From contig NZ_JACORU010000018.1 in assembly GCF_014297445.1 (NCBI RefSeq), positions 1 through 64,000 of the forward strand: a stretch of DNA of 64,000 nt. The letters run 5' to 3'. Shown one piece after another: positions 1 through 64,000 of this stretch. The DNA is from Ramlibacter albus. Its GTDB lineage: Bacteria; Pseudomonadota; Gammaproteobacteria; Burkholderiales; Burkholderiaceae_C. The notes under the pieces are model-generated. The model had not been told where the DNA came from, searched no databases, and saw only the letters and a list, made by a program, of their open reading frames with translations. The translations under genes and the position numbers were made by a program. How positions within the stretch are numbered: position 1 is the stretch's first letter; each line of letters opens with the position of its first letter.

Positions 1-1247
1 CACCGCGTCGTGCGTTCGTCGCAAGCGACGCCCGCCGCCGTGGACATCTCTGCACCGTTGGCAACCCGCACGGAATCCACTTAAAAATCGGGGAAAGCTG
101 TTCAGACAAGCGGAGCCACTTCTCTGCGTGGGACGGACAGGAGCGGTTGGCTCGGGTGTTGGTGGATCACGCGATGGCAGACGATGCCGGCTCCGTCGAG
201 TACGTTAGTGCGGCGGGGCGCGCGTTCTTCGTCGGCTCAGTGGCGCGCGTATTCACGCCTGGCTGCAAACATGACACGGTGTTAGTGCTGGAGGGCAGCG
301 GAGGCGGCGGTAAATCTAGCTTTTTTCGCGTGCTCGCTGATGCAGTGTTGCCGGGACTGTTCTCTGACTCCGTGGGCGACCTGAGTAATCCTCAGTCTGT
401 CGTGGAGGCGACTGGCGGCCGGTGGATCGTGGAGATTGCCGAACTTGCGGGCATCAGGCGTGCCGCCGACGTAGAGGCACTGAAGGCAAGCATTACACGG
501 CAAGAGGACACAGTGCGCCGGCCCTATGCGCCGCTGCCTGTGACTGTCCCCCGCCGCTTTGTTCTGGCAGCGACAACAAACCGGAGCGAGTACCTGCACG
601 ATCCGAGCGGGGCACTGATGCGGCGGTTCTGGCCGGTGCGGACGCTTGCAACAGAGACGAATCCGATCGACTTGGCTAACCTCGCAGCGGCAGCCCCACA
701 GCTGTGGGGCGAGGCGGTGCGCCTCTTTCAAGCTGGCGCACGTTGGTGGATCGATCAGGTCGCGGACGCGACGGCGTTTGCACAGTGGGCGCGTTGCCGT
801 AACGACCGACGCGAGTCGGACCCGATGGAGGATGGAATCATCGAGGCGCTCATGGGGCTTGCGGAGACCTACGCCTCCGACCTACAGGGATTCCCCCTCA
901 CAGAGATTGCCAAGAAGGCAAATGACTTCGCAGCTCTGGACGGAAACCCCGCTGCCATATCTCGGCTAGCCTCACTGCTTCGCACACTCGGGCTCGAAAG
1001 TCGAAAGGACAGCGCTGGGCGCAAGCGATGGCACTTTACGAGCGCCAGCCTACGCGACTTCTTGGAGCGCCGTGCATCTCTGCGCGAAGCGGCCGGAGCC
1101 GTACGGACACGTACGGACCCCCCCGTGCATCCTTTGAAGCAAGCAAAGGAGTGTGTGGGCACACAAGTCGGAACGAGGGAGCCCATACGGATTGGGCGTC
1201 CGTACCCCTCCGTCACCATTCCGGGAAAGGTGGATGCAAATGCCTGA
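1..1247 (+). CDS. VapE-family phage/plasmid primase-helicase, 5' partial
   Basis: The frame is open from base 3 to a TGA at 1245-1247, so the gene is cut by the window edge. A TTG at 147 with an AGGAG upstream looks like a start, but the family's W-D-G-x-x-R-L motif lies before it (bases 126-146), so translation probably begins outside the window. Downstream are the family features: P-G-C-K, a Walker A loop (GSGGGGKS), a TTN sensor-like motif, and R-R-F-W-P-V, which holds the arginine finger. VapE (virulence-associated E) proteins are SF3-like helicases of phages, satellites and integrative elements. They are usually fused to or paired with a primase, here presumably upstream. GC is lower than in the rest of the window, which fits acquired DNA. 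Function is from family knowledge; the N-terminus cannot be judged. Confidence 0.8.
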   Translation, partial: PRRAFVASDARRRGHLCTVGNPHGIHLKIGESCSDKRSHFSAWDGQERLARVLVDHAMADDAGSVEYVSAAGRAFFVGSVARVFTPGCKHDTVLVLEGSGGGGKSSFFRVLADAVLPGLFSDSVGDLSNPQSVVEATGGRWIVEIAELAGIRRAADVEALKASITRQEDTVRRPYAPLPVTVPRRFVLAATTNRSEYLHDPSGALMRRFWPVRTLATETNPIDLANLAAAAPQLWGEAVRLFQAGARWWIDQVADATAFAQWARCRNDRRESDPMEDGIIEALMGLAETYASDLQGFPLTEIAKKANDFAALDGNPAAISRLASLLRTLGLESRKDSAGRKRWHFTSASLRDFLERRASLREAAGAVRTRTDPPVHPLKQAKECVGTQVGTREPIRIGRPYPSVTIPGKVDANA

Positions 1248-1725
1248 CGCTTTCTCAGAGCCGGCCCAAGTGCGGCTGGCAGGCGTGCAAACGGTAGCGG
1301 CTCTCGCTGAGCGCGAGGGGTGGATGGATGCCGATGAGTACGCTATCAAGTTCGCTGAGGCGCTGTGCAGCAACGGCGTATCGCTGGACGCGCAGAGGGA
1401 AAGACTTGCGGCTCTCGTGAACGTTGCGAGCGCCACTGCCGGCGACGAGTTGTCCGCCGAGGAACTCGGGAAGCACTACATCATCCTCGATGCGCTGTTT
1501 CGGAGATTGATTGTGGACGCCATGAACGTTGCGGGTGACAGTCGGAAACTGGATGCGAGCGACAAGCTGCTCACGGGAGCACTGAAGGCGCAGAGGGCGG
1601 CGCTAGCGTGCCTATCCGCGCTCAAGATGATCCGTGAAAGTGCCACGCTGCAGCCGCCGGTGCGGCCCCGTTCCGCGCGAGCGCTGCCAGCCCCTGACAA
1701 TGGCAAGCAAACTGATGGCGAGTGA
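1240..1725 (+). CDS. hypothetical protein of the integrated element
   Basis: This encodes 161 residues. I chose the ATG at 1240 because a GGGAAAGG ribosome-binding site lies about 9 bases upstream and because it overlaps the end of the vapE gene by 8 bases, a sign of translational coupling. An in-frame ATG at 1153 would lie deep in vapE. The product is mostly helical and rich in Ala, Leu and Glu, with a Pro/Arg-rich tail. I recognise no domain. Its place directly after VapE suggests a replication or packaging accessory gene of the element, but this is only inference from context. Confidence 0.6.
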   Translation: MPDAFSEPAQVRLAGVQTVAALAEREGWMDADEYAIKFAEALCSNGVSLDAQRERLAALVNVASATAGDELSAEELGKHYIILDALFRRLIVDAMNVAGDSRKLDASDKLLTGALKAQRAALACLSALKMIRESATLQPPVRPRSARALPAPDNGKQTDGE

Positions 1726-1927
1726 CAGCCGCCGAACTGACGCAGTGCGAGCGGCGCTGCAGGTGCACAGGCCGTGGGAGCGGTCCACGGGGCCCCGCTC
1801 GGTGCGTGGCAAGCGGCGCGTGTCGTCCAACGGTATCTCCCATGGCGCACAGTCCCTTGCCTTCACGCTGGCATGCCGGTACGCTGACACTCTGACCCTA
1901 AAGCTTGATCAGGGAGGAATGCAATGA
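1700..1927 (+). CDS. small hypothetical protein with a TGPRS..GK..S..N...HG motif
   Basis: This encodes 75 residues from ATG 1700; an alternative ATG is at 1715. It overlaps the previous gene by 26 bases, and its stop overlaps the next start as ATGA at 1924-1927. The central motif (R-P-W-E-x-S-T-G-P-R-S followed by G-K-R-R-V-S-S-N-G and H-G) resembles a short motif I know from many small phage and plasmid proteins of unknown function. The ribosome-binding site is poor, so expression may rely on coupling. No activity can be assigned. Confidence 0.5.
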   Translation: MASKLMASDSRRTDAVRAALQVHRPWERSTGPRSVRGKRRVSSNGISHGAQSLAFTLACRYADTLTLKLDQGGMQ

Positions 1928-2292
1928 CTCGCACACATACAGCCTTCGTGGTTGTCTCTCTTCTTGCAACCGGCCACACGTTCGCTCGGCCCGTCACGTG
2001 CCACGAAGAAGCCGGCACGATGCAGCACATCTGCTACGACCCAGCGAACATCAGGCATAACGGGAACGTGCGAGCCTCTCCGATTCTGATGGGCGGGCCG
2101 GCTGGCGTCGAAAGGACCTCGTTCGTGCTCGTCACCGACTGCGAGAAGGGAGTCATCACAATGCAGGACCGCCGAGGGGTAAACGTCGGCGGAGGTCTCA
2201 CGAACAGCTCCAGCGCGTCCGGCCGCGCTCTCGCGCGGTGGATGTGCGACGAAAAGAAGACTCGCTTCGACAAGAGCCTTCGACAATTCTGA
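1924..2292 (+). CDS. small exported protein, possibly surface-adhesin E-like
   Basis: This encodes 122 residues. A strong AGGGAGG site precedes the ATG, which overlaps the preceding stop (ATGA). Residues 1-21 form a signal peptide: a short charged start, a Val/Leu-rich core and cleavage after T-F-A. The mature part has four cysteines and ends W-M-C followed by a charged tail. The pattern of an internal D-C and a final aromatic-x-Cys resembles the small surface-adhesin E-like family, but similarity is weak and I would not name it. It is the last gene before the tRNA and so probably the terminal cargo gene of the element. Confidence 0.55.
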   Translation: MTRTHTAFVVVSLLATGHTFARPVTCHEEAGTMQHICYDPANIRHNGNVRASPILMGGPAGVERTSFVLVTDCEKGVITMQDRRGVNVGGGLTNSSSASGRALARWMCDEKKTRFDKSLRQF

Positions 2293-2491
2293 GATGCGCT
2301 ACTGGATGCGACCGAACATTTCGGGACTGCACCTCATTGCCCGAGCGACCTGGATTGCGCCGCACTTTTTGGGGTGCATAAAAACCGTACCCGTCAAACG
2401 CAGTGCGCAGTCGGCGGAGGTAACGGAGAGGTAATTGGCACAATGAGGGGCTTCGAGCTAGAGGTTTCCCCTTTCAAAGTACCCGTTTTTC

Positions 2492-2582
2492 TGGCGGAGC
2501 AGGAGGGATTCGAACCCTCGATACGGTGAAACCGTATACCGGATTTCGAGTCCGGCGCATTCGACCACTCTGCCACCGCTCC
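2492..2582 (-). tRNA. tRNA-Ser (anticodon CGA)
   Basis: Read on the minus strand, the 91-nt gene starts GGAGCGG and ends with the pairing CTGCTCC, a discriminator G and an encoded CCA. The acceptor stem pairs over seven positions with one G-U. The anticodon stem CCGGA/TCCGG encloses the loop CTCGAAA, giving anticodon CGA at 2546-2548 (reads UCG). A long variable arm (TACGG/CCGTA) identifies a class II serine tRNA, and GGTTCGAATCC forms the T arm. Its 3' end points to the VapE-containing element, as expected if an integrase used the tRNA 3' end as its target. Confidence 0.95.
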
Positions 2583-2612
2583 TGATTCGGTTCGCGTGGT
2601 GCGAAGCCCGGT

Positions 2613-2618
2613 ATTCTA
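2613..2618 (-). promoter_or_regulatory. candidate -10 box of the tRNA-Ser promoter
   Basis: On the minus strand TAGAAT lies 30 bases upstream of the tRNA 5' end, about right for a tRNA precursor with a short leader. No good -35 box is seen; that region overlaps the end of the Bug-protein gene. Confidence 0.3.
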
Positions 2619-2624
2619 GCGCAG

Positions 2625-3590
2625 TCAGCCGTCCGCCCGCAGGCCCAGCCGTTCGATCACCTGCTTCCAGCGCTGCCGTTCCTGCTTCAGCCGCGCCGCC
2701 GCCTGCTCCGGCGTGTTCGGCACGAACTCCAGGTCCGCGGCCAGCATCTTCTCGCGCACGTCCGGCTGCTGCAGCACGCGGCCGATCGCGGTGTTGAGCT
2801 GGCGGATCACTTGCGGCGGCGTGCCCTTGGGCGCCAGCAGCACCTCGCCGAACGAAACTTCGTAGTTGGCGATGCCCGCTTCGGCCATGGTGGGCACATC
2901 GGGTGCGATCGGCGAGCGGCGCGCGGAGGTCACCGCCAGCGCCTGCAGCTTGCCGGCCTTGACGTGCGGCATCACGACGGCGGTGGCGAGGAAGCCGCAT
3001 GGCACCACGCCGGCCATCACGTCCTGCGCCGCCGGGCCGGGCCCGCGATACGGCACATGCGTCATCTGCACGCCGGTCGCGGCGGCAAAGAGCTCCGCGG
3101 CGAGATGCCCCGGCACGCCGTGCCCGCCCGACGCATACGACATGCGCTGCGCGCGCGCCAGGGCAACGAGGTCGCCCACGGACTTCACCGGCACCGACGG
3201 GTTGCACACGAGCGTCTGCGCCGCATTCGCGAGGTACAGCACGGGCGCGAGGTCGGTGTCCGCGCTGAAGTTCGTCTTGTACAGCGAGGGGTTCGCGGTG
3301 ACGACCGTGTCGACGGTCGCGAGCAAGGTGTAGCCGTCGGGTGCGGCGCGCGAGACGGCTTCGGCGGCCACATTGCCGCCCGCGCCGGGCTTGTTGTCGA
3401 CGATGAGGGGCTGCTTGAATTCGGCGGCGAACTTCTCGCCCACCAGCCGCATGATGAAGTCGTTGGGCGTGCCCGGCGGGAAAGCGGGCACCGCCGTCAC
3501 GGGACGCGTGGGGTAATCGTTCGCAAGCGCCATGGCGCACAGCGCGGTGCAGGCCAACGCAGGTAGCCAACGGGTGAACAAGGCACGCAT
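2625..3590 (-). CDS. Bug-family tripartite tricarboxylate transporter substrate-binding protein
   Basis: This encodes 321 residues with a signal peptide (about 1-23, ending A-L-A) after the start at 3590; GAGGAG precedes the ATG. The mature protein has the Bug fold signatures: an N-terminal Y-P-T-R-P-V, a P-G-A-G-G-N loop after a V-D-N-K strand, P-D-G-Y-T-L-L, a H-V-P-Y-R-G segment, and L-A-P-K-G-T-P near the C-terminus. Bug proteins are periplasmic receptors for small carboxylates; most genomes encode many without adjacent TctAB membrane genes, as here. It is divergent from a LysR regulator, which probably controls it. The ligand is unknown. Confidence 0.9.
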   Translation of the reverse strand: MRALFTRWLPALACTALCAMALANDYPTRPVTAVPAFPPGTPNDFIMRLVGEKFAAEFKQPLIVDNKPGAGGNVAAEAVSRAAPDGYTLLATVDTVVTANPSLYKTNFSADTDLAPVLYLANAAQTLVCNPSVPVKSVGDLVALARAQRMSYASGGHGVPGHLAAELFAAATGVQMTHVPYRGPGPAAQDVMAGVVPCGFLATAVVMPHVKAGKLQALAVTSARRSPIAPDVPTMAEAGIANYEVSFGEVLLAPKGTPPQVIRQLNTAIGRVLQQPDVREKMLAADLEFVPNTPEQAAARLKQERQRWKQVIERLGLRADG

Positions 3591-3656
3591 CGCTTCGCTC
3601 CTCGCGGCCGCGGCAGGGGCAGCCGACGGGCCGAGTTGAGCAGATCGCGCCCCCAT

Positions 3657-3671
3657 GCGTAAGATGCACGC
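3657..3671. promoter_or_regulatory. candidate LysR box between Bug gene and lysR
   Basis: GCGT and ACGC form an inverted repeat with a 7-base spacer in the 111-bp gap between the divergent genes. The arms are short, so it could be chance. It lies about 30 bases before the regulator start. Confidence 0.25.
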
Positions 3672-3701
3672 GGCATTGCAGCCATAACCGGGAGCTATGT
3701 C

Positions 3702-7379
<3,678 letters not shown>

Positions 7380-7383
7380 GGCG

Positions 7384-7791
7384 TCAACCCACGCACTTGC
7401 TGCGCTCGTACCACCGCGGCAGCAGGGCGAGGAACTCGTCCATTCTGGCAGGGTTGGCGGGCTGCACCACTTCGCCGTCGGGCGCGTTCGTGAAAAATCG
7501 CTCGCCGTCGATGGCGAGGTAGCCCACCGGCTTGCCTTGGGCGCGGAAGGTCAGAACCACGGTGCCGCACGAGCTGTGCTCCACCTTCTCCGCGGCCCAT
7601 GCCGTCTGCCGCAGCGCATTGGCGAGCGTCCACGCACGTTGCACCGCTTGCGCGTCCGTGAGCTCCCCGCCCGGTTCGGGCTTGCCGTACTGCGTGATGA
7701 CGATGCGGTCGGCGGGCGGCAGCGGCTCCAGCTTGCGCTCGGCGCTGCAGGCGCAGAGCGCTGCAGCGAGCAGCAGCGCGGCCGCTCTCAC
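7384..7791 (-). CDS. small lipoprotein, unknown function
   Basis: This encodes 135 residues. I chose the GTG at 7791 because it overlaps the upstream stop as GTGA and puts a lipoprotein signal at the very start: R, an Ala/Leu core, then L-C-A-C as the lipobox. The mature part has two further cysteines (S-S-C-G-T and S-K-C-V-G near the C-terminus), likely a disulfide. It would be anchored in the inner or outer membrane facing the periplasm. No domain recognised. Confidence 0.65.
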   Translation of the reverse strand: MRAAALLLAAALCACSAERKLEPLPPADRIVITQYGKPEPGGELTDAQAVQRAWTLANALRQTAWAAEKVEHSSCGTVVLTFRAQGKPVGYLAIDGERFFTNAPDGEVVQPANPARMDEFLALLPRWYERSKCVG

Positions 7792-8213
7792 GGGTCCGCC
7801 GGCAGCATCTGCGGGTTCCAGGCGACCTCCCACAGGTGGCCGTCGGGGTCCTGGAAGTACCCAGCGTAGCCGCCCCAGAACGTGTCCTGCGCAGGCTTGG
7901 CGATGCGGGCACCGGCGCGTTTCGCTTCTTCCATCACCTCGTCCACCTGCTCTTTCGTGCGCACGTTGTGCGCGAGCGAGAACTCCGTGGCGCTTTGCGG
8001 GCCCAAGGCCACGCCCGCGTCTTTCGCGAGGCTGGTGCGTGGCCAGAGTGCCAGCCGCAAGCCGCCGTCGAGGTCGAAGAAGGCGACCGCGCCGTTCTCG
8101 AACTCCTTGCCGACGATGCCCTGCGTCGCGAGCCCCAAGCCGTCGCGATAGAACGCCACCGAACGCCCGAGGTCGGACACACCCAGGGTGATGAGCGTGA
8201 TGCGCGGTTTCAT
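7788..8213 (-). CDS. VOC family protein
   Basis: This encodes 141 residues. The first module reads I-T-L-G-V-S-D-L-G-R-S-V-A-F-Y, and the second has G-Y-F-Q-D-P-D-G-H-L-W-E-V-A, with the Glu as probable metal ligand. It is close to glyoxalase/fosfomycin-resistance type proteins in length and layout, but the substrate is unknown. The stop overlaps the GTG of the following lipoprotein gene, and the start lies one base from the end of hicB. Confidence 0.85.
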   Translation of the reverse strand: MKPRITLITLGVSDLGRSVAFYRDGLGLATQGIVGKEFENGAVAFFDLDGGLRLALWPRTSLAKDAGVALGPQSATEFSLAHNVRTKEQVDEVMEEAKRAGARIAKPAQDTFWGGYAGYFQDPDGHLWEVAWNPQMLPADP

Positions 8214-8630
8214 CTACTCGAGCACGAGAACCAACCTCTTGCCCAGTGCAGCGGCAGCGCGGTCGAGTGTCTTGAGCGACGGCCAATGGGTCGGATCCTC
8301 CAGCCGTTTCACAGCCGGCCACGAGGTCTCCAGTGCGCGGGCAAGCTCCGACAAGCTGCGTTCCCCGCGTGCAAGGCGCAGCAACATCGCCGCTTGTGTC
8401 TTTGCATCCGGCGCGATGTACTGGGCACCCTTCACCTTCTGGCTCGGCGCAGGAACGTCCTTTGCCTCGTCAAGGCGCCAGGCCAGCATCGCCGAGAGCA
8501 CTTCCCCCGCATTGAAAAGCGCCTCTTCCCTCGTCTGACCTTCCGTGAATGTGTCCGGAAGGTCGACAAACTGCACAAGAAAACTGTCGTCTTCCTGTTG
8601 CTCCACGGTGGCGGGGTAGCGGATTTCCAC
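8214..8630 (-). CDS. hicB: HicB-type antitoxin with C-terminal HTH
   Basis: This encodes 138 residues. Residues 1-60 form the HicB partial RNase-H-like fold (Y-P-A-T-V-E, then F-V-D-L-P-D-T-F-T-E-G-x-T-x-E-E-A). Residues 85-138 form an XRE-like helix-turn-helix (L-S-E-L-A-R-A-L). It neutralises HicA by direct binding and represses the operon through the DNA-binding part. It is placed after hicA with 14 bases between, the common hicA-hicB order. Confidence 0.92.
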   Translation of the reverse strand: MEIRYPATVEQQEDDSFLVQFVDLPDTFTEGQTREEALFNAGEVLSAMLAWRLDEAKDVPAPSQKVKGAQYIAPDAKTQAAMLLRLARGERSLSELARALETSWPAVKRLEDPTHWPSLKTLDRAAAALGKRLVLVLE

Positions 8631-8644
8631 GGTAATGCCTCACT

Positions 8645-8830
8645 TCACTTCAACTTGAAACCCGACTGGCGCTGGATGAGCGCGAGCAGGCCGACTCCGA
8701 TGTCTCGCGAGCCATGCACTGGCACCGGCACGGCCTGGGCACCCTTCACCATGATGTGGTGGCTGCCATGGATGCGGTCGAGCTTCCACCCAGCCGCCTT
8801 GAGCCTCGCGATGACCTCCTTGCCTGTCAT
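8645..8830 (-). CDS. hicA: HicA mRNA interferase toxin
   Basis: This encodes 61 residues, normal for HicA. The double-stranded-RNA-binding-like fold is evident from G-K-E-V-I-A-R-L-K-A-A-G-W, and the catalytic histidine is in G-S-H-H (His24). HicA cleaves mRNA independently of ribosomes and is held inactive by HicB. ATG 8830 is preferred; a TTG one codon earlier is possible. A perfect palindrome sits 10 bases upstream. Confidence 0.92.
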   Translation of the reverse strand: MTGKEVIARLKAAGWKLDRIHGSHHIMVKGAQAVPVPVHGSRDIGVGLLALIQRQSGFKLK

Positions 8831-8840
8831 CAAGCTTCAT

Positions 8841-8862
8841 GATAGATCAAAATCGATCTATC
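8841..8862. promoter_or_regulatory. hicAB operator palindrome
   Basis: GATAGATC and GATCTATC form a perfect 8-bp inverted repeat with a 6-base spacer. It ends 10 bases before the hicA start, in an AT-rich gap between hicA and the end of the next upstream gene. Position and symmetry fit autoregulation by the HTH of HicB. Binding is inferred. Confidence 0.65.
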
Positions 8863-8874
8863 TTCCACAGCACA

Positions 8875-9645
8875 TCAGGGCCTCGCAAAGGCGATCGCAT
8901 CCACGGCTGTGGCGTGGTGGTACCTCAGCTGCCATCCGGCGGGGCTGCGCTGCCAGAGCGAACACCGCTTCGCGGCTCTCGTGCGAGTACCGTCCGGCCC
9001 GGATTCGTCGGTGTCGAAGTGCAGCAGCGCGACCGAGTCGCAGACGAGCTCGACCTTGTGGTTGATGGCGCGCACTTCATGGATAGATGCCCGGCCGGAC
9101 AGGTACTCGAGGACATGCTGCCGCGAGTAGGCGATGCCGGAGCGGCCGATCTCGTGGAAGTCGGGATGCAACACTTCTTCCAGCCGTGCGACCGTGCACA
9201 GTTGGCCGGGGTGGTGGATTTGCGCCTCGAGCGCGGCCAGCGTCGTGCACAGGTCCTGCTGTGGTGCCGTGTTGAGCACCGCCTCGATGGCGTGCCCGTC
9301 GGGGTCGAAGACGAACGCGGCGAAGTAATGCGGGCCGTAGTGCTCGCGCAACCGGGGCTCGCCGTTGTCGCGGCCGCCATGCGCAAGTGCCGCGGCGTGG
9401 AAGTTCACGACAGCTTCGCGGGACGGCGCGGCGAACGCCGCATGGAAACCGTCATCCGAATGAGGTGTTCGCCCGGGGCGCAGCTTCAGCGCCAGCTTGT
9501 CGCCACCGCCCGGTGGGCCGTACCCGACGCCCGTGGCCACGGTCCACACGCGCACGAATCCCAGCGGCGCGAGCGCAGCGTCGTAGAAGCGTCCGGCGCG
9601 GTCGAGGTCGGCCACGCCGAGCGAGATGTGGTGAAGCGGTGCCAT
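8875..9645 (-). CDS. VOC domain fused to a DUF4440/SnoaL-like domain
   Basis: This encodes 256 residues. Residues 1-120 form a VOC module pair (L-H-H-I-S-L-G-V-A-D-L ... F-V-F-D-P-D-G-H-A-I-E). Residues 130-256 match the DUF4440 pattern: L-A-A-L-E near the start, F-H-E-I-G-R-S-G-I, then S-L-W-Q-R and a W-Q-L-R-Y-H-H end. The frame is continuous. ATG 9645 has GAGGG at good spacing; an ATG at 9657 would overlap the upstream stop as ATGA and cannot be excluded. DUF4440 folds bind small ligands or act as isomerases. Substrates are unknown. Confidence 0.75.
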   Translation of the reverse strand: MAPLHHISLGVADLDRAGRFYDAALAPLGFVRVWTVATGVGYGPPGGGDKLALKLRPGRTPHSDDGFHAAFAAPSREAVVNFHAAALAHGGRDNGEPRLREHYGPHYFAAFVFDPDGHAIEAVLNTAPQQDLCTTLAALEAQIHHPGQLCTVARLEEVLHPDFHEIGRSGIAYSRQHVLEYLSGRASIHEVRAINHKVELVCDSVALLHFDTDESGPDGTRTRAAKRCSLWQRSPAGWQLRYHHATAVDAIAFARP

Positions 9646-9653
9646 CGATGCCC

Positions 9654-10046
9654 TCATTGCCCGAACGCGAAACGCACGGCCGCGAGCGACAGCGCGAACA
9701 GGTAGCCGTAGCCGAACTTGTCGAGCCGTATCAGTTCCTGGCGCTTGCGCTCGCGCAGCGCCCCCACCAGGCACATCGTCAGGCCCACTGCGACAGGCGC
9801 CAGCAGCAGGTAGCCGATGCGGCCCGCATGCGTGCGCATGAACAGCTCGGGGAACACGAGCAGGCTCAAGCCCCCTGCGGCCGCCCCGAGCACGATGTAG
9901 CCGATCCAGGCGAAGAGGCGGCTGGGCTTCTCCTGGAAGGGCCGCTTGAAAGCATGAAGGCCGACCTCTGCAAGGAGTTCGATCACCGCGCCAAGAAGGA
10001 ACTCGCCGAAGAATTCCAGCAGGAGTTCGATGAGGAATTCAGCCAT
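9654..10046 (-). CDS. small integral membrane protein
   Basis: This encodes 130 residues. After an amphipathic Leu/Phe/Glu-rich N-terminal helix (residues 1-28) come about three hydrophobic segments, near 48-66, 78-97 and 112-128. The loops are Arg/Lys-rich (R-E-R-K-R-Q). No family recognised. It ends 8 bases before the VOC-DUF4440 start and begins 9 bases after a small DUF7661-like gene, so the three are probably one transcript. Confidence 0.65.
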   Translation of the reverse strand: MAEFLIELLLEFFGEFLLGAVIELLAEVGLHAFKRPFQEKPSRLFAWIGYIVLGAAAGGLSLLVFPELFMRTHAGRIGYLLLAPVAVGLTMCLVGALRERKRQELIRLDKFGYGYLFALSLAAVRFAFGQ

Positions 10047-10055
10047 GCGGCAGGG

Positions 10056-10274
10056 TCACGCGATCCGTCGCACGTCGCCATTGCCCGGCGTTGCACTCTC
10101 GTGGAACAGGTCGAACAGGAACTGCTCGATCTCGCCTTCCTCGATGAAGTCCGGCACGACGAAGCCGGCCGGGCTGCGCTTGCCGTCCGCGCCGATCGCG
10201 TAGGCCTGCCACTGCGTGCCTTCGCGCTGGATGGCGTAGATGCGGCCGAACACGTTGAAACGCAGCGTGTTCAT
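10056..10274 (-). CDS. DUF7661-like small protein
   Basis: This encodes 72 residues. It starts M-N-T-L-R-F-N-V-F-G-R and has W-Q-A-Y-A-I-G-A-D-G-K-R, an acidic P-D-F-I-E-E-G-E-I segment and H-E-S-A-T-P near the end. This pattern fits the small conserved family I know as DUF7661, which has no known function. No signal peptide or membrane segment. Confidence 0.65.
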   Translation of the reverse strand: MNTLRFNVFGRIYAIQREGTQWQAYAIGADGKRSPAGFVVPDFIEEGEIEQFLFDLFHESATPGNGDVRRIA

Positions 10275-10289
10275 CGGCGCCCTGCCGGG

Positions 10290-10478
10290 TCAGCGGCCGC
10301 GGCGCTTGTGGCGCAGGAGGAGATAGCCATAGATCGCTGCATTGAGGGTGATGACAACGGCCGCCAGGATCAACTGCACATCGCGCGTCAGGCCGGGTGG
10401 GTAGATTATGGGCAACAGGTAGCGCTCGACAAAGCTTTCGCTGTAGCCACCAACGCCACCCAGGGCGCGGAAGTGGTT
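10290..10478 (-). CDS. short membrane-protein ORF lacking a clear start codon
   Basis: The minus-strand frame runs from just after a TAG (10479-10481) to a TGA at 10290-10292, about 62 codons, with no ATG. TTG or CTG codons are the only possible starts besides an internal GTG. The translation looks like real protein: an S-E-S-F-V-E-R-Y-L-L-P segment, a Pro-rich I-Y-P-P-G-L-T-R-D, one strong transmembrane helix of about 22 residues, and a positive tail H-K-R-R-G-R. It may be a small single-pass membrane protein with a non-ATG start, or a remnant that lost its start. Confidence 0.35.
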   Translation of the reverse strand, partial: NHFRALGGVGGYSESFVERYLLPIIYPPGLTRDVQLILAAVVITLNAAIYGYLLLRHKRRGR

Positions 10479-10494
10479 CTAGCATCGGACACGG

Positions 10495-11037
10495 CTACGC
10501 GCGAAACGCCGCTTCAGCAGCAGTCGCGACGGAGTTCACGCGGCCCGGGTAGGAGAGCCACTTCATCGCCGTGTTCAGGTCGTCGACGAACGATCGCGCC
10601 TCCAGCACCCGTCCCTTGCCGAGGTCGAGGTCTCGCGTGGTGTGGGCGTCGCTGACCAGCGTGAGGTCGAAGCCTCTCTCCAGCGCACCGTAGGCCGTGG
10701 CGCGGATGCACCAGTTCGTTGCCGCGCCGGCAAGGAAGATCCGGGCCACGTCGAGCTTCTCCAGCAACGCGGGCAGCTCGGTGTCTTCGAAAGCGGAGTT
10801 GTGCTGTTTGTAGATCCGCGCTTCCCCGGGTGCCGGCTGCAGTTCGGGCACCCACTCCCATTCGGGAGAGCCGCGCCTGAGATCGTCGTCCTCGTGCTGC
10901 ACCCAGATGACCGGCACGCCGGCTTCGCGCGCGCGGCGCACAGCCAGCGCCACGTTGTTCACGACACGGTCGCGCTCCCACGCGGTTGCGACCACGCCGA
11001 CCTGGACATCGACCACCAGAAGAACCGCATTCGTCAT
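10495..11037 (-). CDS. isochorismatase-family cysteine hydrolase
   Basis: This encodes 180 residues. The family triad is visible: Asp10 (L-V-V-D-V-Q), Lys78 (I-Y-K-Q-H-N-S-A-F) and Cys110 (A-T-N-W-C-I-R-A-T). The cis-peptide region G-A-A-T-N precedes the Cys. Such enzymes hydrolyse amides or vinyl ethers (nicotinamidase, biuret or carbamoylsarcosine hydrolases among others); this sequence does not decide which. The start overlaps the end of the GFA gene as ATGA. Confidence 0.85.
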   Translation of the reverse strand: MTNAVLLVVDVQVGVVATAWERDRVVNNVALAVRRAREAGVPVIWVQHEDDDLRRGSPEWEWVPELQPAPGEARIYKQHNSAFEDTELPALLEKLDVARIFLAGAATNWCIRATAYGALERGFDLTLVSDAHTTRDLDLGKGRVLEARSFVDDLNTAMKWLSYPGRVNSVATAAEAAFRA

Positions 11038-11531
11038 CGCGAGTCCTTTCCAAAACCATGGTCCTCGTGCCACTGCGCGAGCGACATGCTCGGGTAGTGG
11101 TCGAAGCGCGGGTCGCCCGGATTGCCTTCCACCTTGACCCAAGGCGCCTTGGAGCCGACGAGGCAGTGCACGTTCTCCAGCGGGACCGGCAGCGGGGTGT
11201 CGATCGCGCCGGCGTGCGGGTGCACGAGCTCGGGCCACCGCGGGTCCCACACCCACAACGCGCTGCCGCAACCCGTGCAGAAGTAGCGGCGAGCCGGGCT
11301 GAGATGCGTGCCCTTGCCTCCTTCTTTCGGCAAGCGCGCGCGATAGATGCCCAGGAACTTCTTGCCCATGACCTTCATGCTGCGCGCGACGCCGCCAAGG
11401 TTGATGGCATAGCCGCCAGTACCGGCCGTCTTGCGGCAGACCGTGCAGTAGCAGCGCATGAACGGCACCGGTTCATCCGAGTCGAGGGTGAACTTGACCT
11501 TGGCGCAATGGCACGAGCCCTTGAGTTTCAT
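11034..11531 (-). CDS. GFA-domain zinc-binding protein
   Basis: This encodes 165 residues. The pattern G-S-C-H-C-A near residue 7, C-Y-C-T-V-C-R-K near 27, and F-C-T-G-C-G-S later is the cysteine set of the GFA family (named for glutathione-dependent formaldehyde-activating enzyme), which binds two zincs. Most members have no proven activity, so the catalytic role is uncertain. It lies 4 bases after the aminotransferase stop and overlaps the isochorismatase gene. Confidence 0.85.
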   Translation of the reverse strand: MKLKGSCHCAKVKFTLDSDEPVPFMRCYCTVCRKTAGTGGYAINLGGVARSMKVMGKKFLGIYRARLPKEGGKGTHLSPARRYFCTGCGSALWVWDPRWPELVHPHAGAIDTPLPVPLENVHCLVGSKAPWVKVEGNPGDPRFDHYPSMSLAQWHEDHGFGKDSR

Positions 11532-11535
11532 GCGG

Positions 11536-12735
11536 TCACTCCAGCTTTCGCGCAGCACCATCGATGCGGCGGCACGCCTCCACCAGCTTGTCCAGCGACG
11601 TGGCGAACGAGACGCGGAAATACGGCGACAACCCATAGCCCGTGCCCTCCGGCACGGCCACGCCGGATTCGAGCAGGTACGCGCCGACGTCCACATCGGT
11701 CTTCAGCTCCTGCCCGTTCGGCGTGCGCCGCCCGATCCAGCCGGCGCAGGAGATGTAGATGTAGAACGCGCCATCGGGCCGGGTGCAAGAGAGGCCGGGG
11801 ATTGCTTCGAGCAACGGCAACACCTTGTCGCGCCGCAGCTGGAACTCGGTGCAGCGCTGCGCAACGATGTCCTGTGGCCCGTTGAGTGCGGCAACGGCCG
11901 CGGCCTGGCTGATGGACGAAGGATTCAAGGAGCACTGCGCCTGCATGCGCGCCATCGCGCGAACGAGGTTGGCGGGTCCCGCGCCGTAGCCGAGACGCCA
12001 GCCCGTCATCGCATACGTCTTGGACGCGCCATTGACGATGAGCGTGCGGTCCGCGAGTTGCGGCGCAGCCTGTGCGAAGGAAACGAACGGGCGCCCGTCG
12101 AACACGATGTGCTCGTACATGTCGTCCGCCAGGATCCACACGTGTGGATGCCGCTCCAGCACGCCCGCGAGTTCGCGCAGCTCATCGCCCGTGTACACCG
12201 CGCCCGTCGGGTTGGAGGGTGAATTGAGCATCAGCCATTTCGTGCGCGGCGTGATCGCCTCTTGCAGCTGCGCGGGCGTTACCTTGAACCCGTTGGCGGG
12301 CCCGGTGCGCACCCACACGGGCACGCCCTCGGCGAACTCGGTCATGATCGCGTACGCGACCCACGAAGGCGCGGGGATGATCACTTCGTCGCCTGCGTCG
12401 ACGGTGGCCATCAGCGCGTTGTACAGCACCTGCTTGCCGCCCGCGCTGGCGGAGATGTTCTCCGGCTTGAACGCGAGCCCGTTCTCGCGCCGGAACTTGG
12501 CGACGATCGCCTCCTTCAGCTCCGGCGTGCCGTCCACGGGCGTATAGCGCGTCTGCCCGTCACGCATCGCGCGGTGAGCGGCTTCGATGACGTGGTCCGG
12601 CGTCGCGAAATCCGGTTCGCCCTGCGATAGGCCGATGATGTCCACGCCCGCCGCACGCAGCTCGCGCGTGCGCTGCGCGGACGCCGCGGATGCCGAGATG
12701 CGGGCCCGCTCGACGCGTGCGGAAAGGAACGCCAC
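11536..12735 (-). CDS. class I/II pyridoxal-phosphate aminotransferase (aspartate aminotransferase-like)
   Basis: This encodes 399 residues in the fold-type I family. N-S-P-S-N-P-T-G lies at 171-178, A-D-D-M-Y-E-H near 205, the PLP lysine is Lys239 in N-G-A-S-K-T-Y-A-M-T-G-W-R, and the substrate-carboxylate Arg lies near the C-terminus (F-R-V-S-F-A). It is most like prokaryotic subgroup Ib aspartate/prephenate aminotransferases. The start is a GTG immediately after the TAG of the upstream Bug gene, so translation is likely coupled. Substrate range is inferred. Confidence 0.88.
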   Translation of the reverse strand: MAFLSARVERARISASAASAQRTRELRAAGVDIIGLSQGEPDFATPDHVIEAAHRAMRDGQTRYTPVDGTPELKEAIVAKFRRENGLAFKPENISASAGGKQVLYNALMATVDAGDEVIIPAPSWVAYAIMTEFAEGVPVWVRTGPANGFKVTPAQLQEAITPRTKWLMLNSPSNPTGAVYTGDELRELAGVLERHPHVWILADDMYEHIVFDGRPFVSFAQAAPQLADRTLIVNGASKTYAMTGWRLGYGAGPANLVRAMARMQAQCSLNPSSISQAAAVAALNGPQDIVAQRCTEFQLRRDKVLPLLEAIPGLSCTRPDGAFYIYISCAGWIGRRTPNGQELKTDVDVGAYLLESGVAVPEGTGYGLSPYFRVSFATSLDKLVEACRRIDGAARKLE

Positions 12736-13704
12736 CTAGTTCACCACGATGTTGGCTTCGCGGACGACCTTGGACCACTTCGCCCGCTCCCTGGCGATGT
12801 GCTCCGCGAAGGCTTCGGGCGTGCCGCCCACCGCCTCGGCGCCCTGCTCAGCGAGCTTCTGCTTCATCTCGGGCGTCGCGAGGATCGTGTTGATCTCGCG
12901 GTTGAGACGCGCCACCACTTCGGGCGGCGTGCCGGCAGGCGCCGCGATGCCGCTCCAGGAGAGCGACTCGTAACCGGGCACGCCGGACTCGGCCACCGTC
13001 TTCACGTCGGGCAGTGCGGGCGTGCGCTGGGTGCCGGTGACGGCCAGCACACGCAGCTTGCCACCCTTGATGTGGCCGACGGCGCCCGGCATGTTCTCGA
13101 ACATCATCGACACGCGTCCCGAGATCACGTCCGGCATGGCCTGCCCGCTGCCCTTGTACGGGATGTGCAGCAGCTCGGTGCCAGTCATCAGGCGGAACAG
13201 CTCGGCCGACATGTGCGTCGACGAGCCGGAGCCCGACGATGCGAACGATACCTTGGCGGGCGCCGCCTTCGCGGCTGCCACGACGTCCGCCACGCTCTTG
13301 AACGGCGAGTCGGTGGGCACGACCAGCACGTTGGTGATCGATGCGATGTAGATCACGGGCTTCAGGTCTTTCGCCGGGTCGTAGCTCAGGTTCTTGTACA
13401 TCGAGTCGTTGATCGCCATCACGCCGGTGGTGGCCATGAGCAGCGTGTAGCCGTCGGGCGGGGACTTCGCGACGGCGTCGGCACCGATGTTGCCGCCCGC
13501 GCCGGGGCGGTTGTCGATGACGACGGGTTGGCCGAGCGCGGTGGCGAGGCGGTCGCCGACCAGCCGCGCGAAGATGTCCGTCGAGCCGCCGGGCGCGAAC
13601 GGGACGACGATGCGCAACCCCTTCGAGGGCCACGTCTGCGAGTGGGCGGGGAGCGCGGCGGCAAAGAGGGCGATGCCGAGCGCGGCGAGGAGTCGGGGGT
13701 ACAT
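12736..13704 (-). CDS. Bug-family tripartite tricarboxylate transporter substrate-binding protein
   Basis: This encodes 322 residues. The signal peptide is about 1-22 (cleavage after A-H-S). Bug motifs are V-V-P-F-A-P-G-G-S-T-D, N-R-P-G-A-G-G-N-I-G, P-D-G-Y-T-L-L, H-I-P-Y-K-G-S and A-P-A-G-T-P-P. AGGAG precedes the ATG. It is placed directly before the aminotransferase, so its ligand may be an amino or keto acid; this is only contextual. No TctA/TctB genes nearby. Confidence 0.9.
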   Translation of the reverse strand: MYPRLLAALGIALFAAALPAHSQTWPSKGLRIVVPFAPGGSTDIFARLVGDRLATALGQPVVIDNRPGAGGNIGADAVAKSPPDGYTLLMATTGVMAINDSMYKNLSYDPAKDLKPVIYIASITNVLVVPTDSPFKSVADVVAAAKAAPAKVSFASSGSGSSTHMSAELFRLMTGTELLHIPYKGSGQAMPDVISGRVSMMFENMPGAVGHIKGGKLRVLAVTGTQRTPALPDVKTVAESGVPGYESLSWSGIAAPAGTPPEVVARLNREINTILATPEMKQKLAEQGAEAVGGTPEAFAEHIARERAKWSKVVREANIVVN

Positions 13705-13775
13705 CTTGGGATCTCCTGGTGCTGATGCGCGGGCCAGTATCCGCGCACCCCCGCCCGCGCGGCAGCGGGGTTGCC

Positions 13776-14240
13776 CTAGGAGTCGACGCGCACGAACTCC
13801 ACCGTGCCCGAGTGCTGCGGCACCGACACGAATGCATTCAGCGGCCACGAGTGCAGGCAGGCCAGCGTCGTCGGGCCATTCGGCGCGCCCGATTTCCACG
13901 ACACCGTCATCGTGTTGCCGGAGCGCACGACCTTCGTGATGGTGGGGATGTAGCAGCGGATGCCGGTGCCGAGCGAAACGCCGACGATCATCGAAGTGCT
14001 GAAGTCGTACGTGGGCGAGTCGGTCGTGGTTTGCCCCAGCTGCGGCGCCGGCGACCAGGCGGCGGAAAGCTCCCCCTGGTTGCGGAACACGTAGGTCGCA
14101 GGCGCGTAGGCGCCGTTGATGCGCGAGACGGCATCGGTCGAGGCGACCGGCTCGGCATCGGGCCCACCTCCGCCGCAGCCCGCCACCAGGGCAGCGCAGA
14201 AAACGAGGGGAGAAAGTACGCGGGTCAATCCTGGGTTCAT
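13776..14240 (-). CDS. lipoprotein with a PrcB-C-like domain
   Basis: This encodes 154 residues. The lipobox L-V-A-G-C gives lipidation at Cys22, followed by a Gly-rich linker. The C-terminal 80 residues have the pattern seen in PrcB C-terminal domains: M-I-V-G-V-S-L-G-T-G, an I-T-K-V strand, T-M-T-V-S-W, then an A-F-V-S-V-P ending before a last strand. The role is unknown. It ends 71 bases from the upstream Bug gene and starts 13 bases from the ABC exporter stop, so may be co-transcribed with it. Confidence 0.6.
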   Translation of the reverse strand: MNPGLTRVLSPLVFCAALVAGCGGGGPDAEPVASTDAVSRINGAYAPATYVFRNQGELSAAWSPAPQLGQTTTDSPTYDFSTSMIVGVSLGTGIRCYIPTITKVVRSGNTMTVSWKSGAPNGPTTLACLHSWPLNAFVSVPQHSGTVEFVRVDS

Positions 14241-14253
14241 CGGTCCTCCTTGC

Positions 14254-16092
14254 CTACTTTGCCATCACCGCGGCGTCCGCGCGCAGTTCGCCCTCGGCGC
14301 TCTGCTGCAACGCCCACATGTCCGCATAGCGCCCGCCACGCGCCAGCAGCTGCTGGTGCGTGCCGCGCTCGATGATGCGGCCCAGTTCCATCACGAGGAT
14401 CTCGTGCGCATCCACCACGGTGGACAAGCGATGCGCGATCACGAGGGTCGTCTTGTGCTCGGCCACGCTCTTGAGCTCCGCCTGGATCGCGCGCTCGTTG
14501 GCGCTGTCCAGCGCGCTCGTGGCCTCGTCGAAGATCAGGATGGGCGGGTCCTTGAGCAGCGTGCGAGCAATCGCCACGCGCTGCTTCTCGCCGCCGGAGA
14601 GCTTCAAGCCCCGCTCACCCACCATCGTCTGGTAACCGCGCGGCGTGCTCATGATGAAGTCGTGGATGCGGGCCGCACGCGCGGCGTCAACCACTTCGTC
14701 GTGCGTGCAGCCGGGTCGGCCGTACGCGATGTTGTATTCGACGGTGTCGTTGAACAGCACCGTGTCCTGCGGCACGATGCCGATGGCCTGCCGCACGCTT
14801 GCCTGCGTCACGTCGCGGATGTCGTGGCCGCCGATGGTGACGTGCCCTTGCTGCACGTCGTAGAAGCGGTACAGCAGCCGCGCCAGCGTGGACTTGCCGC
14901 TGCCCGACGGGCCCACCACCGCCACCGTCTTGCCGGCGGGGATCTCGAAGGTCACGTCGTGCAGGATCGGCCGCGCGGCCTCGTAAGCGAAATTCACATG
15001 CTCGAAGCGCACCGTCGAGTCCGCCACCGGCAGCGGCTGCGCGTCGGGCTTGTCCGCCACCTCGCGCTCCTTCTCCATCAGCGTGAACATCTTGTCCAGG
15101 TCCGTGAGGCTCTGCTTGATCTCGCGGTACAGCACGCCGAGGAAGTTCAGCGGGATGTACAGCTGGATCATGAAGGCGTTGACCATCACAAGGTCGCCCA
15201 GCGTCATGCGCCCGTCGATCACGCCCTGCGTGGCGCGCCACAGCATGGCGACCAGGCCGATGGCGATCACAAGCTGCTGCCCCGTGTTCAGCAGCGACAG
15301 CGTGGTCTGGCTCTTCAGGCGCGCGCGGCGCAGCCGCTCCAGGCTCTCGTCGTAACGTCGCGCCTCGGAGCCCTCGTTGTTGAAGTACTTGACCGTCTCG
15401 TAATTCAGCAGCGAGTCGATGGCCTTGGTGTGCGCGGCCGAATCGAATTCGTTGGCCTCGCGGCGGAACTTCGTGCGCCACTCGGTCACGCTCACCGTGT
15501 ACGTGACGTAGATGACGAGCGCGCCGATGGTGATCCACGCGAACCACGCGTCGAACTTCACCGCCAGGATCGTGAGCACCAGCGTCACCTCGATGATCGT
15601 GGGAACGATGCTGTAGAGCGAATATGAAATCAGCGACTCGATGCCGCGCACGCCGCGCTCGATGTCGCGCGTCATGCCGCCGGTCTGCCGCTCCAGGTGG
15701 AAGCGCAGGCTCAGCGCATGCAGGTGCTTGAAGGTCTCCAGCGCGATGGCGCGCGCCGCGCCCTGCGTGGCCTTGGCGAAGACCAGCTCGCGCAGCTCGG
15801 TGAAGAGGGTCGTCGACAACCGCAGCAGGCCGTAGGCCAGCAACAGACCGGCCGGCACCACCATCATGGCCATGGCCGTGCCGGCCTTGACGTCCATCGC
15901 GTCCACCAGCTCCTTGAGCAGCAGCGGCACGCCCACGTTGGCCAGCTTGGCGCCCACCATGAAGGCGAGCGCGGCCACGACGCGCCACTTGTATTGCCAC
16001 AGGTAGGGGAACAGGCGCTTGAGCGTCGCCCAGTCGGACCGGGGGCCGGTGTGCAGGGGTGCTGGAGGTGATGGGTCGCCGCCGCGGCGCAT
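14254..16092 (-). CDS. Atm1/HMT-type ABC exporter, fused membrane and ATPase domains
   Basis: This encodes 612 residues from ATG 16092. Longer in-frame extensions exist upstream but would cover the divergent thioesterase. Residues 25-340 form a six-helix exporter membrane domain; the ATPase follows, with Walker A G-P-S-G-S-G-K-S-T, signature L-S-G-G-E-K-Q-R, Walker B I-L-I-F-D-E-A-T-S and an H-loop A-H-R-L-S-T. The N-R-E pattern (N-Y-E-T-V-K-Y-F-N) is typical of Atm1-like exporters of glutathione or Fe-S-related thiols. It works as a homodimer in the inner membrane. Substrate inferred from family only. Confidence 0.9.
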   Translation of the reverse strand: MRRGGDPSPPAPLHTGPRSDWATLKRLFPYLWQYKWRVVAALAFMVGAKLANVGVPLLLKELVDAMDVKAGTAMAMMVVPAGLLLAYGLLRLSTTLFTELRELVFAKATQGAARAIALETFKHLHALSLRFHLERQTGGMTRDIERGVRGIESLISYSLYSIVPTIIEVTLVLTILAVKFDAWFAWITIGALVIYVTYTVSVTEWRTKFRREANEFDSAAHTKAIDSLLNYETVKYFNNEGSEARRYDESLERLRRARLKSQTTLSLLNTGQQLVIAIGLVAMLWRATQGVIDGRMTLGDLVMVNAFMIQLYIPLNFLGVLYREIKQSLTDLDKMFTLMEKEREVADKPDAQPLPVADSTVRFEHVNFAYEAARPILHDVTFEIPAGKTVAVVGPSGSGKSTLARLLYRFYDVQQGHVTIGGHDIRDVTQASVRQAIGIVPQDTVLFNDTVEYNIAYGRPGCTHDEVVDAARAARIHDFIMSTPRGYQTMVGERGLKLSGGEKQRVAIARTLLKDPPILIFDEATSALDSANERAIQAELKSVAEHKTTLVIAHRLSTVVDAHEILVMELGRIIERGTHQQLLARGGRYADMWALQQSAEGELRADAAVMAK

Positions 16093-16132
16093 GGGGGAGA
16101 ATCCGTGGGTACTGTTTGAGAGGATTGTGCCC

Positions 16133-16543
16133 ATGTCCGCCATCGCCCAGCTGCCCCCGCCCCCATTGCCCTCGGACAAGGAACTGGTTCTCAAGGTCAT
16201 CCCCATGCCGGCGGACACCAACGGCAACGGCGACATCTTCGGCGGCTGGGTCATGGCGCAGGTGGACCTGGCCGGCTCGGTGATCCCGGCGCGGCACGTG
16301 CAGGGGCGAATGGCCACCGTGGCGGTGAACCAGTTCATCTTCAAGCAGCCGGTGCGCGTGGGCGACATCCTGAGCTTCTTCTCGCACGTCACGCGGATCG
16401 GCAACACCTCGATCACGGTCGACGTGGAGGTTTACGCGGAGCGCTTTCGCGCGCAGGGGCAGTTCGTCAAGGTGACGCAGGCGTCGCTCACCTACGTCGC
16501 CATCGACGACGACGGCAAGCCGCGGCCGATCCCGAAGAGCTGA
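16133..16543 (+). CDS. YciA-type acyl-CoA thioesterase
   Basis: This encodes 136 residues with a single hotdog domain. N-G-N-G-D-I-F-G-G-W-V-M-A-Q-V-D is the family's catalytic Asp region, and F-K-Q-P-V-R-V-G-D follows. YciA hydrolyses short and medium acyl-CoAs and helps free CoA. Only 40 bases separate its ATG from the start of the divergent ABC exporter gene, so they share a promoter region. A hairpin follows the stop. Confidence 0.88.
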   Translation: MSAIAQLPPPPLPSDKELVLKVIPMPADTNGNGDIFGGWVMAQVDLAGSVIPARHVQGRMATVAVNQFIFKQPVRVGDILSFFSHVTRIGNTSITVDVEVYAERFRAQGQFVKVTQASLTYVAIDDDGKPRPIPKS

Positions 16544-16565
16544 CGCGCCCCCGGGCAAGGGCGCG
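16544..16565. terminator. bidirectional hairpin between convergent genes
   Basis: CGCGCCC and GGGCGCG pair over 7 bp with an 8-base loop, directly after the thioesterase stop and 7 bases from the phoD stop on the other strand. No T-run follows, so intrinsic termination is uncertain. Confidence 0.45.
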
Positions 16566-16572
16566 CGCTCGT

Positions 16573-18108
16573 TCAGGCGCCCTCGACCCGCACGCCCGCG
16601 ACGCCGTCGGCCACGGAGAACCGCTGAAAGGGTCGCACGGGTGACGCGGCATCGGCCACGTCGTCCACGGCGCGGAACTCGACGCGGCAACGCTCGCTGG
16701 CGATGTCGGCCACGGCGTAGCCGCGGCGGTCCGCGCGCCCCCAGCGCAGGTGCGGGTTGTTGGCCAGCATGCGCTGGACCGTCTCCGCGCGCGGCCCTTC
16801 GGACGTGATCGCGCCGCCCACGAACTCGCTCGCCACCGCCGGGCCGCCCGGCTCGCGCACGACGTCGGCCGCCCAGAAGGCGTGCACGTCGCCGCTCGCC
16901 ACGACCACGTTCGACGGCCGGTGCCGCGCCAGCGCGTCCAGCAGGCGCGTGCGCGCCGCCGGGTAGCCGTCCCAGCCGTCCATCCAGTACGCCGGCGCGT
17001 CGCGCGTGCCGCGGTTGGTGGGTGTGAGCAGCGTGGGTTGGCCCAGCACCGTCCATTTCGCGGGACGCGCCTGCAATTGCTGATCGATCCACGCCTCCTG
17101 CGCCGCGCCGAAGAAGGTGCGCGCGGCGTCCTGCCTCTGCGCGCAATCCACCAGCGGCTGTGCGCTGGTTCCCGGCAGGCACACGTGCGGCGAGCGGTGC
17201 TGCCGGCCGTCGAGCACCAGCAGGTCCACCTGGTCGCCGAAACGGTAGCTCGCGTGGATGGTGGCCATGCCGTTGCGCGGCCGCATGCTCGCGGGCACGG
17301 GCATGTGCTCGTACCACGCCTGGTAAGCGGCCGCGCGGACCTTCATGAAGCGCGCCGGCTCCTGCATGCGTTGCGAACGGTCGCCGGTGTAGTCGTTGGC
17401 GACTTCATGGTCGTCCCAGGTGACGACCCACGGGAAAGCGGCATGCGCCGCCTGCAGGTGTGCGTCGCCCTTGTAGAGCGCATAACGATCGCGGAACTCG
17501 TGGAGTTCGGTCGGGATCCCGGTTTCGTGGCGGCGCACACGCCGGACGCCCCACGACGACTCGTAGATGTAGTCGCCCAGGTGCAGCACGAAGTCCAGCT
17601 GCTGCGTGGCCATGTCGCGGTAGGCCGTGAACCAGCCTTGTTCGTAGTGTTGGCACGAAGCGAACGCGAACCGCACCGGTGCGTTGCTGCCGGCGGCGGG
17701 CGCGGTCCGGGTGCGGCCGGCGGGGCTGCGCGCACCCAGCGCGGTGAATCGGTACCAGTAGTCACGCGCGGGTTGCAGCCCGGAGAGCTCCACGCGCGCC
17801 GAATGCGCCTCGTCGGCCGACGCCCGCACGCTGCCGCTCGCCACGACTTGCCGGAAGCCTTCGTCCGCCGCGAGTTCCCATTGCACCGGCACCGCCGCAT
17901 CGCCCATGCCGCCGCCTGCGAGCGGCTCCAACGCCAGGCGCGTCCACAACACGACGCCGTCCGGGCGCGGGCAACCCGAGGCCACGCCGAGCGTGAACGG
18001 GTTGCGGTCCCGCCGCGGCTGCGCATGCAGCACGAGCGCGGGGCACGCCAGCATCGCCGCGCCGCCCGCGAGCAGCCGCCGCCGTGCGCCGCGCATGCCG
18101 CTGCTCAT
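16573..18108 (-). CDS. phoD: PhoD-like alkaline phosphatase/phosphodiesterase
   Basis: This encodes 511 residues. A twin-arginine-like start (R-R-R-L-L-A-G-G) and a hydrophobic segment ending L-H-A-Q suggest Tat export. An N-terminal Ig-like domain (N-P-F-T-L-G-V-A-S-G) is followed by the metallophosphatase domain with A-S-C-Q-H-Y-E, H-L-G-D-Y-I-Y-E and T-W-D-D-H-E-V-A-N-D-Y. PhoD enzymes use Fe/Ca and cleave phosphomonoesters and diesters, including teichoic-acid-like glycerophosphates. The start overlaps the ugpQ stop as ATGA, so it belongs to the glycerophosphate operon and may release the imported ligand in the periplasm. Confidence 0.9.
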   Translation of the reverse strand: MSSGMRGARRRLLAGGAAMLACPALVLHAQPRRDRNPFTLGVASGCPRPDGVVLWTRLALEPLAGGGMGDAAVPVQWELAADEGFRQVVASGSVRASADEAHSARVELSGLQPARDYWYRFTALGARSPAGRTRTAPAAGSNAPVRFAFASCQHYEQGWFTAYRDMATQQLDFVLHLGDYIYESSWGVRRVRRHETGIPTELHEFRDRYALYKGDAHLQAAHAAFPWVVTWDDHEVANDYTGDRSQRMQEPARFMKVRAAAYQAWYEHMPVPASMRPRNGMATIHASYRFGDQVDLLVLDGRQHRSPHVCLPGTSAQPLVDCAQRQDAARTFFGAAQEAWIDQQLQARPAKWTVLGQPTLLTPTNRGTRDAPAYWMDGWDGYPAARTRLLDALARHRPSNVVVASGDVHAFWAADVVREPGGPAVASEFVGGAITSEGPRAETVQRMLANNPHLRWGRADRRGYAVADIASERCRVEFRAVDDVADAASPVRPFQRFSVADGVAGVRVEGA

Positions 18109-18866
18109 CGCCCGGCGCGGCGCGCCCCCAGGCACAGGTCCGGGCGGTCGGTGGTGATCTGGCGCACCGGCATCTTCATCCAGTGCGCGATCTCGCCGGG
18201 CTCGTTGATCACCCACACGCCCAGGCGCTCGCTGCCGAGCGCGCGCAGGCACTGGTTCCACGTGGCGGCAAGCAGCACCTTCTGCACGGCGACGATGCAA
18301 CCGGGGATGGCGTTGTAGCGCTCCAGCGCGCGCGTGATGCCGCCCAGCATCTCCGCGCTGCGGTGGTCGAGCGAGGCGAGCACGCGGCCTTGCGGCCACT
18401 CCCGCCGCACCTGCTCCAGCACCTCGGGCACGAAGCAGGTGAGGATGCTGCGGTCGGCCACGCCGGCGTCGTGCAGCTTGCGCACGAGGCGCGCGATGGC
18501 GCCGTCCGGCAATTCGCCGGCCGCATTGGTCTTGATCTCCACGTGCAGTTCCATGCGCGTCGGGCGGAAGAAGTCGAGCACGGCATCGAGTGTAGGCACG
18601 CTCTCGCCCGAGGGGGCATCCACCGCGCTCTGGCCGCGGCGCAGCCGCGCGCTCAGGACAGTGACGGCATCGAGGTCCTTCACCGCGCCGCGCGCGTCGG
18701 TGGTGCGGTCCAGCAGCGGGTCGTGCAGCACGACGGCCGTGCCGTCGCGTGTTTCGTGCACGTCGAACTCCACCGCGTCCGCGCCGAGTTCGATCAGCTT
18801 GCGAAACCCGAAGAGGCTGTTCTCCGGCCACAGTTCCCGCGCGCCGCGGTGTCCCACGATGATCAT
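18105..18866 (-). CDS. ugpQ: glycerophosphodiester phosphodiesterase
   Basis: This encodes 253 residues. The GDPD signatures are G-H-R-G-A-R-E-L-W-P-E-N-S at the N-terminus, E-F-D-V-H near residue 34, and H-V-E-I-K-T-N near 110. There is no signal peptide, so it is the cytosolic UgpQ type that cleaves glycerophosphodiesters entering through the Ugp transporter to a glycerol phosphate and an alcohol. It lies between ugpE and phoD in the same transcript. Confidence 0.92.
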   Translation of the reverse strand: MIIVGHRGARELWPENSLFGFRKLIELGADAVEFDVHETRDGTAVVLHDPLLDRTTDARGAVKDLDAVTVLSARLRRGQSAVDAPSGESVPTLDAVLDFFRPTRMELHVEIKTNAAGELPDGAIARLVRKLHDAGVADRSILTCFVPEVLEQVRREWPQGRVLASLDHRSAEMLGGITRALERYNAIPGCIVAVQKVLLAATWNQCLRALGSERLGVWVINEPGEIAHWMKMPVRQITTDRPDLCLGARRAGR

Positions 18867-18888
18867 GCTTGCGTGCTCCTTGTCGGTT

Positions 18889-19773
18889 TCACTTGCTGCT
18901 GTCCACCAGGCCCTTCACGAACGACCGCTGCAGCACCACGACCACCACCACCGGCGGCAGCATCGTCAGCAGCGCGGCCGCCATGGCCACGTTCCACGCG
19001 GGCTGCGTGTCGGATTTCGGGATGAGGTGCGTCAGGCCGATCACCGCCGTGCCCATCTCCGGCTCGGTCGTGAAGAGCAGCGGCCACAGGTACTGGTTCC
19101 ATCCGTACAGGAACAGGATGATCGCCAGCGCCACCATGTTCGAGCGCGACAGCGGCAGCAGCACCGTGAAGAAGAAGTGCATCGGGCTCGCGCCGTCCAG
19201 GCGTGCCGCCTCGCACAACTCGTCGGGCACGGTCAGGAAGAACTGGCGGAACAGGAACGTGGCCGAAGCCGAGGCCACCAGCGGCAGGATCAGCCCCGGG
19301 TAGGTGTTGACCATGTTCCATTCGAGGTGCACGTCCAGGTGCGCGAGGTCGGCGATCCACTGCAACGGCAGGGCCGCATTGGCGACCGCCTCGTACGTCG
19401 GCGAGATGCGGACCTCGATCGGCAGCATCAGCGACACGAAGATCAGCCAGAACGCCGCCATGCGGAACGGGAAGCGGAAGTACGTGATGGCGAACGCCGA
19501 CAGCATCGACACCGCGATCTTGCCCACGGTGATGCCCACGGCTACCACGAACGAGTTGAAGAAGAGGCGCTGGAAGTTGGCCTTGCTCCAGGCCGTGCCC
19601 ACGTTCGCGAGGAACTCGCCGCCCGGCAGCCAGGGCAGCGGCACCTGCAGCACCTCCTCGATGGTGAGGGAGCTCGCCACGAACGCCAGCCAGAGCGGCA
19701 CGCAAACGGCCGCGACGCCCGCCAGCAGGAGGGCGTGGCAAATGCCGTTCAGGATGGGGGTGCGCTCGACCAT
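18889..19773 (-). CDS. ugpE: sn-glycerol-3-phosphate ABC transporter permease UgpE
   Basis: This encodes 294 residues, MalG-type, with six membrane helices. The EAA loop that contacts the ATPase is recognisable (E-L-C-E-A-A-R-L-D-G-A-S-P). The C-terminus carries the long final helix and a short tail. Two bases separate it from ugpA. The E. coli counterpart moves glycerol-3-phosphate and glycerophosphodiesters. Confidence 0.9.
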   Translation of the reverse strand: MVERTPILNGICHALLLAGVAAVCVPLWLAFVASSLTIEEVLQVPLPWLPGGEFLANVGTAWSKANFQRLFFNSFVVAVGITVGKIAVSMLSAFAITYFRFPFRMAAFWLIFVSLMLPIEVRISPTYEAVANAALPLQWIADLAHLDVHLEWNMVNTYPGLILPLVASASATFLFRQFFLTVPDELCEAARLDGASPMHFFFTVLLPLSRSNMVALAIILFLYGWNQYLWPLLFTTEPEMGTAVIGLTHLIPKSDTQPAWNVAMAAALLTMLPPVVVVVVLQRSFVKGLVDSSK

Positions 19774-19775
19774 CT

Positions 19776-20678
19776 TCAGGAGTCGTAGTTGACCTTGCGC
19801 TCGACGTAGCGGAACTGCAGCAGCGTGAGCAGCAGCGCGAACGTCATCAGGATCACCGACTGCGCGGCCGACGAGCCCAGGTCCAGGTTGACGAAGCCGT
19901 CGGTGAACACCTTGTAGACCAGCACGTTGGTGGCCCCCGCGGGCCCGCCTTTCGTGACGGCATGCACAATGGCGAACACCTCGAAGAAGCCGTACACGAA
20001 GTTCATCACCGCCAGGAAGAACACCGTCGGCCCGAGCAGGGGCAGCCCCACGCTGAAGAACCGCCGCAGCGGTCCCGCGCCGTCCACCGCGGCCGCCTCG
20101 ATCAGCGACGACGGGATGGCCAGCAGCCCGGCCAGCAGGAAGATGTAGTCATAGCAGATGTGCTTCCACGACGCGGCCAGCACGACGAGCACCATCGCGT
20201 CGGTGCCGTTGCGGTTGGGGTCCCACGCCAGCCCCATGTCCTGCATGACGTGGGCGAGCGGCCCCACGGCGGGGTTGAAGAGGAAGGCCCACAGGATGCC
20301 CGCGATGACCGGCGCGATCGCGTAGGGCAAGAGGATGATCGCCTTGTACAGCTCGCGCCCGCGGATGATGCGGTCCGATGCGAATGCGAGCACCAGCGCG
20401 ACGGCGATGGTGAGCACGTTCTGCGCGAGCGTGAACACCACCGTCACCTTCACGGACTCGCGGTACGACTCGCTCGCGAGGAGCTGGCGGAAGTTGTCGA
20501 GGCCGGCGAAATGGACGGTGTTGCCGAACGGGTCGGACAGCAGGAAGGCCTGCGTCAGCGCGCGCAGCGACGGGATGAAGAAGAAGAACAGCAGGATGCC
20601 CAGCTGCGGCAGCAGCAGCAGCACGGGCAGGCGCACGCCGCGGAAGTGCGCGCGCTTCAGGCCTGCTTCTTCTCCCAT
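19776..20678 (-). CDS. ugpA: sn-glycerol-3-phosphate ABC transporter permease UgpA
   Basis: This encodes 300 residues with six membrane helices. The EAA loop appears as I-E-A-A-A-V-D-G-A-G-P. The N-terminal R-L-P-V-L-L-L-L-P-Q-L precedes the first helix. It partners with UgpE in the heterodimeric channel. The stop lies 2 bases before ugpE; the start lies 10 bases after ugpB. Confidence 0.9.
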   Translation of the reverse strand: MGEEAGLKRAHFRGVRLPVLLLLPQLGILLFFFFIPSLRALTQAFLLSDPFGNTVHFAGLDNFRQLLASESYRESVKVTVVFTLAQNVLTIAVALVLAFASDRIIRGRELYKAIILLPYAIAPVIAGILWAFLFNPAVGPLAHVMQDMGLAWDPNRNGTDAMVLVVLAASWKHICYDYIFLLAGLLAIPSSLIEAAAVDGAGPLRRFFSVGLPLLGPTVFFLAVMNFVYGFFEVFAIVHAVTKGGPAGATNVLVYKVFTDGFVNLDLGSSAAQSVILMTFALLLTLLQFRYVERKVNYDS

Positions 20679-20688
20679 GTCGTTACTT

Positions 20689-22014
20689 TCAGTACTTGCC
20701 CTTGTTCAGCTTCTCGTACTGCCGCAGGATCTCGTTGCCGCGCGAGACGGCCGCGTCCATCGCCTCCTGCGGCGTCTTCTTGCCGGCCAGCACGGCCTCG
20801 AACTCCTCGCGCTGGGCGAACATGGTCTGCGTGAAGTTGCCGAAGTGGAACCCGGTGGAGTTCTCGGTCGGCGTGCCGCGGCCCAGCTGCAGGATGGCGA
20901 TCTCGCGGGTCGGGTGGTCCTTGTAGTAGCCCTGGATCTTGGCGATCTGGTAGGCCTTGTCGGTGAGCGGCACGTAGCCCGTCACCTTGTGCCACCAAAG
21001 CTGCGTCTCAGGCTTGGCCAGGAAGGCGAGGAAGGCGGCGACGCCTTCGTACTCCTGCGGCTTGCCGCCCTTGAGCACCCACAGCGCCGCGCCGCCGATG
21101 GTGCTGTTCTTCGGCTGCCTGCCCTGCTCCCACGGCAGGTAGGTGGCGCTCCAGTCGATCTTGGAATTGCGCTCGATGCTGCCGTGCGCCGCGGTCGAGG
21201 CGAAGAACGTGGAGCACCGCCCGGACGTGAAGAGCTGCTCGGGGCTGAAGCCCTGGCCGGCAATCTGCATCAGGCCGTCGTCGACCCATTTCTTGATGCG
21301 CGCGACCTGCTGGACCACGCCGGTCTTGTTGTAGACGAACTCGGTGTTCAGGCCCTTGTAGCCGTTGGCCTGCGTGGCATAGGGAAAGTCGTTGATCGCG
21401 CTGTAGTTCTCGAACAGGCTCCAGTGGTAGTCCCCCGCCAGGGCCGAGCCGCACTGCGAGATGCCCTTCTGCTTGATCGCATAGAGCTGCTTCTCGAGGT
21501 CCTGCCACGTCTGCGCGGGCCCGTTGGGGAAGCCGGCTTTCGCGAAGTGCTCCTTGTTGTACCAGAGGATCGGCGAGGACGAGTTGAAGGGCATCGCCAT
21601 CAGCTTGCCCTTGTAGCTGTAGAAGCCGGCGACGGGCCGCACGAAGTCGTTCCAGTCCACCTGCTGGCCGCGCTGCGTCATGAAGTCCTGCACCGGCAGC
21701 GTGGCGTCGGACAGCAGCATGGTCATGAAGCCGCGCTCGTAGATCTGCACGAGCTGCGGCGCGCGCTTGGCGCGGTACGCGGCGATTGCGGCGTTGATCA
21801 CCTCGTCGTAGTTGCCCTTGTTGGTGGCCACCACCTGGTACTTGGTCTGCGACGAGTTGAAGTTCTTCACCAGCTCGTCGACGCGCTCGCCGAGCGTGCC
21901 GCCCATGGCGTGCCACCACTGCACCTGGATGGGTTGCGCGGCCGCGGGCAGCGCGTTCAGGCCGAGCAGCGCCGCGCAGGCGCCGGCCGTCAGCAAACGT
22001 CGGAATGCATTCAT
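20689..22014 (-). CDS. ugpB: sn-glycerol-3-phosphate ABC transporter binding protein UgpB
   Basis: This encodes 441 residues. The signal peptide (about 1-26) ends A-A-A. The mature N-terminus reads I-Q-V-Q-W-W-H-A-M-G-G-T-L-G, followed by K-G-N-Y-D-E-V, close to E. coli UgpB, which binds G3P and glycerophosphocholine. The C-terminal V-L-A-G-K-K-T-P-Q-E-A-M-D and R-G-N-E-I-L-R-Q also match. It is the periplasmic receptor of the UgpAE channel. The start overlaps the stop of the dehydrogenase gene. No ugpC ATPase gene occurs in the operon. Confidence 0.92.
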   Translation of the reverse strand: MNAFRRLLTAGACAALLGLNALPAAAQPIQVQWWHAMGGTLGERVDELVKNFNSSQTKYQVVATNKGNYDEVINAAIAAYRAKRAPQLVQIYERGFMTMLLSDATLPVQDFMTQRGQQVDWNDFVRPVAGFYSYKGKLMAMPFNSSSPILWYNKEHFAKAGFPNGPAQTWQDLEKQLYAIKQKGISQCGSALAGDYHWSLFENYSAINDFPYATQANGYKGLNTEFVYNKTGVVQQVARIKKWVDDGLMQIAGQGFSPEQLFTSGRCSTFFASTAAHGSIERNSKIDWSATYLPWEQGRQPKNSTIGGAALWVLKGGKPQEYEGVAAFLAFLAKPETQLWWHKVTGYVPLTDKAYQIAKIQGYYKDHPTREIAILQLGRGTPTENSTGFHFGNFTQTMFAQREEFEAVLAGKKTPQEAMDAAVSRGNEILRQYEKLNKGKY

Positions 22015-23405
22015 GGTCTGTCTCCTTGGGCAAGGTTGCTTGAAATCGCGGGCGTGTGTCGCCACGTCGGGGGTTGAACGGTCCAGAAGCCCTGCGGGCC
22101 GCACAGCTCGCCGACGGCGCGGTCGAGCCAGCCCAGGTCTTCCAGCAAGTCGAGCAGCGTGTAGCGGCGCCGGATGAGGCGCGCACGGCGGTAGTCGGCG
22201 GCCAGCGTCGCCACGTCGAGGCCGAGGTCGTGCGGATGCGTGGGCGCGCCGAGCGTCGCGAGGCGGCGTTGCATCTCGCGCGCGGGCACGAGGCGCGAGG
22301 CCAGAGACTGGCGCAACCCGGGCCACGCCGACATGAAGCGCTGCACGCGCGCGCTGCGGCTGCCGATCGCGCGTTTCGCAGTCATCTCGGTGCGTGCGGC
22401 GGCGGCGACTTCGCCGTCGCCCAGCGCTGCGGTGATTTCGCGGTCGAGCGCGGCAGCGTCGTCGTAGTCGGGTGCATGGGCGGACTCGAGTTCCTGCGCG
22501 GTGCGCGCCAGCAGCCACTCGTAAAGCGCAAGCATCGCCACGCAGCCGACGCCGACGCACGCGCCGTGCGCCGCTGCTTCGCCGTCCACCTGCAGGCCTT
22601 CCATCTCCCACAGGTGCGAGAACTGGTGGTCGCTGCCGCTGGCGGGGCGCGAGTTGCCGTGCGCCTGCATCGCGAAGCCGCTCACGAGCAGGCCGGCGAG
22701 CAGCGCGGCCAGCGCCTGCGGGTCGGCCGCGGCCAGGCGTTCCGGCCGTCCCAGCCATTCGGGCAAATGATCCTGCACGAGGTCGAACGGCCCGCGGTTG
22801 ATCGCTTCCACGCCCAGCGCGTCGGCCAGCACCCAGTCGGCGCCTGCCACCACCTTGCCCGCAAGGTCGCCATAGCCCCAGCCCACCATGCGTGCGGGCG
22901 CGGACGCGAGCACCGCGGGGTCGGCGAGGATCGCCACGGGCGGCGGGCATGCGAGCGTGCGCTTGAAGCCGCCCTCCAGCAACGCGGCGCCGGACGCGGC
23001 GTAGCCGTCCATCGATGCGGCGGTCGCCACGCAGACATAAGGCCGGCCCGCGATCGCGGCGGCATATTTGACGAGGTCGTTGACGACGCCGGACCCGACG
23101 GCCACGGGCGTCGCGCCTGTCTGCGCCAGCCGCGCCGCGACCAGTTGCGCCGCCTCCGCGCGCGGCTTCAGGCGCGGCTCGGCGTCGAACAGCAACGGGC
23201 TCGCCGTGCCCTGGCCTTGCGCCTGCAGCGCCTCGTGCACGTCACGGCCCGCGGCCTCCCACGTTTTGCGGTCGGCCACCACGAGCCAGCGCGCCCCCGG
23301 TGCCACGCGGGCCGCAACGGCCGGCACCGCCGCCGCGGCGCCCGGCCCCACCACCACTTCACGGGTCACGGCCGCATCGCGAAGCGCGGCTTCCAGGATC
23401 GTCAT
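22011..23405 (-). CDS. sn-glycerol-1-phosphate dehydrogenase-like (EgsA/AraM family)
   Basis: This encodes 464 residues. The NAD(P)-binding region is A-V-G-S-G-V-V-N-D-L-V-K-Y at about 102-114. A-T-A-A-S-M-D-G-Y-A-A-S-G lies at 127-139, and the metal site is suggested by G-Y-G-D-L-A-G-K and by N-S-R-P-A-S-G-S-D-H-Q-F-S-H. These are hallmarks of the iron-alcohol-dehydrogenase-like glycerol-1-phosphate dehydrogenases (archaeal EgsA, bacterial AraM/EgsA). They interconvert dihydroxyacetone phosphate and sn-glycerol-1-phosphate. It is the first gene of the ugp operon, overlapping ugpB by ATGA. A C-terminal extension beyond the archaeal length is present. Catalytic direction is inferred to be oxidation of scavenged G1P. 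Confidence 0.8.
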   Translation of the reverse strand: MTILEAALRDAAVTREVVVGPGAAAAVPAVAARVAPGARWLVVADRKTWEAAGRDVHEALQAQGQGTASPLLFDAEPRLKPRAEAAQLVAARLAQTGATPVAVGSGVVNDLVKYAAAIAGRPYVCVATAASMDGYAASGAALLEGGFKRTLACPPPVAILADPAVLASAPARMVGWGYGDLAGKVVAGADWVLADALGVEAINRGPFDLVQDHLPEWLGRPERLAAADPQALAALLAGLLVSGFAMQAHGNSRPASGSDHQFSHLWEMEGLQVDGEAAAHGACVGVGCVAMLALYEWLLARTAQELESAHAPDYDDAAALDREITAALGDGEVAAAARTEMTAKRAIGSRSARVQRFMSAWPGLRQSLASRLVPAREMQRRLATLGAPTHPHDLGLDVATLAADYRRARLIRRRYTLLDLLEDLGWLDRAVGELCGPQGFWTVQPPTWRHTPAISSNLAQGDRP

Positions 23406-23406
23406 C

Positions 23407-23437
23407 AAAACAAGTGTATCGCACGGAAAACAAATGT
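23407..23437. promoter_or_regulatory. paired direct repeats between the dehydrogenase and sorC-type genes
   Basis: AAAACAAGTGT (23407-23417) and AAAACAAATGT (23427-23437) are 10 of 11 identical and start exactly 20 bases apart, two helical turns. They lie 2 bases upstream of the dehydrogenase ATG and about 30 bases before the regulator ATG. They are the only AT-rich stretch nearby and are the best candidate operator for the SorC-type regulator. Confidence 0.55.
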
Positions 23438-23469
23438 CTAGTAGCATCATCCGCGCGGGGGAAGCACGA

Positions 23470-24414
23470 ATGGACGACGAGGAAGCCGCGGTACGCGCGG
23501 CGTGGCTCTATTACATGGAGGGCCTCACGCAGGACCGCGTGGCAGGCCGGCTGGGCACCACGCGCCTGCGCGTGAACCGCCTGCTGGGCGAGGCGCGCAC
23601 GAGCGGGCTGGTGGGCATCACCATCAACTCGCGGCTGGCAAGCTGCCTGGCCCTGGAGGACGAACTCAAGCGCGCCTGGGGGCTGGCGGATGCGGTGATC
23701 GTGCCGACGCCGCAGGACGCGGCGCAGTTGCCGCTGCAGCTCGGGCGCGCCACCGGCGAGTTCCTCTCGCGGCACCTGGAGACGCACCGCGTGCGCCGCA
23801 TCGGCGTGGGCTGGGGCGCGACGCTGCGCGAGACCATCCGCTTCGTGAAGGCGGGCCAATGGCCGCAGCTGCACGTGAGCTCGATGATGGGCGGGCTGAC
23901 GCATGGCCTGGAGATCAACACGTTCGAGACCGCCAGCGCGCTCGCGGCGCGGCTGGGCGCGAGCTGCAGCTACCTCGCGGCGCCGCTGTATGCGGGCTCG
24001 CCGAAGTCGCGCGACCTGCTGGTGGCGCAGGACGTGTTCAAGGAGTCGTTCGCGGGGATGGCGGCCAACGACGTCGCGCTGCTGAGCGTGGGCGATTTGA
24101 GCGACAAGTCGCTGCTGATCCGGTACGGGCTGCCGCGGGACGTGACCGTGGCGAGCCTGAAGCGCGCGCATGCGGTCGGCGACATCCTCGGGCGGTTCAT
24201 CGACGCGGACGGCCGGCCGGTGGACCACCCCCTCAGCCAGCGTGCGATCTCGCCGCCGCTGGAGACGCTGGCGAAGATACCGACGGTGATCGTCACCTCC
24301 GGGGGCGACAACAAGGCGGGCGTGATCGCGGCGGTGCTGCGCGGGAAACTGGCGTCGGTGCTGGTGTGCGACGAGAAGACGGCGGCGGGGGCGTTGAAGC
24401 TGGCTGGCGGGTAG
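23470..24414 (+). CDS. SorC/DeoR-type sugar-phosphate-responsive regulator
   Basis: This encodes 314 residues from ATG 23470. An ATG at 23434 would sit inside the upstream repeat, so I prefer the later one. Residues 10-45 form the helix-turn-helix (Y-M-E-G-L-T-Q-D-R-V-A-G-R-L-G). The rest is the SorC sugar-binding domain (G-V-G-W-G-A-T-L, L-L-S-V-G-D-L-S). Members of the family respond to sugar or polyol phosphates. Being divergent from the glycerophosphate operon, it most likely controls it, with a glycerol phosphate or DHAP as effector. The effector is inferred. Confidence 0.85.
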   Translation: MDDEEAAVRAAWLYYMEGLTQDRVAGRLGTTRLRVNRLLGEARTSGLVGITINSRLASCLALEDELKRAWGLADAVIVPTPQDAAQLPLQLGRATGEFLSRHLETHRVRRIGVGWGATLRETIRFVKAGQWPQLHVSSMMGGLTHGLEINTFETASALAARLGASCSYLAAPLYAGSPKSRDLLVAQDVFKESFAGMAANDVALLSVGDLSDKSLLIRYGLPRDVTVASLKRAHAVGDILGRFIDADGRPVDHPLSQRAISPPLETLAKIPTVIVTSGGDNKAGVIAAVLRGKLASVLVCDEKTAAGALKLAGG

Positions 24415-24420
24415 GCAGAC

Positions 24421-24449
24421 ATGGATGCCGGGTCGAGCCCGGCATGACA
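24421..24449. repeat. 29-bp dispersed palindromic repeat, copy 1
   Basis: A 29-bp unit starts ATGGATGCCGGG and ends CGGCATGACA. It folds on the arms GATGCCGGG/CCCGGCAT. It fills the 39-base gap between the convergent regulator and crotonase genes, where it could also act as a terminator-like hairpin. Three further copies occur in the window. Confidence 0.8.
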
Positions 24450-24453
24450 GCTC

Positions 24454-25257
24454 TCAGAACTTCCCGTGGCGTCCCTCGCCCGACGCGAAGCGCGTCGCGC
24501 CCTGCAAACCGTCCGCGATGCGGTGCTTGCTGCGCTGCCACTCCGTCACCAGCGCGCGCTGGAACGGCTGGTCCCATTGCTCGTAGGCGTTCATGCGGTC
24601 GGCGAGCATCGTGGCCTGCGGAAACTTCGTGAGCTGCTGCGCGAGCTCGAGGGCGGCCTCGCGCACCGAGCCCTTGGGCACGACGCGGTTCGCAAGGCCC
24701 ATCTGCAACGCCTCGGCCGACTCCACCTTGCGGCCCGTGAGGATCAGGTCGAGCGCGCGTGAGAGCCCGACCAGCCGCGGCAACCGCACCGTGCCGCCGT
24801 CGATCAGTGGCACGCCGAAGCGGCGGCAGTAGACGCCGAAATACGCGTCTTCCTCCATCACGCGCATGTCGCACCACAGGGCCAGCTCCATGCCGCCGGC
24901 CACGGCGGCGCCGCTCACTGCTGCAATGACGGGCTTGGAAAGCAGCAGGCGCGAGGGGCCCATCGGCCCCAGCGGGTTCTCGTCGAGTTCGTCGAAGTCC
25001 AGCTGCGAAATGGCCGGCACGCCGCCCTCGCTTTGCGCCATGCGCGCACCATATTGCAGGTCCCAGCCGGCGCAGAAGTGCCCGTTTGCGCCGTGGAACA
25101 CCGCCACGCGCGCATCGGCGTCCGCGTCGAACGCGAGGAACGCCCGGTACAAGGCCCGCGCGGTCTCCGCGTCCACGGCATTGCGCACATCGGGGCGGTC
25201 GAGTGTCACGACCGTGACCGCGCCGAGCTTGTCCACCGTCACGGCTGGCGTTTCCAT
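24454..25257 (-). CDS. enoyl-CoA hydratase/isomerase (crotonase) family protein
   Basis: This encodes 267 residues. H-F-C-A-G-W-D-L is the acyl-CoA oxyanion-hole strand (usual A-G-x-D). A-A-V-S-G-A-A-V-A-G-G-M-E-L is the second oxyanion element; the first catalytic Glu position of classical hydratases is not obvious, so activity may differ. Starts at 25257 or 25266 (M-P-G) are both possible. It is divergent from the liv operon, 122 bases away, which suggests linked regulation. Confidence 0.85.
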   Translation of the reverse strand: METPAVTVDKLGAVTVVTLDRPDVRNAVDAETARALYRAFLAFDADADARVAVFHGANGHFCAGWDLQYGARMAQSEGGVPAISQLDFDELDENPLGPMGPSRLLLSKPVIAAVSGAAVAGGMELALWCDMRVMEEDAYFGVYCRRFGVPLIDGGTVRLPRLVGLSRALDLILTGRKVESAEALQMGLANRVVPKGSVREAALELAQQLTKFPQATMLADRMNAYEQWDQPFQRALVTEWQRSKHRIADGLQGATRFASGEGRHGKF

Positions 25258-25379
25258 GCCCGGCATTACACCCGAAACCACCGCCACCGGTCGAGTTCGC
25301 GACAGCCATTACGGGGCAACCCTGTATTTGATCCGGCCCCTCGCCGATATAACGAAAGCCCCCTACTTCGAGGCAACGC

Positions 25380-26255
25380 GTGCAATTCCTCCAACTGTTG
25401 ATCAGCGGCGTGGCGCAGGGCTGCATCTACGGCCTGATCGCGCTGGGCTTCGTGCTGATCTACAAGGCCACCGAGACGGTGAGCTTCGCGCAGGGCGAAC
25501 TCATGATGCTCGGCTCGTTCTTCGGCTTGGCGGCCATGACGATGATGGGCTTCCCCTTCTGGGTGGCGGTGATCAGCGCCATCGCCGCCATGGCGCTGTT
25601 CGGGCTGCTGCTGGAAACGATCGTCATCCGCCCGATCCTGGGGCAGCCGGCTTTCTCGATCGTGATGCTCACGGTGGGCATCGGCTACGTGGCGCGCGGC
25701 CTCATCACGATGATCCCGGGCATCGGCACCGACACGCACACGCTGCCCGTGCCGTACAAGGACCAGGTGTGGAACGCCGGCGGCCTCGTGCTCAACGTGG
25801 AGCAGATGGTGGTGATCGGGGCGACCACGGCCTTGTGCGCGCTGCTCTATGTCGTCTTCAAGTACAGCAAGGTCGGCATCGCGATGCAGGCCGCGTCGCA
25901 GAACCAGCTGGCGGCCTATTACATGGGCATCCCGGTGAAGCGGCTCAACAGCGTCGTGTGGGGGCTCGCCGCATCCGTCGCGGCAATCGCCGGGCTGCTG
26001 CTGGCGCCGATCACGTTCGTGCACGCGAACATGGGCTTCATCGGGTTGAAGGCTTTCCCCGCGGCGGTGGTGGGTGGCTTCGGCAGCTTGCCCGGCGCGA
26101 TCGTCGGCGGGCTGGTGATCGGCACCGTGGAATCGCTCTCGGGCTTCTACCTGCCTGAAGGGTTCAAGGACGTTGCCGCGTACGTGGTCGTGTTGATCAT
26201 GCTGATGGTCAAGCCCAACGGTCTCTTCGGCGAGAAGCTCCGGAAGAAGGTATGA
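25380..26255 (+). CDS. livH: branched-chain amino acid-type ABC permease LivH
   Basis: This encodes 291 residues with a GTG start and GAGG upstream. About eight hydrophobic segments are visible; I-Y-G-L-I-A-L-G-F-V-L-I-Y-K-A near residue 20 and the G-F-G-S-L-P-G-A-I-V-G-G motif near 240 are typical. It partners with LivM. In this family many operons transport aromatic or branched carboxylates and not amino acids. The stop overlaps livM by 4 bases. Confidence 0.93.
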   Translation: MQFLQLLISGVAQGCIYGLIALGFVLIYKATETVSFAQGELMMLGSFFGLAAMTMMGFPFWVAVISAIAAMALFGLLLETIVIRPILGQPAFSIVMLTVGIGYVARGLITMIPGIGTDTHTLPVPYKDQVWNAGGLVLNVEQMVVIGATTALCALLYVVFKYSKVGIAMQAASQNQLAAYYMGIPVKRLNSVVWGLAASVAAIAGLLLAPITFVHANMGFIGLKAFPAAVVGGFGSLPGAIVGGLVIGTVESLSGFYLPEGFKDVAAYVVVLIMLMVKPNGLFGEKLRKKV

Positions 26256-27328
26256 GATTCATCTTCAAGACCGACTACGACCAGGACATCCGCCTGGCCA
26301 AGCATGGTGGCCACGTCTTCTGGTACGGCCTGCTCGGTGTGGTGCTGCTGGCCGCGCCCTGGGTGTTCGGGCAGTACGCGCTGTCGCAGCTCACGTTCGT
26401 GCTGATCTACTCCATCGTCGGGCTGGGGCTGATGCTGCTGGCCGGCTTCACGGGGCTCTTCTCGCTCGGGCACGCGGCTTTCCTCGGCGTGGGCGCGTAC
26501 ACGCAGGCGTACTTCACGTCCAAGGGCATGCCGTTCCCGCTGGCGATGGTGGTCGCGACGGTGCTGTCTGCGGCAGTGGGCATCGTGGTGGGGCTGCCGG
26601 CGCTGCGCGTCAAGGGCATCTACCTCGGCATGGCCACGCTGGCGTTCGGCTTCATCGTGGAGGAAGTGCTGGCGCGCTGGGAGTCGGTGACCAAGGGCAA
26701 TGCCGGCATGAGCGTGAGCAAGCCCTCGATGTTCGGCTGGAGCCTGTCCAGCGACACCGAGTTCTACTACCTGTGCCTTGTGGTCACGGCAGCCGCCACG
26801 CTCGCGATCCTCAACCTGCTGCGCTCGCCGACGGGCCGCGCCTTCGTCGCGATCCGCGACAGCGAGATCTCCGCGCAGAGCATGGGCATCCACCTCGCGC
26901 GCTACAAGACGCTGTCGTTCGCGCTCTCCGCCGCGCTCGCGGGGCTGGGCGGCTCGCTCTACGCGCACAAGCTGTCCTTCATCTCGCCGGACCAGTTCAA
27001 CATCCTGCAGTCGATCGACCTGCTGCTGATGGTGGTCATCGGCGGGCTCGGCTCGGTGCACGGCGCCTTCCTGGGCGCGATCTTCATCATCTCGATGCCG
27101 CAGCTGATCGCGGTGGTGAAGGACTACCTGCCACCCACCATCGGCCAGGCCGCGGGCCTGCAGGCCGTGGTGTACGGCAGCGTGCTCATCGCCTTCGTGA
27201 TGTTCGAGCCGATGGGCATCTACGGCCGCTGGCTGAAGATGCGCACCTACCTGCAGCTCTTCCCGTTCTACCGCAAGGGCTTGTTCAAGCGGCAGAAGTC
27301 CTTCCAGAAATCGGACCGGTTGAAATGA
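26252..27328 (+). CDS. livM: branched-chain amino acid-type ABC permease LivM
   Basis: This encodes 358 residues. A charged N-terminal extension of about 22 residues precedes the membrane domain. G-L-N-type motifs appear as G-L-G-L-M-L-L-A-G-F-T-G-L-F-S-L-G-H-A-A-F and as I-G-G-L-G-S-V-H-G-A-F-L-G-A. It is an inner-membrane partner of LivH. Followed by an 85-bp intergenic repeat before livG. Confidence 0.93.
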   Translation: MRFIFKTDYDQDIRLAKHGGHVFWYGLLGVVLLAAPWVFGQYALSQLTFVLIYSIVGLGLMLLAGFTGLFSLGHAAFLGVGAYTQAYFTSKGMPFPLAMVVATVLSAAVGIVVGLPALRVKGIYLGMATLAFGFIVEEVLARWESVTKGNAGMSVSKPSMFGWSLSSDTEFYYLCLVVTAAATLAILNLLRSPTGRAFVAIRDSEISAQSMGIHLARYKTLSFALSAALAGLGGSLYAHKLSFISPDQFNILQSIDLLLMVVIGGLGSVHGAFLGAIFIISMPQLIAVVKDYLPPTIGQAAGLQAVVYGSVLIAFVMFEPMGIYGRWLKMRTYLQLFPFYRKGLFKRQKSFQKSDRLK

Positions 27329-27413
27329 CGACCCCCACGCTTGCCACTTCGTGTGCTGCGCTGCCCCCCGAGGGGGCTCGGGGCTGCCTTGGGGCGGCCC
27401 TGCGGAGCCCCGC
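27329..27413 (+). repeat. 85-bp structured intergenic repeat, copy 1
   Basis: It starts one base after the livM stop and ends at the livG ATG. It contains a CCCCC-GAG-GGGGG hairpin, then a second hairpin formed by GGGGCT and AGCCCC. The second copy is at 41266-41344. Both begin near ACCCCCACGCT, both sit exactly between a stop and the next start in the same transcript, and the second hairpin is preserved by paired changes. Confidence 0.75.
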
Positions 27414-28217
27414 ATGAACGACCCCCTGCTCACCGCGAAGAACATCAGCGTGCGCTTCGGCGGCGTGCTGGCCGTCAACGACGTCAGCTTCGACGTGAAG
27501 CGCGGCGAGGTGTTCACCCTCATCGGCCCCAACGGCGCGGGCAAGACGACGGTGTTCAACCTCATCAGCCGCATCTACAACCCCACGCAGGGCAGCATCA
27601 CATACGAGGGCGAAGAGCTCACGGCCCTGCCACCGCACCGTATCGCGCGCGTGGGCATCGCCCGCACCTTCCAGAACATCGAGCTGTTCGAGCACGCCAC
27701 CGTGCTGCACAACCTGCTGATCGGCCGCCATACGCACCGCAGCACGGGGCTGTTCGCCGAGATGTTCTTCACCGGCAAGGTGCGCGCGGCCGAACGCGCG
27801 CACCGCGAGAAGGTGGAACAGGTGATCGACCTGCTGAACCTGCAGAAGGCACGCGACCTGCTCGTGGCCGGCCTGCCGTACGGCGTGCGCAAGGTGGTGG
27901 AGCTGGCGCGGGCACTGTGCACGGAGCCCAAGCTGCTGCTGCTGGACGAGCCCTCCTCCGGCCTGAACGTGGAAGAGACCGACGACATGGCGTTCTGGAT
28001 CCAGGACATCAAGCACGAGCTGGGCGTCACCGTGCTGATGGTGGAGCACGACATGACGCTGGTCTCCAAGGTGAGCGACCGCGTGCTCGCCATGAACCAG
28101 GGCGAGGTGATCGCAATGGGCACGCCGCGCGAAGTGCAGTCGCACCCGGCGGTGATCGAGGCTTACCTCGGCACCGTCGACGACGTGTCGTCGCTGCGCA
28201 GGGAGTTGGCGGCATGA
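27414..28217 (+). CDS. livG: ABC transporter ATPase LivG
   Basis: This encodes 267 residues. Walker A is G-P-N-G-A-G-K-T-T, Walker B L-L-L-L-D-E-P-S-S-G-L-N and H-loop V-E-H-D-M. The ABC signature position reads P-Y-G-V-R-K-V-V-E-L-A-R-A-L, a variant of the usual LivG L-S-Y-G-x-x-R. The last residues after the catalytic core are the family's short C-terminal tail. The start overlaps the end of the intergenic repeat. The stop overlaps livF as ATGA. Confidence 0.92.
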   Translation: MNDPLLTAKNISVRFGGVLAVNDVSFDVKRGEVFTLIGPNGAGKTTVFNLISRIYNPTQGSITYEGEELTALPPHRIARVGIARTFQNIELFEHATVLHNLLIGRHTHRSTGLFAEMFFTGKVRAAERAHREKVEQVIDLLNLQKARDLLVAGLPYGVRKVVELARALCTEPKLLLLDEPSSGLNVEETDDMAFWIQDIKHELGVTVLMVEHDMTLVSKVSDRVLAMNQGEVIAMGTPREVQSHPAVIEAYLGTVDDVSSLRRELAA

Positions 28218-29011
28218 CGACGAACCCTCCCGCGGTGTCGGACCAGCCGGTTCTGAAGCTGCTCAACGTCGAGAGCGCCTACGGCCCGATCAAGGCCATC
28301 CGCGGCGTGAGCCTGCAGGTGCGGCGCGGCGAGATCGCCACCGTGCTGGGTTCCAACGGCGCGGGCAAGACCACCATCCTCAAGACGATCAGCGGCATCA
28401 TCGACCCGCGCAAGGGCAGCATCGAGTTCAAGGGCGAGGAGATCACCGCCAACGACCCGGCGCACATCGTGCAGCAGGGGCTGGTGCACGTGCCCGAGGG
28501 GCGCGAGGTGTTCCCGCTGCTGTCGGTGCACGACAACCTGCTGATGGGCGCCTACACGCGCAAGGACCGCGACGGTGTCGCGCAGGACATGGAGGCGGTG
28601 TACCGCTACTTCCCCATCCTGAAGGAGCGCGCCTCGCAGGACGCCGGCCTGCTCTCCGGCGGGCAGCAGCAGATGCTGGCGATCTCGCGCGCCATCATGG
28701 CCGCCCCCGACCTGATCCTCCTCGACGAACCGAGCCTCGGCTTGAGTCCCAAGCTCACGAAGGAAATCTTCGAGATCGTGGTGCGCATCAACCGCGAGCG
28801 CGGCACCACCATCCTGCTCGTGGAGCAGAACGCCAACATGGCGCTCAACGCCAGCGACTACGGCTACGTGCTGGAGAACGGCCGCATCGTGATGGAAGAC
28901 ACCTGCGCGCGGCTGCGCGAGAAGGAAGACATCAAGGAGTTCTACCTGGGCATGAAGGAGGCGGGCGTGCGCGGCGACCGCCGCTGGAAGAAGAAGAAGA
29001 CGTGGAGGTAG
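28214..29011 (+). CDS. livF: ABC transporter ATPase LivF
   Basis: This encodes 265 residues. Walker A is G-S-N-G-A-G-K-T-T, signature L-S-G-G-Q-Q-Q-M-L-A, Walker B L-I-L-L-D-E-P-S-L-G-L-S. A Lys/Arg-rich tail (R-R-W-K-K-K-K) follows the usual end. It forms the ATPase heterodimer with LivG. The acyl-CoA synthetase gene starts 4 bases later. Confidence 0.92.
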   Translation: MTTNPPAVSDQPVLKLLNVESAYGPIKAIRGVSLQVRRGEIATVLGSNGAGKTTILKTISGIIDPRKGSIEFKGEEITANDPAHIVQQGLVHVPEGREVFPLLSVHDNLLMGAYTRKDRDGVAQDMEAVYRYFPILKERASQDAGLLSGGQQQMLAISRAIMAAPDLILLDEPSLGLSPKLTKEIFEIVVRINRERGTTILLVEQNANMALNASDYGYVLENGRIVMEDTCARLREKEDIKEFYLGMKEAGVRGDRRWKKKKTWR

Positions 29012-29015
29012 CGCG

Positions 29016-30875
29016 ATGAGTAACCTTTGGGAAGCGGGCGAGATCACCAACACGGCGGGCGAGCAGGGCGTGCCGGGCGACACGGTGCCCAAGATGTTCT
29101 GGAACGGCGTGGGCAAGCGCGGCGCGAAGGTATGCATGCGCCAGAAGGTGCTGGGCATCTGGCGCAGCTGGAGCTGGGACGATGTGGGCACGATCGTGTC
29201 CGAGGTTGCAGGCGGCCTGATGGCGCTGGGCTTCAACGAGCGCGAGACAGCGTCGATCCTCTCCAACACGCGCGCGGAGTGGGCCTGGGCGGACCTCGCG
29301 ATCCTCTCGTGCAACGGCGTGACGAACGGCATCTATCCCACCGACGCCGCTTCGCAGGTGCACTACCTGTGCGAGGACTCCGGCACGCACTTCCTGTTCG
29401 TGGAAGACGAGGAGCAGCTCGACAAGGCGCTGGAGATCCGCGAGCAGCTGCCGCAACTGCGCAAGGTGATCGTCTTCGACATGAAGGGCCTGCGCGACCT
29501 CGACGACCCCGACGTCCTCAGCCTCGAGAAGCTGCGCGAGCTGGGGCGCGAGTTCAATGCGAAGAACCCCGGCGAGATGAAGCGGCGTGTGGAGGCGAGC
29601 AAGCCACAGAACCTGGCGCTGCTGGTCTACACCTCCGGCACCACGGGCAAGCCCAAGGGCGCGATGCACAGCCACGCGGGCATCGTGTACCAGCTGGCCG
29701 CCTACCCCGACCTGATCCCGGCGGAAGAAGGCGGCGACCGCATGTGCTTCCTGCCGCTGTGCCACATCGCCGAGCGCATGTTCGGCGAGTACGTGCCGCT
29801 GTACGTGGGCATCACCATCAACTTCGTCGAGAACCCCGAGACGGTGCCCGAGGACGTGCGTGAGATCCAGCCGACGGTGCTGTTCGCCGTGCCGCGCGTG
29901 TGGGAGAAGTTCTATTCGGGCGTGATGATCGGCATCAAGGAAGCGAGCCGGTTGCAGCAGGCGGCCTACGCGTGGGGCATCAGCGTGGGCCTGCAGATCG
30001 CGGAGAAGACGCTTGCGGGTGAGCCGGTGGATGGGTTCCTGAAATTCAAGTTCCGCGTTGCGCGAGCGATTGCGCTCGATAACGTGCGCAAGCTGGTCGG
30101 CATCAACCGCGCGCGTTTCCTGCTCACGGGCGCCGCGCCGATCTCACCCGACCTCGTGAAGTGGTACATGGCGCTGGGCGTGCCGATGCTGGAAGCGTGG
30201 GGCATGACCGAGACCTGCGGCGGCAGCACCTGCGTGCCGCCCACCAAGCTGAAGATCGGCAGCATCGGCCCTGCGGGCAACCACAACCAGATGCGCATCG
30301 ACCCCGAGACGGGCGAGATCCAGGTGAAGGGGCCCAACATCTTCATGGGGTACTTGAACCAGCCCGAGAAGACGAAGGAGACCTTCACCGAGGACGGCTG
30401 GCTGCGCACCGGCGACGTGGGCGCGGTGGACGCGGACGGCTTCTACCGCATCACCGACCGCATGAAGGACATCATCATCACGGCGGGCGGCAAGAACATC
30501 ACGCCGAGCGAATTCGAGAACGAGCTGAAGTTCTCGCCGTACATCACCGACGCGGTGGTCATCGGCGACCGGCGCCCGTACCTCACGGTCATCATCATGA
30601 TCGACCAGGAGAACGTCGAGAAGTTCGCGCAGGACCACGACGTGCCCTTCTCCAACTATGCGAGCCTTACGCGCGCCCCGGAGGTGCAGGCGCTGATCCA
30701 GCAGGAGATCGACAGGGTGAACAAGAAGTTCGCCCGCGTGGAGCAGGTCAAGAAGTTCTTCCTGCTCGACACGCAGCTCTCCGCGGAAGACGAGGAGCTG
30801 ACGCCGACGATGAAGCTGAAACGGCAACTCGTCCAGAAGAAATACCTGCCGCAGATTGAAGCGATGTATTCGTAG
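29016..30875 (+). CDS. AMP-dependent long-chain-type acyl-CoA synthetase
   Basis: This encodes 619 residues. The P-loop-like motif Y-T-S-G-T-T-G-K-P-K-G lies near residue 205, A-W-G-M-T-E-T near 392, and G-W-L-R-T-G-D-V-G ... R-M-K-D-I-I-I-T-A-G-G-K-N-I near 463-495. It activates a carboxylic acid to its CoA thioester via an acyl-AMP. Being inside a liv operon, it probably activates the acid that the transporter imports. Chain length and substrate are unknown. Confidence 0.92.
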   Translation: MSNLWEAGEITNTAGEQGVPGDTVPKMFWNGVGKRGAKVCMRQKVLGIWRSWSWDDVGTIVSEVAGGLMALGFNERETASILSNTRAEWAWADLAILSCNGVTNGIYPTDAASQVHYLCEDSGTHFLFVEDEEQLDKALEIREQLPQLRKVIVFDMKGLRDLDDPDVLSLEKLRELGREFNAKNPGEMKRRVEASKPQNLALLVYTSGTTGKPKGAMHSHAGIVYQLAAYPDLIPAEEGGDRMCFLPLCHIAERMFGEYVPLYVGITINFVENPETVPEDVREIQPTVLFAVPRVWEKFYSGVMIGIKEASRLQQAAYAWGISVGLQIAEKTLAGEPVDGFLKFKFRVARAIALDNVRKLVGINRARFLLTGAAPISPDLVKWYMALGVPMLEAWGMTETCGGSTCVPPTKLKIGSIGPAGNHNQMRIDPETGEIQVKGPNIFMGYLNQPEKTKETFTEDGWLRTGDVGAVDADGFYRITDRMKDIIITAGGKNITPSEFENELKFSPYITDAVVIGDRRPYLTVIIMIDQENVEKFAQDHDVPFSNYASLTRAPEVQALIQQEIDRVNKKFARVEQVKKFFLLDTQLSAEDEELTPTMKLKRQLVQKKYLPQIEAMYS

Positions 30876-30897
30876 CTACCCTAGGTCCGTCGCATCC

Positions 30898-30914
30898 GCG
30901 ACCAGCAGTCGCGT
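30898..30914. other. small hairpin after the acyl-CoA synthetase gene
   Basis: CGCGAC and GTCGCG pair over 6 bp with a 5-base loop in the 112-base gap before the first binding-protein gene. No T-run. It might attenuate transcription or protect the mRNA end; evidence is slight. Confidence 0.25.
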
Positions 30915-30987
30915 AAGTGAATGTGACGGCCGGCGCATCCCGAAAGAATCCGGGCTCCCCCCGACATCCATTCCTTCCGGAGACGTC

Positions 30988-32232
30988 ATGAAGCTGAAAC
31001 TCGCCTTCCTTGCAGTACTGGCCAGCTGCGGCCTCGCCCACGCCCAGAGCCCCGCGCCGGGCGTGACCAAGAACGAGATCGTGCTGGGCACCATCCAGGA
31101 CCTCTCCGGCCCGCTCGCCGCCTACGGCAAGCAGATCCGCATGGGCATGCAGATGCGCGTGGAAGAGGCTAACGAGCTCGGCGGCGTGGGCGGCCGCAAG
31201 ATCAAGCTGCTCGTCGAGGACGACGGCTACGACCCGCGCAAGGCCGTGCTCGCCGCGCAGAAGATGATGGCGCAGGACAACGGTATCTTCGCGATGGTGG
31301 GCCACCTGGGCACCGCGCAGAACATCGCGGCGCTGCCTTCGCAGATGGAGAAGAACGTCATCAACTTCTTCCCCATCGCGGCCGCGCGCGAAATGTACGA
31401 GCCGCTGCACAAGCTCAAGTTCGCCAACGCGTCCACCTACTACGACCAGATGCGCATCGGCGCCGTGCGCATGGTGAAGGACCGCAACATCGCGCGCGCC
31501 TGCATCATCTACCAGGACGACGACTTCGGCCTCGAAGTGCTCAAGGGCACCGAGGACGGCCTGAAGACCATCGGCAAGCAGCTCACCGAGAAGACCAGCT
31601 ACAAGCGCGGCGCCACCGACTTCTCCTCGCAGGTCGCGAAGATGAAGGCGGCCAACTGCGAGCTGGTGGTGCTGGGCACCATCATCCGCGAGACCGTGGG
31701 CACGATGGCCGAAGCGAAGAAGAACGGCTTCAACCCCGTGTTCCTCGGCTCGAGCGCCGTCTACACCGACCTCATCCCGAAACTGGGCGGCAAGCTCGCG
31801 GACGGCCTGTACGCCACGATGACGGCGCAGCACCCGTACCTCGACGCCGCCGAGCAGCCGGTGCGCTTCTGGGCCAACAAGTACAAGACCAAGTACAACG
31901 AGGAGCCGACGGTGTTCTCCGTGTACGGCTACGGCGCGATGGACGCGTTCGTGAAGACCGCCTTCAAGACCGGCCCGCAGCTGACGACCGATACCTTCGT
32001 CAGGACGCTGGAGGGCATGACCTTCAACCGCGACATGTTCGGTACCGCCGAACTCACGTTTAGCGCCACCAAGCACCTGGGCAACCAGTTCTCCCGCCTG
32101 TCGCAGGTGCAGGACGGCCGCTGGAAGGTGGTGTCCGACTACGTCGCCTTCTCCGGCCTCAAGCCGGTGCAGAAGAAGGACGGCAAGTGGGTGGTCGAAT
32201 CCGAGTTCTTCCGGGACGGCGCGAGTCACTAA
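30988..32232 (+). CDS. branched-chain-type ABC transporter substrate-binding protein, paralogue 1
   Basis: This encodes 414 residues. The signal peptide (about 1-20) ends A-H-A; GGAG precedes the ATG. The mature part is a periplasmic-binding-protein type I fold: G-T-I-Q-D-L-S-G-P near the start, V-E-D-D-G-Y-D-P-R-K-A, and Y-Q-D-D-D-F-G-L-E-V-L. It is the periplasmic receptor for LivHMGF. It has about 27 extra C-terminal residues compared with the next gene, with which it is clearly a tandem duplicate. Confidence 0.92.
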   Translation: MKLKLAFLAVLASCGLAHAQSPAPGVTKNEIVLGTIQDLSGPLAAYGKQIRMGMQMRVEEANELGGVGGRKIKLLVEDDGYDPRKAVLAAQKMMAQDNGIFAMVGHLGTAQNIAALPSQMEKNVINFFPIAAAREMYEPLHKLKFANASTYYDQMRIGAVRMVKDRNIARACIIYQDDDFGLEVLKGTEDGLKTIGKQLTEKTSYKRGATDFSSQVAKMKAANCELVVLGTIIRETVGTMAEAKKNGFNPVFLGSSAVYTDLIPKLGGKLADGLYATMTAQHPYLDAAEQPVRFWANKYKTKYNEEPTVFSVYGYGAMDAFVKTAFKTGPQLTTDTFVRTLEGMTFNRDMFGTAELTFSATKHLGNQFSRLSQVQDGRWKVVSDYVAFSGLKPVQKKDGKWVVESEFFRDGASH

Positions 32233-32246
32233 GGGTTAAACCTTCC

Positions 32247-32275
32247 TTGACACTGCGGGCCGCCCGCGAAGAATG
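32247..32275 (+). promoter_or_regulatory. candidate promoter of the second binding-protein gene
   Basis: TTGACA at 32247-32252 is a perfect -35 box. The best -10 (AGAATG or AAGAAT, around 32269-32275) is poor. A GC-rich inverted repeat lies between them. It would let the second receptor be made independently of the operon. Confidence 0.3.
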
Positions 32276-32308
32276 CCCTGTGCCTCATTGCACAAGGAGT
32301 GTTCGCGA

Positions 32309-33472
32309 ATGAAAACACGGCTCGCCCTCTTCGCCACCCTCGCCTTCGCAGCGGGGGCCCTCCACGCCCAGTCGCAGGGCGTCACCAAGAACGAGATCCT
32401 GATCGGCAGCATCCAGGACCTGTCGGGTCCGGTTGCCGCCTACGGCAAGCACTACCGGCAGGGCATGCTGCTGCGCGTGGACGAGCTCAACGAGCAGCAA
32501 GGCGGCATCAACGGCCGCAAGCTGCGCGTGCTGGTCGAGGACAACGGCTACGACCCCAAGCGCGCGGTGCTGGCGACGCAGAAACTCGTGAACCAGGACA
32601 AGGTATTCGCGATCGTGGGGCACATCGGCACGGCGATGAACAACGCGTCGATGCCGATCCAGTTCGAGAAGAACGTCATCAACTTCTTCCCGCTCACGGC
32701 GGCGCGCGAGATGTACGAGCCCTTCCACAAGCTCAAGTTCTCCGCGGGTACCAGCTATTACGACCAGGTGCGCACGACGCTGCCCAAGCTGGCCAAGGAG
32801 AAGAACGCGAAGAAGGTCTGCGCGCTTTACCAGGACGACGACTTCGGCCTCGAAGTGCTGCGCGGCGCGGAGGACGGTGCGAAGGCCGCCGGCATGACCG
32901 TGGCGGAGAAGACCACCTACAAGCGCGGTGCCACCGACTTCTCGTCGCAGGTGGCCAGGCTCAAGTCGTCCAACTGCGACATGGTGGTGCTGGGCACCAT
33001 CATCCGCGAGACCATCGGCACCATCGCCGAAGGGCGCAAGACCGGCTACAACCCCACGTGGCTGGGCACCAGCGCCGCGTACACCGACCTCATCCACAAG
33101 CTGGGCGGCAAGGCGGTGGAAGGTCTGTACGCCGGCATGTCGGTGCAGCACCCGTACCTCGATGAAGCCTCGCAGCCCATCCGCTTCTGGGCGCAGAAGT
33201 ACGTGACCAAGTACGGCGAGGAGCCCAGCGTGTTCTCGGTGTACGGCTACACCTCGACCGACGCGTTCATCCGTGCCGCGCAGAAGGCCGGCACCAATCT
33301 CACCACGGAGAGCTTCATCAAGGCGATGGAGTCCATCGTGTTGCCGCCGGACATGTTCGGCTCGGCGGAAGGCAAGTTCGGGCCCAACAAGCACTTCGGC
33401 ACCGACCAGAGCCGGCTGTCGCAGATCGTGGATGGGAAGTGGAAGGTGATTGCTGATTACGGCAAGCACTGA
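32309..33472 (+). CDS. branched-chain-type ABC transporter substrate-binding protein, paralogue 2
   Basis: This encodes 387 residues. The signal peptide (about 1-20) ends L-H-A; AAGGAG precedes the ATG. Its motifs run in step with those of the previous gene (G-S-I-Q-D-L-S-G-P, V-E-D-N-G-Y-D-P-K-R-A, Y-Q-D-D-D-F-G-L-E-V-L), and long stretches are near-identical. It shows substitutions in loops likely to contact ligand, so it may broaden or shift specificity of the same transporter. Confidence 0.92.
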   Translation: MKTRLALFATLAFAAGALHAQSQGVTKNEILIGSIQDLSGPVAAYGKHYRQGMLLRVDELNEQQGGINGRKLRVLVEDNGYDPKRAVLATQKLVNQDKVFAIVGHIGTAMNNASMPIQFEKNVINFFPLTAAREMYEPFHKLKFSAGTSYYDQVRTTLPKLAKEKNAKKVCALYQDDDFGLEVLRGAEDGAKAAGMTVAEKTTYKRGATDFSSQVARLKSSNCDMVVLGTIIRETIGTIAEGRKTGYNPTWLGTSAAYTDLIHKLGGKAVEGLYAGMSVQHPYLDEASQPIRFWAQKYVTKYGEEPSVFSVYGYTSTDAFIRAAQKAGTNLTTESFIKAMESIVLPPDMFGSAEGKFGPNKHFGTDQSRLSQIVDGKWKVIADYGKH

Positions 33473-33499
33473 AAAACAACAGCCGATACTTCTGTCTCG

Positions 33500-33523
33500 G
33501 GCGGGTGACTGAGCTCACCCGCC
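33500..33523 (+). terminator. hairpin at the end of the liv operon
   Basis: GGCGGGTGA and TCACCCGCC form a perfect 9-bp stem with a 6-base loop, 27 bases after the last liv-operon stop. No T-run follows; it is still the best candidate 3' end in the 173-base gap before the RHS gene. Confidence 0.5.
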
Positions 33524-33645
33524 ACGAGTGAATCAAGCGCTTCTTGCCGCAAACCGGCGGGGCCGCCTGTTAGAACTAACAGTGCACAGCTCGCCCCAAT
33601 GAAGTTAACGTCCCACCCGGATCGAAACCGAGGGGGGACCTACCG

Positions 33646-36600
33646 ATGCCGACGATGCTTCTGGCGCGCATTCGCGCGTTCATGAGCAGTACCGTGGCTG
33701 CGCTTCTTGCAGTTGCGTTTTTCTTCTTGCCTTCGCTGCCGGCGCATGCGTCCGGGCAAGTGGAGATTCTTTCGAAGTGCCCCGCGTCCTGGTGGGCGGC
33801 GTCGCAGCGGTTCACCGCGAGTTGCACCAAGGAAGCCGCGTGCATCAAGTACAGCGGCACGCGCACCTTCCAAGGCATCTACGTGGCGATGTCGGGCAAC
33901 CAGTACTGCGAGTACACCGACGGGTACAGGGTGACCCTGAGCGGCCTGTACCCGGAGCGCGGCGACATCTCCTGCCCGGCGAACGCGACGCTCAGCTACA
34001 CGACCTGGGGGCAGTACCCCGTGTGCACCTGCGACGACCCGTACTTCACGGTCGACGGGATCAGTTGCACGACGCCTACGCCGCGCACCGTTGCATCGAA
34101 CGGTGGAAGGACCGTCAAGGTCGGCGACGGGCCGGTGGTCTTCGCGGCCAAGGTGATGCAGGGCACGCCCAAGGCTGGGGTGATGGTGCTGCTGTACCCG
34201 CATGCGGGCAACTTCGGCGGCTTCACCTTCGAGAGTACGCCGTATACGGATGCGAACGGGGAGGTGCGCATCAAGTATTCGTCGACGTGGGACCTGGTGG
34301 GCGCGACACGCGAGGCGGTGCTGTCCATCGCCTGTGAAGGCTGCACGAACCGCGCTTTGGTCAAGATGACGGTACTCGGCAGGCCTGCCTTGCAGGCGCA
34401 GATGTGCCACCGCACCGAATTCCCGATCGAGCTCACGAGCGGGACGAAACTGCTGGAAGAAGCCGACTTGCAGGATGCAGCGCTGCATCCGCTGGAGTTC
34501 ACGCGGCACTATGCGAGCCGCTGGGACGAGCTGCCTGCGGCGGGCCTTGGAACGCACTGGAGCCATAACCACGCGCACCGCGTGGCGCTGGGAACCGAGT
34601 GGCGCACGGTCCTCTTCGGTGACGGGACATCGAGCCGTTTCCGCAATGCAGCCGTCCCTGCCGGCGCAGTCGCGAACTGGTCCTGCCCCTCCGGCGTGGA
34701 CTGCCCGCCGCCAGCTGTAGTGACCTCAGCGCCTGCCACTTGGCAGGCCGACGGCAACGCGGACTCGATGACCGACGAGGGCGATCGCATCGTCGTGAGG
34801 CGCCTGCACGACGGAACCGTTTACGAGTTCGAGAAGGCCACTGGGCGCCTGCTGGTGATGCGTGGCAGCAACGGCTGGGCCTATACCTACGGTTATACGG
34901 GCGGCCAGCTTGCGCGCGTGAGCAATGCGTTTGGCAGGTCGATGACGTTCGACTGGGATGCGGCCGGGCGGCTCGTTCGTGTCGTCGGGGCGGACGGCAA
35001 CAGCGTGTCTTTCGGCTTCGACAGCGCCGCACGCCTGGCGCAGGCGACGCACAGTATGGGCACGAGCCGGGCGTACCTCTATGAGGACACCCGCTGGCCG
35101 AACGCTGTGACAGGTCTCGTGGACGAGCGCAGCCAACGGTGGGGCAACTACGCGTACGACGCGAGCGGCCGGGCAGCGGTGAGTGAACTGGCGAGCGGCG
35201 TGCACCGGCGCAGCGTGGCCTATGGCGAGCAGTCCACTGCCGTCAGCGATGCGCTCGGCACCACGCGCACCTACCAGTACTCGCGGATGACAGGCGCGGC
35301 CAGCGGTTTGGCGCTCACGCAGTCGAGCACGCTGGGCGTCGCAGGCGAGAGCGTTGCGCAGCGCACGCTGGACGTCAACAGCCTTGTGGTGAGCGAAACC
35401 GACTTCCTCGGCATCACGACCCTCTTCACCTGGGATGGGACGCGCCGCCTGCAGACGGCGCAGACCCGCGCTGCCAACCGGCCCGAAGCGCAGACGACGC
35501 AGACCGAGTGGCATCCGACGCTGCGTCGGCCTGTGCGCGTAACGGAGCCGGGTCGCACGTCAGAGTCGACTTGGGACGCCCTGGGCAACCTGCTCACTCG
35601 TACCGTGACCGACACCGCAACAGGCGAAGTGCGCACGTGGCGCTGGACCTACGCCGCGAACAACCTGCCCACGTCCATGACCGACTCGGAAGGCGCCACC
35701 TGGCAGTACGCGTACGACAGCTTGGGCAACCGCATTCGCGAGAAAGACCCGCTCGGGCTGGAAACGGTCTACACGCATGACGCGGGCGGCCGCGTGCTGA
35801 CACAGACCGACCCCAGCGGCCTCGTCACGCGCTACACCTATGACGGTCGCGGCCGATTGCTCACTCAGGTGCGCGGCAGCGACTCAAGCAGCTTCACATA
35901 CACACTCACGGGGCAACTCGCCAGCGCCACGCTGCCGAACGGCTACCAGGTGCAGTACACGTACGACGCCGCGCAGCGCCTCGTGGGTGCCACGGACAAC
36001 CAGGGTGGCGTCATCGCGTATACCTTGGATGCCGAAGGCAATGCCGTGCGGCAGGACGTCAAGGATGCCGCTGGCAACATTGCGCTGACGACCTCACGCG
36101 TCATCAATGCGCTGAACCAGGTGGTTGCCATCCAAGGCGCCGCCGGTCAAAACACCCAGCTGTCTTACGACGCCAATGGCGAGCGCGTTGCGCAGACCGA
36201 CCCGCTGAACCAGACGACGCGGCAGTCGCTCGACGGCCTGCGCCGGATCTCCTCCACGACATTTGCAGACAACGAGTCGGCCTTGCAGTCGTGGAACGCG
36301 CTGGACCAGCTCACCGAGGTGACCGACCCGAAGAAGGTCAAGACCTCGTACGCCGTGAACGCGTTCGGCGAAGTCACGCGCGAGAGCAGCCCGGACATCG
36401 GCACGGTCACCTTGAAGCGGGATCGCCGGGGCGACGTGGTCGAAAGCCGCGACGCGAAAGGACAGGTCACCCAGATTGAGCGCGATGTGCTCGGGCGTCC
36501 CGTTGTGATCCGCTACCACGCGCGCAGCACGGTGCGCATCACTTACGACACCGCTGGCTTCATCTCCAAGATCGAAGACAGCTCGGGCCGCACCTTGTAC

Positions 36601-38634
36601 ACGCGGGACTTGCATGGCCGCGTGCTGGACAAGACGACCTTCACAAACGACAACCCCAGCAATCCGAGCTCCTACCGAGTTGCCTACAGCTACACGAACG
36701 GTGACCTCACCGGGATGGTGTACCCCAGCGGCCTGAAGGTGATGTTCAAGCGCACGGCCGGGCGCATCACCGGTATCGACGTGCTGGAGCCTGGCAAGAG
36801 CAAGGCGTGGGTGACCCTCGTCAGCAACCTGAAGCACACGCCGCTCGGCCAGCCGAAATCGTGGGACTGGTTCAACGGCGCGAAGGCGAACCGCACCTTC
36901 GACCAGGACAGTCGCATGACCTCCAACGAGTTCGCGCGCTACTCGTACGACGCGGCCGGAAGGATGGTCGGAATCACCCAGGACTTGTGGGCGAGCCGCA
37001 GCGTGGTCGTCGGCACGACAACCGTCTCCGAGCTGTACACCGTGCCAATCACGTGGACGGCAGGCTACGACCGGCGTAACCGGCTCACGAGCTTCGAGCG
37101 CGCGGGCGCGAAGAGTGTCTACACCTACGACCCCAACTCGAACCGGCTCACCGCGATCGAGACGCAGGGCAGCGACGTGGACCTCGAAGGCACGTTTGAT
37201 GCGCCGAACCTCGCCCAAAGCGCGAACCAGACGCTGAAGATCGACCCGGGCAGCAACAGGTTGCTCGGGTTCAGGCAGACGCTGACGAAGATGCTGAACG
37301 ATCAAATTCTTTCCGCGACGGACTCGACGGTCAATTACAGCGTCGACGAGAACGGGGCAATGACCAACGATGGGCTGCGCAACTTCGTTTACGACGACGT
37401 GGGTCGCCTCGCGCAAGTTCAGATTCAGAAAAACGGAGAGGCTGCCGCTGTTCGATACCTCTACAACGGGCTTGGACAGCGTGTGTTCAAGAGTGAGCCT
37501 GAGGTGGTGCAAACGCTTCCGAGTGAGGATGCGCTCGGCAACACGTTTGTGAACTGGTTGCGCAAGAACTTCGGGTGGTTGTTCGCCAGAGGTAATGGCG
37601 CCAAGTCCACGCTCGGCAAGTCGTTCGTTTACGGAGACGGCGCAATCCCGAGTTGGGCGGTGGTCGGCGAGTACGACAACGGGACCGCTGAATCAAGGGG
37701 CAATACAGAGTACATCTGGCTCCCAACGGCCGAGGGCGCCATGCCAGTGGGCTTCTACAAGAACGGAAAGCTGTACGCAGTTCACACTGATCATCTCGGA
37801 ACCCCGCGGCAGGTCAGGGATGCGACCCGTCTAGTGGTCTGGCAGTGGTCGTACAGTGGATTCGGCGCCAACACGCCTGCCGGAATACTCGCCTTTACAG
37901 TCGGAAGCGGGCTGCGGGCTACGCTGCCTGCTGTCGAACTCAATCTAAGGTTCGACGGCCAGTATTTCGATTCAGAGTCCGGACTCATCGCAAACGACTT
38001 TCGTCCCTATGACGCTCGAGTCCGGGGCGGGTACATCCAACCTGACCCCGTGGGGCTCGATGGCGGACTGAATCGCTACCCGTACGCGGGATCAAATCCG
38101 CACGAATTCAATGACCCCCTTGGGCTCACACGACGGGGCGGCTCGCTCCAGTCGTATCAGCAGAACCTTCTCAACGCACAAGCGCGCGTCCTGATTCGAG
38201 AGTTGGGCAGCTATGGCTACTCCTACACTTCGATCTCTGCACCAAACAGTGGCTACTCGGCACAAAATATCGCGCAGCTATCCACCATCCTCCGAACACT
38301 TCAATCGGCGCAGCAGTGTCGCAGGTACGGTGTCAATGCGCCTCCGGTGAGAATTCAGGGCCAATGGACGAATCGGGATCTCCTGGACGGCTTGCGCGGC
38401 GTGCCGCCCCGGAGTCTGGGTCGGCCGGACCTCCATCACGCAGACCAGATGCCAGGCTCCGCGATTCACGAGGTCTTGCCATCGGTCCATCGGGGGAACA
38501 CGACGCTGCACCCGAACACGTTCAACCAAGGAGTAACCCCTGAAATGCGCAACCAGGACCGGCAACTTCATTGGTGGTACAGGGCGCAGGAACAAGGCGC
38601 GCATCAAAAATTCCCCGGAATGCTCTACGATTAG
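33646..38634 (+). CDS. secreted RHS-repeat polymorphic toxin with C-terminal LHH-like nuclease
   Basis: This encodes 1662 residues. A strong AGGGGGG site precedes the ATG. Residues 1-36 are a Sec signal (P-A-H-A-S end). A Cys-rich region, an Ig-like domain (about 150-245) and a DUF6531-like segment (about 255-290) follow. RHS/YD repeats run to about 1270, and the core-associated end has H-T-D-H-L-G-T-P-R, Y-I-Q-P-D-P-V-G-L and finally D-P-L-G-L at 1494. The last 168 residues (from 38128) are a distinct domain with P-D-L-H-H-A-D-Q at about 1594-1601, then H-E-V, S-V-H-R-G-N and L-H-P-N. That is the pattern of LHH-type HNH/EndoVII nucleases. Codon use and GC drop from about 37250, as expected for an exchangeable toxin tip. 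Two likely immunity genes follow. Confidence 0.88.
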   Translation: MPTMLLARIRAFMSSTVAALLAVAFFFLPSLPAHASGQVEILSKCPASWWAASQRFTASCTKEAACIKYSGTRTFQGIYVAMSGNQYCEYTDGYRVTLSGLYPERGDISCPANATLSYTTWGQYPVCTCDDPYFTVDGISCTTPTPRTVASNGGRTVKVGDGPVVFAAKVMQGTPKAGVMVLLYPHAGNFGGFTFESTPYTDANGEVRIKYSSTWDLVGATREAVLSIACEGCTNRALVKMTVLGRPALQAQMCHRTEFPIELTSGTKLLEEADLQDAALHPLEFTRHYASRWDELPAAGLGTHWSHNHAHRVALGTEWRTVLFGDGTSSRFRNAAVPAGAVANWSCPSGVDCPPPAVVTSAPATWQADGNADSMTDEGDRIVVRRLHDGTVYEFEKATGRLLVMRGSNGWAYTYGYTGGQLARVSNAFGRSMTFDWDAAGRLVRVVGADGNSVSFGFDSAARLAQATHSMGTSRAYLYEDTRWPNAVTGLVDERSQRWGNYAYDASGRAAVSELASGVHRRSVAYGEQSTAVSDALGTTRTYQYSRMTGAASGLALTQSSTLGVAGESVAQRTLDVNSLVVSETDFLGITTLFTWDGTRRLQTAQTRAANRPEAQTTQTEWHPTLRRPVRVTEPGRTSESTWDALGNLLTRTVTDTATGEVRTWRWTYAANNLPTSMTDSEGATWQYAYDSLGNRIREKDPLGLETVYTHDAGGRVLTQTDPSGLVTRYTYDGRGRLLTQVRGSDSSSFTYTLTGQLASATLPNGYQVQYTYDAAQRLVGATDNQGGVIAYTLDAEGNAVRQDVKDAAGNIALTTSRVINALNQVVAIQGAAGQNTQLSYDANGERVAQTDPLNQTTRQSLDGLRRISSTTFADNESALQSWNALDQLTEVTDPKKVKTSYAVNAFGEVTRESSPDIGTVTLKRDRRGDVVESRDAKGQVTQIERDVLGRPVVIRYHARSTVRITYDTAGFISKIEDSSGRTLYTRDLHGRVLDKTTFTNDNPSNPSSYRVAYSYTNGDLTGMVYPSGLKVMFKRTAGRITGIDVLEPGKSKAWVTLVSNLKHTPLGQPKSWDWFNGAKANRTFDQDSRMTSNEFARYSYDAAGRMVGITQDLWASRSVVVGTTTVSELYTVPITWTAGYDRRNRLTSFERAGAKSVYTYDPNSNRLTAIETQGSDVDLEGTFDAPNLAQSANQTLKIDPGSNRLLGFRQTLTKMLNDQILSATDSTVNYSVDENGAMTNDGLRNFVYDDVGRLAQVQIQKNGEAAAVRYLYNGLGQRVFKSEPEVVQTLPSEDALGNTFVNWLRKNFGWLFARGNGAKSTLGKSFVYGDGAIPSWAVVGEYDNGTAESRGNTEYIWLPTAEGAMPVGFYKNGKLYAVHTDHLGTPRQVRDATRLVVWQWSYSGFGANTPAGILAFTVGSGLRATLPAVELNLRFDGQYFDSESGLIANDFRPYDARVRGGYIQPDPVGLDGGLNRYPYAGSNPHEFNDPLGLTRRGGSLQSYQQNLLNAQARVLIRELGSYGYSYTSISAPNSGYSAQNIAQLSTILRTLQSAQQCRRYGVNAPPVRIQGQWTNRDLLDGLRGVPPRSLGRPDLHHADQMPGSAIHEVLPSVHRGNTTLHPNTFNQGVTPEMRNQDRQLHWWYRAQEQGAHQKFPGMLYD

Positions 38635-38637
38635 CAC

Positions 38638-39081
38638 ATGAACTTGCAAGAGTTCCGAACCTTCGACGCTGAGGCCCGACGCGCCAAACCCAAGCTATTC
38701 ATGCTGCCGGCTTCTGAGCCGCGGGCAAGCGATGCCGATATCGTGCTTGTCGAGTCCGAGATCGGTGTGCGCCTGCCGGAAAGTTACCGAGAGTTTCTCA
38801 AGGAGTTCGGCGGCGGAGACTTTGGGCTTGTGACAGTTCTGTCCGCGAATTCGGACAGTGAGTGGTACCTGCCATTCAAGATGAGCGAGTACGGCTCGTA
38901 TCTGCCAGGAGGCGTGATACCGTTTTGTGATGACTTCACCGGTGGGCTCTATGTCTTCAAGCATGACGGAGTCCGTGGTCAAGAGCGGGTGCACTATTGG
39001 ACCCACGAGACGGGCGTGACAGAGACCGAGTTCGACAACGTCTTCGGTTTTCTGGCTCGGTTTGGTTACGGCGATAGCTAA
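38638..39081 (+). CDS. SUKH (SMI1/KNR4) family immunity protein
   Basis: This encodes 147 residues, starting 3 bases after the toxin stop. The SUKH pattern is clear: E-S-E-I-G-V-R-L-P-E-S-Y-R-E-F-L-K-E-F-G-G-G, then I-P-F-C-D-D and a final F-L-A-R-F-G-Y. SUKH proteins are common immunity partners of polymorphic toxins, including HNH/EndoVII nucleases. No export signal, as expected for a cytosolic protector. Its GC is lower than the surroundings, like the toxin tip. Confidence 0.88.
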   Translation: MNLQEFRTFDAEARRAKPKLFMLPASEPRASDADIVLVESEIGVRLPESYREFLKEFGGGDFGLVTVLSANSDSEWYLPFKMSEYGSYLPGGVIPFCDDFTGGLYVFKHDGVRGQERVHYWTHETGVTETEFDNVFGFLARFGYGDS

Positions 39082-39088
39082 GCGCAAG

Positions 39089-39472
39089 ATGACGAAGATT
39101 CCGAAAAGTTTCGAAGCCGTTTTGCGACTGCAGGGCCCCAAACGATTCGAGCACTTCGTGAAGGTCGTCGCTGATCGCGAGCAGGCTTGGGGACTCTTTC
39201 AAGACGGGTGGGCACTCGCGGCTGACGATGAAGGCTTCTCAGTGTTTCCGCTTTGGCCGGCTGCCGAGTATGCAGAACTTTGCGCGAGAGATGAGTGGAG
39301 GAACTATGCCCCCAAGCCTGTATCTGTCGAGGTTCTGATGGGAGAGCTCCTCCCACGTCTCGAGAGGGAAAAGGTACTGCCTGGCGTCTTCTACACCCCT
39401 GAGAACAAGGGTGTGACGATCAGGTCGGAAGAGCTTGCGGCGGCGCTCGAAGCAGAGTTGTCGAAGTATTAG
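39089..39472 (+). CDS. DUF2750 family protein, possible second immunity protein
   Basis: This encodes 127 residues from ATG 39089, 7 bases after the SUKH gene. The pattern K-R-F-E-H-F-V-K-V-V-A-D-R-E-x-x-W-G-L-F, D-G-W-A-L-A-A-D-D-E-G, and P-L-W-P-A-A-E-Y-A-E-L-C-A matches DUF2750. The family has no proven activity but recurs in toxin-immunity surroundings. Here it may be a second or older immunity gene. A longer in-frame start inside the SUKH gene is less likely. Confidence 0.8.
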   Translation: MTKIPKSFEAVLRLQGPKRFEHFVKVVADREQAWGLFQDGWALAADDEGFSVFPLWPAAEYAELCARDEWRNYAPKPVSVEVLMGELLPRLEREKVLPGVFYTPENKGVTIRSEELAAALEAELSKY

Positions 39473-39575
39473 AAGTGCACTGAGTTCCTCTTCCCGAGCT
39501 TGGCAGCGGCACTGTGCGTGCTCCAAACCCGAAGGCGCAGCCCGCCGTGGCACCCCTCGTGTAACCTCCGGGCCA

Positions 39576-40649
39576 ATGACCGGCCCCAACCCCCTCAAAG
39601 ACCCCGAACTCGAATTCAAGTCGCTGCTGGTCCTTGTCCTGGCCGCGACCCTGCTTTTCGCGCTCATCCTCTGGCCCTTCTTCGGCGCCGTCTGCTGGGC
39701 CGTATTCATCGCCATCGTGTTCTGGCCACTGCAGCAGCGCGTGCTGCGCAACGCGCGGGGCCGCCGCAGCATGGCCGCGCTGGCGACGCTGATGATCGTG
39801 CTCATCATCGTGATCCTGCCGCTGTCGCTGGTGGCCGCCACGGTCGCGGATGAGGCATCGGTAGTGGTGGCCAAGCTGCGCTCGGGCGAGCTCAACCCGG
39901 CCGAGTACTTCGCCCGCATCGTGCAGGCGCTGCCTGCATGGGCACAGGCCATCGTGCAACGGTTGGGCATCACGGAGTTCGGCCTGCTGCAGCAGAAGGT
40001 GCTGGCGGCGCTGGGTACGAGCGGGCAGGCGCTGACGGCGCGGGCGTTCAGCATCGGGCAGGTCACGCTGGACTTCCTCGTGGGCTTCTTCGTGATGCTG
40101 TATGTGCTGTTCTTCATGCTGCGCGACGGCGACACGCTGTCGCAGGCAATCGCCAAACGCATGCCACTGCGGCAGGAACACACGGACCGGCTGCTCACGC
40201 AGTTCGCCACGGTCGTGCGCGCGACCGTGAAGGGCAACGTGCTGGTCGCGCTGGTGCAGGGTGCGCTCGGCGCGCTGGCCTTCCTCGTGCTGGGCGTGAC
40301 GGGTGCCGTGCTCTGGGGCGCGGTGATGGCGCTGCTGTCGCTGCTGCCTGCCGTAGGTGCCGCACTCGTGTGGGGGCCCGTGGCGCTCTACTTCGTCGTC
40401 ACCGGTTCCCTGGTCAAGGGCATCGGCCTCACCGTGTGGGGCGTGCTGGTGATCGGCCTCGTGGACAACGTGCTGCGGCCCATCCTGGTCGGCAAGGACA
40501 CCCGCATGCCCGACTACCTGGTACTCATCGCCACTCTGGGCGGCCTGGCGGTGTTCGGGTTGAACGGGTTCGTGATCGGGCCGGTGATCGCGGCCGTGTT
40601 CCTGGTCAGCTGGGACATGCTGGCCAGCGCACGCCAGGAACGAATTTAG
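39576..40649 (+). CDS. AI-2E/PerM family membrane transporter
   Basis: This encodes 357 residues. It has about eight hydrophobic segments: two close to the N-terminus, a long hydrophilic stretch at 90-150, then the conserved half with L-D-F-L-V-G-F-F-V-M-L-Y, G-A-V-M-A-L-L-S-L-L-P and L-V-D-N-V-L-R-P-I-L-V-G. Family members export varied small molecules or ions, and the autoinducer-2 name does not prove a substrate. It is followed by a TetR gene 28 bases later. Confidence 0.88.
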   Translation: MTGPNPLKDPELEFKSLLVLVLAATLLFALILWPFFGAVCWAVFIAIVFWPLQQRVLRNARGRRSMAALATLMIVLIIVILPLSLVAATVADEASVVVAKLRSGELNPAEYFARIVQALPAWAQAIVQRLGITEFGLLQQKVLAALGTSGQALTARAFSIGQVTLDFLVGFFVMLYVLFFMLRDGDTLSQAIAKRMPLRQEHTDRLLTQFATVVRATVKGNVLVALVQGALGALAFLVLGVTGAVLWGAVMALLSLLPAVGAALVWGPVALYFVVTGSLVKGIGLTVWGVLVIGLVDNVLRPILVGKDTRMPDYLVLIATLGGLAVFGLNGFVIGPVIAAVFLVSWDMLASARQERI

Positions 40650-40663
40650 CAAACAGTCGTTTG
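40650..40663. promoter_or_regulatory. candidate TetR operator before the mutase-cluster regulator
   Basis: CAAAC-AGTC-GTTTG is an inverted repeat with 5-bp arms. It lies directly upstream of TATACT (40665-40670), a good -10 box only 7 bases before the ATG at 40678. The operator would cover the promoter. The expected transcription start falls at or next to the ATG, so the mRNA may be leaderless. Confidence 0.5.
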
Positions 40664-40677
40664 TTATACTGCGCGGC

Positions 40678-41265
40678 ATGGCCACCGCGCGCTCACCCCA
40701 TGCCGACAGCCGCCTGCCCCGCGTGCTCGACGAAGCCGCGCGCCTGTTCCGCACGAAGGGCTACGAGGCCACGTCGGTGCGCGACATCGCCAAGGCGGCG
40801 GGCATCCTGCCCGGCTCGCTGTACTCGCACTTCGCCACCAAGGAAGACCTGCTCGCCGCCGTGTACCTGCGCGGTGTGGAGCAGGTGACCGTGGCGGTGC
40901 AAGCCGCCATCGACAGGCATGACGACCCGTGGGACCGGCTGGAGGCAGCGTGCATCGCGCACCTCGAAGCCATCCTGCGCGACGACGACTACGCCCAGGT
41001 GGTGGTGCGCGTGCGCCCGTCCGACGGCGGCAGCGCGCAACCGCGCCTCGTGGAACTGCGCAACCGCTACGAGTCGCTGTGGGTGGACCTGGTGAAGGCC
41101 CTGCCGCTCGCACGCGGCACAGACCGTGGTGCGTATCGGCTGATGCTGGTCGGCGCATTGAACTACTCGCAGACTTGGTACCGCGCGGATGGCCGCCTGA
41201 ACCCGCGCGCCCTCGCCCGCAAATTCATTGGCTTGCTCAAGCAGTCGCAGGAGGAAATGTCATGA
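40678..41265 (+). CDS. TetR/AcrR-family regulator
   Basis: This encodes 195 residues. The N-terminal helix-turn-helix is A-R-L-F-R-T-K-G-Y-E-A-T-S-V-R-D-I-A-K-A-A-G ... L-Y-S-H-F. The C-terminal ligand domain ends Y-R-A-D-G-R-L-N-P-R. It is the first gene of the acyl-CoA mutase cluster and probably represses it, with a CoA thioester or free acid as inducer. A short inverted repeat at its promoter suggests autoregulation. A 79-bp repeat separates it from the mutase genes. Confidence 0.9.
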   Translation: MATARSPHADSRLPRVLDEAARLFRTKGYEATSVRDIAKAAGILPGSLYSHFATKEDLLAAVYLRGVEQVTVAVQAAIDRHDDPWDRLEAACIAHLEAILRDDDYAQVVVRVRPSDGGSAQPRLVELRNRYESLWVDLVKALPLARGTDRGAYRLMLVGALNYSQTWYRADGRLNPRALARKFIGLLKQSQEEMS

Positions 41266-41344
41266 CCCCCACGCTCCACACTACGTGTTCCGCTGCCCCC
41301 AGAGGGGGCGTCGGCCTCCTTCGGGCGGCCGTGCGGAGGCCGGC
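41266..41344 (+). repeat. 79-bp structured intergenic repeat, copy 2
   Basis: It starts directly after the TetR stop and ends at the ATG of the mutase small subunit. It opens with CCCCCACGCTCC, holds a CCCCC-AGA-GGGGG hairpin and ends with a hairpin CGGCCTCC/GGAGGCCG. Compared with the copy at 27329, at least two stem pairs differ by both bases and still pair. Confidence 0.75.
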
Positions 41345-41755
41345 ATGATCCCGAAAGTCCTCGTCACCAAGATCGGCTTCGACGGCCACGACCGCGGCAG
41401 CCGCATCGTCGCGGCCGGCCTGCGCGACGCCGGCATGGAAGTGATCTACACGCCGCCGTGGCAGGAGATCGCCGCGGTGGTGAAGCTGGCGATGGAGGAA
41501 GACGTCGACGTGATTGGCATCTCCTCGCTCGCCACCGACCACCTGATCGTGCCCAAGCTGATGACCGCGCTCACGCAGGCCGGCATCGGCGACGTGGGCG
41601 TGGTGGTGGGCGGCATCGTGCCGGACGCCGACGAGCAGATGCTGCTGGAGGCCGGCGTGGCGCGCGTGTTCCACCCCGGCTCGACGATGGCCGAGATCGC
41701 CGCCTTCGTGCGCGAGCTGGCGCAGCAGGTGCGCGCGCAGCGGCAGGACGCGTGA
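41345..41755 (+). CDS. B12-binding small subunit of an acyl-CoA mutase
   Basis: This encodes 136 residues, the usual length of the separate small subunit in isobutyryl- and 2-hydroxyisobutyryl-CoA mutases. The cobalamin base-off/His-on motif D-x-H-x-x-G is seen at D13, H15 and G18 (F-D-G-H-D-R-G), with S-S-L near residue 60 and G-G-I-V near 90 for the nucleotide tail. It pairs with the large subunit 13 bases downstream. Confidence 0.9.
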
Positions 41756-41768
41756 AGGAGGCCTACCG

Positions 41769-43430
41769 ATGAACAAGCCGACCGAGCCCAAGCTGTTCTC
41801 GTATGCGGCGGCGTACGAGGCATGGCAGCGCGAGTATTCGCAGGCGCTGCCGAACGACCGGCAGGTGACCAACCGCTCGGGAATCCCCATCCAGCCGCTC
41901 TACACCGGCGCCGGCGCCGAAGCACTCGGGCTGCCCGGCCAGCCACCCTACACGCGCGGCATCTACGCCACCATGCACCGCGGCCGCACGTGGACGCAAC
42001 GGCAGCTGATCGGCCTGGGCACGCCCGCCGAATACAACCAGCGGCTGCGCCGCATCCTGGACCAGGGCGCGACGGCGATCTCGCTCATCCCGTGCAACTC
42101 GGTGTACCGCGGCTACGACATGGACGAGAGCCACATCGAGCTGCTGGGCACTTGCGGCACGGTGATCAACACGGCGGACCACATGGACGAGTCGCTCGCC
42201 GGCGTGGACCTCGCGCGCACGTCCTGCGCGCAGAACGACCCCTCGCCGTTCACGCTGCTGGCCTTCATGCTTGTAGCCGCGAAAAGGCGCGGCGTGGACT
42301 GGCGCGACGTGAGCGGCACCTCCAACCAGAGCGACTACCTCTCGCACTACGTCGCCAACCACATGTTCTTCCGCCTCGCGCTGCCGGGCGCGCGGCGCGT
42401 GCTGGGCGACCACATCGAGTTCTGCAACCAGCACGTGCCGAAGTGGAACCCGATGTCGGTGGTGGGCCAGCACATGCAGCAGGCCGGCGCGACGCCCGCG
42501 GAGGCGGTGGCCTTCACGCTCTCGACCGCCATCCAGAATGCGCGCGACTGCATCGACCGCGGCATGGCGCCCGACGATTTCCTGCCGCGGTTCACCTTTT
42601 TCTTCGACATCTCCATTTCTTTCTTCGAGGAGGTGGCGAAGTTCCGCGCTGCGCGGCGCATCTGGGCACGCGTGTCCCGCGAGACGCTGGGCGCGAAGGA
42701 CCCGAAGTCGTGGCGCCTCAAGTTCCACGCGCAGACCTCGGGCGTGGACCTCACGCGGCAGCAGCCGCTGAACAACATCGCGCGCACCACGGTGCAGGCC
42801 ATGGCCGGCATCTTCGGCGGGCTGCAATCGCTGCACACGGATGCGTACGACGAAGCGCTGTCGGTGCCCAGCGAGTACGGCGCGCGCATCGCGATCGCCA
42901 CGCAGAACATCCTGCGCGAGGAGGCGCACCTCACCGACGTGATCGACCCGCTGGGCGGCAGCTATTACGTGGAGACGCTCACGGACCAGATGGAGGCCGA
43001 GATCCTGCGCGTGATGAAGGTCGTGGAGGACGCGGGCGGCATGTACAAGGCCGTCGAAAGCGGTCTCGTGCAGCGCATGATCGGCGAGTCGGCCGCGCGC
43101 TTCCAGCGCAAGGTGGACAGCGGCGAGCAGACCGTGGTGGGCGTGAATCGCTACCAGGTGGAAGAGGACGCGAGCGCGCGGCCGATCAACGTGCGGCCGG
43201 AGCGCGAGGCGATGGAGGCTTTCATCGGCTCGTTCCGGCAATACAAGGCGCAACGTTCGCAGGGCGATGTGCAGCGCGCGCTGGATGCCTTGGCGCGGGC
43301 CGCGAACTCGAAGGACGAGAACGTGTTCGGCCGGGTGATCGACGCGGCCGAGGCCGGGTGCACGCACGGCGAAATCTGCGGGCTGCTGCGCCGCGAGCTC
43401 GGGTTCGGGCACGTCCAGGGGATCGTGTGA
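41769..43430 (+). CDS. divergent B12-dependent acyl-CoA mutase, large subunit
   Basis: This encodes 553 residues with the TIM-barrel mutase domain only. The radical-stabilising His is His235 in G-Q-H-M-Q-Q-A-G-A, and R-T-x-x-Q and [18 protein letters not shown] are typical. The substrate regions depart from known types. The residue after T-M near position 70 is His, where methylmalonyl-CoA mutase has Tyr and isobutyryl-CoA mutase Phe. The usual F-D-L-P-T segment is replaced by I-P-C-N-S before R-G-Y-D. The substrate is therefore likely not methylmalonyl-CoA. The stop overlaps the G-protein gene as GTGA. Confidence 0.85.
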
Positions 43431-44566
43431 GCGTCGACCGGCTGGCCCTCGCGCGCACGCTCAGCCGCATCGAGCGCGGTGACGCCGTCGCTTTCGATAC
43501 GCAGTCGCTGGGGCGCGCGCATGTCGTCGGCATCACGGGCGCACCGGGTGCCGGGAAGTCGACGCTCGTCAATCTGCTGCTCGGCGAATGGCTCTCTCGC
43601 GGACGGAAGACCGGCGTACTCGCCGTCGACCCTTCGAGCCCGATCACCGGCGGTGCCGTGCTGGGCGACCGCGTGCGCATGGGCGAGCATGGGGCGCATG
43701 GCGACGTGTTCATCCGCTCGGTCGCTTCGCGCGGACATCTCGGCGGGCTGGCCCAAGGCACTCGCACGATGGTGGATGCGCTCGACGCCGCCGGCTTCGA
43801 CGTCGTGCTCGTGGAGACGGTGGGCGCCGGCCAATCCGAAGTCGAGATCGTCGAAGTGGCGGACACGCGCATCGTCGCGTGCCCGCCGGGGCTGGGCGAC
43901 GACGTGCAGTCCATCAAGGCGGGCATCCTCGAGATCGCGGACATCCTGGTGGTGACCAAATCCGACTTGCCGAGCGCGGACCGCACGATGCGCGACTTGC
44001 GGGACATGCTCCACCTGCGCGCTGCGGCGCCTGAAGGCGCCTGGAAAGTGCCGGTGCTCGGCACCAGCACGCAGGACAAGCTCGGCGTGCCCGAGCTGGC
44101 GGACCGCATCGCCGCGCATGCGCAGGCAGCGGGGCGCGGGCGCAGGCTGACCGCCGTGGACCCGGTCGCGGGCCACGTGCACGCACTCTGGGCACGCGAC
44201 CCGTTCGCGCAAAGCCTCGGCGTGCGCCTGCGCGGAGCGGGGAGCGGCACGGCGACTGTGGCGCTCACGCTGCAGCCTTCGCACATCAATTTCAACGGCA
44301 CGTGCCACGGCGGCGTCACCTTCTCGCTGGCGGACACCGCCTTCGGGCTGGCCTCCAACTCGCACGGCGTCATCGCGGCCGGCATCGACGCGCACATCAC
44401 CTACCAGAACCCCGCTACGACCGGCGACACCCTTGTGGCCCGCGCCGTGGAAGTGTCGCGATCGAAAAAGCTGGCCGTCTACCGCGTGGACGTCACCCGC
44501 GAAAGCGACGGCGCTGCGCTGTGCAGCTTCACGGGCACCGTGTACCGCACCGAGCGCCCGAACTGA
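43427..44566 (+). CDS. MeaB-type G-protein chaperone fused to a PaaI-type hotdog thioesterase
   Basis: This encodes 379 residues in one open frame with a GTG start overlapping the mutase stop. Residues 1-238 are MeaB-like: P-loop [14 protein letters not shown], switch region [10 protein letters not shown] and T-K-S-D for guanine. MeaB proteins load and protect the adenosylcobalamin of mutases. The usual C-terminal dimer arm is missing. Residues 241-379 are a PaaI-like hotdog with [17 protein letters not shown] near 290-306. PaaI enzymes hydrolyse CoA thioesters. The fusion ties cofactor chaperone and thioester hydrolysis to the same mutase. Confidence 0.88.
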
Positions 44567-44610
44567 TCTAACTCAATATCCGCCGGCCGCGCCCTGCCCA
44601 GAATGGGCGC

Positions 44611-45006
44611 ATGGTCCGGCTTGCCCTTGCCTTCATCGCCACCTGCCTGCTCGCCGGCCATGCGCTGGCGGCGGACGTCCACGTCCTGGTGAGCGTGGCC
44701 TTCAAGCCCGTTGTCGTTGCCGTGGCGCCTGGCTTCGAGAAGCGCACCGGGCACAAGGTGAAGTTCGTGGAGGACGACGACTTCGACCTGGCCCTTCTGC
44801 CGGAGGTCGAGCTGGAGCGGCTGGGCAAGGACGGGGTTGTGGCCGACGGGTCGATCACCCGCCTCGCGCGCGAGTCGCGCGTGTTCTACGCGGGCGCGCT
44901 GTCCACCAATGCGGTGAACTCGAATGCGGCCTTGTCGCTGCTGATCCTGCTGTCCAGCGAAGAGACGCAGGCGATCCTCAAGAGCAAAGGGCTGTCGGCG
45001 CCCTGA
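44611..45006 (+). CDS. short exported ModA-like substrate-binding protein
   Basis: This encodes 131 residues. The signal peptide (about 1-20) ends A-L-A. The start of the mature part (V-S-V-A-F-K-P-V ... F-E-K-R-T-G-H-K-V-K-F) resembles the first strand-helix of molybdate-type binding proteins. The end (A-L-S-L-L-I-L-L-S-S-E-E-T-Q-A-I-L-K-S-K-G-L) resembles their last helix. About half of the usual 230-residue mature length is absent from the middle. It could be a decayed receptor kept in frame or a reduced single-lobe protein. No permease nearby. Confidence 0.6.
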   Translation: MVRLALAFIATCLLAGHALAADVHVLVSVAFKPVVVAVAPGFEKRTGHKVKFVEDDDFDLALLPEVELERLGKDGVVADGSITRLARESRVFYAGALSTNAVNSNAALSLLILLSSEETQAILKSKGLSAP

Positions 45007-45012
45007 GCCGGT

Positions 45013-45483
45013 TCAGGACACGATGTAAGCCGCGGCCCCCGTCGCGAGCAGTTCACCGTCGGCGCCGTGGAACTCCATCCGCGTGTTCGCCACGCGAGAA
45101 CCCAGGCGCATCACCTGCGCCTTCAACTCGAAGCGCTCGCCGATCGCGGCGCGCAGGTAGTCGACGCGCAGGTCGATGGTGCCCAGCCGCCCGAAGCGGT
45201 GCAGGCGCTGCTCGGGCGTTTCGTCCATGTGCTTGGCGCCGATGGCGGCCATGCAGGCGAGGCCCGCCATCGCGTCGAGCCCCGCGCTGATCACGCCGCC
45301 GTGCAGCCGGTTGTAGGCGAAATGGCCGACCAGCTCCTGCTTCATGTCGATGTGGCCGGTGACGCCCTCCGGGTGCAACCTGTCGATCTTCAGGCCCAGC
45401 ACGGTGTTGAAGACGACGCGCTCCTCGAAGATCTTCTTGAGGCCTGCGACGAACTCCGGCTCGAAGAACTGCTTGCCGCTCAT
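45013..45483 (-). CDS. PaaI/YigI-type acyl-CoA thioesterase
   Basis: This encodes 156 residues with a hotdog fold. N-R-L-H-G-G-V-I-S-A-G-L-D-A-M-A-G is the family motif near residues 58-74, and R-V-D-Y-L-R-A-A appears later. It is the last gene of the seven-gene carboxylase operon, overlapping the acyl-CoA dehydrogenase gene as ATGA. It may release CoA from a pathway intermediate or dead-end product. Confidence 0.85.
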   Translation of the reverse strand: MSGKQFFEPEFVAGLKKIFEERVVFNTVLGLKIDRLHPEGVTGHIDMKQELVGHFAYNRLHGGVISAGLDAMAGLACMAAIGAKHMDETPEQRLHRFGRLGTIDLRVDYLRAAIGERFELKAQVMRLGSRVANTRMEFHGADGELLATGAAAYIVS

Positions 45484-46634
45484 AGCGCCAGCTGCCTCGC
45501 GGCAAGCTCCTTCATGATCTCTTCGGCGCCGCCGCCGATCATCATCACCTTCACCTCGCGGTAGATGCGCTCGCACTTGGTCCCGCGCATGAAGCCCATG
45601 CCGCCGAGGATCTGCACGGCCTGGTCGGCACAGAACTGCATCGTCTGCGTCGAGTGGTTCTTCAGCATGCACACGTCGGCCACCAGATTGGGGTCGGATT
45701 CCAGTTTCCCGCCTTCGGCGCGCTCACTCACATCGGCAAGCCACGCCTCGGTGGAGCGGATGCGCATCTGCATGTCGACGAGCTTGTGGCGAATGACCTG
45801 TTTCTCGACGAGAGCCGTGCCGAAGGTCTTGCGTTGCCGCGACCAGTCCAGCGCCTCGTCGTAGCAGCACTGCGCGAAGCCCAGCGCCATCGCCGACATC
45901 GCGAGCCGCTCGCCGTTGAAGTTGGTCATGATGATCTTGAAGCCTGCGCCCTCTTCGGCCAGCAGGTACTTCGCGGGCACGCGCACGTTGTCGAAGCGGA
46001 TGTGCGCCGTGTCGGATGCGAGCCAGCCCATCTTGTCCAGGCGCGTGCGCGAGATGCCGGGCGCGTCGCCGGGCACGAGGATCATCGAAATGCCCGACGC
46101 GCCCTTGCTCTCACCCGTGCGCACCGCCACCGTGAGCCAGTCGGCGCGCACGCCCGACGTGATGAAGGTCTTCTCGCCGTTCAGGACATAGTGGTCGCCT
46201 TCGCGGCGCGCGGTGGTCCGCAGGCTGGCGACGTCCGAGCCACCACCGGGCTCCGTGATGCACAGCGCCGCGATCTTCTCGCCGCGCAGCACGGGCGGAA
46301 TAGCCTCGCGCTTCACCTCGTCACGCCCGTAGCGCAGCACGGGCGGCAGCCCGATGTTGTGCGACTGCAGGCTGGCCATCACGCCGCCGCTGCCGCCGAA
46401 ACGCGCGAGCGTGACCGAGACCGCGGTGCGCAAGGCATGCGAAACGGGCGTGCCGCCGTACGCCTCCGGGTAGCCGAGCCCCTGCAGGCCGAGGGCTGCC
46501 GCCTCGCGGTACAGCTCGCGTGGGAATTCACCGGCCTCGTCCCACTTCGTGGCATTCGGCGCGATGCGCTCCAGCGCGAAGCGCTTCACGGCGGCAGTGA
46601 TCGCCTCGATGTCGGCGCGCGCATCGTCGTTCAT
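45480..46634 (-). CDS. acyl-CoA dehydrogenase (second of the operon)
   Basis: This encodes 384 residues. A-L-C-I-T-E-P-G-G-G-S-D and T-F-I-T-S-G form the FAD/substrate site. R-Q-R-K-T-F-G follows, and the catalytic-base region is Q-I-L-G-G-M-G-F-M-R-G, with Y-R-E-V-K-V-M-M-I-G-G-G later. It desaturates an acyl-CoA, passing electrons to ETF. It is closest in layout to branched-chain and citronellyl-CoA dehydrogenases (AtuD type). The start overlaps the carboxylase gene by 4 bases. Confidence 0.88.
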   Translation of the reverse strand: MNDDARADIEAITAAVKRFALERIAPNATKWDEAGEFPRELYREAAALGLQGLGYPEAYGGTPVSHALRTAVSVTLARFGGSGGVMASLQSHNIGLPPVLRYGRDEVKREAIPPVLRGEKIAALCITEPGGGSDVASLRTTARREGDHYVLNGEKTFITSGVRADWLTVAVRTGESKGASGISMILVPGDAPGISRTRLDKMGWLASDTAHIRFDNVRVPAKYLLAEEGAGFKIIMTNFNGERLAMSAMALGFAQCCYDEALDWSRQRKTFGTALVEKQVIRHKLVDMQMRIRSTEAWLADVSERAEGGKLESDPNLVADVCMLKNHSTQTMQFCADQAVQILGGMGFMRGTKCERIYREVKVMMIGGGAEEIMKELAARQLAL

Positions 46635-48469
46635 GCCGCGGCCTCGAAGCTCACGAGCACCTGCGAGGTCGCGGCCTGCTGGCCGGCCTTCACGTGGATG
46701 GCCTTGACGACGCCGTCGCGCGCGGCCGAGAGGGCATGTTCCAGCTTCATGGATTCGATGACCAGCAGTGTGTCGCCTTTCGCGACGCGCGTGCCTGCTT
46801 CGGCCTTGATCGCGATCACCTTTCCGTTGAATGGGGCACGCAGTTCGTTCGACCCGGCGCCGCCTGCTGCGCCACGCGATGGGTCGAACGACGCGTCCTC
46901 GACGAAGAGGTCCACGGGGCCAGCCTGCACGTGCCAGCGGCCATCGGCCACGCGCATCGCTTGTGCATCGCCCGCCGCCAGCTGCGACTCGCTCAGTCGC
47001 ACATCGACGAGCTGGTCGCGGTGCCGCAGCCGGGCCGGGCGTACGAAAGGGCTGGCGAGGTGGGACGCCGCACCGCGCGGGAATACGACAGCCGCTGCGC
47101 ATTGCGGCAACACCCGCGATTCCTCACGCGCGATCGCCGCGCGGATCTCGTCGCCATGGCCTACAAGGAAGGGAATCAGCGCACGCCCCTCGCGGAAGAC
47201 CGGGTGCCGCAAGCACGCCGCCAGGAATTGCCGGTTGTTCGGCAAGCCCAGCAGCACCGTGCGGTCCAGCGCCTGCGCGAGCCTGTCGATCGCCTGGTTG
47301 CGCGTCGGCGCGTGGGCGACGAGCTTGCCCAGCATCGAGTCGTAGTACGGCGGCACGTCGAGCCCTGCTTCGATCGCATGGTCGAACCGCACGCTGCCGG
47401 GCTCCCGAAACCGCATCACTCGGCCGGTGTGCGGGATGAACTGCTCGTCTTCGGCGCACAGCCGCACCTCGATCGCATGCCCGTTGAAGGCGACTTGCTC
47501 CTGCGCGAGCGGCAACGGTTCGCCGCGCGCGATGCGAAGCTGCCATTCGACGAGGTCCAGGCCCGTCACGGCCTCGGTGACCGGGTGCTCCACCTGCAGG
47601 CGTGTGTTCATCTCCATCAGGAAGAAGTCGCCGCCCTCCACGAGGAATTCGACCGTGCCCGCGCCCACGTAGCCTGCCGACTGGGCCAGCTCCACCGCGC
47701 AGCGGCCCATGCGTTCGCGCATGGCTGCATCGACAGCAGGGCTCGGCGTCTCCTCGATGATCTTCTGGTGGCGGCGCTGAACGGAACAGTCCCGCTCGCC
47801 GAGGTGGATGCAGTGCCCGTGCGAATCGGCGAACACCTGCACTTCGACGTGGCGCGGGGCGAGCAACGCGCGTTCGAGCAGGAGCTCGCCGGAGCCGAAC
47901 GCCGACTGCGCTTCCGACCGGGCGCTTTGCAACGCGCTTGGGAGCTGCGCGGGCTCTTGCACGAGCCGCATGCCGCGGCCGCCGCCACCTGCTGCCGCCT
48001 TCACCATGACCGGAAAGCCGATGCGCCTGGCCTCCGCCGCGAAACGCTCGTCGGACTGGTCCTCGCCCTGGTAACCGTGCAGGCAAGGAACACCGCGCGC
48101 TTGCGCGAGCTGCTTCGCGCGCGACTTGCTGCCCAACGCGCGGATCGCACTCGCCGGCGGCCCCACCCACGTGAGCCCCGCATCCACCACGGCCTGCGCG
48201 AACTCGGCGTTCTCGCTCAGGAATCCATACCCGGGGTGTACGGCATCCGCACCCGTCTCGCGTGCAGCGGCCAGCAACTTGTCGATGCGCAAATAGGTGT
48301 CGGCCGACGCATCGCCATGCAGCGGCACCGCCACCGTCGCCTCGCGAACGTGCAGCGCACGCGCATCGGCATCCGAATACACCGCCACCGTCTCGATCCC
48401 GAGCCGGTGCGCCGTGCGGATCACACGCCGCGCGATCTCGCCGCGGTTGGCGATGAGCAGCCGCTTCAT
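46631..48469 (-). CDS. acyl-CoA carboxylase alpha subunit (biotin carboxylase + BCCP)
   Basis: This encodes 612 residues. Residues 1-450 are the ATP-grasp biotin carboxylase: L-I-A-N-R-G-E-I-A at the N-terminus, A-A-A-G-G-G-G-R-G-M ATP loop, E-R-D-C-S-V-Q-R-R-H-Q-K and E-M-N-T-R-L-Q-V-E-H-P. The C-terminal biotinyl domain has E-S-M-K-L-E-H with Lys575. It works with the carboxyltransferase two genes upstream to carboxylate an enoyl-CoA. Geranyl- and methylcrotonyl-CoA carboxylases share this architecture; substrate is unresolved. Overlaps both neighbours by 4 bases. Confidence 0.92.
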   Translation of the reverse strand: MKRLLIANRGEIARRVIRTAHRLGIETVAVYSDADARALHVREATVAVPLHGDASADTYLRIDKLLAAARETGADAVHPGYGFLSENAEFAQAVVDAGLTWVGPPASAIRALGSKSRAKQLAQARGVPCLHGYQGEDQSDERFAAEARRIGFPVMVKAAAGGGGRGMRLVQEPAQLPSALQSARSEAQSAFGSGELLLERALLAPRHVEVQVFADSHGHCIHLGERDCSVQRRHQKIIEETPSPAVDAAMRERMGRCAVELAQSAGYVGAGTVEFLVEGGDFFLMEMNTRLQVEHPVTEAVTGLDLVEWQLRIARGEPLPLAQEQVAFNGHAIEVRLCAEDEQFIPHTGRVMRFREPGSVRFDHAIEAGLDVPPYYDSMLGKLVAHAPTRNQAIDRLAQALDRTVLLGLPNNRQFLAACLRHPVFREGRALIPFLVGHGDEIRAAIAREESRVLPQCAAAVVFPRGAASHLASPFVRPARLRHRDQLVDVRLSESQLAAGDAQAMRVADGRWHVQAGPVDLFVEDASFDPSRGAAGGAGSNELRAPFNGKVIAIKAEAGTRVAKGDTLLVIESMKLEHALSAARDGVVKAIHVKAGQQAATSQVLVSFEAAA

Positions 48470-49647
48470 TCGCGCGTGGGCCGCTTGGCGATGCCCATGG
48501 TCTTGGCGAGGATGCCGAGCATCACTTCGTCCGCGCCGCCGCCGATGGAAGCGAGCCGGCCGTCGCGGTACATCCGCGAGACGCGGTTCTCCCAGGTGAA
48601 GCCCATGCCGCCCCAGAACTGCAGGCAGGTGTCCGGCACTTCGCGGTTCAGGCGGCCGGCCTTGAGCTTGGCCATGGAGGCGAGCTCCAGCACGTCCTCG
48701 CCCTTCACGTACAGGTCGCAGGCGCGGTAGGTGAGCGCGCGCAGCGCCTCCACTTCGGTCTTCAGCTCCGCGAGCTTGAACTGCACCCACTGCTGGTCCG
48801 CGAGCGAAGCGCCGAACATCTTGCGCTCCTGCGCCCAGTCGATGGTGAGCTGGATGCAGTGGTTCAACGTATGCAGCGAGCGCGCGGCGGCCCACAGGCG
48901 CTCCTCCTGGAACTGCTGCATCTGGTAGATGAAGCCCTGCCCCTCGGCGCCGATGCGGTAACGCTGCGGCACGCGGACCTCGTCGAAGTAGATCAGGCCC
49001 GTGTCGGACGAGTGCATGCCGATCTTGCGGATCTTCTTCGCCACCTCGATGCCCTTGGTGAGCTTGCCTTTGGGGCCGTCGCGCATCGGCACGATGACGA
49101 GCGACTTGTTCTTGTGCACCGGGCCTTCGCCCGTGTTGACCAGCATGCACATCCAGTCGGCCTGCAGGCTGTTGGTGATCCACATCTTCTGGCCGGTGAT
49201 GATGTAGTCGTCGCCGTCCTTCACCGCCTTGCTCTTGATGCCGGAGACGTCGCTGCCCGCGGCCGGCTCGCTCACGCCGATGCAGGCGACCATGTCGCCC
49301 GCGATGGCCGGGGCGAGAAACTGCCGTTTCAGCTCGTCGCTGCCGAATCGTGCGAGCGCGGGCGTCGCCATGTCGGTTTGCACGCCGATGGCCATGGGGA
49401 CGCCGCCGCAGTTGATGTGGCCCAGCGCCTCGGCCATCGCCATCGACCAGGAGTAGTCGAGCCCGGCGCCGCCGTATTCCTCGGGCTTGCACAGGCCCAG
49501 CAGCCCCAGCTGGCCCAGGCGCTTGAAGACCTGGTGCGCGGGGAACATCTCGGCCTCTTCCCACTCGTCGACGTGCGGGTTGACCTCTTCCTCGATGAAG
49601 CGCTTGAGCGTCTTCTGCATCTCCAGGTGTTCGTGGGTGTATTCCAT
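48466..49647 (-). CDS. acyl-CoA dehydrogenase (first of the operon)
   Basis: This encodes 393 residues. I-G-V-S-E-P-A-A-G-S-D-V-S is the FAD-binding stretch, K-M-W-I-T-N-S the next; R-K-M-F-G and F-W-G-G-M-G-F-T-W-E-N-R-V follow. It begins with a TAATG overlap on the carboxyltransferase stop. The presence of two different dehydrogenases in one carboxylase operon parallels the atu and liu pathways, where one acts before carboxylation. Confidence 0.88.
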   Translation of the reverse strand: MEYTHEHLEMQKTLKRFIEEEVNPHVDEWEEAEMFPAHQVFKRLGQLGLLGLCKPEEYGGAGLDYSWSMAMAEALGHINCGGVPMAIGVQTDMATPALARFGSDELKRQFLAPAIAGDMVACIGVSEPAAGSDVSGIKSKAVKDGDDYIITGQKMWITNSLQADWMCMLVNTGEGPVHKNKSLVIVPMRDGPKGKLTKGIEVAKKIRKIGMHSSDTGLIYFDEVRVPQRYRIGAEGQGFIYQMQQFQEERLWAAARSLHTLNHCIQLTIDWAQERKMFGASLADQQWVQFKLAELKTEVEALRALTYRACDLYVKGEDVLELASMAKLKAGRLNREVPDTCLQFWGGMGFTWENRVSRMYRDGRLASIGGGADEVMLGILAKTMGIAKRPTRE

Positions 49648-51218
49648 TACATCCTCGCTACGCCAAATTGCATGGCATTGGTTTGCTTCAACTCCGCTTC
49701 GCGGATCGTGTCCAGGCAGAACGCGAGCACCGCGCGGGTGTCGCGCGGGTCGATCACGCCGTCGTCCAGCAGCAGGCCGGACGTGTAGAACGCGTCGGCC
49801 TGCGCCTCGAACATCGAGACGATCTTGTCGAACTGCTTCTTCGATTGCTCGGGGTCCGGCGTGATGCCTTTGCGCGCGAGGCCGGCCTCGGTGACGATCT
49901 GCATCGTGCGAGCGGCCTGCTCGCCACCCATCACGGCCGTCTTGGCGCTCGGCCACGAGAACAGGAAGCGCGGCGCGTAGCCGCGGCCGCACATGCCGTA
50001 GTTGCCGGCACCGAACGATGCACCGCACTGGATGGTGAGCTGCGGCACGGTGGCGTTTGTCACCGCCTGGATCATCTTGCTGCCGTGCTTGATCATGCCG
50101 CCCTGCTCGCTCTCCTTGCCCACCATGTAGCCGGTGGTGTTCTGCAGGTAGATGATCGGCTGGCCGAGCTGGCACATGTACTGGATGAAGTGCGTGGCCT
50201 TGTTGGCGCCGGCCACGTCGATCGGGCCGTTGTTGGTGATGAAGCCGACGCTGTGGCCCGCGATCGCGCCTTGCGAGCAGACGGTCTGCGCGCCGTAGAG
50301 CGGCTTGAATTCGAGATGCGTCTGGTCGACGAGGCACGCGATGACGTCGCGCATGTCGACCGGCTCGCGCAGGTTGAGCGGCATCACGCCCAATAAATTG
50401 GAATCTGACCCCAATTTCTTGTTGTCATGCCGGGCTTGGCCCGGCATCCATGACAGCCTGCAAACGACGTCGCGGGCGATGCCCAGGGCGTGCCGGTCGT
50501 CCTCGGCGAGGTACTCGCCGAGGCCCGAGACGGCGGTGTGCATCTCCGCGCCGCCGAGCTCTTCTTCGGTCGCAACCTCTCCGGTGGCGGCCTTGAGCAA
50601 AGGCGGGCCGGCGAGGAAGGCGCGGGAGCGGCCACGCACCATGATCACGATATCGCTCAGGCCCGGCATGTACGCGCCGCCGGCAGTTCCGGAGCCATGC
50701 TGAACGCTGATCACCGGGATGCCCGCGGCCGACAGCCGCGCGAGGTTGCGGAACAGCCCGCCGCCACGCACGAAGGTCTGCACCGTGTAGCGCATCAGGT
50801 TGGCGCCGGCGCTCTCGACGAGGTGGATGAAGGGCAGCTTGTTCTGCAGGGCGATCTCCTGCATGCGCAGCATCTTGTCCAGGCCCATCGGCTGCACGGC
50901 GCCCGCGTCGATGCCGGAGTCGTCCGCGACGATCATGCAGCGCGTGCCGGACACGAACCCGATGCCGGCGATGCTGCCGCCGCCGGGCACGGATTGCGGC
51001 TCCTCCTTCGTGTCCTGCAGGTAGCCGGCCAGCGTGCCCAGCGGCAGGTAGGGCGCGCCGGGGTCGAGCAGCAAGGCGACACGCTCGCGCGGCAGCAGCT
51101 GGCCGCGCTTGTCGAAGACGGGCTTGGCCTCGGCCGACTTCGCCGCTGCGCGCTCTTCCAAGGCACGCAGCTGCGCGATGCGCGCGAGCATGGCCTCGCT
51201 GCGGCCCCCTGCGCTCAC
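49647..51218 (-). CDS. acyl-CoA carboxylase carboxyltransferase (beta) subunit with an embedded repeat
   Basis: This encodes 523 residues. I chose the GTG at 51218, which overlaps the SDR stop as GTGA; an ATG nine codons later is possible. The N-domain has Q-H-G-S-G-T-A-G-G-A-Y-M-P-G and L-A-G-P-P-L-L-K-A-A-T-G-E. The C-domain has F-I-T-N-N-G-P-I, F-L-Q/I-Y-L-Q-N-T-T-G-Y-M-V-G and G-A-S-F-G-A-G-N-Y-G-M. It transfers carboxyl from biotin to an enoyl-CoA. The linker between the two halves is odd: bases 50395-50451 consist of two palindromes read through in frame, giving S-W-M-P-G-Q-A-R-H-D-N. Confidence 0.9.
   Translation of the reverse strand: MSAGGRSEAMLARIAQLRALEERAAAKSAEAKPVFDKRGQLLPRERVALLLDPGAPYLPLGTLAGYLQDTKEEPQSVPGGGSIAGIGFVSGTRCMIVADDSGIDAGAVQPMGLDKMLRMQEIALQNKLPFIHLVESAGANLMRYTVQTFVRGGGLFRNLARLSAAGIPVISVQHGSGTAGGAYMPGLSDIVIMVRGRSRAFLAGPPLLKAATGEVATEEELGGAEMHTAVSGLGEYLAEDDRHALGIARDVVCRLSWMPGQARHDNKKLGSDSNLLGVMPLNLREPVDMRDVIACLVDQTHLEFKPLYGAQTVCSQGAIAGHSVGFITNNGPIDVAGANKATHFIQYMCQLGQPIIYLQNTTGYMVGKESEQGGMIKHGSKMIQAVTNATVPQLTIQCGASFGAGNYGMCGRGYAPRFLFSWPSAKTAVMGGEQAARTMQIVTEAGLARKGITPDPEQSKKQFDKIVSMFEAQADAFYTSGLLLDDGVIDPRDTRAVLAFCLDTIREAELKQTNAMQFGVARM
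50395..50417. repeat. inverted repeat inside the carboxyltransferase gene
   Basis: AAATTGG and CCAATTT form a perfect 7-bp inverted repeat around AATCTGACC. The sequence resembles the GGGGTCAGA-type short repeats I know from proteobacterial genomes. It adjoins the 29-bp palindrome at 50423 and is far richer in A/T than the gene around it. Confidence 0.65.
50423..50451. repeat. 29-bp dispersed palindromic repeat, copy 2, inside a CDS
   Basis: It begins TGTCATGCCGGG and ends CGGCATCCAT, with one base change in the loop region compared with the copy at 52802. It is read in frame in the carboxyltransferase gene. Confidence 0.8.
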
Positions 51219-52096
51219 TCGAACACCTTCGGCATCTTGTAGCGATGGAAGCCGTCGAAAGGCTTCACCGCCTCGCGCTGCCGCGCGTCCTCGGGCGCTG
51301 AGATTTGTCCCCAGCCCATGCGAACCTGCGGCCGCGCGCCGTCCACGCGCAGCACGGTGCCGCTGATGAAGGAAGCAGCGGGAGTCAGCAGGAAAACGAT
51401 GGCCGCCGAGGTCTCCGCCTCGTTGCCGAAGCGCCCCAGCGGCACCGTCTTGTGCATCTCGCGCAGGCGAGGGCCTGCCTCGGGCGGGTAGTGGTCCATG
51501 CCGCTCGAGGCGATGTAGCCCGGCGCGACGGCGTTCACGCGCACGCCGCTGCGCGCCCACTCCAGCGCCGCAGTCTCGGTGAAGCTCACCATGCCCGCGC
51601 GCGCGGCGCCGCTGTGGCCCATGCCGGGCATCGAGCCCCACATGTCGGCCACGATGTTCACGATGGCGCCGCCGTGCTGCTGCATCGATTGCAGGTAGCA
51701 CTCGCGCGCCATCAGGAAGCCACCGGTGAGGTTGGTGTTGACCACGGCCGACCAGCCCTTTGCGCTGATCGACTCCAGCGGCGTCATGTACTGCCCGCCC
51801 GCGTTGTTGACGAGGCCGTCGATGCGGCCGTGCGCGACCGTGATGGCCTGCACCACGTCCTTCACCGCTTCTTCCTCGCGGATGTCGCACGCGTGGAAGC
51901 TCGCGCGGCCACCGTCCGCGGCGATCTCGCCGGCAACGTCGTGCAGCTTGTCGAGCTTGCGGCCGATCAGCACGACGTGCGCGCCGAGCGACGCGAGCTC
52001 GTGCGCCGTGCACCGCCCGATGCCGGAGCCGCCGCCGGTGACCACCACCACCTTGTGCGCGAACAGACCCGGCGCGAACACCGATCGATAAGTCAA
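51215..52096 (-). CDS. short-chain dehydrogenase/reductase
   Basis: This encodes 293 residues from a TTG at 52096 that overlaps the TetR stop (TTGA) and has GGAGG upstream. The Rossmann motif is T-G-G-G-S-G-I-G, with N-N-A-G-G later. The catalytic region is unusual: the place of the Y-x-x-x-K motif reads M-G-H-S-G-A-A-R-A-G-M, as in 2,4-dienoyl-CoA reductase-like SDRs that lack the Tyr. This fits an enoyl/dienoyl-CoA reductase of the PDR type and not a simple alcohol dehydrogenase. A basic C-terminal extension follows (F-D-G-F-H-R-Y-K-M-P-K). Confidence 0.85.
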   Translation of the reverse strand: MTYRSVFAPGLFAHKVVVVTGGGSGIGRCTAHELASLGAHVVLIGRKLDKLHDVAGEIAADGGRASFHACDIREEEAVKDVVQAITVAHGRIDGLVNNAGGQYMTPLESISAKGWSAVVNTNLTGGFLMARECYLQSMQQHGGAIVNIVADMWGSMPGMGHSGAARAGMVSFTETAALEWARSGVRVNAVAPGYIASSGMDHYPPEAGPRLREMHKTVPLGRFGNEAETSAAIVFLLTPAASFISGTVLRVDGARPQVRMGWGQISAPEDARQREAVKPFDGFHRYKMPKVFE

Positions 52097-52740
52097 GCCT
52101 TGCCTCCGATGAAAAGCGCGACGGCGGCATCCGCCAGCTCGTCGAGCGTGGAACCCTTGCGGCGGTCGTACCACTGGGCCGACCAGTTGAGCGCGCCGAA
52201 GATCAGCAGGCGCGAGAGCTTCACGTCCGCTTTCAGCAGCCCCTTCTCGTGCAGCGCCTCGAGCACCGGAACCCACGGCGCTTCGTATTCGGCCTGGAGA
52301 TCGGCCAGCACCGTGCGCTGGCGCGGCGTGATCGAGCGCGCTTCGTAGAGCATCACGGGGATGAAGTCGCTGCCCGGCCCGAGCAGAACGTCGAAATGGT
52401 TGCGGATGAGCGTGCGCAGGTGCGCCACGGGGTCCTGCGGTGCGGAGCGCTCGATGGCAATGCGCTGCCGCTCGATGGCCGTGCGCATGCCCTCGACCAT
52501 CACGGCGTGCAGCAGCGCCTGCTTGCTTTCGAAATGGTAGAAGGGCGAGCCGCTTTGCATGCCTGCGGCCGCCGCGATGTCGCGGGTGCTCGTCGCGTGG
52601 AAGCCCTTGCGGCGGAACAGCTTGGCGGCGGCGTGCAGCACCTCGCGGCGGCGGTTGCCGTCGTCCCGTTCGTCCACCGTCTTGCGTGGGCGGCCGCGTG
52701 GCCGCTTGGGTGGGGTGGCGGTCTCGGCTTCGGCATGCAT
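52093..52740 (-). CDS. TetR/AcrR-family regulator of the carboxylase operon
   Basis: This encodes 215 residues from ATG 52740; a GTG at 52749 is also in frame. A basic N-terminus (P-P-K-R-P-R-G-R-P-R-K) precedes the helix-turn-helix (A-A-K-L-F-R-R-K-G-F-H-A-T-S-T-R-D-I-A-A-A-A-G). The C-terminal domain is of the acyl-CoA-responsive type seen in AtuR, LiuR and FadR-like regulators. It is the first gene of the operon and presumably autoregulated through the palindrome at 52774. Confidence 0.88.
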   Translation of the reverse strand: MHAEAETATPPKRPRGRPRKTVDERDDGNRRREVLHAAAKLFRRKGFHATSTRDIAAAAGMQSGSPFYHFESKQALLHAVMVEGMRTAIERQRIAIERSAPQDPVAHLRTLIRNHFDVLLGPGSDFIPVMLYEARSITPRQRTVLADLQAEYEAPWVPVLEALHEKGLLKADVKLSRLLIFGALNWSAQWYDRRKGSTLDELADAAVALFIGGKA

Positions 52741-52766
52741 GCGCCGCACGTTAGCAGGCGCGGCGA

Positions 52767-52787
52767 ATTATGGCAAGCGGTTGCTTG
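52767..52787 (-). promoter_or_regulatory. operator and -10 box of the carboxylase operon
   Basis: CAAGC-GGTT-GCTTG (52774-52787) is an inverted repeat with 5-bp arms, 34 bases before the TetR start. On the minus strand CATAAT (52767-52772) directly follows it as a good -10 box, so a bound repressor would cover the promoter. Similar CAAGC/GCTTG palindromes are typical for TetR regulators of acyl-CoA genes. Confidence 0.55.
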
Positions 52788-52801
52788 GTGAAATTCGAGG
52801 C

Positions 52802-52830
52802 TGTCATGCCGGGCTTGACCCGGCATCCAT
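52802..52830. repeat. 29-bp dispersed palindromic repeat, copy 3
   Basis: It begins TGTCATGCCGGG and ends CGGCATCCAT. It forms an inverted pair with copy 4, 14 bases away, in the gap between the TetR and LysR genes. Confidence 0.8.
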
Positions 52831-52844
52831 GGTGGCGCGTCACG

Positions 52845-52873
52845 ATGGATGCCGGATCGAGTCCGGCATGACA
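52845..52873. repeat. 29-bp dispersed palindromic repeat, copy 4
   Basis: Opposite orientation to copy 3. It starts ATGGATGCCGGA and ends CGGCATGACA. Two stem positions differ from copy 1 and still pair with each other (CCGGA/TCCGG against CCGGG/CCCGG), so the stem is kept by paired change. It ends 7 bases before the LysR stop. Confidence 0.8.
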
Positions 52874-52880
52874 CGTCTGC

Positions 52881-53765
52881 CTACCTGGCCGCCGCGACGA
52901 TCTCCTTGACCATCGCCTGCGCCGCCACGGAGAGCGCCTTGCCTTTGCGCCGCGCAAGCAGGATCGGCCGGCGCAACTGCGCGTCGCGCACGGGCACGCA
53001 CGCCAGCCCCGCCCGCTCGAAGTGGAACAACGTGAGCTCCGGGACGACGCTGATGCCGATGCCCTGCGCCACGAGCGCCGCAACGGTGGCGAGATGCTCC
53101 ACCTCCAGCGCATCCGCCGCAGCGCTCACGCCGGCGCCCTCGAGGTGCTGCCGCACGCTGCTGTTGCGGGCGAGATGCACGAAGGCCTCACCCTGCAACT
53201 GCGAGAGCGCAACCGAGCGCTTGCGCGCCAACGGATGCTCCGGCTTGCACGCAAGATAGAACCGCTCGCTCTTGAGTTCCGTCACGTCGAACTCGCGCAG
53301 ATCACCGCCCGCGGTGATCGCGATATCCACGCGGCCCTCACGCAGCATCGCGAGCCCGCCGGTCGCCAGCACATCGAACAGTTCGACGCGGATGCTCGGG
53401 TGCGCCTGGCGATACCGCGCGATCGCAAGCGGCATCCACATCGCCGCCACCGAGGGCAGCGCCGCCACCGCCACCTTGCCGATACGCCGCGTCGCCAGAT
53501 CCTGCAGGTGCGCCAGCGCATGCTGCAGGTCCTGCTGGATGCGGCGCACTTCCTCGGCGAACACTTCGCCCTCGGGCGTGAGCGTGACGTGGCGCGTGCT
53601 GCGCTCGAACAGCGCGACGCCGGCCACGGCCTCGATCCGCGCGATCTTCTGGCTGAACGCGCTTTGCGACAGGTGGCAGCGCTCGGCCGCGCGCGTGAAA
53701 TGCTGCGCCTGCGCGAGGGCCAGGAAGGCCTCGAGGTCGCGGGAGGAGAGATTGATCGAGGCCAT
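52881..53765 (-). CDS. LysR-family transcriptional regulator
   Basis: This encodes 294 residues. The helix-turn-helix is F-T-R-A-A-E-R-C-H-L-S-Q-S-A-F-S-Q-K-I; the effector domain follows from about residue 90. It is divergent from the AtuA-family gene with 61 bases between, so it most likely controls that gene, its partner and the Bug protein. The effector is unknown. Confidence 0.9.
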   Translation of the reverse strand: MASINLSSRDLEAFLALAQAQHFTRAAERCHLSQSAFSQKIARIEAVAGVALFERSTRHVTLTPEGEVFAEEVRRIQQDLQHALAHLQDLATRRIGKVAVAALPSVAAMWMPLAIARYRQAHPSIRVELFDVLATGGLAMLREGRVDIAITAGGDLREFDVTELKSERFYLACKPEHPLARKRSVALSQLQGEAFVHLARNSSVRQHLEGAGVSAAADALEVEHLATVAALVAQGIGISVVPELTLFHFERAGLACVPVRDAQLRRPILLARRKGKALSVAAQAMVKEIVAAAR

Positions 53766-53826
53766 CGATGAAACGATCCGACAAATCCATTTTACAGATG
53801 GCCGCCCCGGGCGCACGATGGCAGCC

Positions 53827-55182
53827 ATGACGCAACCCCTGCTTCGCATCGGCTGCGGCGCCGGCTTCTCCGGCGACCGCTGGGACGCGGCCGTGCCGGT
53901 GGTGCGCACGCTGCGCGCCGCGGGCGGCCCGGCCGTGCTGATGTTCGAGACGCTGGCCGAGCGCACGCTCGCGCTGGCGCAACTGCAGCGGCGCAACAAG
54001 CCCGACAGTGGCTGGGAGCCGACGCTCGAGCGGTTCGTCACCCCCGTGCTGCGCGACTGCGTGGAAGCGAGGATCCCCATCGTGGGCAATTTCGGCGCGG
54101 CGAATCCGCGTGGCGCTGCCCGGCTCTTGCAGCAACTCGCAGCGTCGCTCGGCCTGCCTGCACTGAAGGTCGCCGTCGTCGAAGGCGACGACCTGCTGGC
54201 CGCACTGGAGCCGCAGCGCCTTCGTGAATTGCTGCCCCCCACGCTCCAGGGCCGCGAGCTCGTGAGCGCCAACGCGTACCTCGGCGCGCGCGAGATCGCC
54301 GATGCGCTGCGTGCGGGCGCGCAGGTCGTCGTGACCGGCCGTGTCGCCGACCCCGCGCTTGCCCTCGGCCCCATGCTGGCCCACTTCGACTGGGCCGACG
54401 ACGACTGGGACCGCCTCGCCTGCGGCACGATGGCCGGGCACCTGCTCGAATGCGGCGCCCAGGTCACCGGCGGCTACTTCGCCGACCCGGGCGTGAAGGA
54501 CGTCCCCGGCCTCGCGAATGCGGGGTTCCCCATCGTCGAGATGCACGCCGACGGCAATTTCGTCGTGACGAAGGCCGCCGACACCGGCGGCTGCGTCGAC
54601 CGCCGCACCGTCATCGAGCAACTGCTGTACGAGATCCACGACCCCGCGGCGTACCTCACGCCCGACGTCGTGGCCGACATCTCGCAGGCCGAGGTGATGG
54701 AGATCGGCCAGGACCGCGTCCGCATCGAAGGCGTCCGCGGCCATGCGCGCCCGCCGACGCTGAAGGCCACCGTCTGCTACGAGGGCGGGTGGCTGGGCGA
54801 AGGCGAGATCTCCTACGCGGGGCCGAATGCATCGGCGCGCGCCAAGCTGGCGGGCGACGTGGTTCGCAGCCGCGTCAAGCAGCTCGGCATCGAAGCCAGG
54901 CTGCGCGCAGACCTCATCGGCGTCGCCAGCATCTTTGCCGACGACGACGCCCAATGGTGGTCCGGCCGCGAACTCGCCGCGCGCGACGACGTCCGCCTGC
55001 GCATCGCCGCGGCGACCGCAAGCAAGGCCGATGCCGAAGCCGTGAACCGCGAAGTGCTCGCGCTCTACACCTGCGGCCCCGCGGGCGGCGGCGGCGTGCG
55101 CACGAGCGTCACGTCGCGCCTTGCCAGCGACTCCTGCTACGTCCCGCGCGAATGGCTGCAACCGCGCTGGAGCTTCGCATGA
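53827..55182 (+). CDS. AtuA-family protein (DUF1446), acyclic terpene utilisation family
   Basis: This encodes 451 residues; an ATG three codons earlier is possible. I-G-C-G-A-G-F-S-G-D-R is the family start. N-F-G-A-A-N-P-R-G-A-A near 95, V-V-V-T-G-R-V-A-D-P-A-L-A-L near 170 and G-G-Y-F-A-D-P-G-V-K-D near 215 are conserved. AtuA was named from the Pseudomonas citronellol/geraniol cluster, but its reaction is not established; most homologues sit with Bug proteins, as here. It overlaps its small partner gene as ATGA. Confidence 0.85.
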   Translation: MTQPLLRIGCGAGFSGDRWDAAVPVVRTLRAAGGPAVLMFETLAERTLALAQLQRRNKPDSGWEPTLERFVTPVLRDCVEARIPIVGNFGAANPRGAARLLQQLAASLGLPALKVAVVEGDDLLAALEPQRLRELLPPTLQGRELVSANAYLGAREIADALRAGAQVVVTGRVADPALALGPMLAHFDWADDDWDRLACGTMAGHLLECGAQVTGGYFADPGVKDVPGLANAGFPIVEMHADGNFVVTKAADTGGCVDRRTVIEQLLYEIHDPAAYLTPDVVADISQAEVMEIGQDRVRIEGVRGHARPPTLKATVCYEGGWLGEGEISYAGPNASARAKLAGDVVRSRVKQLGIEARLRADLIGVASIFADDDAQWWSGRELAARDDVRLRIAAATASKADAEAVNREVLALYTCGPAGGGGVRTSVTSRLASDSCYVPREWLQPRWSFA

Positions 55183-55496
55183 CCGTGCTGCTGCACACAC
55201 TCGCGCACGCGCGCACCGGCGACAAGGGCAACCGCTCGTCCATCTCGCTCATCGCCTACGACCCGAAGCACTGGCCCCTGCTGGTGGAGCAGGTGACCGA
55301 AACTCGCGTGATGGAACTCTTCGCCTTCCGCCGGCCCACCGCCGTGCGGCGCTACCTGCTGCCGAAACTGCACGCGATGAATTTCGTCATCGACGACGTG
55401 CTGGACGGCGGCGTGAACGGATCGCTCAACCTCGACAGCCATGGCAAGGCGCTGTCGGGACTCTTGCTTTCGATGCAACTGGAGACAAACCCATGA
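55179..55496 (+). CDS. small AtuA-associated protein (AtuA C-terminal-like)
   Basis: This encodes 105 residues. L-A-H-A-R-T-G-D-K-G-N-R-S-S-I-S at the N-terminus and L-N-F/M-N-F-V-I-D-D-V-L-D-G-G-V-N-G-S-L-N-L-D later are the features of the domain that is fused to AtuA in some organisms and separate in others. It presumably forms a complex with AtuA. It overlaps both neighbours by 4 bases. Confidence 0.85.
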   Translation: MTVLLHTLAHARTGDKGNRSSISLIAYDPKHWPLLVEQVTETRVMELFAFRRPTAVRRYLLPKLHAMNFVIDDVLDGGVNGSLNLDSHGKALSGLLLSMQLETNP

Positions 55497-56443
55497 TTCG
55501 CCGTACCCTGCTCGCCGCGCTGCTGCTGCCTCTCGCAGCCGCCGCGCAAACCTACCCCGACAAGCCGATCACGTTCATCGTGCCTTTCGCCGCCGGCAGC
55601 GCCACCGACCAGCTCGCCCGCGCGCTGGGGCAGGCCGTGACGGCGGAGACGAAGCAGCCCGTCGTCATCGACAACAAGCCCGGCGCCAACGCCTTCATCG
55701 GCGCGCAGGCCGCGGCCAAGGCACCCAAGGACGGCTACTCGGTGTTCATCACGACGAACACCACGCACGCGGCCAACGAGCACCTGTTCAAGAAGCTGCC
55801 CTACGACCCGGTGAAGGACTTCGAGCCGGTGGCGCCGCTGTCGAAGGGCGGCCAGATCATGGTGGTGAACAACAGCCTGCCGGTGAACAACGTGCAGGAC
55901 TTCATCAAGCTCGCGAAGTCCAAGCCGGGCAAGCTGTCGTTCGGCTACGGCAGTTCGTCCAGCCGCATCGCGGGCGAGATGTTCAAGCAGATGACCGGCA
56001 CGTACATCGTGAGCATCCCCTACCGCAGCAACCCGCCCGCGGTGACGGACCTCATCGGCGGCCAGATCGACTTCATGATCACCGACATGGCCACCGGCCT
56101 GCCGCAGGTGAAGGCGGGCAAGCTCAAGGCGCTGGGCGTGTCGACGTCCAAGCGCATCCCGCTCGCGCCCGAAGTGCCGACGATCGCCGAGGCGGGCGTG
56201 AAGGGCTACGAGATCACCTTCTGGTTCGCGGCCTACGTGCCGGCCGGCACGCCGCCGGCCGTGGTGAGCCGCCTGAACGACATCGTTGGCAAGGCCAACA
56301 AGAGCCAGTCCGTCGCGAACTTCTACGCGCAGAACGGCTTCGAGACGCTTTCGGGCAGCCCCGAGGACCTGCGCAAGTTCCAGGCGGCGGAGTCGGAGAA
56401 GTGGCGCAAGATCATCGTGGGCGCCGGCATCGAGAAGGAGTGA
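55493..56443 (+). CDS. Bug-family tripartite tricarboxylate transporter substrate-binding protein
   Basis: This encodes 316 residues. The signal peptide (about 1-18) ends A-A-A. Y-P-D-K-P-I-T-F-I-V-P-F, D-N-K-P-G-A-N-A-F-I-G, K-D-G-Y-S-V-F and S-I-P-Y-R-S are the Bug motifs, with N-A-F-I-G in place of the usual G-G-N-I-G. It is the third gene of the AtuA transcript, which suggests its ligand is the acid or hydroxyacid that AtuA acts on. Confidence 0.9.
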   Translation: MIRRTLLAALLLPLAAAAQTYPDKPITFIVPFAAGSATDQLARALGQAVTAETKQPVVIDNKPGANAFIGAQAAAKAPKDGYSVFITTNTTHAANEHLFKKLPYDPVKDFEPVAPLSKGGQIMVVNNSLPVNNVQDFIKLAKSKPGKLSFGYGSSSSRIAGEMFKQMTGTYIVSIPYRSNPPAVTDLIGGQIDFMITDMATGLPQVKAGKLKALGVSTSKRIPLAPEVPTIAEAGVKGYEITFWFAAYVPAGTPPAVVSRLNDIVGKANKSQSVANFYAQNGFETLSGSPEDLRKFQAAESEKWRKIIVGAGIEKE

Positions 56444-56444
56444 C

Positions 56445-57410
56445 CTACTCGATCACCTGGTCGACGTTGGCGAGGAATGTGCGCGGCACTTCGACACCGA
56501 GCTGCCGCGCAACCTTGGCGTTGAGCACCGTGTGGAATCGCGTCGGCCCCTCGATCGGCAGGTCGCCGGGCCGCGCACCCTTGAAGATCTTGTCGACGAA
56601 GAGGGCCGCGCTTGCCCACAGGTCCGGGAAGCGCACACCGTAGCCGAGGAAGCCGCCGCTCTCCGCGAGCAGGGGCCCGCCGGCCACGGCGATCCGGTGC
56701 TTCAGCGCCTGCTCCGCGATCGCCCGCGACGCGCTGCTCAGCGTGGGATGGTCGGCATAGGCCATCGCGGTGACCTGCTGCTTCGCCATCGCCGCGAACA
56801 CAGGTGCGTACTGCACTTCGCCCGGCTCGACGAAGAAGGCCGTGGCCTTGAGCTGGAGTTCATTCGCGCGGACCGCCATCAACTCGGCGCGGTAGGTGGA
56901 GACGTGCAGCAAGCCCAGGTGCGGCAGGCGCGGGAGCGCCTGCTTCAGCAGCTCCACTCGCTTGGCGGCGATCTGCTCGCCGAAGAACACCTGCCCCGTG
57001 AAATTCCCGCCCGGGCGCGCGAGGCTCACCGCCAGGCCCTGCCCCACCGGGTCGACAGTGTCCGTGATGACAACCGGAATGGTCGTGGTCAACTTCTTCA
57101 GGATGCGAGGCACGAGGCCGTGCGAGACGATCACGTCCGGGTTCTGGCGCACGATGTCGGCGCCGACTTCGGCCAGCAGGTCGTCGCGGCCGTCCGTCGT
57201 GCGGAAGTCCAGCACGAGATTGCGCCCTTCGACATACCCGCGCTCGCGCATCGCCACGCGCAACGCTTCGACACGGTCGGCCATGAAGGCCACCGAATTC
57301 GTGGTGAGGATGCCGATGCGCCACACCTTGCCGGCGGGCTGCTGCGCCCACGCGCCCGGCCAGGCGGCGGCAGTTGCGACCAGGGCGAAGGCTTGCCGGC
57401 GTGTGCTCAT
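56445..57410 (-). CDS. ABC-sub_bind family periplasmic protein (TrpX-like)
   Basis: This encodes 321 residues. The signal (about 1-23) ends A-W-A. I-G-I-L-T-T-N near the mature start, G-R-N-L-V-L-D-F-R-T, P-V-V-I-T-D-T-V-D-P-V and G-G-N-F-T-G are typical of the type I binding-protein family that includes tryptophan/tyrosine receptors. No permease or ATPase is adjacent, as is common for it in Burkholderiales. Stops one base from the convergent Bug gene. Confidence 0.82.
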   Translation of the reverse strand: MSTRRQAFALVATAAAWPGAWAQQPAGKVWRIGILTTNSVAFMADRVEALRVAMRERGYVEGRNLVLDFRTTDGRDDLLAEVGADIVRQNPDVIVSHGLVPRILKKLTTTIPVVITDTVDPVGQGLAVSLARPGGNFTGQVFFGEQIAAKRVELLKQALPRLPHLGLLHVSTYRAELMAVRANELQLKATAFFVEPGEVQYAPVFAAMAKQQVTAMAYADHPTLSSASRAIAEQALKHRIAVAGGPLLAESGGFLGYGVRFPDLWASAALFVDKIFKGARPGDLPIEGPTRFHTVLNAKVARQLGVEVPRTFLANVDQVIE

Positions 57411-57430
57411 GCACACATTGTGGGTCTGCT

Positions 57431-57784
57431 TTACGGCGACAGCAACCACGCCTGCGCCTCCTCGGGCGAGGCGAAGGTGCGCAGGGCGAAGCCCTTGGCG
57501 CTGGCGGCCTTCTCGCTGTTGTAGGTCGCGGGGTCGTCGGCGACCACCGTCGCGAGGCGCTGGAGGTGCGAGAGCTTCTCGACGACCGTCTCGCCGATGA
57601 ACAGCTGGTCGCTCACGTGCAGGCGGCCGATGACACCGCGCAGGTCCACCATGGCGAGCGTGTCGGCCCGCGTCTCGGTGCGCGCCTGCTCGATGATGTC
57701 GAAGTAGTTCTTGAGGGACGCGTGCCCGGCCACCGTGAAAAGGACGTAACGCGGTTCGCGTCGTACGGTGACTGTGAAGGGCAT
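57431..57784 (-). CDS. STAS/SpoIIAA-like small protein
   Basis: This encodes 117 residues with alternating strands and helices: an N-terminal V-T-V-R-R-E-P-R-Y-V-L-F-T-V-A-G, then M-V-D-L-R-G-V near residue 45, and A-T-V-V-A-D-D near 80. The layout resembles SpoIIAA-like proteins of unknown function. It is divergent from the racemase gene, with a perfect palindrome in the gap. Confidence 0.6.
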   Translation of the reverse strand: MPFTVTVRREPRYVLFTVAGHASLKNYFDIIEQARTETRADTLAMVDLRGVIGRLHVSDQLFIGETVVEKLSHLQRLATVVADDPATYNSEKAASAKGFALRTFASPEEAQAWLLSP

Positions 57785-57799
57785 GGTGCGCGGATTCTA

Positions 57800-57816
57800 G
57801 CGTTATCGTATAACGC
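57800..57816. promoter_or_regulatory. palindromic operator between divergent genes
   Basis: GCGTTAT-CGT-ATAACGC is a perfect 7-bp inverted repeat in a 36-base gap. It ends 4 bases before the racemase ATG and 15 bases from the start of the divergent gene. It could block both promoters. No regulator gene is adjacent. Confidence 0.6.
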
Positions 57817-57820
57817 ACAT

Positions 57821-58540
57821 ATGAAGCACATCGGTATCGTGGGCTGCTCCGCGGAGGGCGCGGCGCTTTGCTATCGCACCATCTGTGTCGAGGGGCCGCA
57901 GGTGCTCGGGCACGCGTACGCGCACCCCGAGGTGTCGATGCATACGCCGTCTCTTGCGCAATACGTTGCGTGCCTCGAACGCGGCGACATGGAGGGTGTG
58001 GGTGACCTCATGCTCGCGTCCGCGCACAGGCTCGCCGCGGCCGGCGCGGATTTCCTCATCTGCCCCGACAACACGATCCACCAGGCCTTCGACCACGTGC
58101 AACCGCGTTCGCCGCTGCCGTGGCTGCACATCGCGGAAGTCGTGGCCGCCGAAGCTGCATCGCGCGGGTTCAGGCGGCTGGGCCTGACCGGCACGCGCTG
58201 GCTCGTGGACAGCGATGTGTACCCCCGGGCCCTCGCCGCGCGCGGCCTCGCATGCGTGAAGCCCCCCGACGAGGAGCGCGCCGAGGTCGGCCGCTACATC
58301 ATGGAAGAACTCGTCAACGACCGCTTCACGCCGGCGTGCGTGGCGTACCTGCAGCGCGTTATCACGAACCTGGCCGCGCAGGGTTGCGACGCGGTGATTC
58401 TCGGGTGCACCGAAATCCCATTGGTGATCGACGAGCGCAACTCGCCGCTGCCGACGCTAGACTCCACTCGACTGCTCGCGCGTGCCGCCCTGAGGCATGC
58501 CGCAGGACTGGAGAGCGGCGATGGCTTCATTCGACCTTGA
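57821..58540 (+). CDS. aspartate/glutamate racemase family protein
   Basis: This encodes 239 residues. The two catalytic cysteines are Cys81 in L-I-C-P-D-N-T and Cys196 in L-G-C-T-E-I-P-L, both present, so a racemase activity is plausible. G-I-V-G-C-S at the N-terminus binds the substrate. It overlaps the glutathione reductase gene by 20 bases, so they share a transcript. The substrate amino acid is not decided by the sequence. Confidence 0.88.
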
Positions 58541-59888
58541 CCTGTTCGTGATCGGCGGCGGCAGCGCCGGCGTGCGCGCGGCGCGCATGGCGGCGCAGCG
58601 CGGCGCGCGCGTGGCGCTGGCGGAAGCCGCAGACCTTGGGGGCACGTGCGTGAACGTCGGCTGCATCCCCAAGAAGCTTTACAGCTACGCGGCGCACTTC
58701 GCGGACGACTTCCGGGATGCCGCCGGCTTCGGCTGGCACGTCGGCGAGACGCGCTTCGACTGGGACGTGCTCAAGGCGAACCGCGCGGCGGAAATCCAGC
58801 GGCTCAATGGCGTGTACCAGAACCTGCTGGTGAGCGCGGGCGTGCGCATCCTCACCGGCTGGGCGACGCTGTGCGATGCCCACACGGTGCAGGTGAGCAC
58901 GGCCACCGGCGAAGAGCGCTTCACTGCGAAACACATCCTCGTGGCCACCGGCGGGCGGCCGAGCGTGCCGCAGTTTCCGGGCAGCGAGTTCGTGCTGACA
59001 TCCGACAGCATGTTCGACCTGGAACCGTTCCCGAAACGCCTGCTCGTGGTGGGCGGTGGCTATATCGCGTGCGAGTTCGCTTCGATCTTCAACGGGCTGG
59101 GCGCGCGCGTGACGCAGCTCTATCGCGGCGAGCAGGTGCTGCGCGGCTTCGACGACGACGTGCGGCAGCACGTGGCGCAGGAGATGCGCAAGCAGGGCGT
59201 GGACCTGCGCACGAAGCTCGACGTGGCCTCCATCGAGAAGGCCGACGGCGCCCTGCTGGTAAAGCTCATCGACGGCAGCACGGTGGAAGCCGGCACGGTG
59301 CTCTACGCCACCGGCCGCGTGCCGAACGTCGCCGGCCTGGGGCTGGAGGCGGTCGGCGTCGCGCAAGGCAAGGACGGCGCGGTGAAGGTCGACGACGCGT
59401 ATCGCAGCTCGGTGGCCTCGGTGTACGCCGCCGGGGACGTCATCGCGCGCGTGCAGCTCACGCCCGTCGCGCTGGGCGAGGCGATGGTGATCGTCGACCA
59501 CCTGTTCGGCGAAGGCAGGCGCACGCTCGGCTACGAGTTCATCCCCACCGCGGTGTTCACGCACCCGAACATCGGCACCGTCGGCTTCACGGAGGCGCAG
59601 GCGCGCGAGAAGTTCGGTGAGGTCAAGGTTTTCCGCAGCGAGTTCAAGCCGCTGATGCACACGCTGTCCGGCAGCGGCGAGCGCACGCTGATGAAGCTCG
59701 TGGTGGACGCGAAGTCCGACCGCGTCGTCGGCCTGCACATGGTGGGCGCCGATGCGGGCGAGGTCGTGCAGGGCTTCGCGGTCGCCATGAAGGCGGGCGC
59801 GACCAAGGCGGTTTTCGATTCCACGGTGGGCATCCACCCGACCGCCGCGGAAGAATTCGTGACGATGCGCGAGCCGGTCGTCGCATGA
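58521..59888 (+). CDS. gor: glutathione-disulfide reductase
   Basis: This encodes 455 residues, normal length. The FAD motif is G-G-G-S-A-G-V-R-A, the redox pair is Cys43/Cys48 in [10 protein letters not shown], the NADPH loop is [10 protein letters not shown], and the C-terminal catalytic His is in H-P-T-A-A-E-E. It keeps glutathione reduced in the cytosol. GGAG precedes the ATG. The stop overlaps the AraC gene by ATGA. Confidence 0.92.
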
Positions 59889-60676
59889 ACCCGCTGCATC
59901 GCTGCCGCGTGATCGGCTCGCCATGGGCGGGGGTCTACGCGGTGGAGACGGAGAGCGGCCGCCACTACGGGCGGCATTGGCATTCGGACTATGTGCTCGG
60001 CGTGCTCGATGCGGGGGCGCAGCGGTCGGCGAGCGGGCGCGGCATCGTCGAAGCGCAGCCCGGCGACCTGCTGTGCGCCAACCCCGGTGAAGTCCACGAC
60101 GGCAGGCCGCAGGGCGGGCCGGTGCGGCGCTGGCGCAGCCTCTACTTTGCGCGCGATGCTTTCGCGGACGTCGCGGGCGGGCGCGAGGTCGCGGTCACCC
60201 GGCCGGTGATTTCGGACCCGCAGCTGCGGGCGGCGCTGCTGCGGTTGCTGCAAAGGCTCACGCAACGCCGCCATGGCGAAGGCACGCTCGCCTGCGACGA
60301 AGCACTTGTAGAGACGCTCGCGCAACTCGTGACGCGCCACGCAGCCGTGCCGCCGCCGCGCGAAGCGCAGGCCTGCGTCGCGGCCGTGCGCGACTTTCTT
60401 GCCGACGACCTGCTCGCGACACCGAGCCTCTCGCAACTGGCCGCCGTCGCCGGCCTCAGCCGCTTCCAGGTGCTGCGCCGATTCCAGCGCGCCTACGGCC
60501 TGCCGCCGCACGCTTGGCTGCAGCAGCAACGCGCCGAGCGTGCCCGCTCGCTCATCCGCCGCGGCGCGACACTCGCACAGGCGGCCGCCGCGAGCGGCTT
60601 CGCCGACCAGAGCCACATGACGCGCGTGTTCGTGCGCCACTTCGGCTTCACGCCGGGCGCGTGGCGACTGCAATAG
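59885..60676 (+). CDS. AraC-family transcriptional regulator
   Basis: This encodes 263 residues. The N-terminal cupin ([10 protein letters not shown] near 30, [13 protein letters not shown] near 60) would sense a ligand. Two C-terminal helix-turn-helix units follow: [12 protein letters not shown] and [20 protein letters not shown]. It is coupled to gor and the racemase, so it may regulate them. The ligand is unknown. Confidence 0.9.
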
Positions 60677-60718
60677 CGTTCAAGACGCGCCGCTGTCGAC
60701 GCGCAGAAACTGGGACGC

Positions 60719-61402
60719 ATGTACTTCATCCACACCCCAGTCGTCTGGCAGGAACACCCGAGCCTCGTCGCAGGCATGCTGCACGTCGGCGACATCACGC
60801 CCGATGCCGACGTGCGAGCCAGCGTCGCCGCATTCGAGGCCATCGCGAACAAGCGGCTCGCGAACACACCCGAAGGCGAACTGCCCGAAGTGCAGGCGTG
60901 GCGCCGCGCGTTCTCGCGCATGGGGCTGAAGCCGACGCAATACCGCTGCGCGTCCGAGTCGCTGCTGCGGCGCTTCCGCAAGGAAGGCTCGCTGCCCGCG
61001 ATTCACCCGCTGATCGACCTGTGCAACGCCGTCTCGCTGGCGTTCGCCATCCCGATCGGCGTGCTCGACACGTCGCGCATCATCGGCGGCATCACCGTGT
61101 GCCACGCGAAGGGCGACGAGGTGTACGACGCGTTCTCCGGCGAGACCGAACACCCCGATCCCGGCGAGACGATCTTCGTCGACGAATCGAATCGCGCGCA
61201 CGCGCGGCGCTGGACGCATCGCCAGAGCGCGTATTCGGCGGTGCGCAAGGAAACGCGGGACGTGATGATCGTGGCCGAAGCGATGCACGACACCGCGGCC
61301 GAAGACCTGAGCCGCCTCGTCGACGCGCTCTGCAGGGTGCTGAAAGTCACGAAAACCGCGTTGCTCTCACCGGCCGCGCCGCGGTTCGAATTCGAGCCGT
61401 AG
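60719..61402 (+). CDS. B3/B4 tRNA-binding-domain protein
   Basis: This encodes 227 residues. The central part (Q-A-W-R-R-A-F-S-R-M-G-L-K-P-T-Q-Y-R-C-A-S-E and H-P-L-I-D-L-C-N-A-V-S) matches the B3/B4 domain known from phenylalanyl-tRNA synthetase beta chains. Stand-alone B3/B4 proteins are thought to edit mischarged tRNA or bind amino acids, but this is unproven for most. It has its own 42-base upstream gap. Confidence 0.85.
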   Translation: MYFIHTPVVWQEHPSLVAGMLHVGDITPDADVRASVAAFEAIANKRLANTPEGELPEVQAWRRAFSRMGLKPTQYRCASESLLRRFRKEGSLPAIHPLIDLCNAVSLAFAIPIGVLDTSRIIGGITVCHAKGDEVYDAFSGETEHPDPGETIFVDESNRAHARRWTHRQSAYSAVRKETRDVMIVAEAMHDTAAEDLSRLVDALCRVLKVTKTALLSPAAPRFEFEP

Positions 61403-61405
61403 CCA

Positions 61406-61438
61406 TTCAGCTTGCGTTCATGGGTGGGCTTGCAAACT
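61406..61438 (+). promoter_or_regulatory. TTCA direct repeats and -10 box before the first exported-protein gene
   Basis: TTCAGCTTGCGTTCAT (61406-61421) holds two TTCA half-sites starting 11 bases apart, one helical turn, as in binding sites of OmpR-type regulators. CAAACT (61433-61438) is a plausible -10 box. The same arrangement occurs at 62022-62053. Confidence 0.5.
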
Positions 61439-61473
61439 GCACTCACCATCAACCCACCAACGAGGTGAACGCA

Positions 61474-61989
61474 ATGAAAGCCACTGTCCGCAACCGCTTC
61501 GGCGCCGTCCTGCTGCTTGCACCGCTGGCCGCGGCCGTCATCGCCGCACGCCCGGCGCATGCCCAGCAGTTCCAGTACGTCTACCCCACGCCCGCGCCGG
61601 CCGTGGTCGCCGTGGAGGACAACCACTACTGGCGCGGCCACCGCCAGGACAACCGCGCACCGCGCATCACCGACGTGACGCCGGACAACGGCTCCCGAGT
61701 GTGGGACCGCGGCCGCACGCACATCTCCGCCCGCTTCCACGACTGGGGCAGCGGCATCGACTACCGCAACGTGACGCTGCGCGTGGACGGCCGCGACGTG
61801 ACGTACCGCGCCCGCATCGAGGGCAACGAGGTGCGCTATCGCGAAGACCTTGCCCCGGGCCGCCACTTCGCCGAACTCGTGGTGCGCGACCGCGCCGGCA
61901 ACGCCACCCGCGAAACCTGGAGCTTCGACGTGGTGGGCCGCCACTGGGGCGAGCGCTACGGCTACTACGACGGCGATCGCCGGTACTAG
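61474..61989 (+). CDS. exported protein with an Ig-like fold, unknown function
   Basis: This encodes 171 residues. The signal peptide (about 1-30) ends A-H-A. After a Pro/Val and His/Trp/Arg-rich linker comes a beta-sandwich pattern: P-R-I-T-D-V-T-P, D-W-G-S-G-I-D-Y-R-N-V-T-L-R-V-D-G and A-E-L-V-V-R-D-R-A-G-N-A-T-R. This resembles Ig-like domains of cell-surface and periplasmic proteins. It ends in Tyr/Arg/Asp-rich residues. No known family; the promoter motif is shared with the next gene. Confidence 0.65.
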   Translation: MKATVRNRFGAVLLLAPLAAAVIAARPAHAQQFQYVYPTPAPAVVAVEDNHYWRGHRQDNRAPRITDVTPDNGSRVWDRGRTHISARFHDWGSGIDYRNVTLRVDGRDVTYRARIEGNEVRYREDLAPGRHFAELVVRDRAGNATRETWSFDVVGRHWGERYGYYDGDRRY

Positions 61990-62021
61990 TGCACACGGGC
62001 CGGCGCGGCCCCCGGGCCGCG

Positions 62022-62053
62022 TTCAGCTTGTGTTCATCCACGGCGCGCATACT
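62022..62053 (+). promoter_or_regulatory. TTCA direct repeats and -10 box before the glycine-zipper gene
   Basis: TTCAGCTTGTGTTCAT (62022-62037) differs by one base from the upstream copy; half-sites again start 11 bases apart. CATACT (62048-62053) begins 15 bases after the second half-site. The -10 boxes keep nearly the same spacing at both places, which argues for a functional promoter element. Confidence 0.5.
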
Positions 62054-62086
62054 TCAGGCACAACACAGCCCCAAGGAGAAACCTCC

Positions 62087-62668
62087 ATGAAAGAAACCTT
62101 CCTCATCGCCCTTCTCGCCACCGCCGGCATCGCCGCCCAGGCCCAGGCCCCGGTGCAGATGCAGCCGCTCGTGCAGCCGGCGCCCAACAGCTTCGTCGAC
62201 CGCGCCCGCGTGCAGCACGTCGAGCCGCAGTACGAGACCGTGCAGGTTCCGCGCGAGGAATGCGGCAGCCAGTGGGTGACGCAGCAGCAGCCGGCCACCG
62301 TGCAGCAAGGCGGCACCAACGTCGGTGGCGCCATCATCGGCGGCGTGGCCGGTGCCATCGTGGGCAACCAGGTCGGCAAGGGCCACGGCAGGGAAGCCGC
62401 GACCGCTGCCGGCGCCGTGGTCGGCGCGCTGGCCGGCAACAGCATCGCGAACCGCAACAGCGCGACGACCACCGCGCCCGCCACGTACGAGCAGCGCGAA
62501 GTGCGCACCTGCCGCACCGTCATGGATACGCAGCAGCGCACCAACGGCTACCGCGTGACCTACATCTACAACGGCAACGCGTACACGACCGTGATGCGCG
62601 AGCAGCCCGGCAACACCATCCCGGTGCGCGTCTCCGTGACGCCGGAGCCGGAGTACTATCGCCGCTGA
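62087..62668 (+). CDS. glycine-zipper 2TM outer-membrane-type protein
   Basis: This encodes 193 residues. The signal peptide (about 1-20) ends A-Q-A. Residues about 78-125 form the Rick_17kDa/glycine zipper module: V-G-G-A-I-I-G-G-V-A-G-A-I-V-G-N-Q-V-G-K-G, then A-A-G-A-V-V-G-A-L-A-G-N. A C-terminal domain with two cysteine-containing stretches follows (E-C-G-S before and T-C-R-T after the zipper). Such proteins insert in membranes and often respond to envelope stress. AAGGAG precedes the ATG. Confidence 0.85.
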   Translation: MKETFLIALLATAGIAAQAQAPVQMQPLVQPAPNSFVDRARVQHVEPQYETVQVPREECGSQWVTQQQPATVQQGGTNVGGAIIGGVAGAIVGNQVGKGHGREAATAAGAVVGALAGNSIANRNSATTTAPATYEQREVRTCRTVMDTQQRTNGYRVTYIYNGNAYTTVMREQPGNTIPVRVSVTPEPEYYRR

Positions 62669-62690
62669 TCCGCGCGAAGGAAGCACTGCA

Positions 62691-62930
62691 GTGAAAAGCC
62701 TCCCGTCCCTCGTCCTCGCCGCCGCGCTGGCGCTTGCCACCGGCGCCGCGCTGGCCAACGTCAGCCGCGACGACGCCGCGGCAGTGGCCCAGCGCGAGAC
62801 GGGCGGGCGCGTGCTGTCCGTGGACCGTGCCGACATGGGCGGGCGGGCGGTGTGGCGCGTGAAGGTCGTCACGTCGCGCGGCGACGTGCGGGTCGTGCTG
62901 GTCGACGTCGCCACCGGGCAAGTCCGCTAG
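62691..62930 (+). CDS. small PepSY-domain protein
   Basis: This encodes 79 residues with a GTG start after AAGGAA. The signal peptide (about 1-22) ends A-L-A. The remainder has the PepSY pattern: R-D-D-A-A-A-V-A-Q-R-E-T-G-G-R-V-L-S-V-D and V-W-R-V-K-V ... V-L-V-D-V-A-T-G-Q-V. PepSY proteins commonly accompany OmpR-type two-component systems, as here, and may inhibit proteases or modulate the sensor. It ends 3 bases before the regulator. Confidence 0.88.
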   Translation: MKSLPSLVLAAALALATGAALANVSRDDAAAVAQRETGGRVLSVDRADMGGRAVWRVKVVTSRGDVRVVLVDVATGQVR

Positions 62931-62933
62931 GCG

Positions 62934-63605
62934 ATGCGCCTTCTTCTCATCGAGGACGATGCCGCGCTGCGCCAGGGCCTGGCGCGGCAGCTCGAGGCCG
63001 AAGGCTACCGAGTCGACCAGGCGGGCGACGGCGCGGAGGGCCTCTTCCTCGCGCAGGAATACCCGTTCGACCTCGCGATCGTGGACCTCGGCCTGCCGAA
63101 AGTGAACGGCCTCACGATCGTGCAGCGGCTGCGCGCCGAAGGGCGCACGATGCCGCTCCTGATCCTCACCGCGCGCAGCAGCTGGCAGGACAAAGTGGCG
63201 GGCCTTGAAGCCGGCGCGGACGATTACCTCGTCAAGCCCTTCGAGTACCCCGAGCTCGCGGCACGCGTGAAGGCACTGCTGCGGCGCTCGCTGAAGGCGG
63301 CGAGCGACGTGCTCACGCTGGGGCCGGTGGCGATCGATTTCTCAGCGCAAAAGGTGCAGCTCGACGGCGAGCCGCTGGAGCTCACCACTTTCGAGTACCG
63401 CCTGCTCGAATACCTCGTGCGCCACCGCGAGTCGGTGGTCGCCAAGCAGGAGCTCTCCGACTACCTCTACCCCCATGGCGACGACCGCGACAGCAACGTG
63501 CTGGAAGTGCTGATCGGCCGGCTGCGCCGCAAGCTCGACCCCGAGGGCAAGCTCACGCCGATCGAAACCGTGCGCGGGCGCGGCTACCGTTTCACTTTGG
63601 GATGA
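62934..63605 (+). CDS. OmpR-family response regulator
   Basis: This encodes 223 residues. The receiver domain has Glu7-Asp8-Asp9 acidic pocket, phosphoacceptor Asp51 (I-V-D-L-G-L-P), and Lys101 (L-V-K-P-F-E). The C-terminal winged helix has T-F-E-Y-R-L-L-E-Y-L and R-G-R-G-Y-R-F. It is close to the PhoP/QseB branch. It overlaps the kinase start as ATGA. The TTCA repeats upstream of the exported-protein genes are possible targets. Confidence 0.93.
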   Translation: MRLLLIEDDAALRQGLARQLEAEGYRVDQAGDGAEGLFLAQEYPFDLAIVDLGLPKVNGLTIVQRLRAEGRTMPLLILTARSSWQDKVAGLEAGADDYLVKPFEYPELAARVKALLRRSLKAASDVLTLGPVAIDFSAQKVQLDGEPLELTTFEYRLLEYLVRHRESVVAKQELSDYLYPHGDDRDSNVLEVLIGRLRRKLDPEGKLTPIETVRGRGYRFTLG

Positions 63606-64000
63606 GCTCCGGCTACAGCATCCGCGCCCGCCTCTTCTTCGGCGCCGCGCTGGTGCTGGTGGCCTTCATCGCCGCGGCCGGCGCCGCCGTGCAGCGTGCC
63701 CATACCGACAGCGTGCGCGCCGTCCACTTCGGCCGCTTGCAAGCCACGGTGTACCTGCTGCTCGCGAAGGCCGAGCTCGACGACCAGGGCTCGCTCGTGA
63801 TGCCCGCGGAGTTCTCCGAGCCGCGGCTGTCGCTGCCGGCGTCGGGCCTCTATGCACGCATCCGCAACATCCGCCGCAACGAGGACTGGCGCTCCGGCTC
63901 CAGCGTCGGCGTCGATCCACCCTTCCCGCAGGACGCGCCGCCCGCGCGCGGCGAATGGCGCAACGAGGAGGTGCAGGCCCGCGGGCGCAACTATCTGTCG
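63602..64000 (+). CDS. sensor histidine kinase, N-terminal part (3' partial)
   Basis: The frame is open from ATG 63602 to the window end, 133 codons. S-I-R-A-R-L-F-F-G-A-A-L-V-L-V-A-F is the first membrane segment (about residues 8-30). The following residues form the start of a periplasmic sensor domain, with R-A-H-T-D-S-V, Y-L-L-L-A-K-A-E-L and F-S-E-P-R-L-S-L-P-A-S-G-L-Y-A, as in PhoQ-like kinases. The second membrane helix, HAMP and kinase domains lie outside the window. Confidence 0.88.
   Translation, partial: MSSGYSIRARLFFGAALVLVAFIAAAGAAVQRAHTDSVRAVHFGRLQATVYLLLAKAELDDQGSLVMPAEFSEPRLSLPASGLYARIRNIRRNEDWRSGSSVGVDPPFPQDAPPARGEWRNEEVQARGRNYLS

Follow-up and report, generated by a model that had tools for sequence, protein, structure and literature searches.

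A SorC-linked ugp-type operon headed by an EgsA-like dehydrogenase in Ramlibacter albus: a candidate module for polyol phosphodiester catabolism

Six minus-strand genes in the window, which is the whole stretch of 64,000 nucleotides of DNA analysed here from the soil bacterium Ramlibacter albus, form a tightly packed operon. It is probably a SorC-controlled catabolic module for an imported polyol phosphodiester, in which the EgsA-like dehydrogenase works in the oxidative direction. We directly observed the gene order, the gene families, a conserved operator, a changed pocket in UgpB, and no locus that carries both EgsA and a HAD-IA phosphatase.

Organisation of the operon

The six genes reported in the initial annotation between 16573 and 23405 were all confirmed at their positions on the minus strand (Table 1). 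The egsA/ugpB and ugpQ/phoD junctions overlap by ATGA, and the remaining intergenic gaps measure 2-22 bp. UgpE passes its curated model, and UgpB and UgpA fall just short of their equivalog cut-offs of 411 and 335 bits. The GDPD protein scored 91 bits with the UgpQ-type model NF006989, below the cut-off of 264, and is predicted to be cytoplasmic as no leader was seen by eye. PhoD appears by eye to have a Tat-like leader; it contains a PhoD_N domain (105 bits, over the cut-off) and scored 464 bits with NF058638, below the cut-off of 1000. An Rfam scan of 13000-27000 gave no RNA element at the gathering threshold.

Table 1. Genes and predicted regulatory sites of the operon and its divergent regulator
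Feature	Coordinates	Strand	Evidence
egsA-like dehydrogenase gene (iron-type alcohol dehydrogenase superfamily, G1PDH group)	22011..23405	-	PF13685 105 bits, cut-off 28
ugpB, D-type substrate-binding protein gene	20689..22014	-	NF008211 380.9 bits; closest PDB 9lff
ugpA permease gene	19776..20678	-	NF007852 315.6 bits
ugpE permease gene	18889..19773	-	NF008210 349 bits, cut-off 297 exceeded
GDPD (ugpQ-type) phosphodiesterase gene	18105..18866	-	PF03009 111 bits, cut-off 23.6
phoD-type phosphodiesterase/phosphatase gene	16573..18108	-	PF09423 342 bits
Divergent SorC/DeoR-type sugar-binding regulator gene	23470..24414	+	PF04198 189 bits, cut-off 27
Tandem operator (predicted) ACAAGTGT-N12-ACAAATGT	23410..23437	.	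28 bp; sole match in 64 kb
Promoter-like TAGACA-16-TACACT, overlapped by the operator	23413..23440	-	sole sigma-70-like site in 16200-24600

A transporter distinct from the ordinary ugp system

UgpB, UgpA and UgpE are homologous to those of canonical UgpBAEC (E. coli; Phaeobacter MED193, UgpB structure 9lff). Seven of the nine glycerol-phosphate residues of UgpB described in PMC12718374 are kept, including the same four phosphate ligands (Tyr64, Ser143, Ser266 and Tyr342), but the glycerol-clamping Trp188 is replaced by Asp and the hydroxyl-binding Arg393 by Met. D-type UgpBs form one clade of 38 rows in our tree, with Asp at position 188 in 38/38 and Arg at 393 in none, the reading at 188 being dependent on the placement of a one-residue insertion absent from the canonical system: a smaller alignment gives Gly, Asn or Ser for the same rows, and Trp appears in no alignment. 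In contrast, both Trp and Arg are present in all 27 canonical UgpBs of the genus that were checked. Judged from these residues, the pocket appears to be altered on the polyol side. No ugpC was found among the six genes or adjoining them; ugpC-like genes occur elsewhere in the genome, which also encodes a separate canonical UgpB with ugpC. The D-type transporter is thus distinct from the cell's ordinary ugp system, and its SorC operator is a further difference from canonical UgpBAEC.

In order to compare the two kinds of locus, we examined 39 D-type and 21 canonical ugp loci. Three rows (L025, L027 and L028) were dropped as duplicates of L035, L041 and L038, the incomplete locus L038 was excluded from the UgpB tree, and the near-copies L148 and L184 were both counted. 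A SorC gene was found near all 39 D-type loci and near none of the 21 canonical ones. GDPD was present in 38 of the 39, and PhoD in 18 D-type loci against no canonical locus. EgsA was found in 19 of the 39, a share that is inflated because 17 of these loci were recovered through EgsA (among the 21 recovered by UgpB alone, one has it). HAD-IA phosphatase was found in 15, counting two weak matches that are not downstream of GDPD (L163 and L182; 132-134 bits). Since EgsA and HAD-IA mostly track lineage, the UgpB tree needing five changes to account for four states, their mutual exclusion amounts to few events.

Regulator and operator

The divergent SorC-family gene and the tandem operator had both been missed in the initial annotation. 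With up to one mismatch allowed in the operator, 0.03 matches to it were expected by chance in 64 kb; 0.3 sigma-70-like sites were expected in 16200-24600. Operator octamers lie within 200 bp upstream of 36 of the 39 D-type loci, and pairs of them spaced 20 bp at 33; overall, 51 octamer sites fell in 7.8 kb of upstream sequence vs 20 in the remaining 784 kb. Of 24 genomes, 13 carry a single copy of the exact tandem operator (reversed control, 0), which in ten of them lies at the D-type ugp operon. In the other three, all of one genus, it is not found before ugp but is flanked by a different SorC-family gene and a transaldolase gene (459 bits), so that a single-regulon reading is too simple and this operator may characterise a SorC subfamily. 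Control by the Pho regulon is disfavoured, since no Pho-box-like match with up to three mismatches to the consensus was found near the operon; the window holds one, at 36905, where 2.5 were expected.

The EgsA-like dehydrogenase

The structural model of the dehydrogenase has the G1PDH fold. The nearest structure is that of B. subtilis AraM, a Ni-dependent G1PDH (9h4x; Z 42.7 over 372 residues), followed by 3ce9 (38.3; named a glycerol dehydrogenase), 4rgq (36.7) and 5fb3 (36.4); apart from 3ce9, glycerol dehydrogenase structures gave Z of 32.0 or less. Asp180, His260 and His280, which we take to be the metal-binding positions, are present in 86/86 aligned rows and are shared with AraM, as is the SRPASG motif (SRPxSG, from which a few rows differ at one residue). 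The EgsA/AraM-type assignment made initially therefore holds for the fold. On the other hand, identity to AraM is 29% in the structural alignment, the NF002022 equivalog score is 165 bits, below the cut-off of 413, and in our tree a long branch of 2.97 parts this clade from AraM and the tested enzymes, for which reason a G1PDH substrate assignment from fold alone is not secure. Position 266 is Trp in 83/83 rows of the EgsA family but Ile, Ile and Leu in AraM and two archaeal enzymes. The gene for AraM is reported to sit in the ara operon (PMC5059525), in contrast to the ugp context of the EgsA-like gene.

This ugp context is conserved: in a scan of the best 80 of 490 EgsA relatives, egsA was linked to ugp genes in 15 of the 18 closest (at least 53% identity), and the linkage was found in Variovorax, Microvirga, Stella and an alphaproteobacterial MAG. 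Three loci (L035, L041 and L050) carry EgsA and SorC without these ugp genes.

Proposed function

We propose that exported PhoD would act on a polymer or on the remains of a lipid and release diesters that can be imported. The diester would be taken up by the D-type UgpB and the permeases UgpA and UgpE with a borrowed ATPase, which would be encoded elsewhere as the operon is without ugpC, and cytoplasmic GDPD would cleave it. The EgsA-like enzyme would then oxidise the released polyol phosphate to a keto-phosphate for central metabolism, and the regulator presumably senses a phosphorylated intermediate and acts through the tandem operator that overlaps the promoter. Our first choice for the phosphate half is conversion of sn-glycerol-1-phosphate (G1P) to DHAP, to which we give a little under an even chance; conversion of a pentitol phosphate to a pentulose phosphate comes second, as a more tentative proposal. 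Genes flanking the operon in several relatives suggest a pentitol as the other half, or as both.

Extrapolating to the related loci, it is conceivable, if somewhat doubtful, that they represent an overlooked operon type, ugp2, of Burkholderiales, Rhizobium and relatives, Microvirga and Stella. It would import a two-part polyol phosphodiester, for instance sn-glycero-1-phospho-pentitol or a teichoic-acid fragment. One half would yield a phosphate unusable by GlpD, hence EgsA or a phosphatase in most lineages, and the other a pentitol, used via pentitol dehydrogenase and pentulose kinase. If this is true, Gram-negative bacteria would be feeding on the teichoic acids of Gram-positive ones, or on a similar polymer. 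Candidates for the importer, the hydrolase and the dehydrogenase stand here under one operator, and the natural swap of EgsA and HAD-IA could be used for finding the substrate. The operon is also a warning that an enzyme annotated in bacteria as 'sn-glycerol-1-phosphate dehydrogenase' may use other polyol phosphates, which matters for conclusions on mixed stereochemistry of bacterial lipids.

Alternative substrates and roles

The initial annotation had proposed that glycerophosphoglycerol from phosphatidylglycerol, or archaeal lipid remnants, release sn-G1P, from which EgsA makes DHAP. We regard this route as one of two serious candidates, though rather less likely than not, with lipoteichoic acid (LTA) and phosphoglycerol-substituted periplasmic glucans added as further sources of the same enantiomer. 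Its G1PDH fold and motif and its ugp linkage stand, and published uptake agrees with it: in the 2025 report, the first of a bacterial G1P transporter, the canonical UgpB of Phaeobacter binds both G1P and G3P, and G1P supports growth of the strain, with no gene assigned to G1P breakdown in the main text (PMC12718374). Further, LTA is reported to be built of sn-G1P units (PMC7086022) and E. coli MDO glucans to bear sn-G1P (PMC8027125). The divergent cluster of L051 includes a GlpD gene (816 bits), L052 has a GlpD-like match, and some Bacteroidota relatives adjoin a GlpT/PgtP-type transporter gene, one of them (L112) with GlpD-like and GDPD-like genes alongside. Against this stand the loss of a clamp Trp and the hydroxyl-binding Arg from UgpB, the remoteness of the dehydrogenase clade, the phosphatase found instead of EgsA in Rhizobium and relatives, and the nearby ribitol-dehydrogenase-like and pentulose-kinase genes, which the route leaves unexplained. 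From glycerophosphoglycerol, moreover, the GDPD that has been tested, GlpQ, is reported to yield sn-G3P and not G1P (PMC7086022), so that the GDPD of the operon would have to show the reverse preference. The evidence does not point specifically to phosphatidylglycerol or archaeal debris as the source, and a pentitol may be part of the substrate or the substrate itself.

The other serious candidate, in our view just as likely as the first, is that the EgsA-like enzyme is a pentitol-phosphate dehydrogenase, converting ribitol or D-arabinitol phosphate to pentulose phosphate, with the diester being, for example, a ribitol-type teichoic acid fragment cut by PhoD. The polyol-side change of the UgpB pocket agrees with this, and FGGY pentulose-kinase genes lie near 16/39 D-type loci and a ribitol-dehydrogenase-like SDR near 5/39, against none of the 21 canonical loci in either case. 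FGGY sugar-kinase-type genes were also found near 45 of the 80 EgsA loci (best 80 of 490 relatives). The Rhizobium johnstonii 3841 pRL9 cluster (L147) shares the divergent SorC gene, D-type ugpBAE, GDPD and the 20-bp tandem operator with the Ramlibacter operon but has ugpC, and where the latter has EgsA and PhoD it carries a HAD-IA hydrolase, the SDR and a pentulose kinase (order ugpBAE-GDPD-HAD-IA-SDR-FGGY). The structures nearest to its SDR are ribitol 2-dehydrogenases (391 bits), and its kinase matches TIGR01315 (719 bits). In L163, a D-arabinitol-4-dehydrogenase-like gene directly follows GDPD (340 bits, cut-off 600). However, the structures nearest to the dehydrogenase are G1PDHs, no pentitol genes lie near the operon in the Ramlibacter window or in the Variovorax loci, the R. 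johnstonii-like L160, L161 and L176 have the kinase after HAD-IA without the SDR, and a D-arabinitol-dehydrogenase-like match also lies near the canonical locus L188. Pentitol genes, pentulose kinases among them, flank 8/19 EgsA D-type loci, which weakens the idea that EgsA is a simple substitute for the phosphatase, the dehydrogenase and the kinase.

It is very improbable that this is a common ugp operon for scavenging phosphate or G3P with an incidental egsA. The model scores, over the cut-off for UgpE and just under it for UgpB and UgpA, would fit it, and phosphodiester import also yields phosphate; yet the genome already has a canonical UgpB with ugpC, a Pho-box-like match is absent near the operon, and egsA leads the operon with its end overlapping ugpB, an arrangement that recurs in several lineages. 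Least credible of all is a reductive EgsA that supplies G1P to archaeal-type or mixed-chirality lipids. Archaeal EgsA is known to work in this way, and AraM is reported to feed a B. subtilis ether lipid (PMC5059525, PMC13400652). However, no PcrB/GGGP synthase homologue was found in this 99.7% complete genome by a search positive in 7/14 control genomes including B. subtilis, which fits the catabolic reading, and egsA shares one predicted transcript with an importer and a phosphodiesterase and is accessory in the genus. It occurs in 5/60 genomes of the genus and in 2/299 sampled genomes of the family, that of Ramlibacter albus itself included. Among plasmids, a search at E 1e-40 recovered EgsA only in two distant Rubrobacter records.

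Organisation of the operon

The six genes which the initial annotation had described as a ugp-type scavenging operon were borne out at the same coordinates, in a single direction and tightly packed. ATGA overlaps join egsA to ugpB and ugpQ to phoD, and the remaining intergenic gaps are 2-22 bp. The dehydrogenase matches PF13685 and NF002022, the phosphodiesterase PF03009 and PhoD PF09423; UgpB, UgpA and UgpE score at or slightly below their equivalog cut-offs. No ugpC was found in the operon of the window. The gene set is likely to be a catabolic phosphodiester operon. No EgsA-ugp operon or D-type ugp group was found in titles and abstract openings of open-licence papers, where absence is weak evidence. 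The present analysis adds a regulator with its operator, a separate subfamily of transporter and an enzyme that occurs as an alternative to EgsA; jointly they make the substrate testable.

Coordinates of features in the window and in compared loci (L numbers)
Feature	Location	Position	Remarks
Six-gene operon	window	16573-23405	minus strand
egsA	window	22011-23405	first gene
egsA upstream region	window	23403-23437	no ribosome-binding site by eye; operator octamer stops 5 bp before start codon
SorC/DeoR-type regulator gene	window	23470-24414	divergent from operon; PF04198
Genes beyond regulator	window	24454-26255	crotonase-family (minus), branched-chain-type ABC permease (plus); apparently a cluster unrelated to the operon
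PhoD-like gene	L159	5614-6614	split into separate reading frames; intact in sister loci
Transaldolase-side tandem	L221	9558	FGGY and HAD-IA genes few kb away; D-arabinitol-dehydrogenase-like gene also near
Transaldolase-side tandem	L222	9520	FGGY and HAD-IA genes few kb away
Transaldolase-side tandem	L223	9677	FGGY and HAD-IA genes few kb away

A distinct kind of ugp transporter

UgpB was detected at E 1e-60 or better in 56 of 60 genomes of the genus, and, apart from the window's own, only two (G001 and G004) encode one at least 80% identical to that of the window; all three adjoin EgsA. On contig C34 the window's genome has, in addition, a canonical UgpB together with ugpC. We compared the pocket residues named for Phaeobacter UgpB in PMC12718374. 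Tyr64, Glu88, Ser143, Trp191, Ser266, Gly303 and Tyr342 are kept in the window, whereas Trp188 and Arg393 are replaced by Asp and Met, a reading from alignment that hinges on a one-residue insertion adjoining the site. Trp, Trp and Arg are found in all 27 canonical UgpBs of the genus with given loci. A wider tree unites the 38 D-type rows in a single clade (SH-aLRT 100, quick method); Asp replaces Trp188 in 38/38, and position 393 is Met, Thr, Gly, Asn or Trp, never Arg. Judged from these sequences, the transporter belongs to a ugp subfamily of its own.

Plasmid records placed D-type UgpB in Rhizobium and Nitratireductor, with no EgsA on those stretches. The pRL9 locus of R. johnstonii (L147) reads SorC, UgpC / UgpB, A, E, GDPD, HAD-IA hydrolase, SDR, FGGY kinase. 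Among solved structures, its SDR is matched best by entries named ribitol 2-dehydrogenase (391 bits). Its kinase belongs to the TIGR01315 pentulose kinases (719 bits), the closest PDB entries being 3gg4/3l0q, which bear the name glycerol or xylulose kinase.

We assembled 39 D-type loci (the window, 17 via EgsA, 3 from plasmids and 18 from genome searches by UgpB; L148 and L184 are near-copies) and 21 canonical loci (20 from the genus, 1 plasmid; one stretch of 10 kb only), and counted neighbours up to 9 kb from UgpB. SorC was present in 39/39 D-type versus 0/21 canonical loci, and GDPD in 38/39 versus 5/21. EgsA (19/39), PhoD (18/39), any FGGY kinase (16/39), HAD-IA (15/39), a ribitol-dehydrogenase-like SDR (5/39) and a GlpD-like gene (2/39) were each found in 0/21 canonical loci; a D-arabinitol-dehydrogenase-like gene occurred in 1/39 versus 1/21, and UgpC in 13/39 versus 20/21. 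EgsA and HAD-IA never occurred together. Of the 21 loci located through UgpB only, one has EgsA (L158), 15 have HAD-IA and 5 neither; this last group comprises L180, which sits where its contig ends, and four from a single genus (L159, L185-L187) with an MDR dehydrogenase (4/4) and an IMPase-type phosphatase (3/4).

Promoter and operator

The start codons of egsA and the regulator gene are separated by 64 bp, where the only sigma-70-like promoter detected in 16200-24600 falls. It is overlain by the tandem ACAAGTGT-N12-ACAAATGT, the sole match in 64 kb at up to 1 mismatch (0.03 expected). The octamer ACA-NW-TGT, first spotted in EgsA loci, occurs no more than 200 bp ahead of the leading gene in 36/39 D-type loci; these upstream stretches hold 51 sites in 7.8 kb, against 20 in 784 kb of the remainder, and twenty canonical loci hold 3 in 381 kb. 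Pairs exactly 20 bp apart, one octamer with up to 1 mismatch, occur in 33/39. Since the motif was defined on some of these loci, the plasmid loci, the UgpB-found loci and a genome scan provide a fairer test.

Among 24 genomes picked for holding EgsA or D-type UgpB, 13 carry the exact tandem, one copy each, and the reversed control gave 0 matches. Ten of the 13 sites are upstream of D-type ugp; the other three belong to a single genus and are flanked by a transaldolase gene on one side and a further SorC-family gene on the other. L159 and L185-L187 have an additional tandem ahead of their MDR dehydrogenase gene, and in L035, which has EgsA without D-type ugp, a tandem is immediately upstream of EgsA. 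The egsA message of the window may be leaderless, since by eye its start lacks a ribosome-binding site and an octamer stops 5 bp short of it.

The dehydrogenase

EgsA was found in 5/60 genomes of the genus and 2/299 of a family sample, the window's genome counted, and is therefore accessory. Its relatives were sought with the peptides FSHLWEM and ATAASMDG and the best 80 of 490 kept, so that the sampling favours the subfamily of the window. Conservation with D-type ugp holds in 15 loci of these 80 (L036-L040, L042-L049, L051 and L052), all within the 18 closest; L035, L041 and L050 have EgsA and a divergent SorC gene without D-type ugp. An FGGY kinase-cluster gene was present in the fetched stretch of 45 of the best 80.

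An AlphaFold model built from 25 family sequences (pLDDT 90.3) most resembles AraM of B. subtilis (PDB 9h4x; Z 42.7 over 372 residues, rmsd 2.3), followed by 3ce9 (Z 38.3), the G1PDHs of archaea (35.4-36.7) and, at 32.0 or less, glycerol dehydrogenases. Asp180, His260 and His280, which we take to be metal ligands, are invariant in 86/86 aligned rows. In the 86-row tree the ugp-linked enzymes form a single clade of 21 rows (98/99), three of them without ugp, sister to 27 almost entirely alphaproteobacterial rows, many adjoining an ABC transporter, an XylB-like kinase and an SDR. The SRPASG motif is shared with AraM. A branch of 2.97 separates AraM from all 83 non-reference rows, and these have Trp266 (83/83), a position occupied in the three reference G1PDHs by Ile, Ile and Leu, so that the tested function is remote from this clade.

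The sister-clade loci (L053-L108, chiefly Rhodobacterales and Hyphomicrobiales) have a sugar-type ABC transporter and XylB-like kinase nearby, with a 6-phospho-3-hexuloisomerase-like protein, a GolD/DthD-like SDR and a HAD-IIA phosphatase.

Candidate substrates

We propose that a diester would be imported and cleaved by GDPD, and its product handled by one phosphomonoester enzyme, oxidising or phosphatase, which would fit a product with no outlet in ordinary metabolism; sn-G1P is of that kind. A GlpD homologue for G3P elsewhere in the genome scores 282 bits, below the cut-off of 360.

We give G1P close to an even chance of being the EgsA substrate. LTA is a polymer of sn-G1P (PMC7086022), E. 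coli MDO glucans carry it as decoration (PMC8027125) and it supports growth of one bacterium (PMC12718374); the GlpD of L051 (816 bits) also favours a glycerol phosphate. However, tested GlpQ releases G3P from glycerophosphoglycerol (PMC7086022), UgpB has a changed glycerol clamp, and the pentitol genes implicate a pentitol. The route proposed initially, from phosphatidylglycerol headgroups or archaeal debris through G1P to dihydroxyacetone phosphate, is thus possible but not established.

A pentitol phosphate is a somewhat less likely candidate. The pentitol genes indicate that such a polyol takes part, whether as the partner in the diester or as the phosphorylated half. As FGGY genes stand beside both EgsA (8/19 loci) and HAD-IA (4/15), a two-part diester suits these data better than one enzyme simply replacing the other. 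In S. meliloti, the smo locus similarly has a kinase and a putative phosphatase hydrolase alongside the mannitol/arabitol dehydrogenase (PMC10433430).

In Bacteroidota EgsA relatives and one verrucomicrobial MAG (L076, L096, L104, L105, L106, L111, L112 and L114), a GlpT/PgtP/UhpC-type transporter gene is adjacent, with a HAD-IIA phosphatase gene in 7/8; L112 additionally has GlpD-like and GDPD-like genes.
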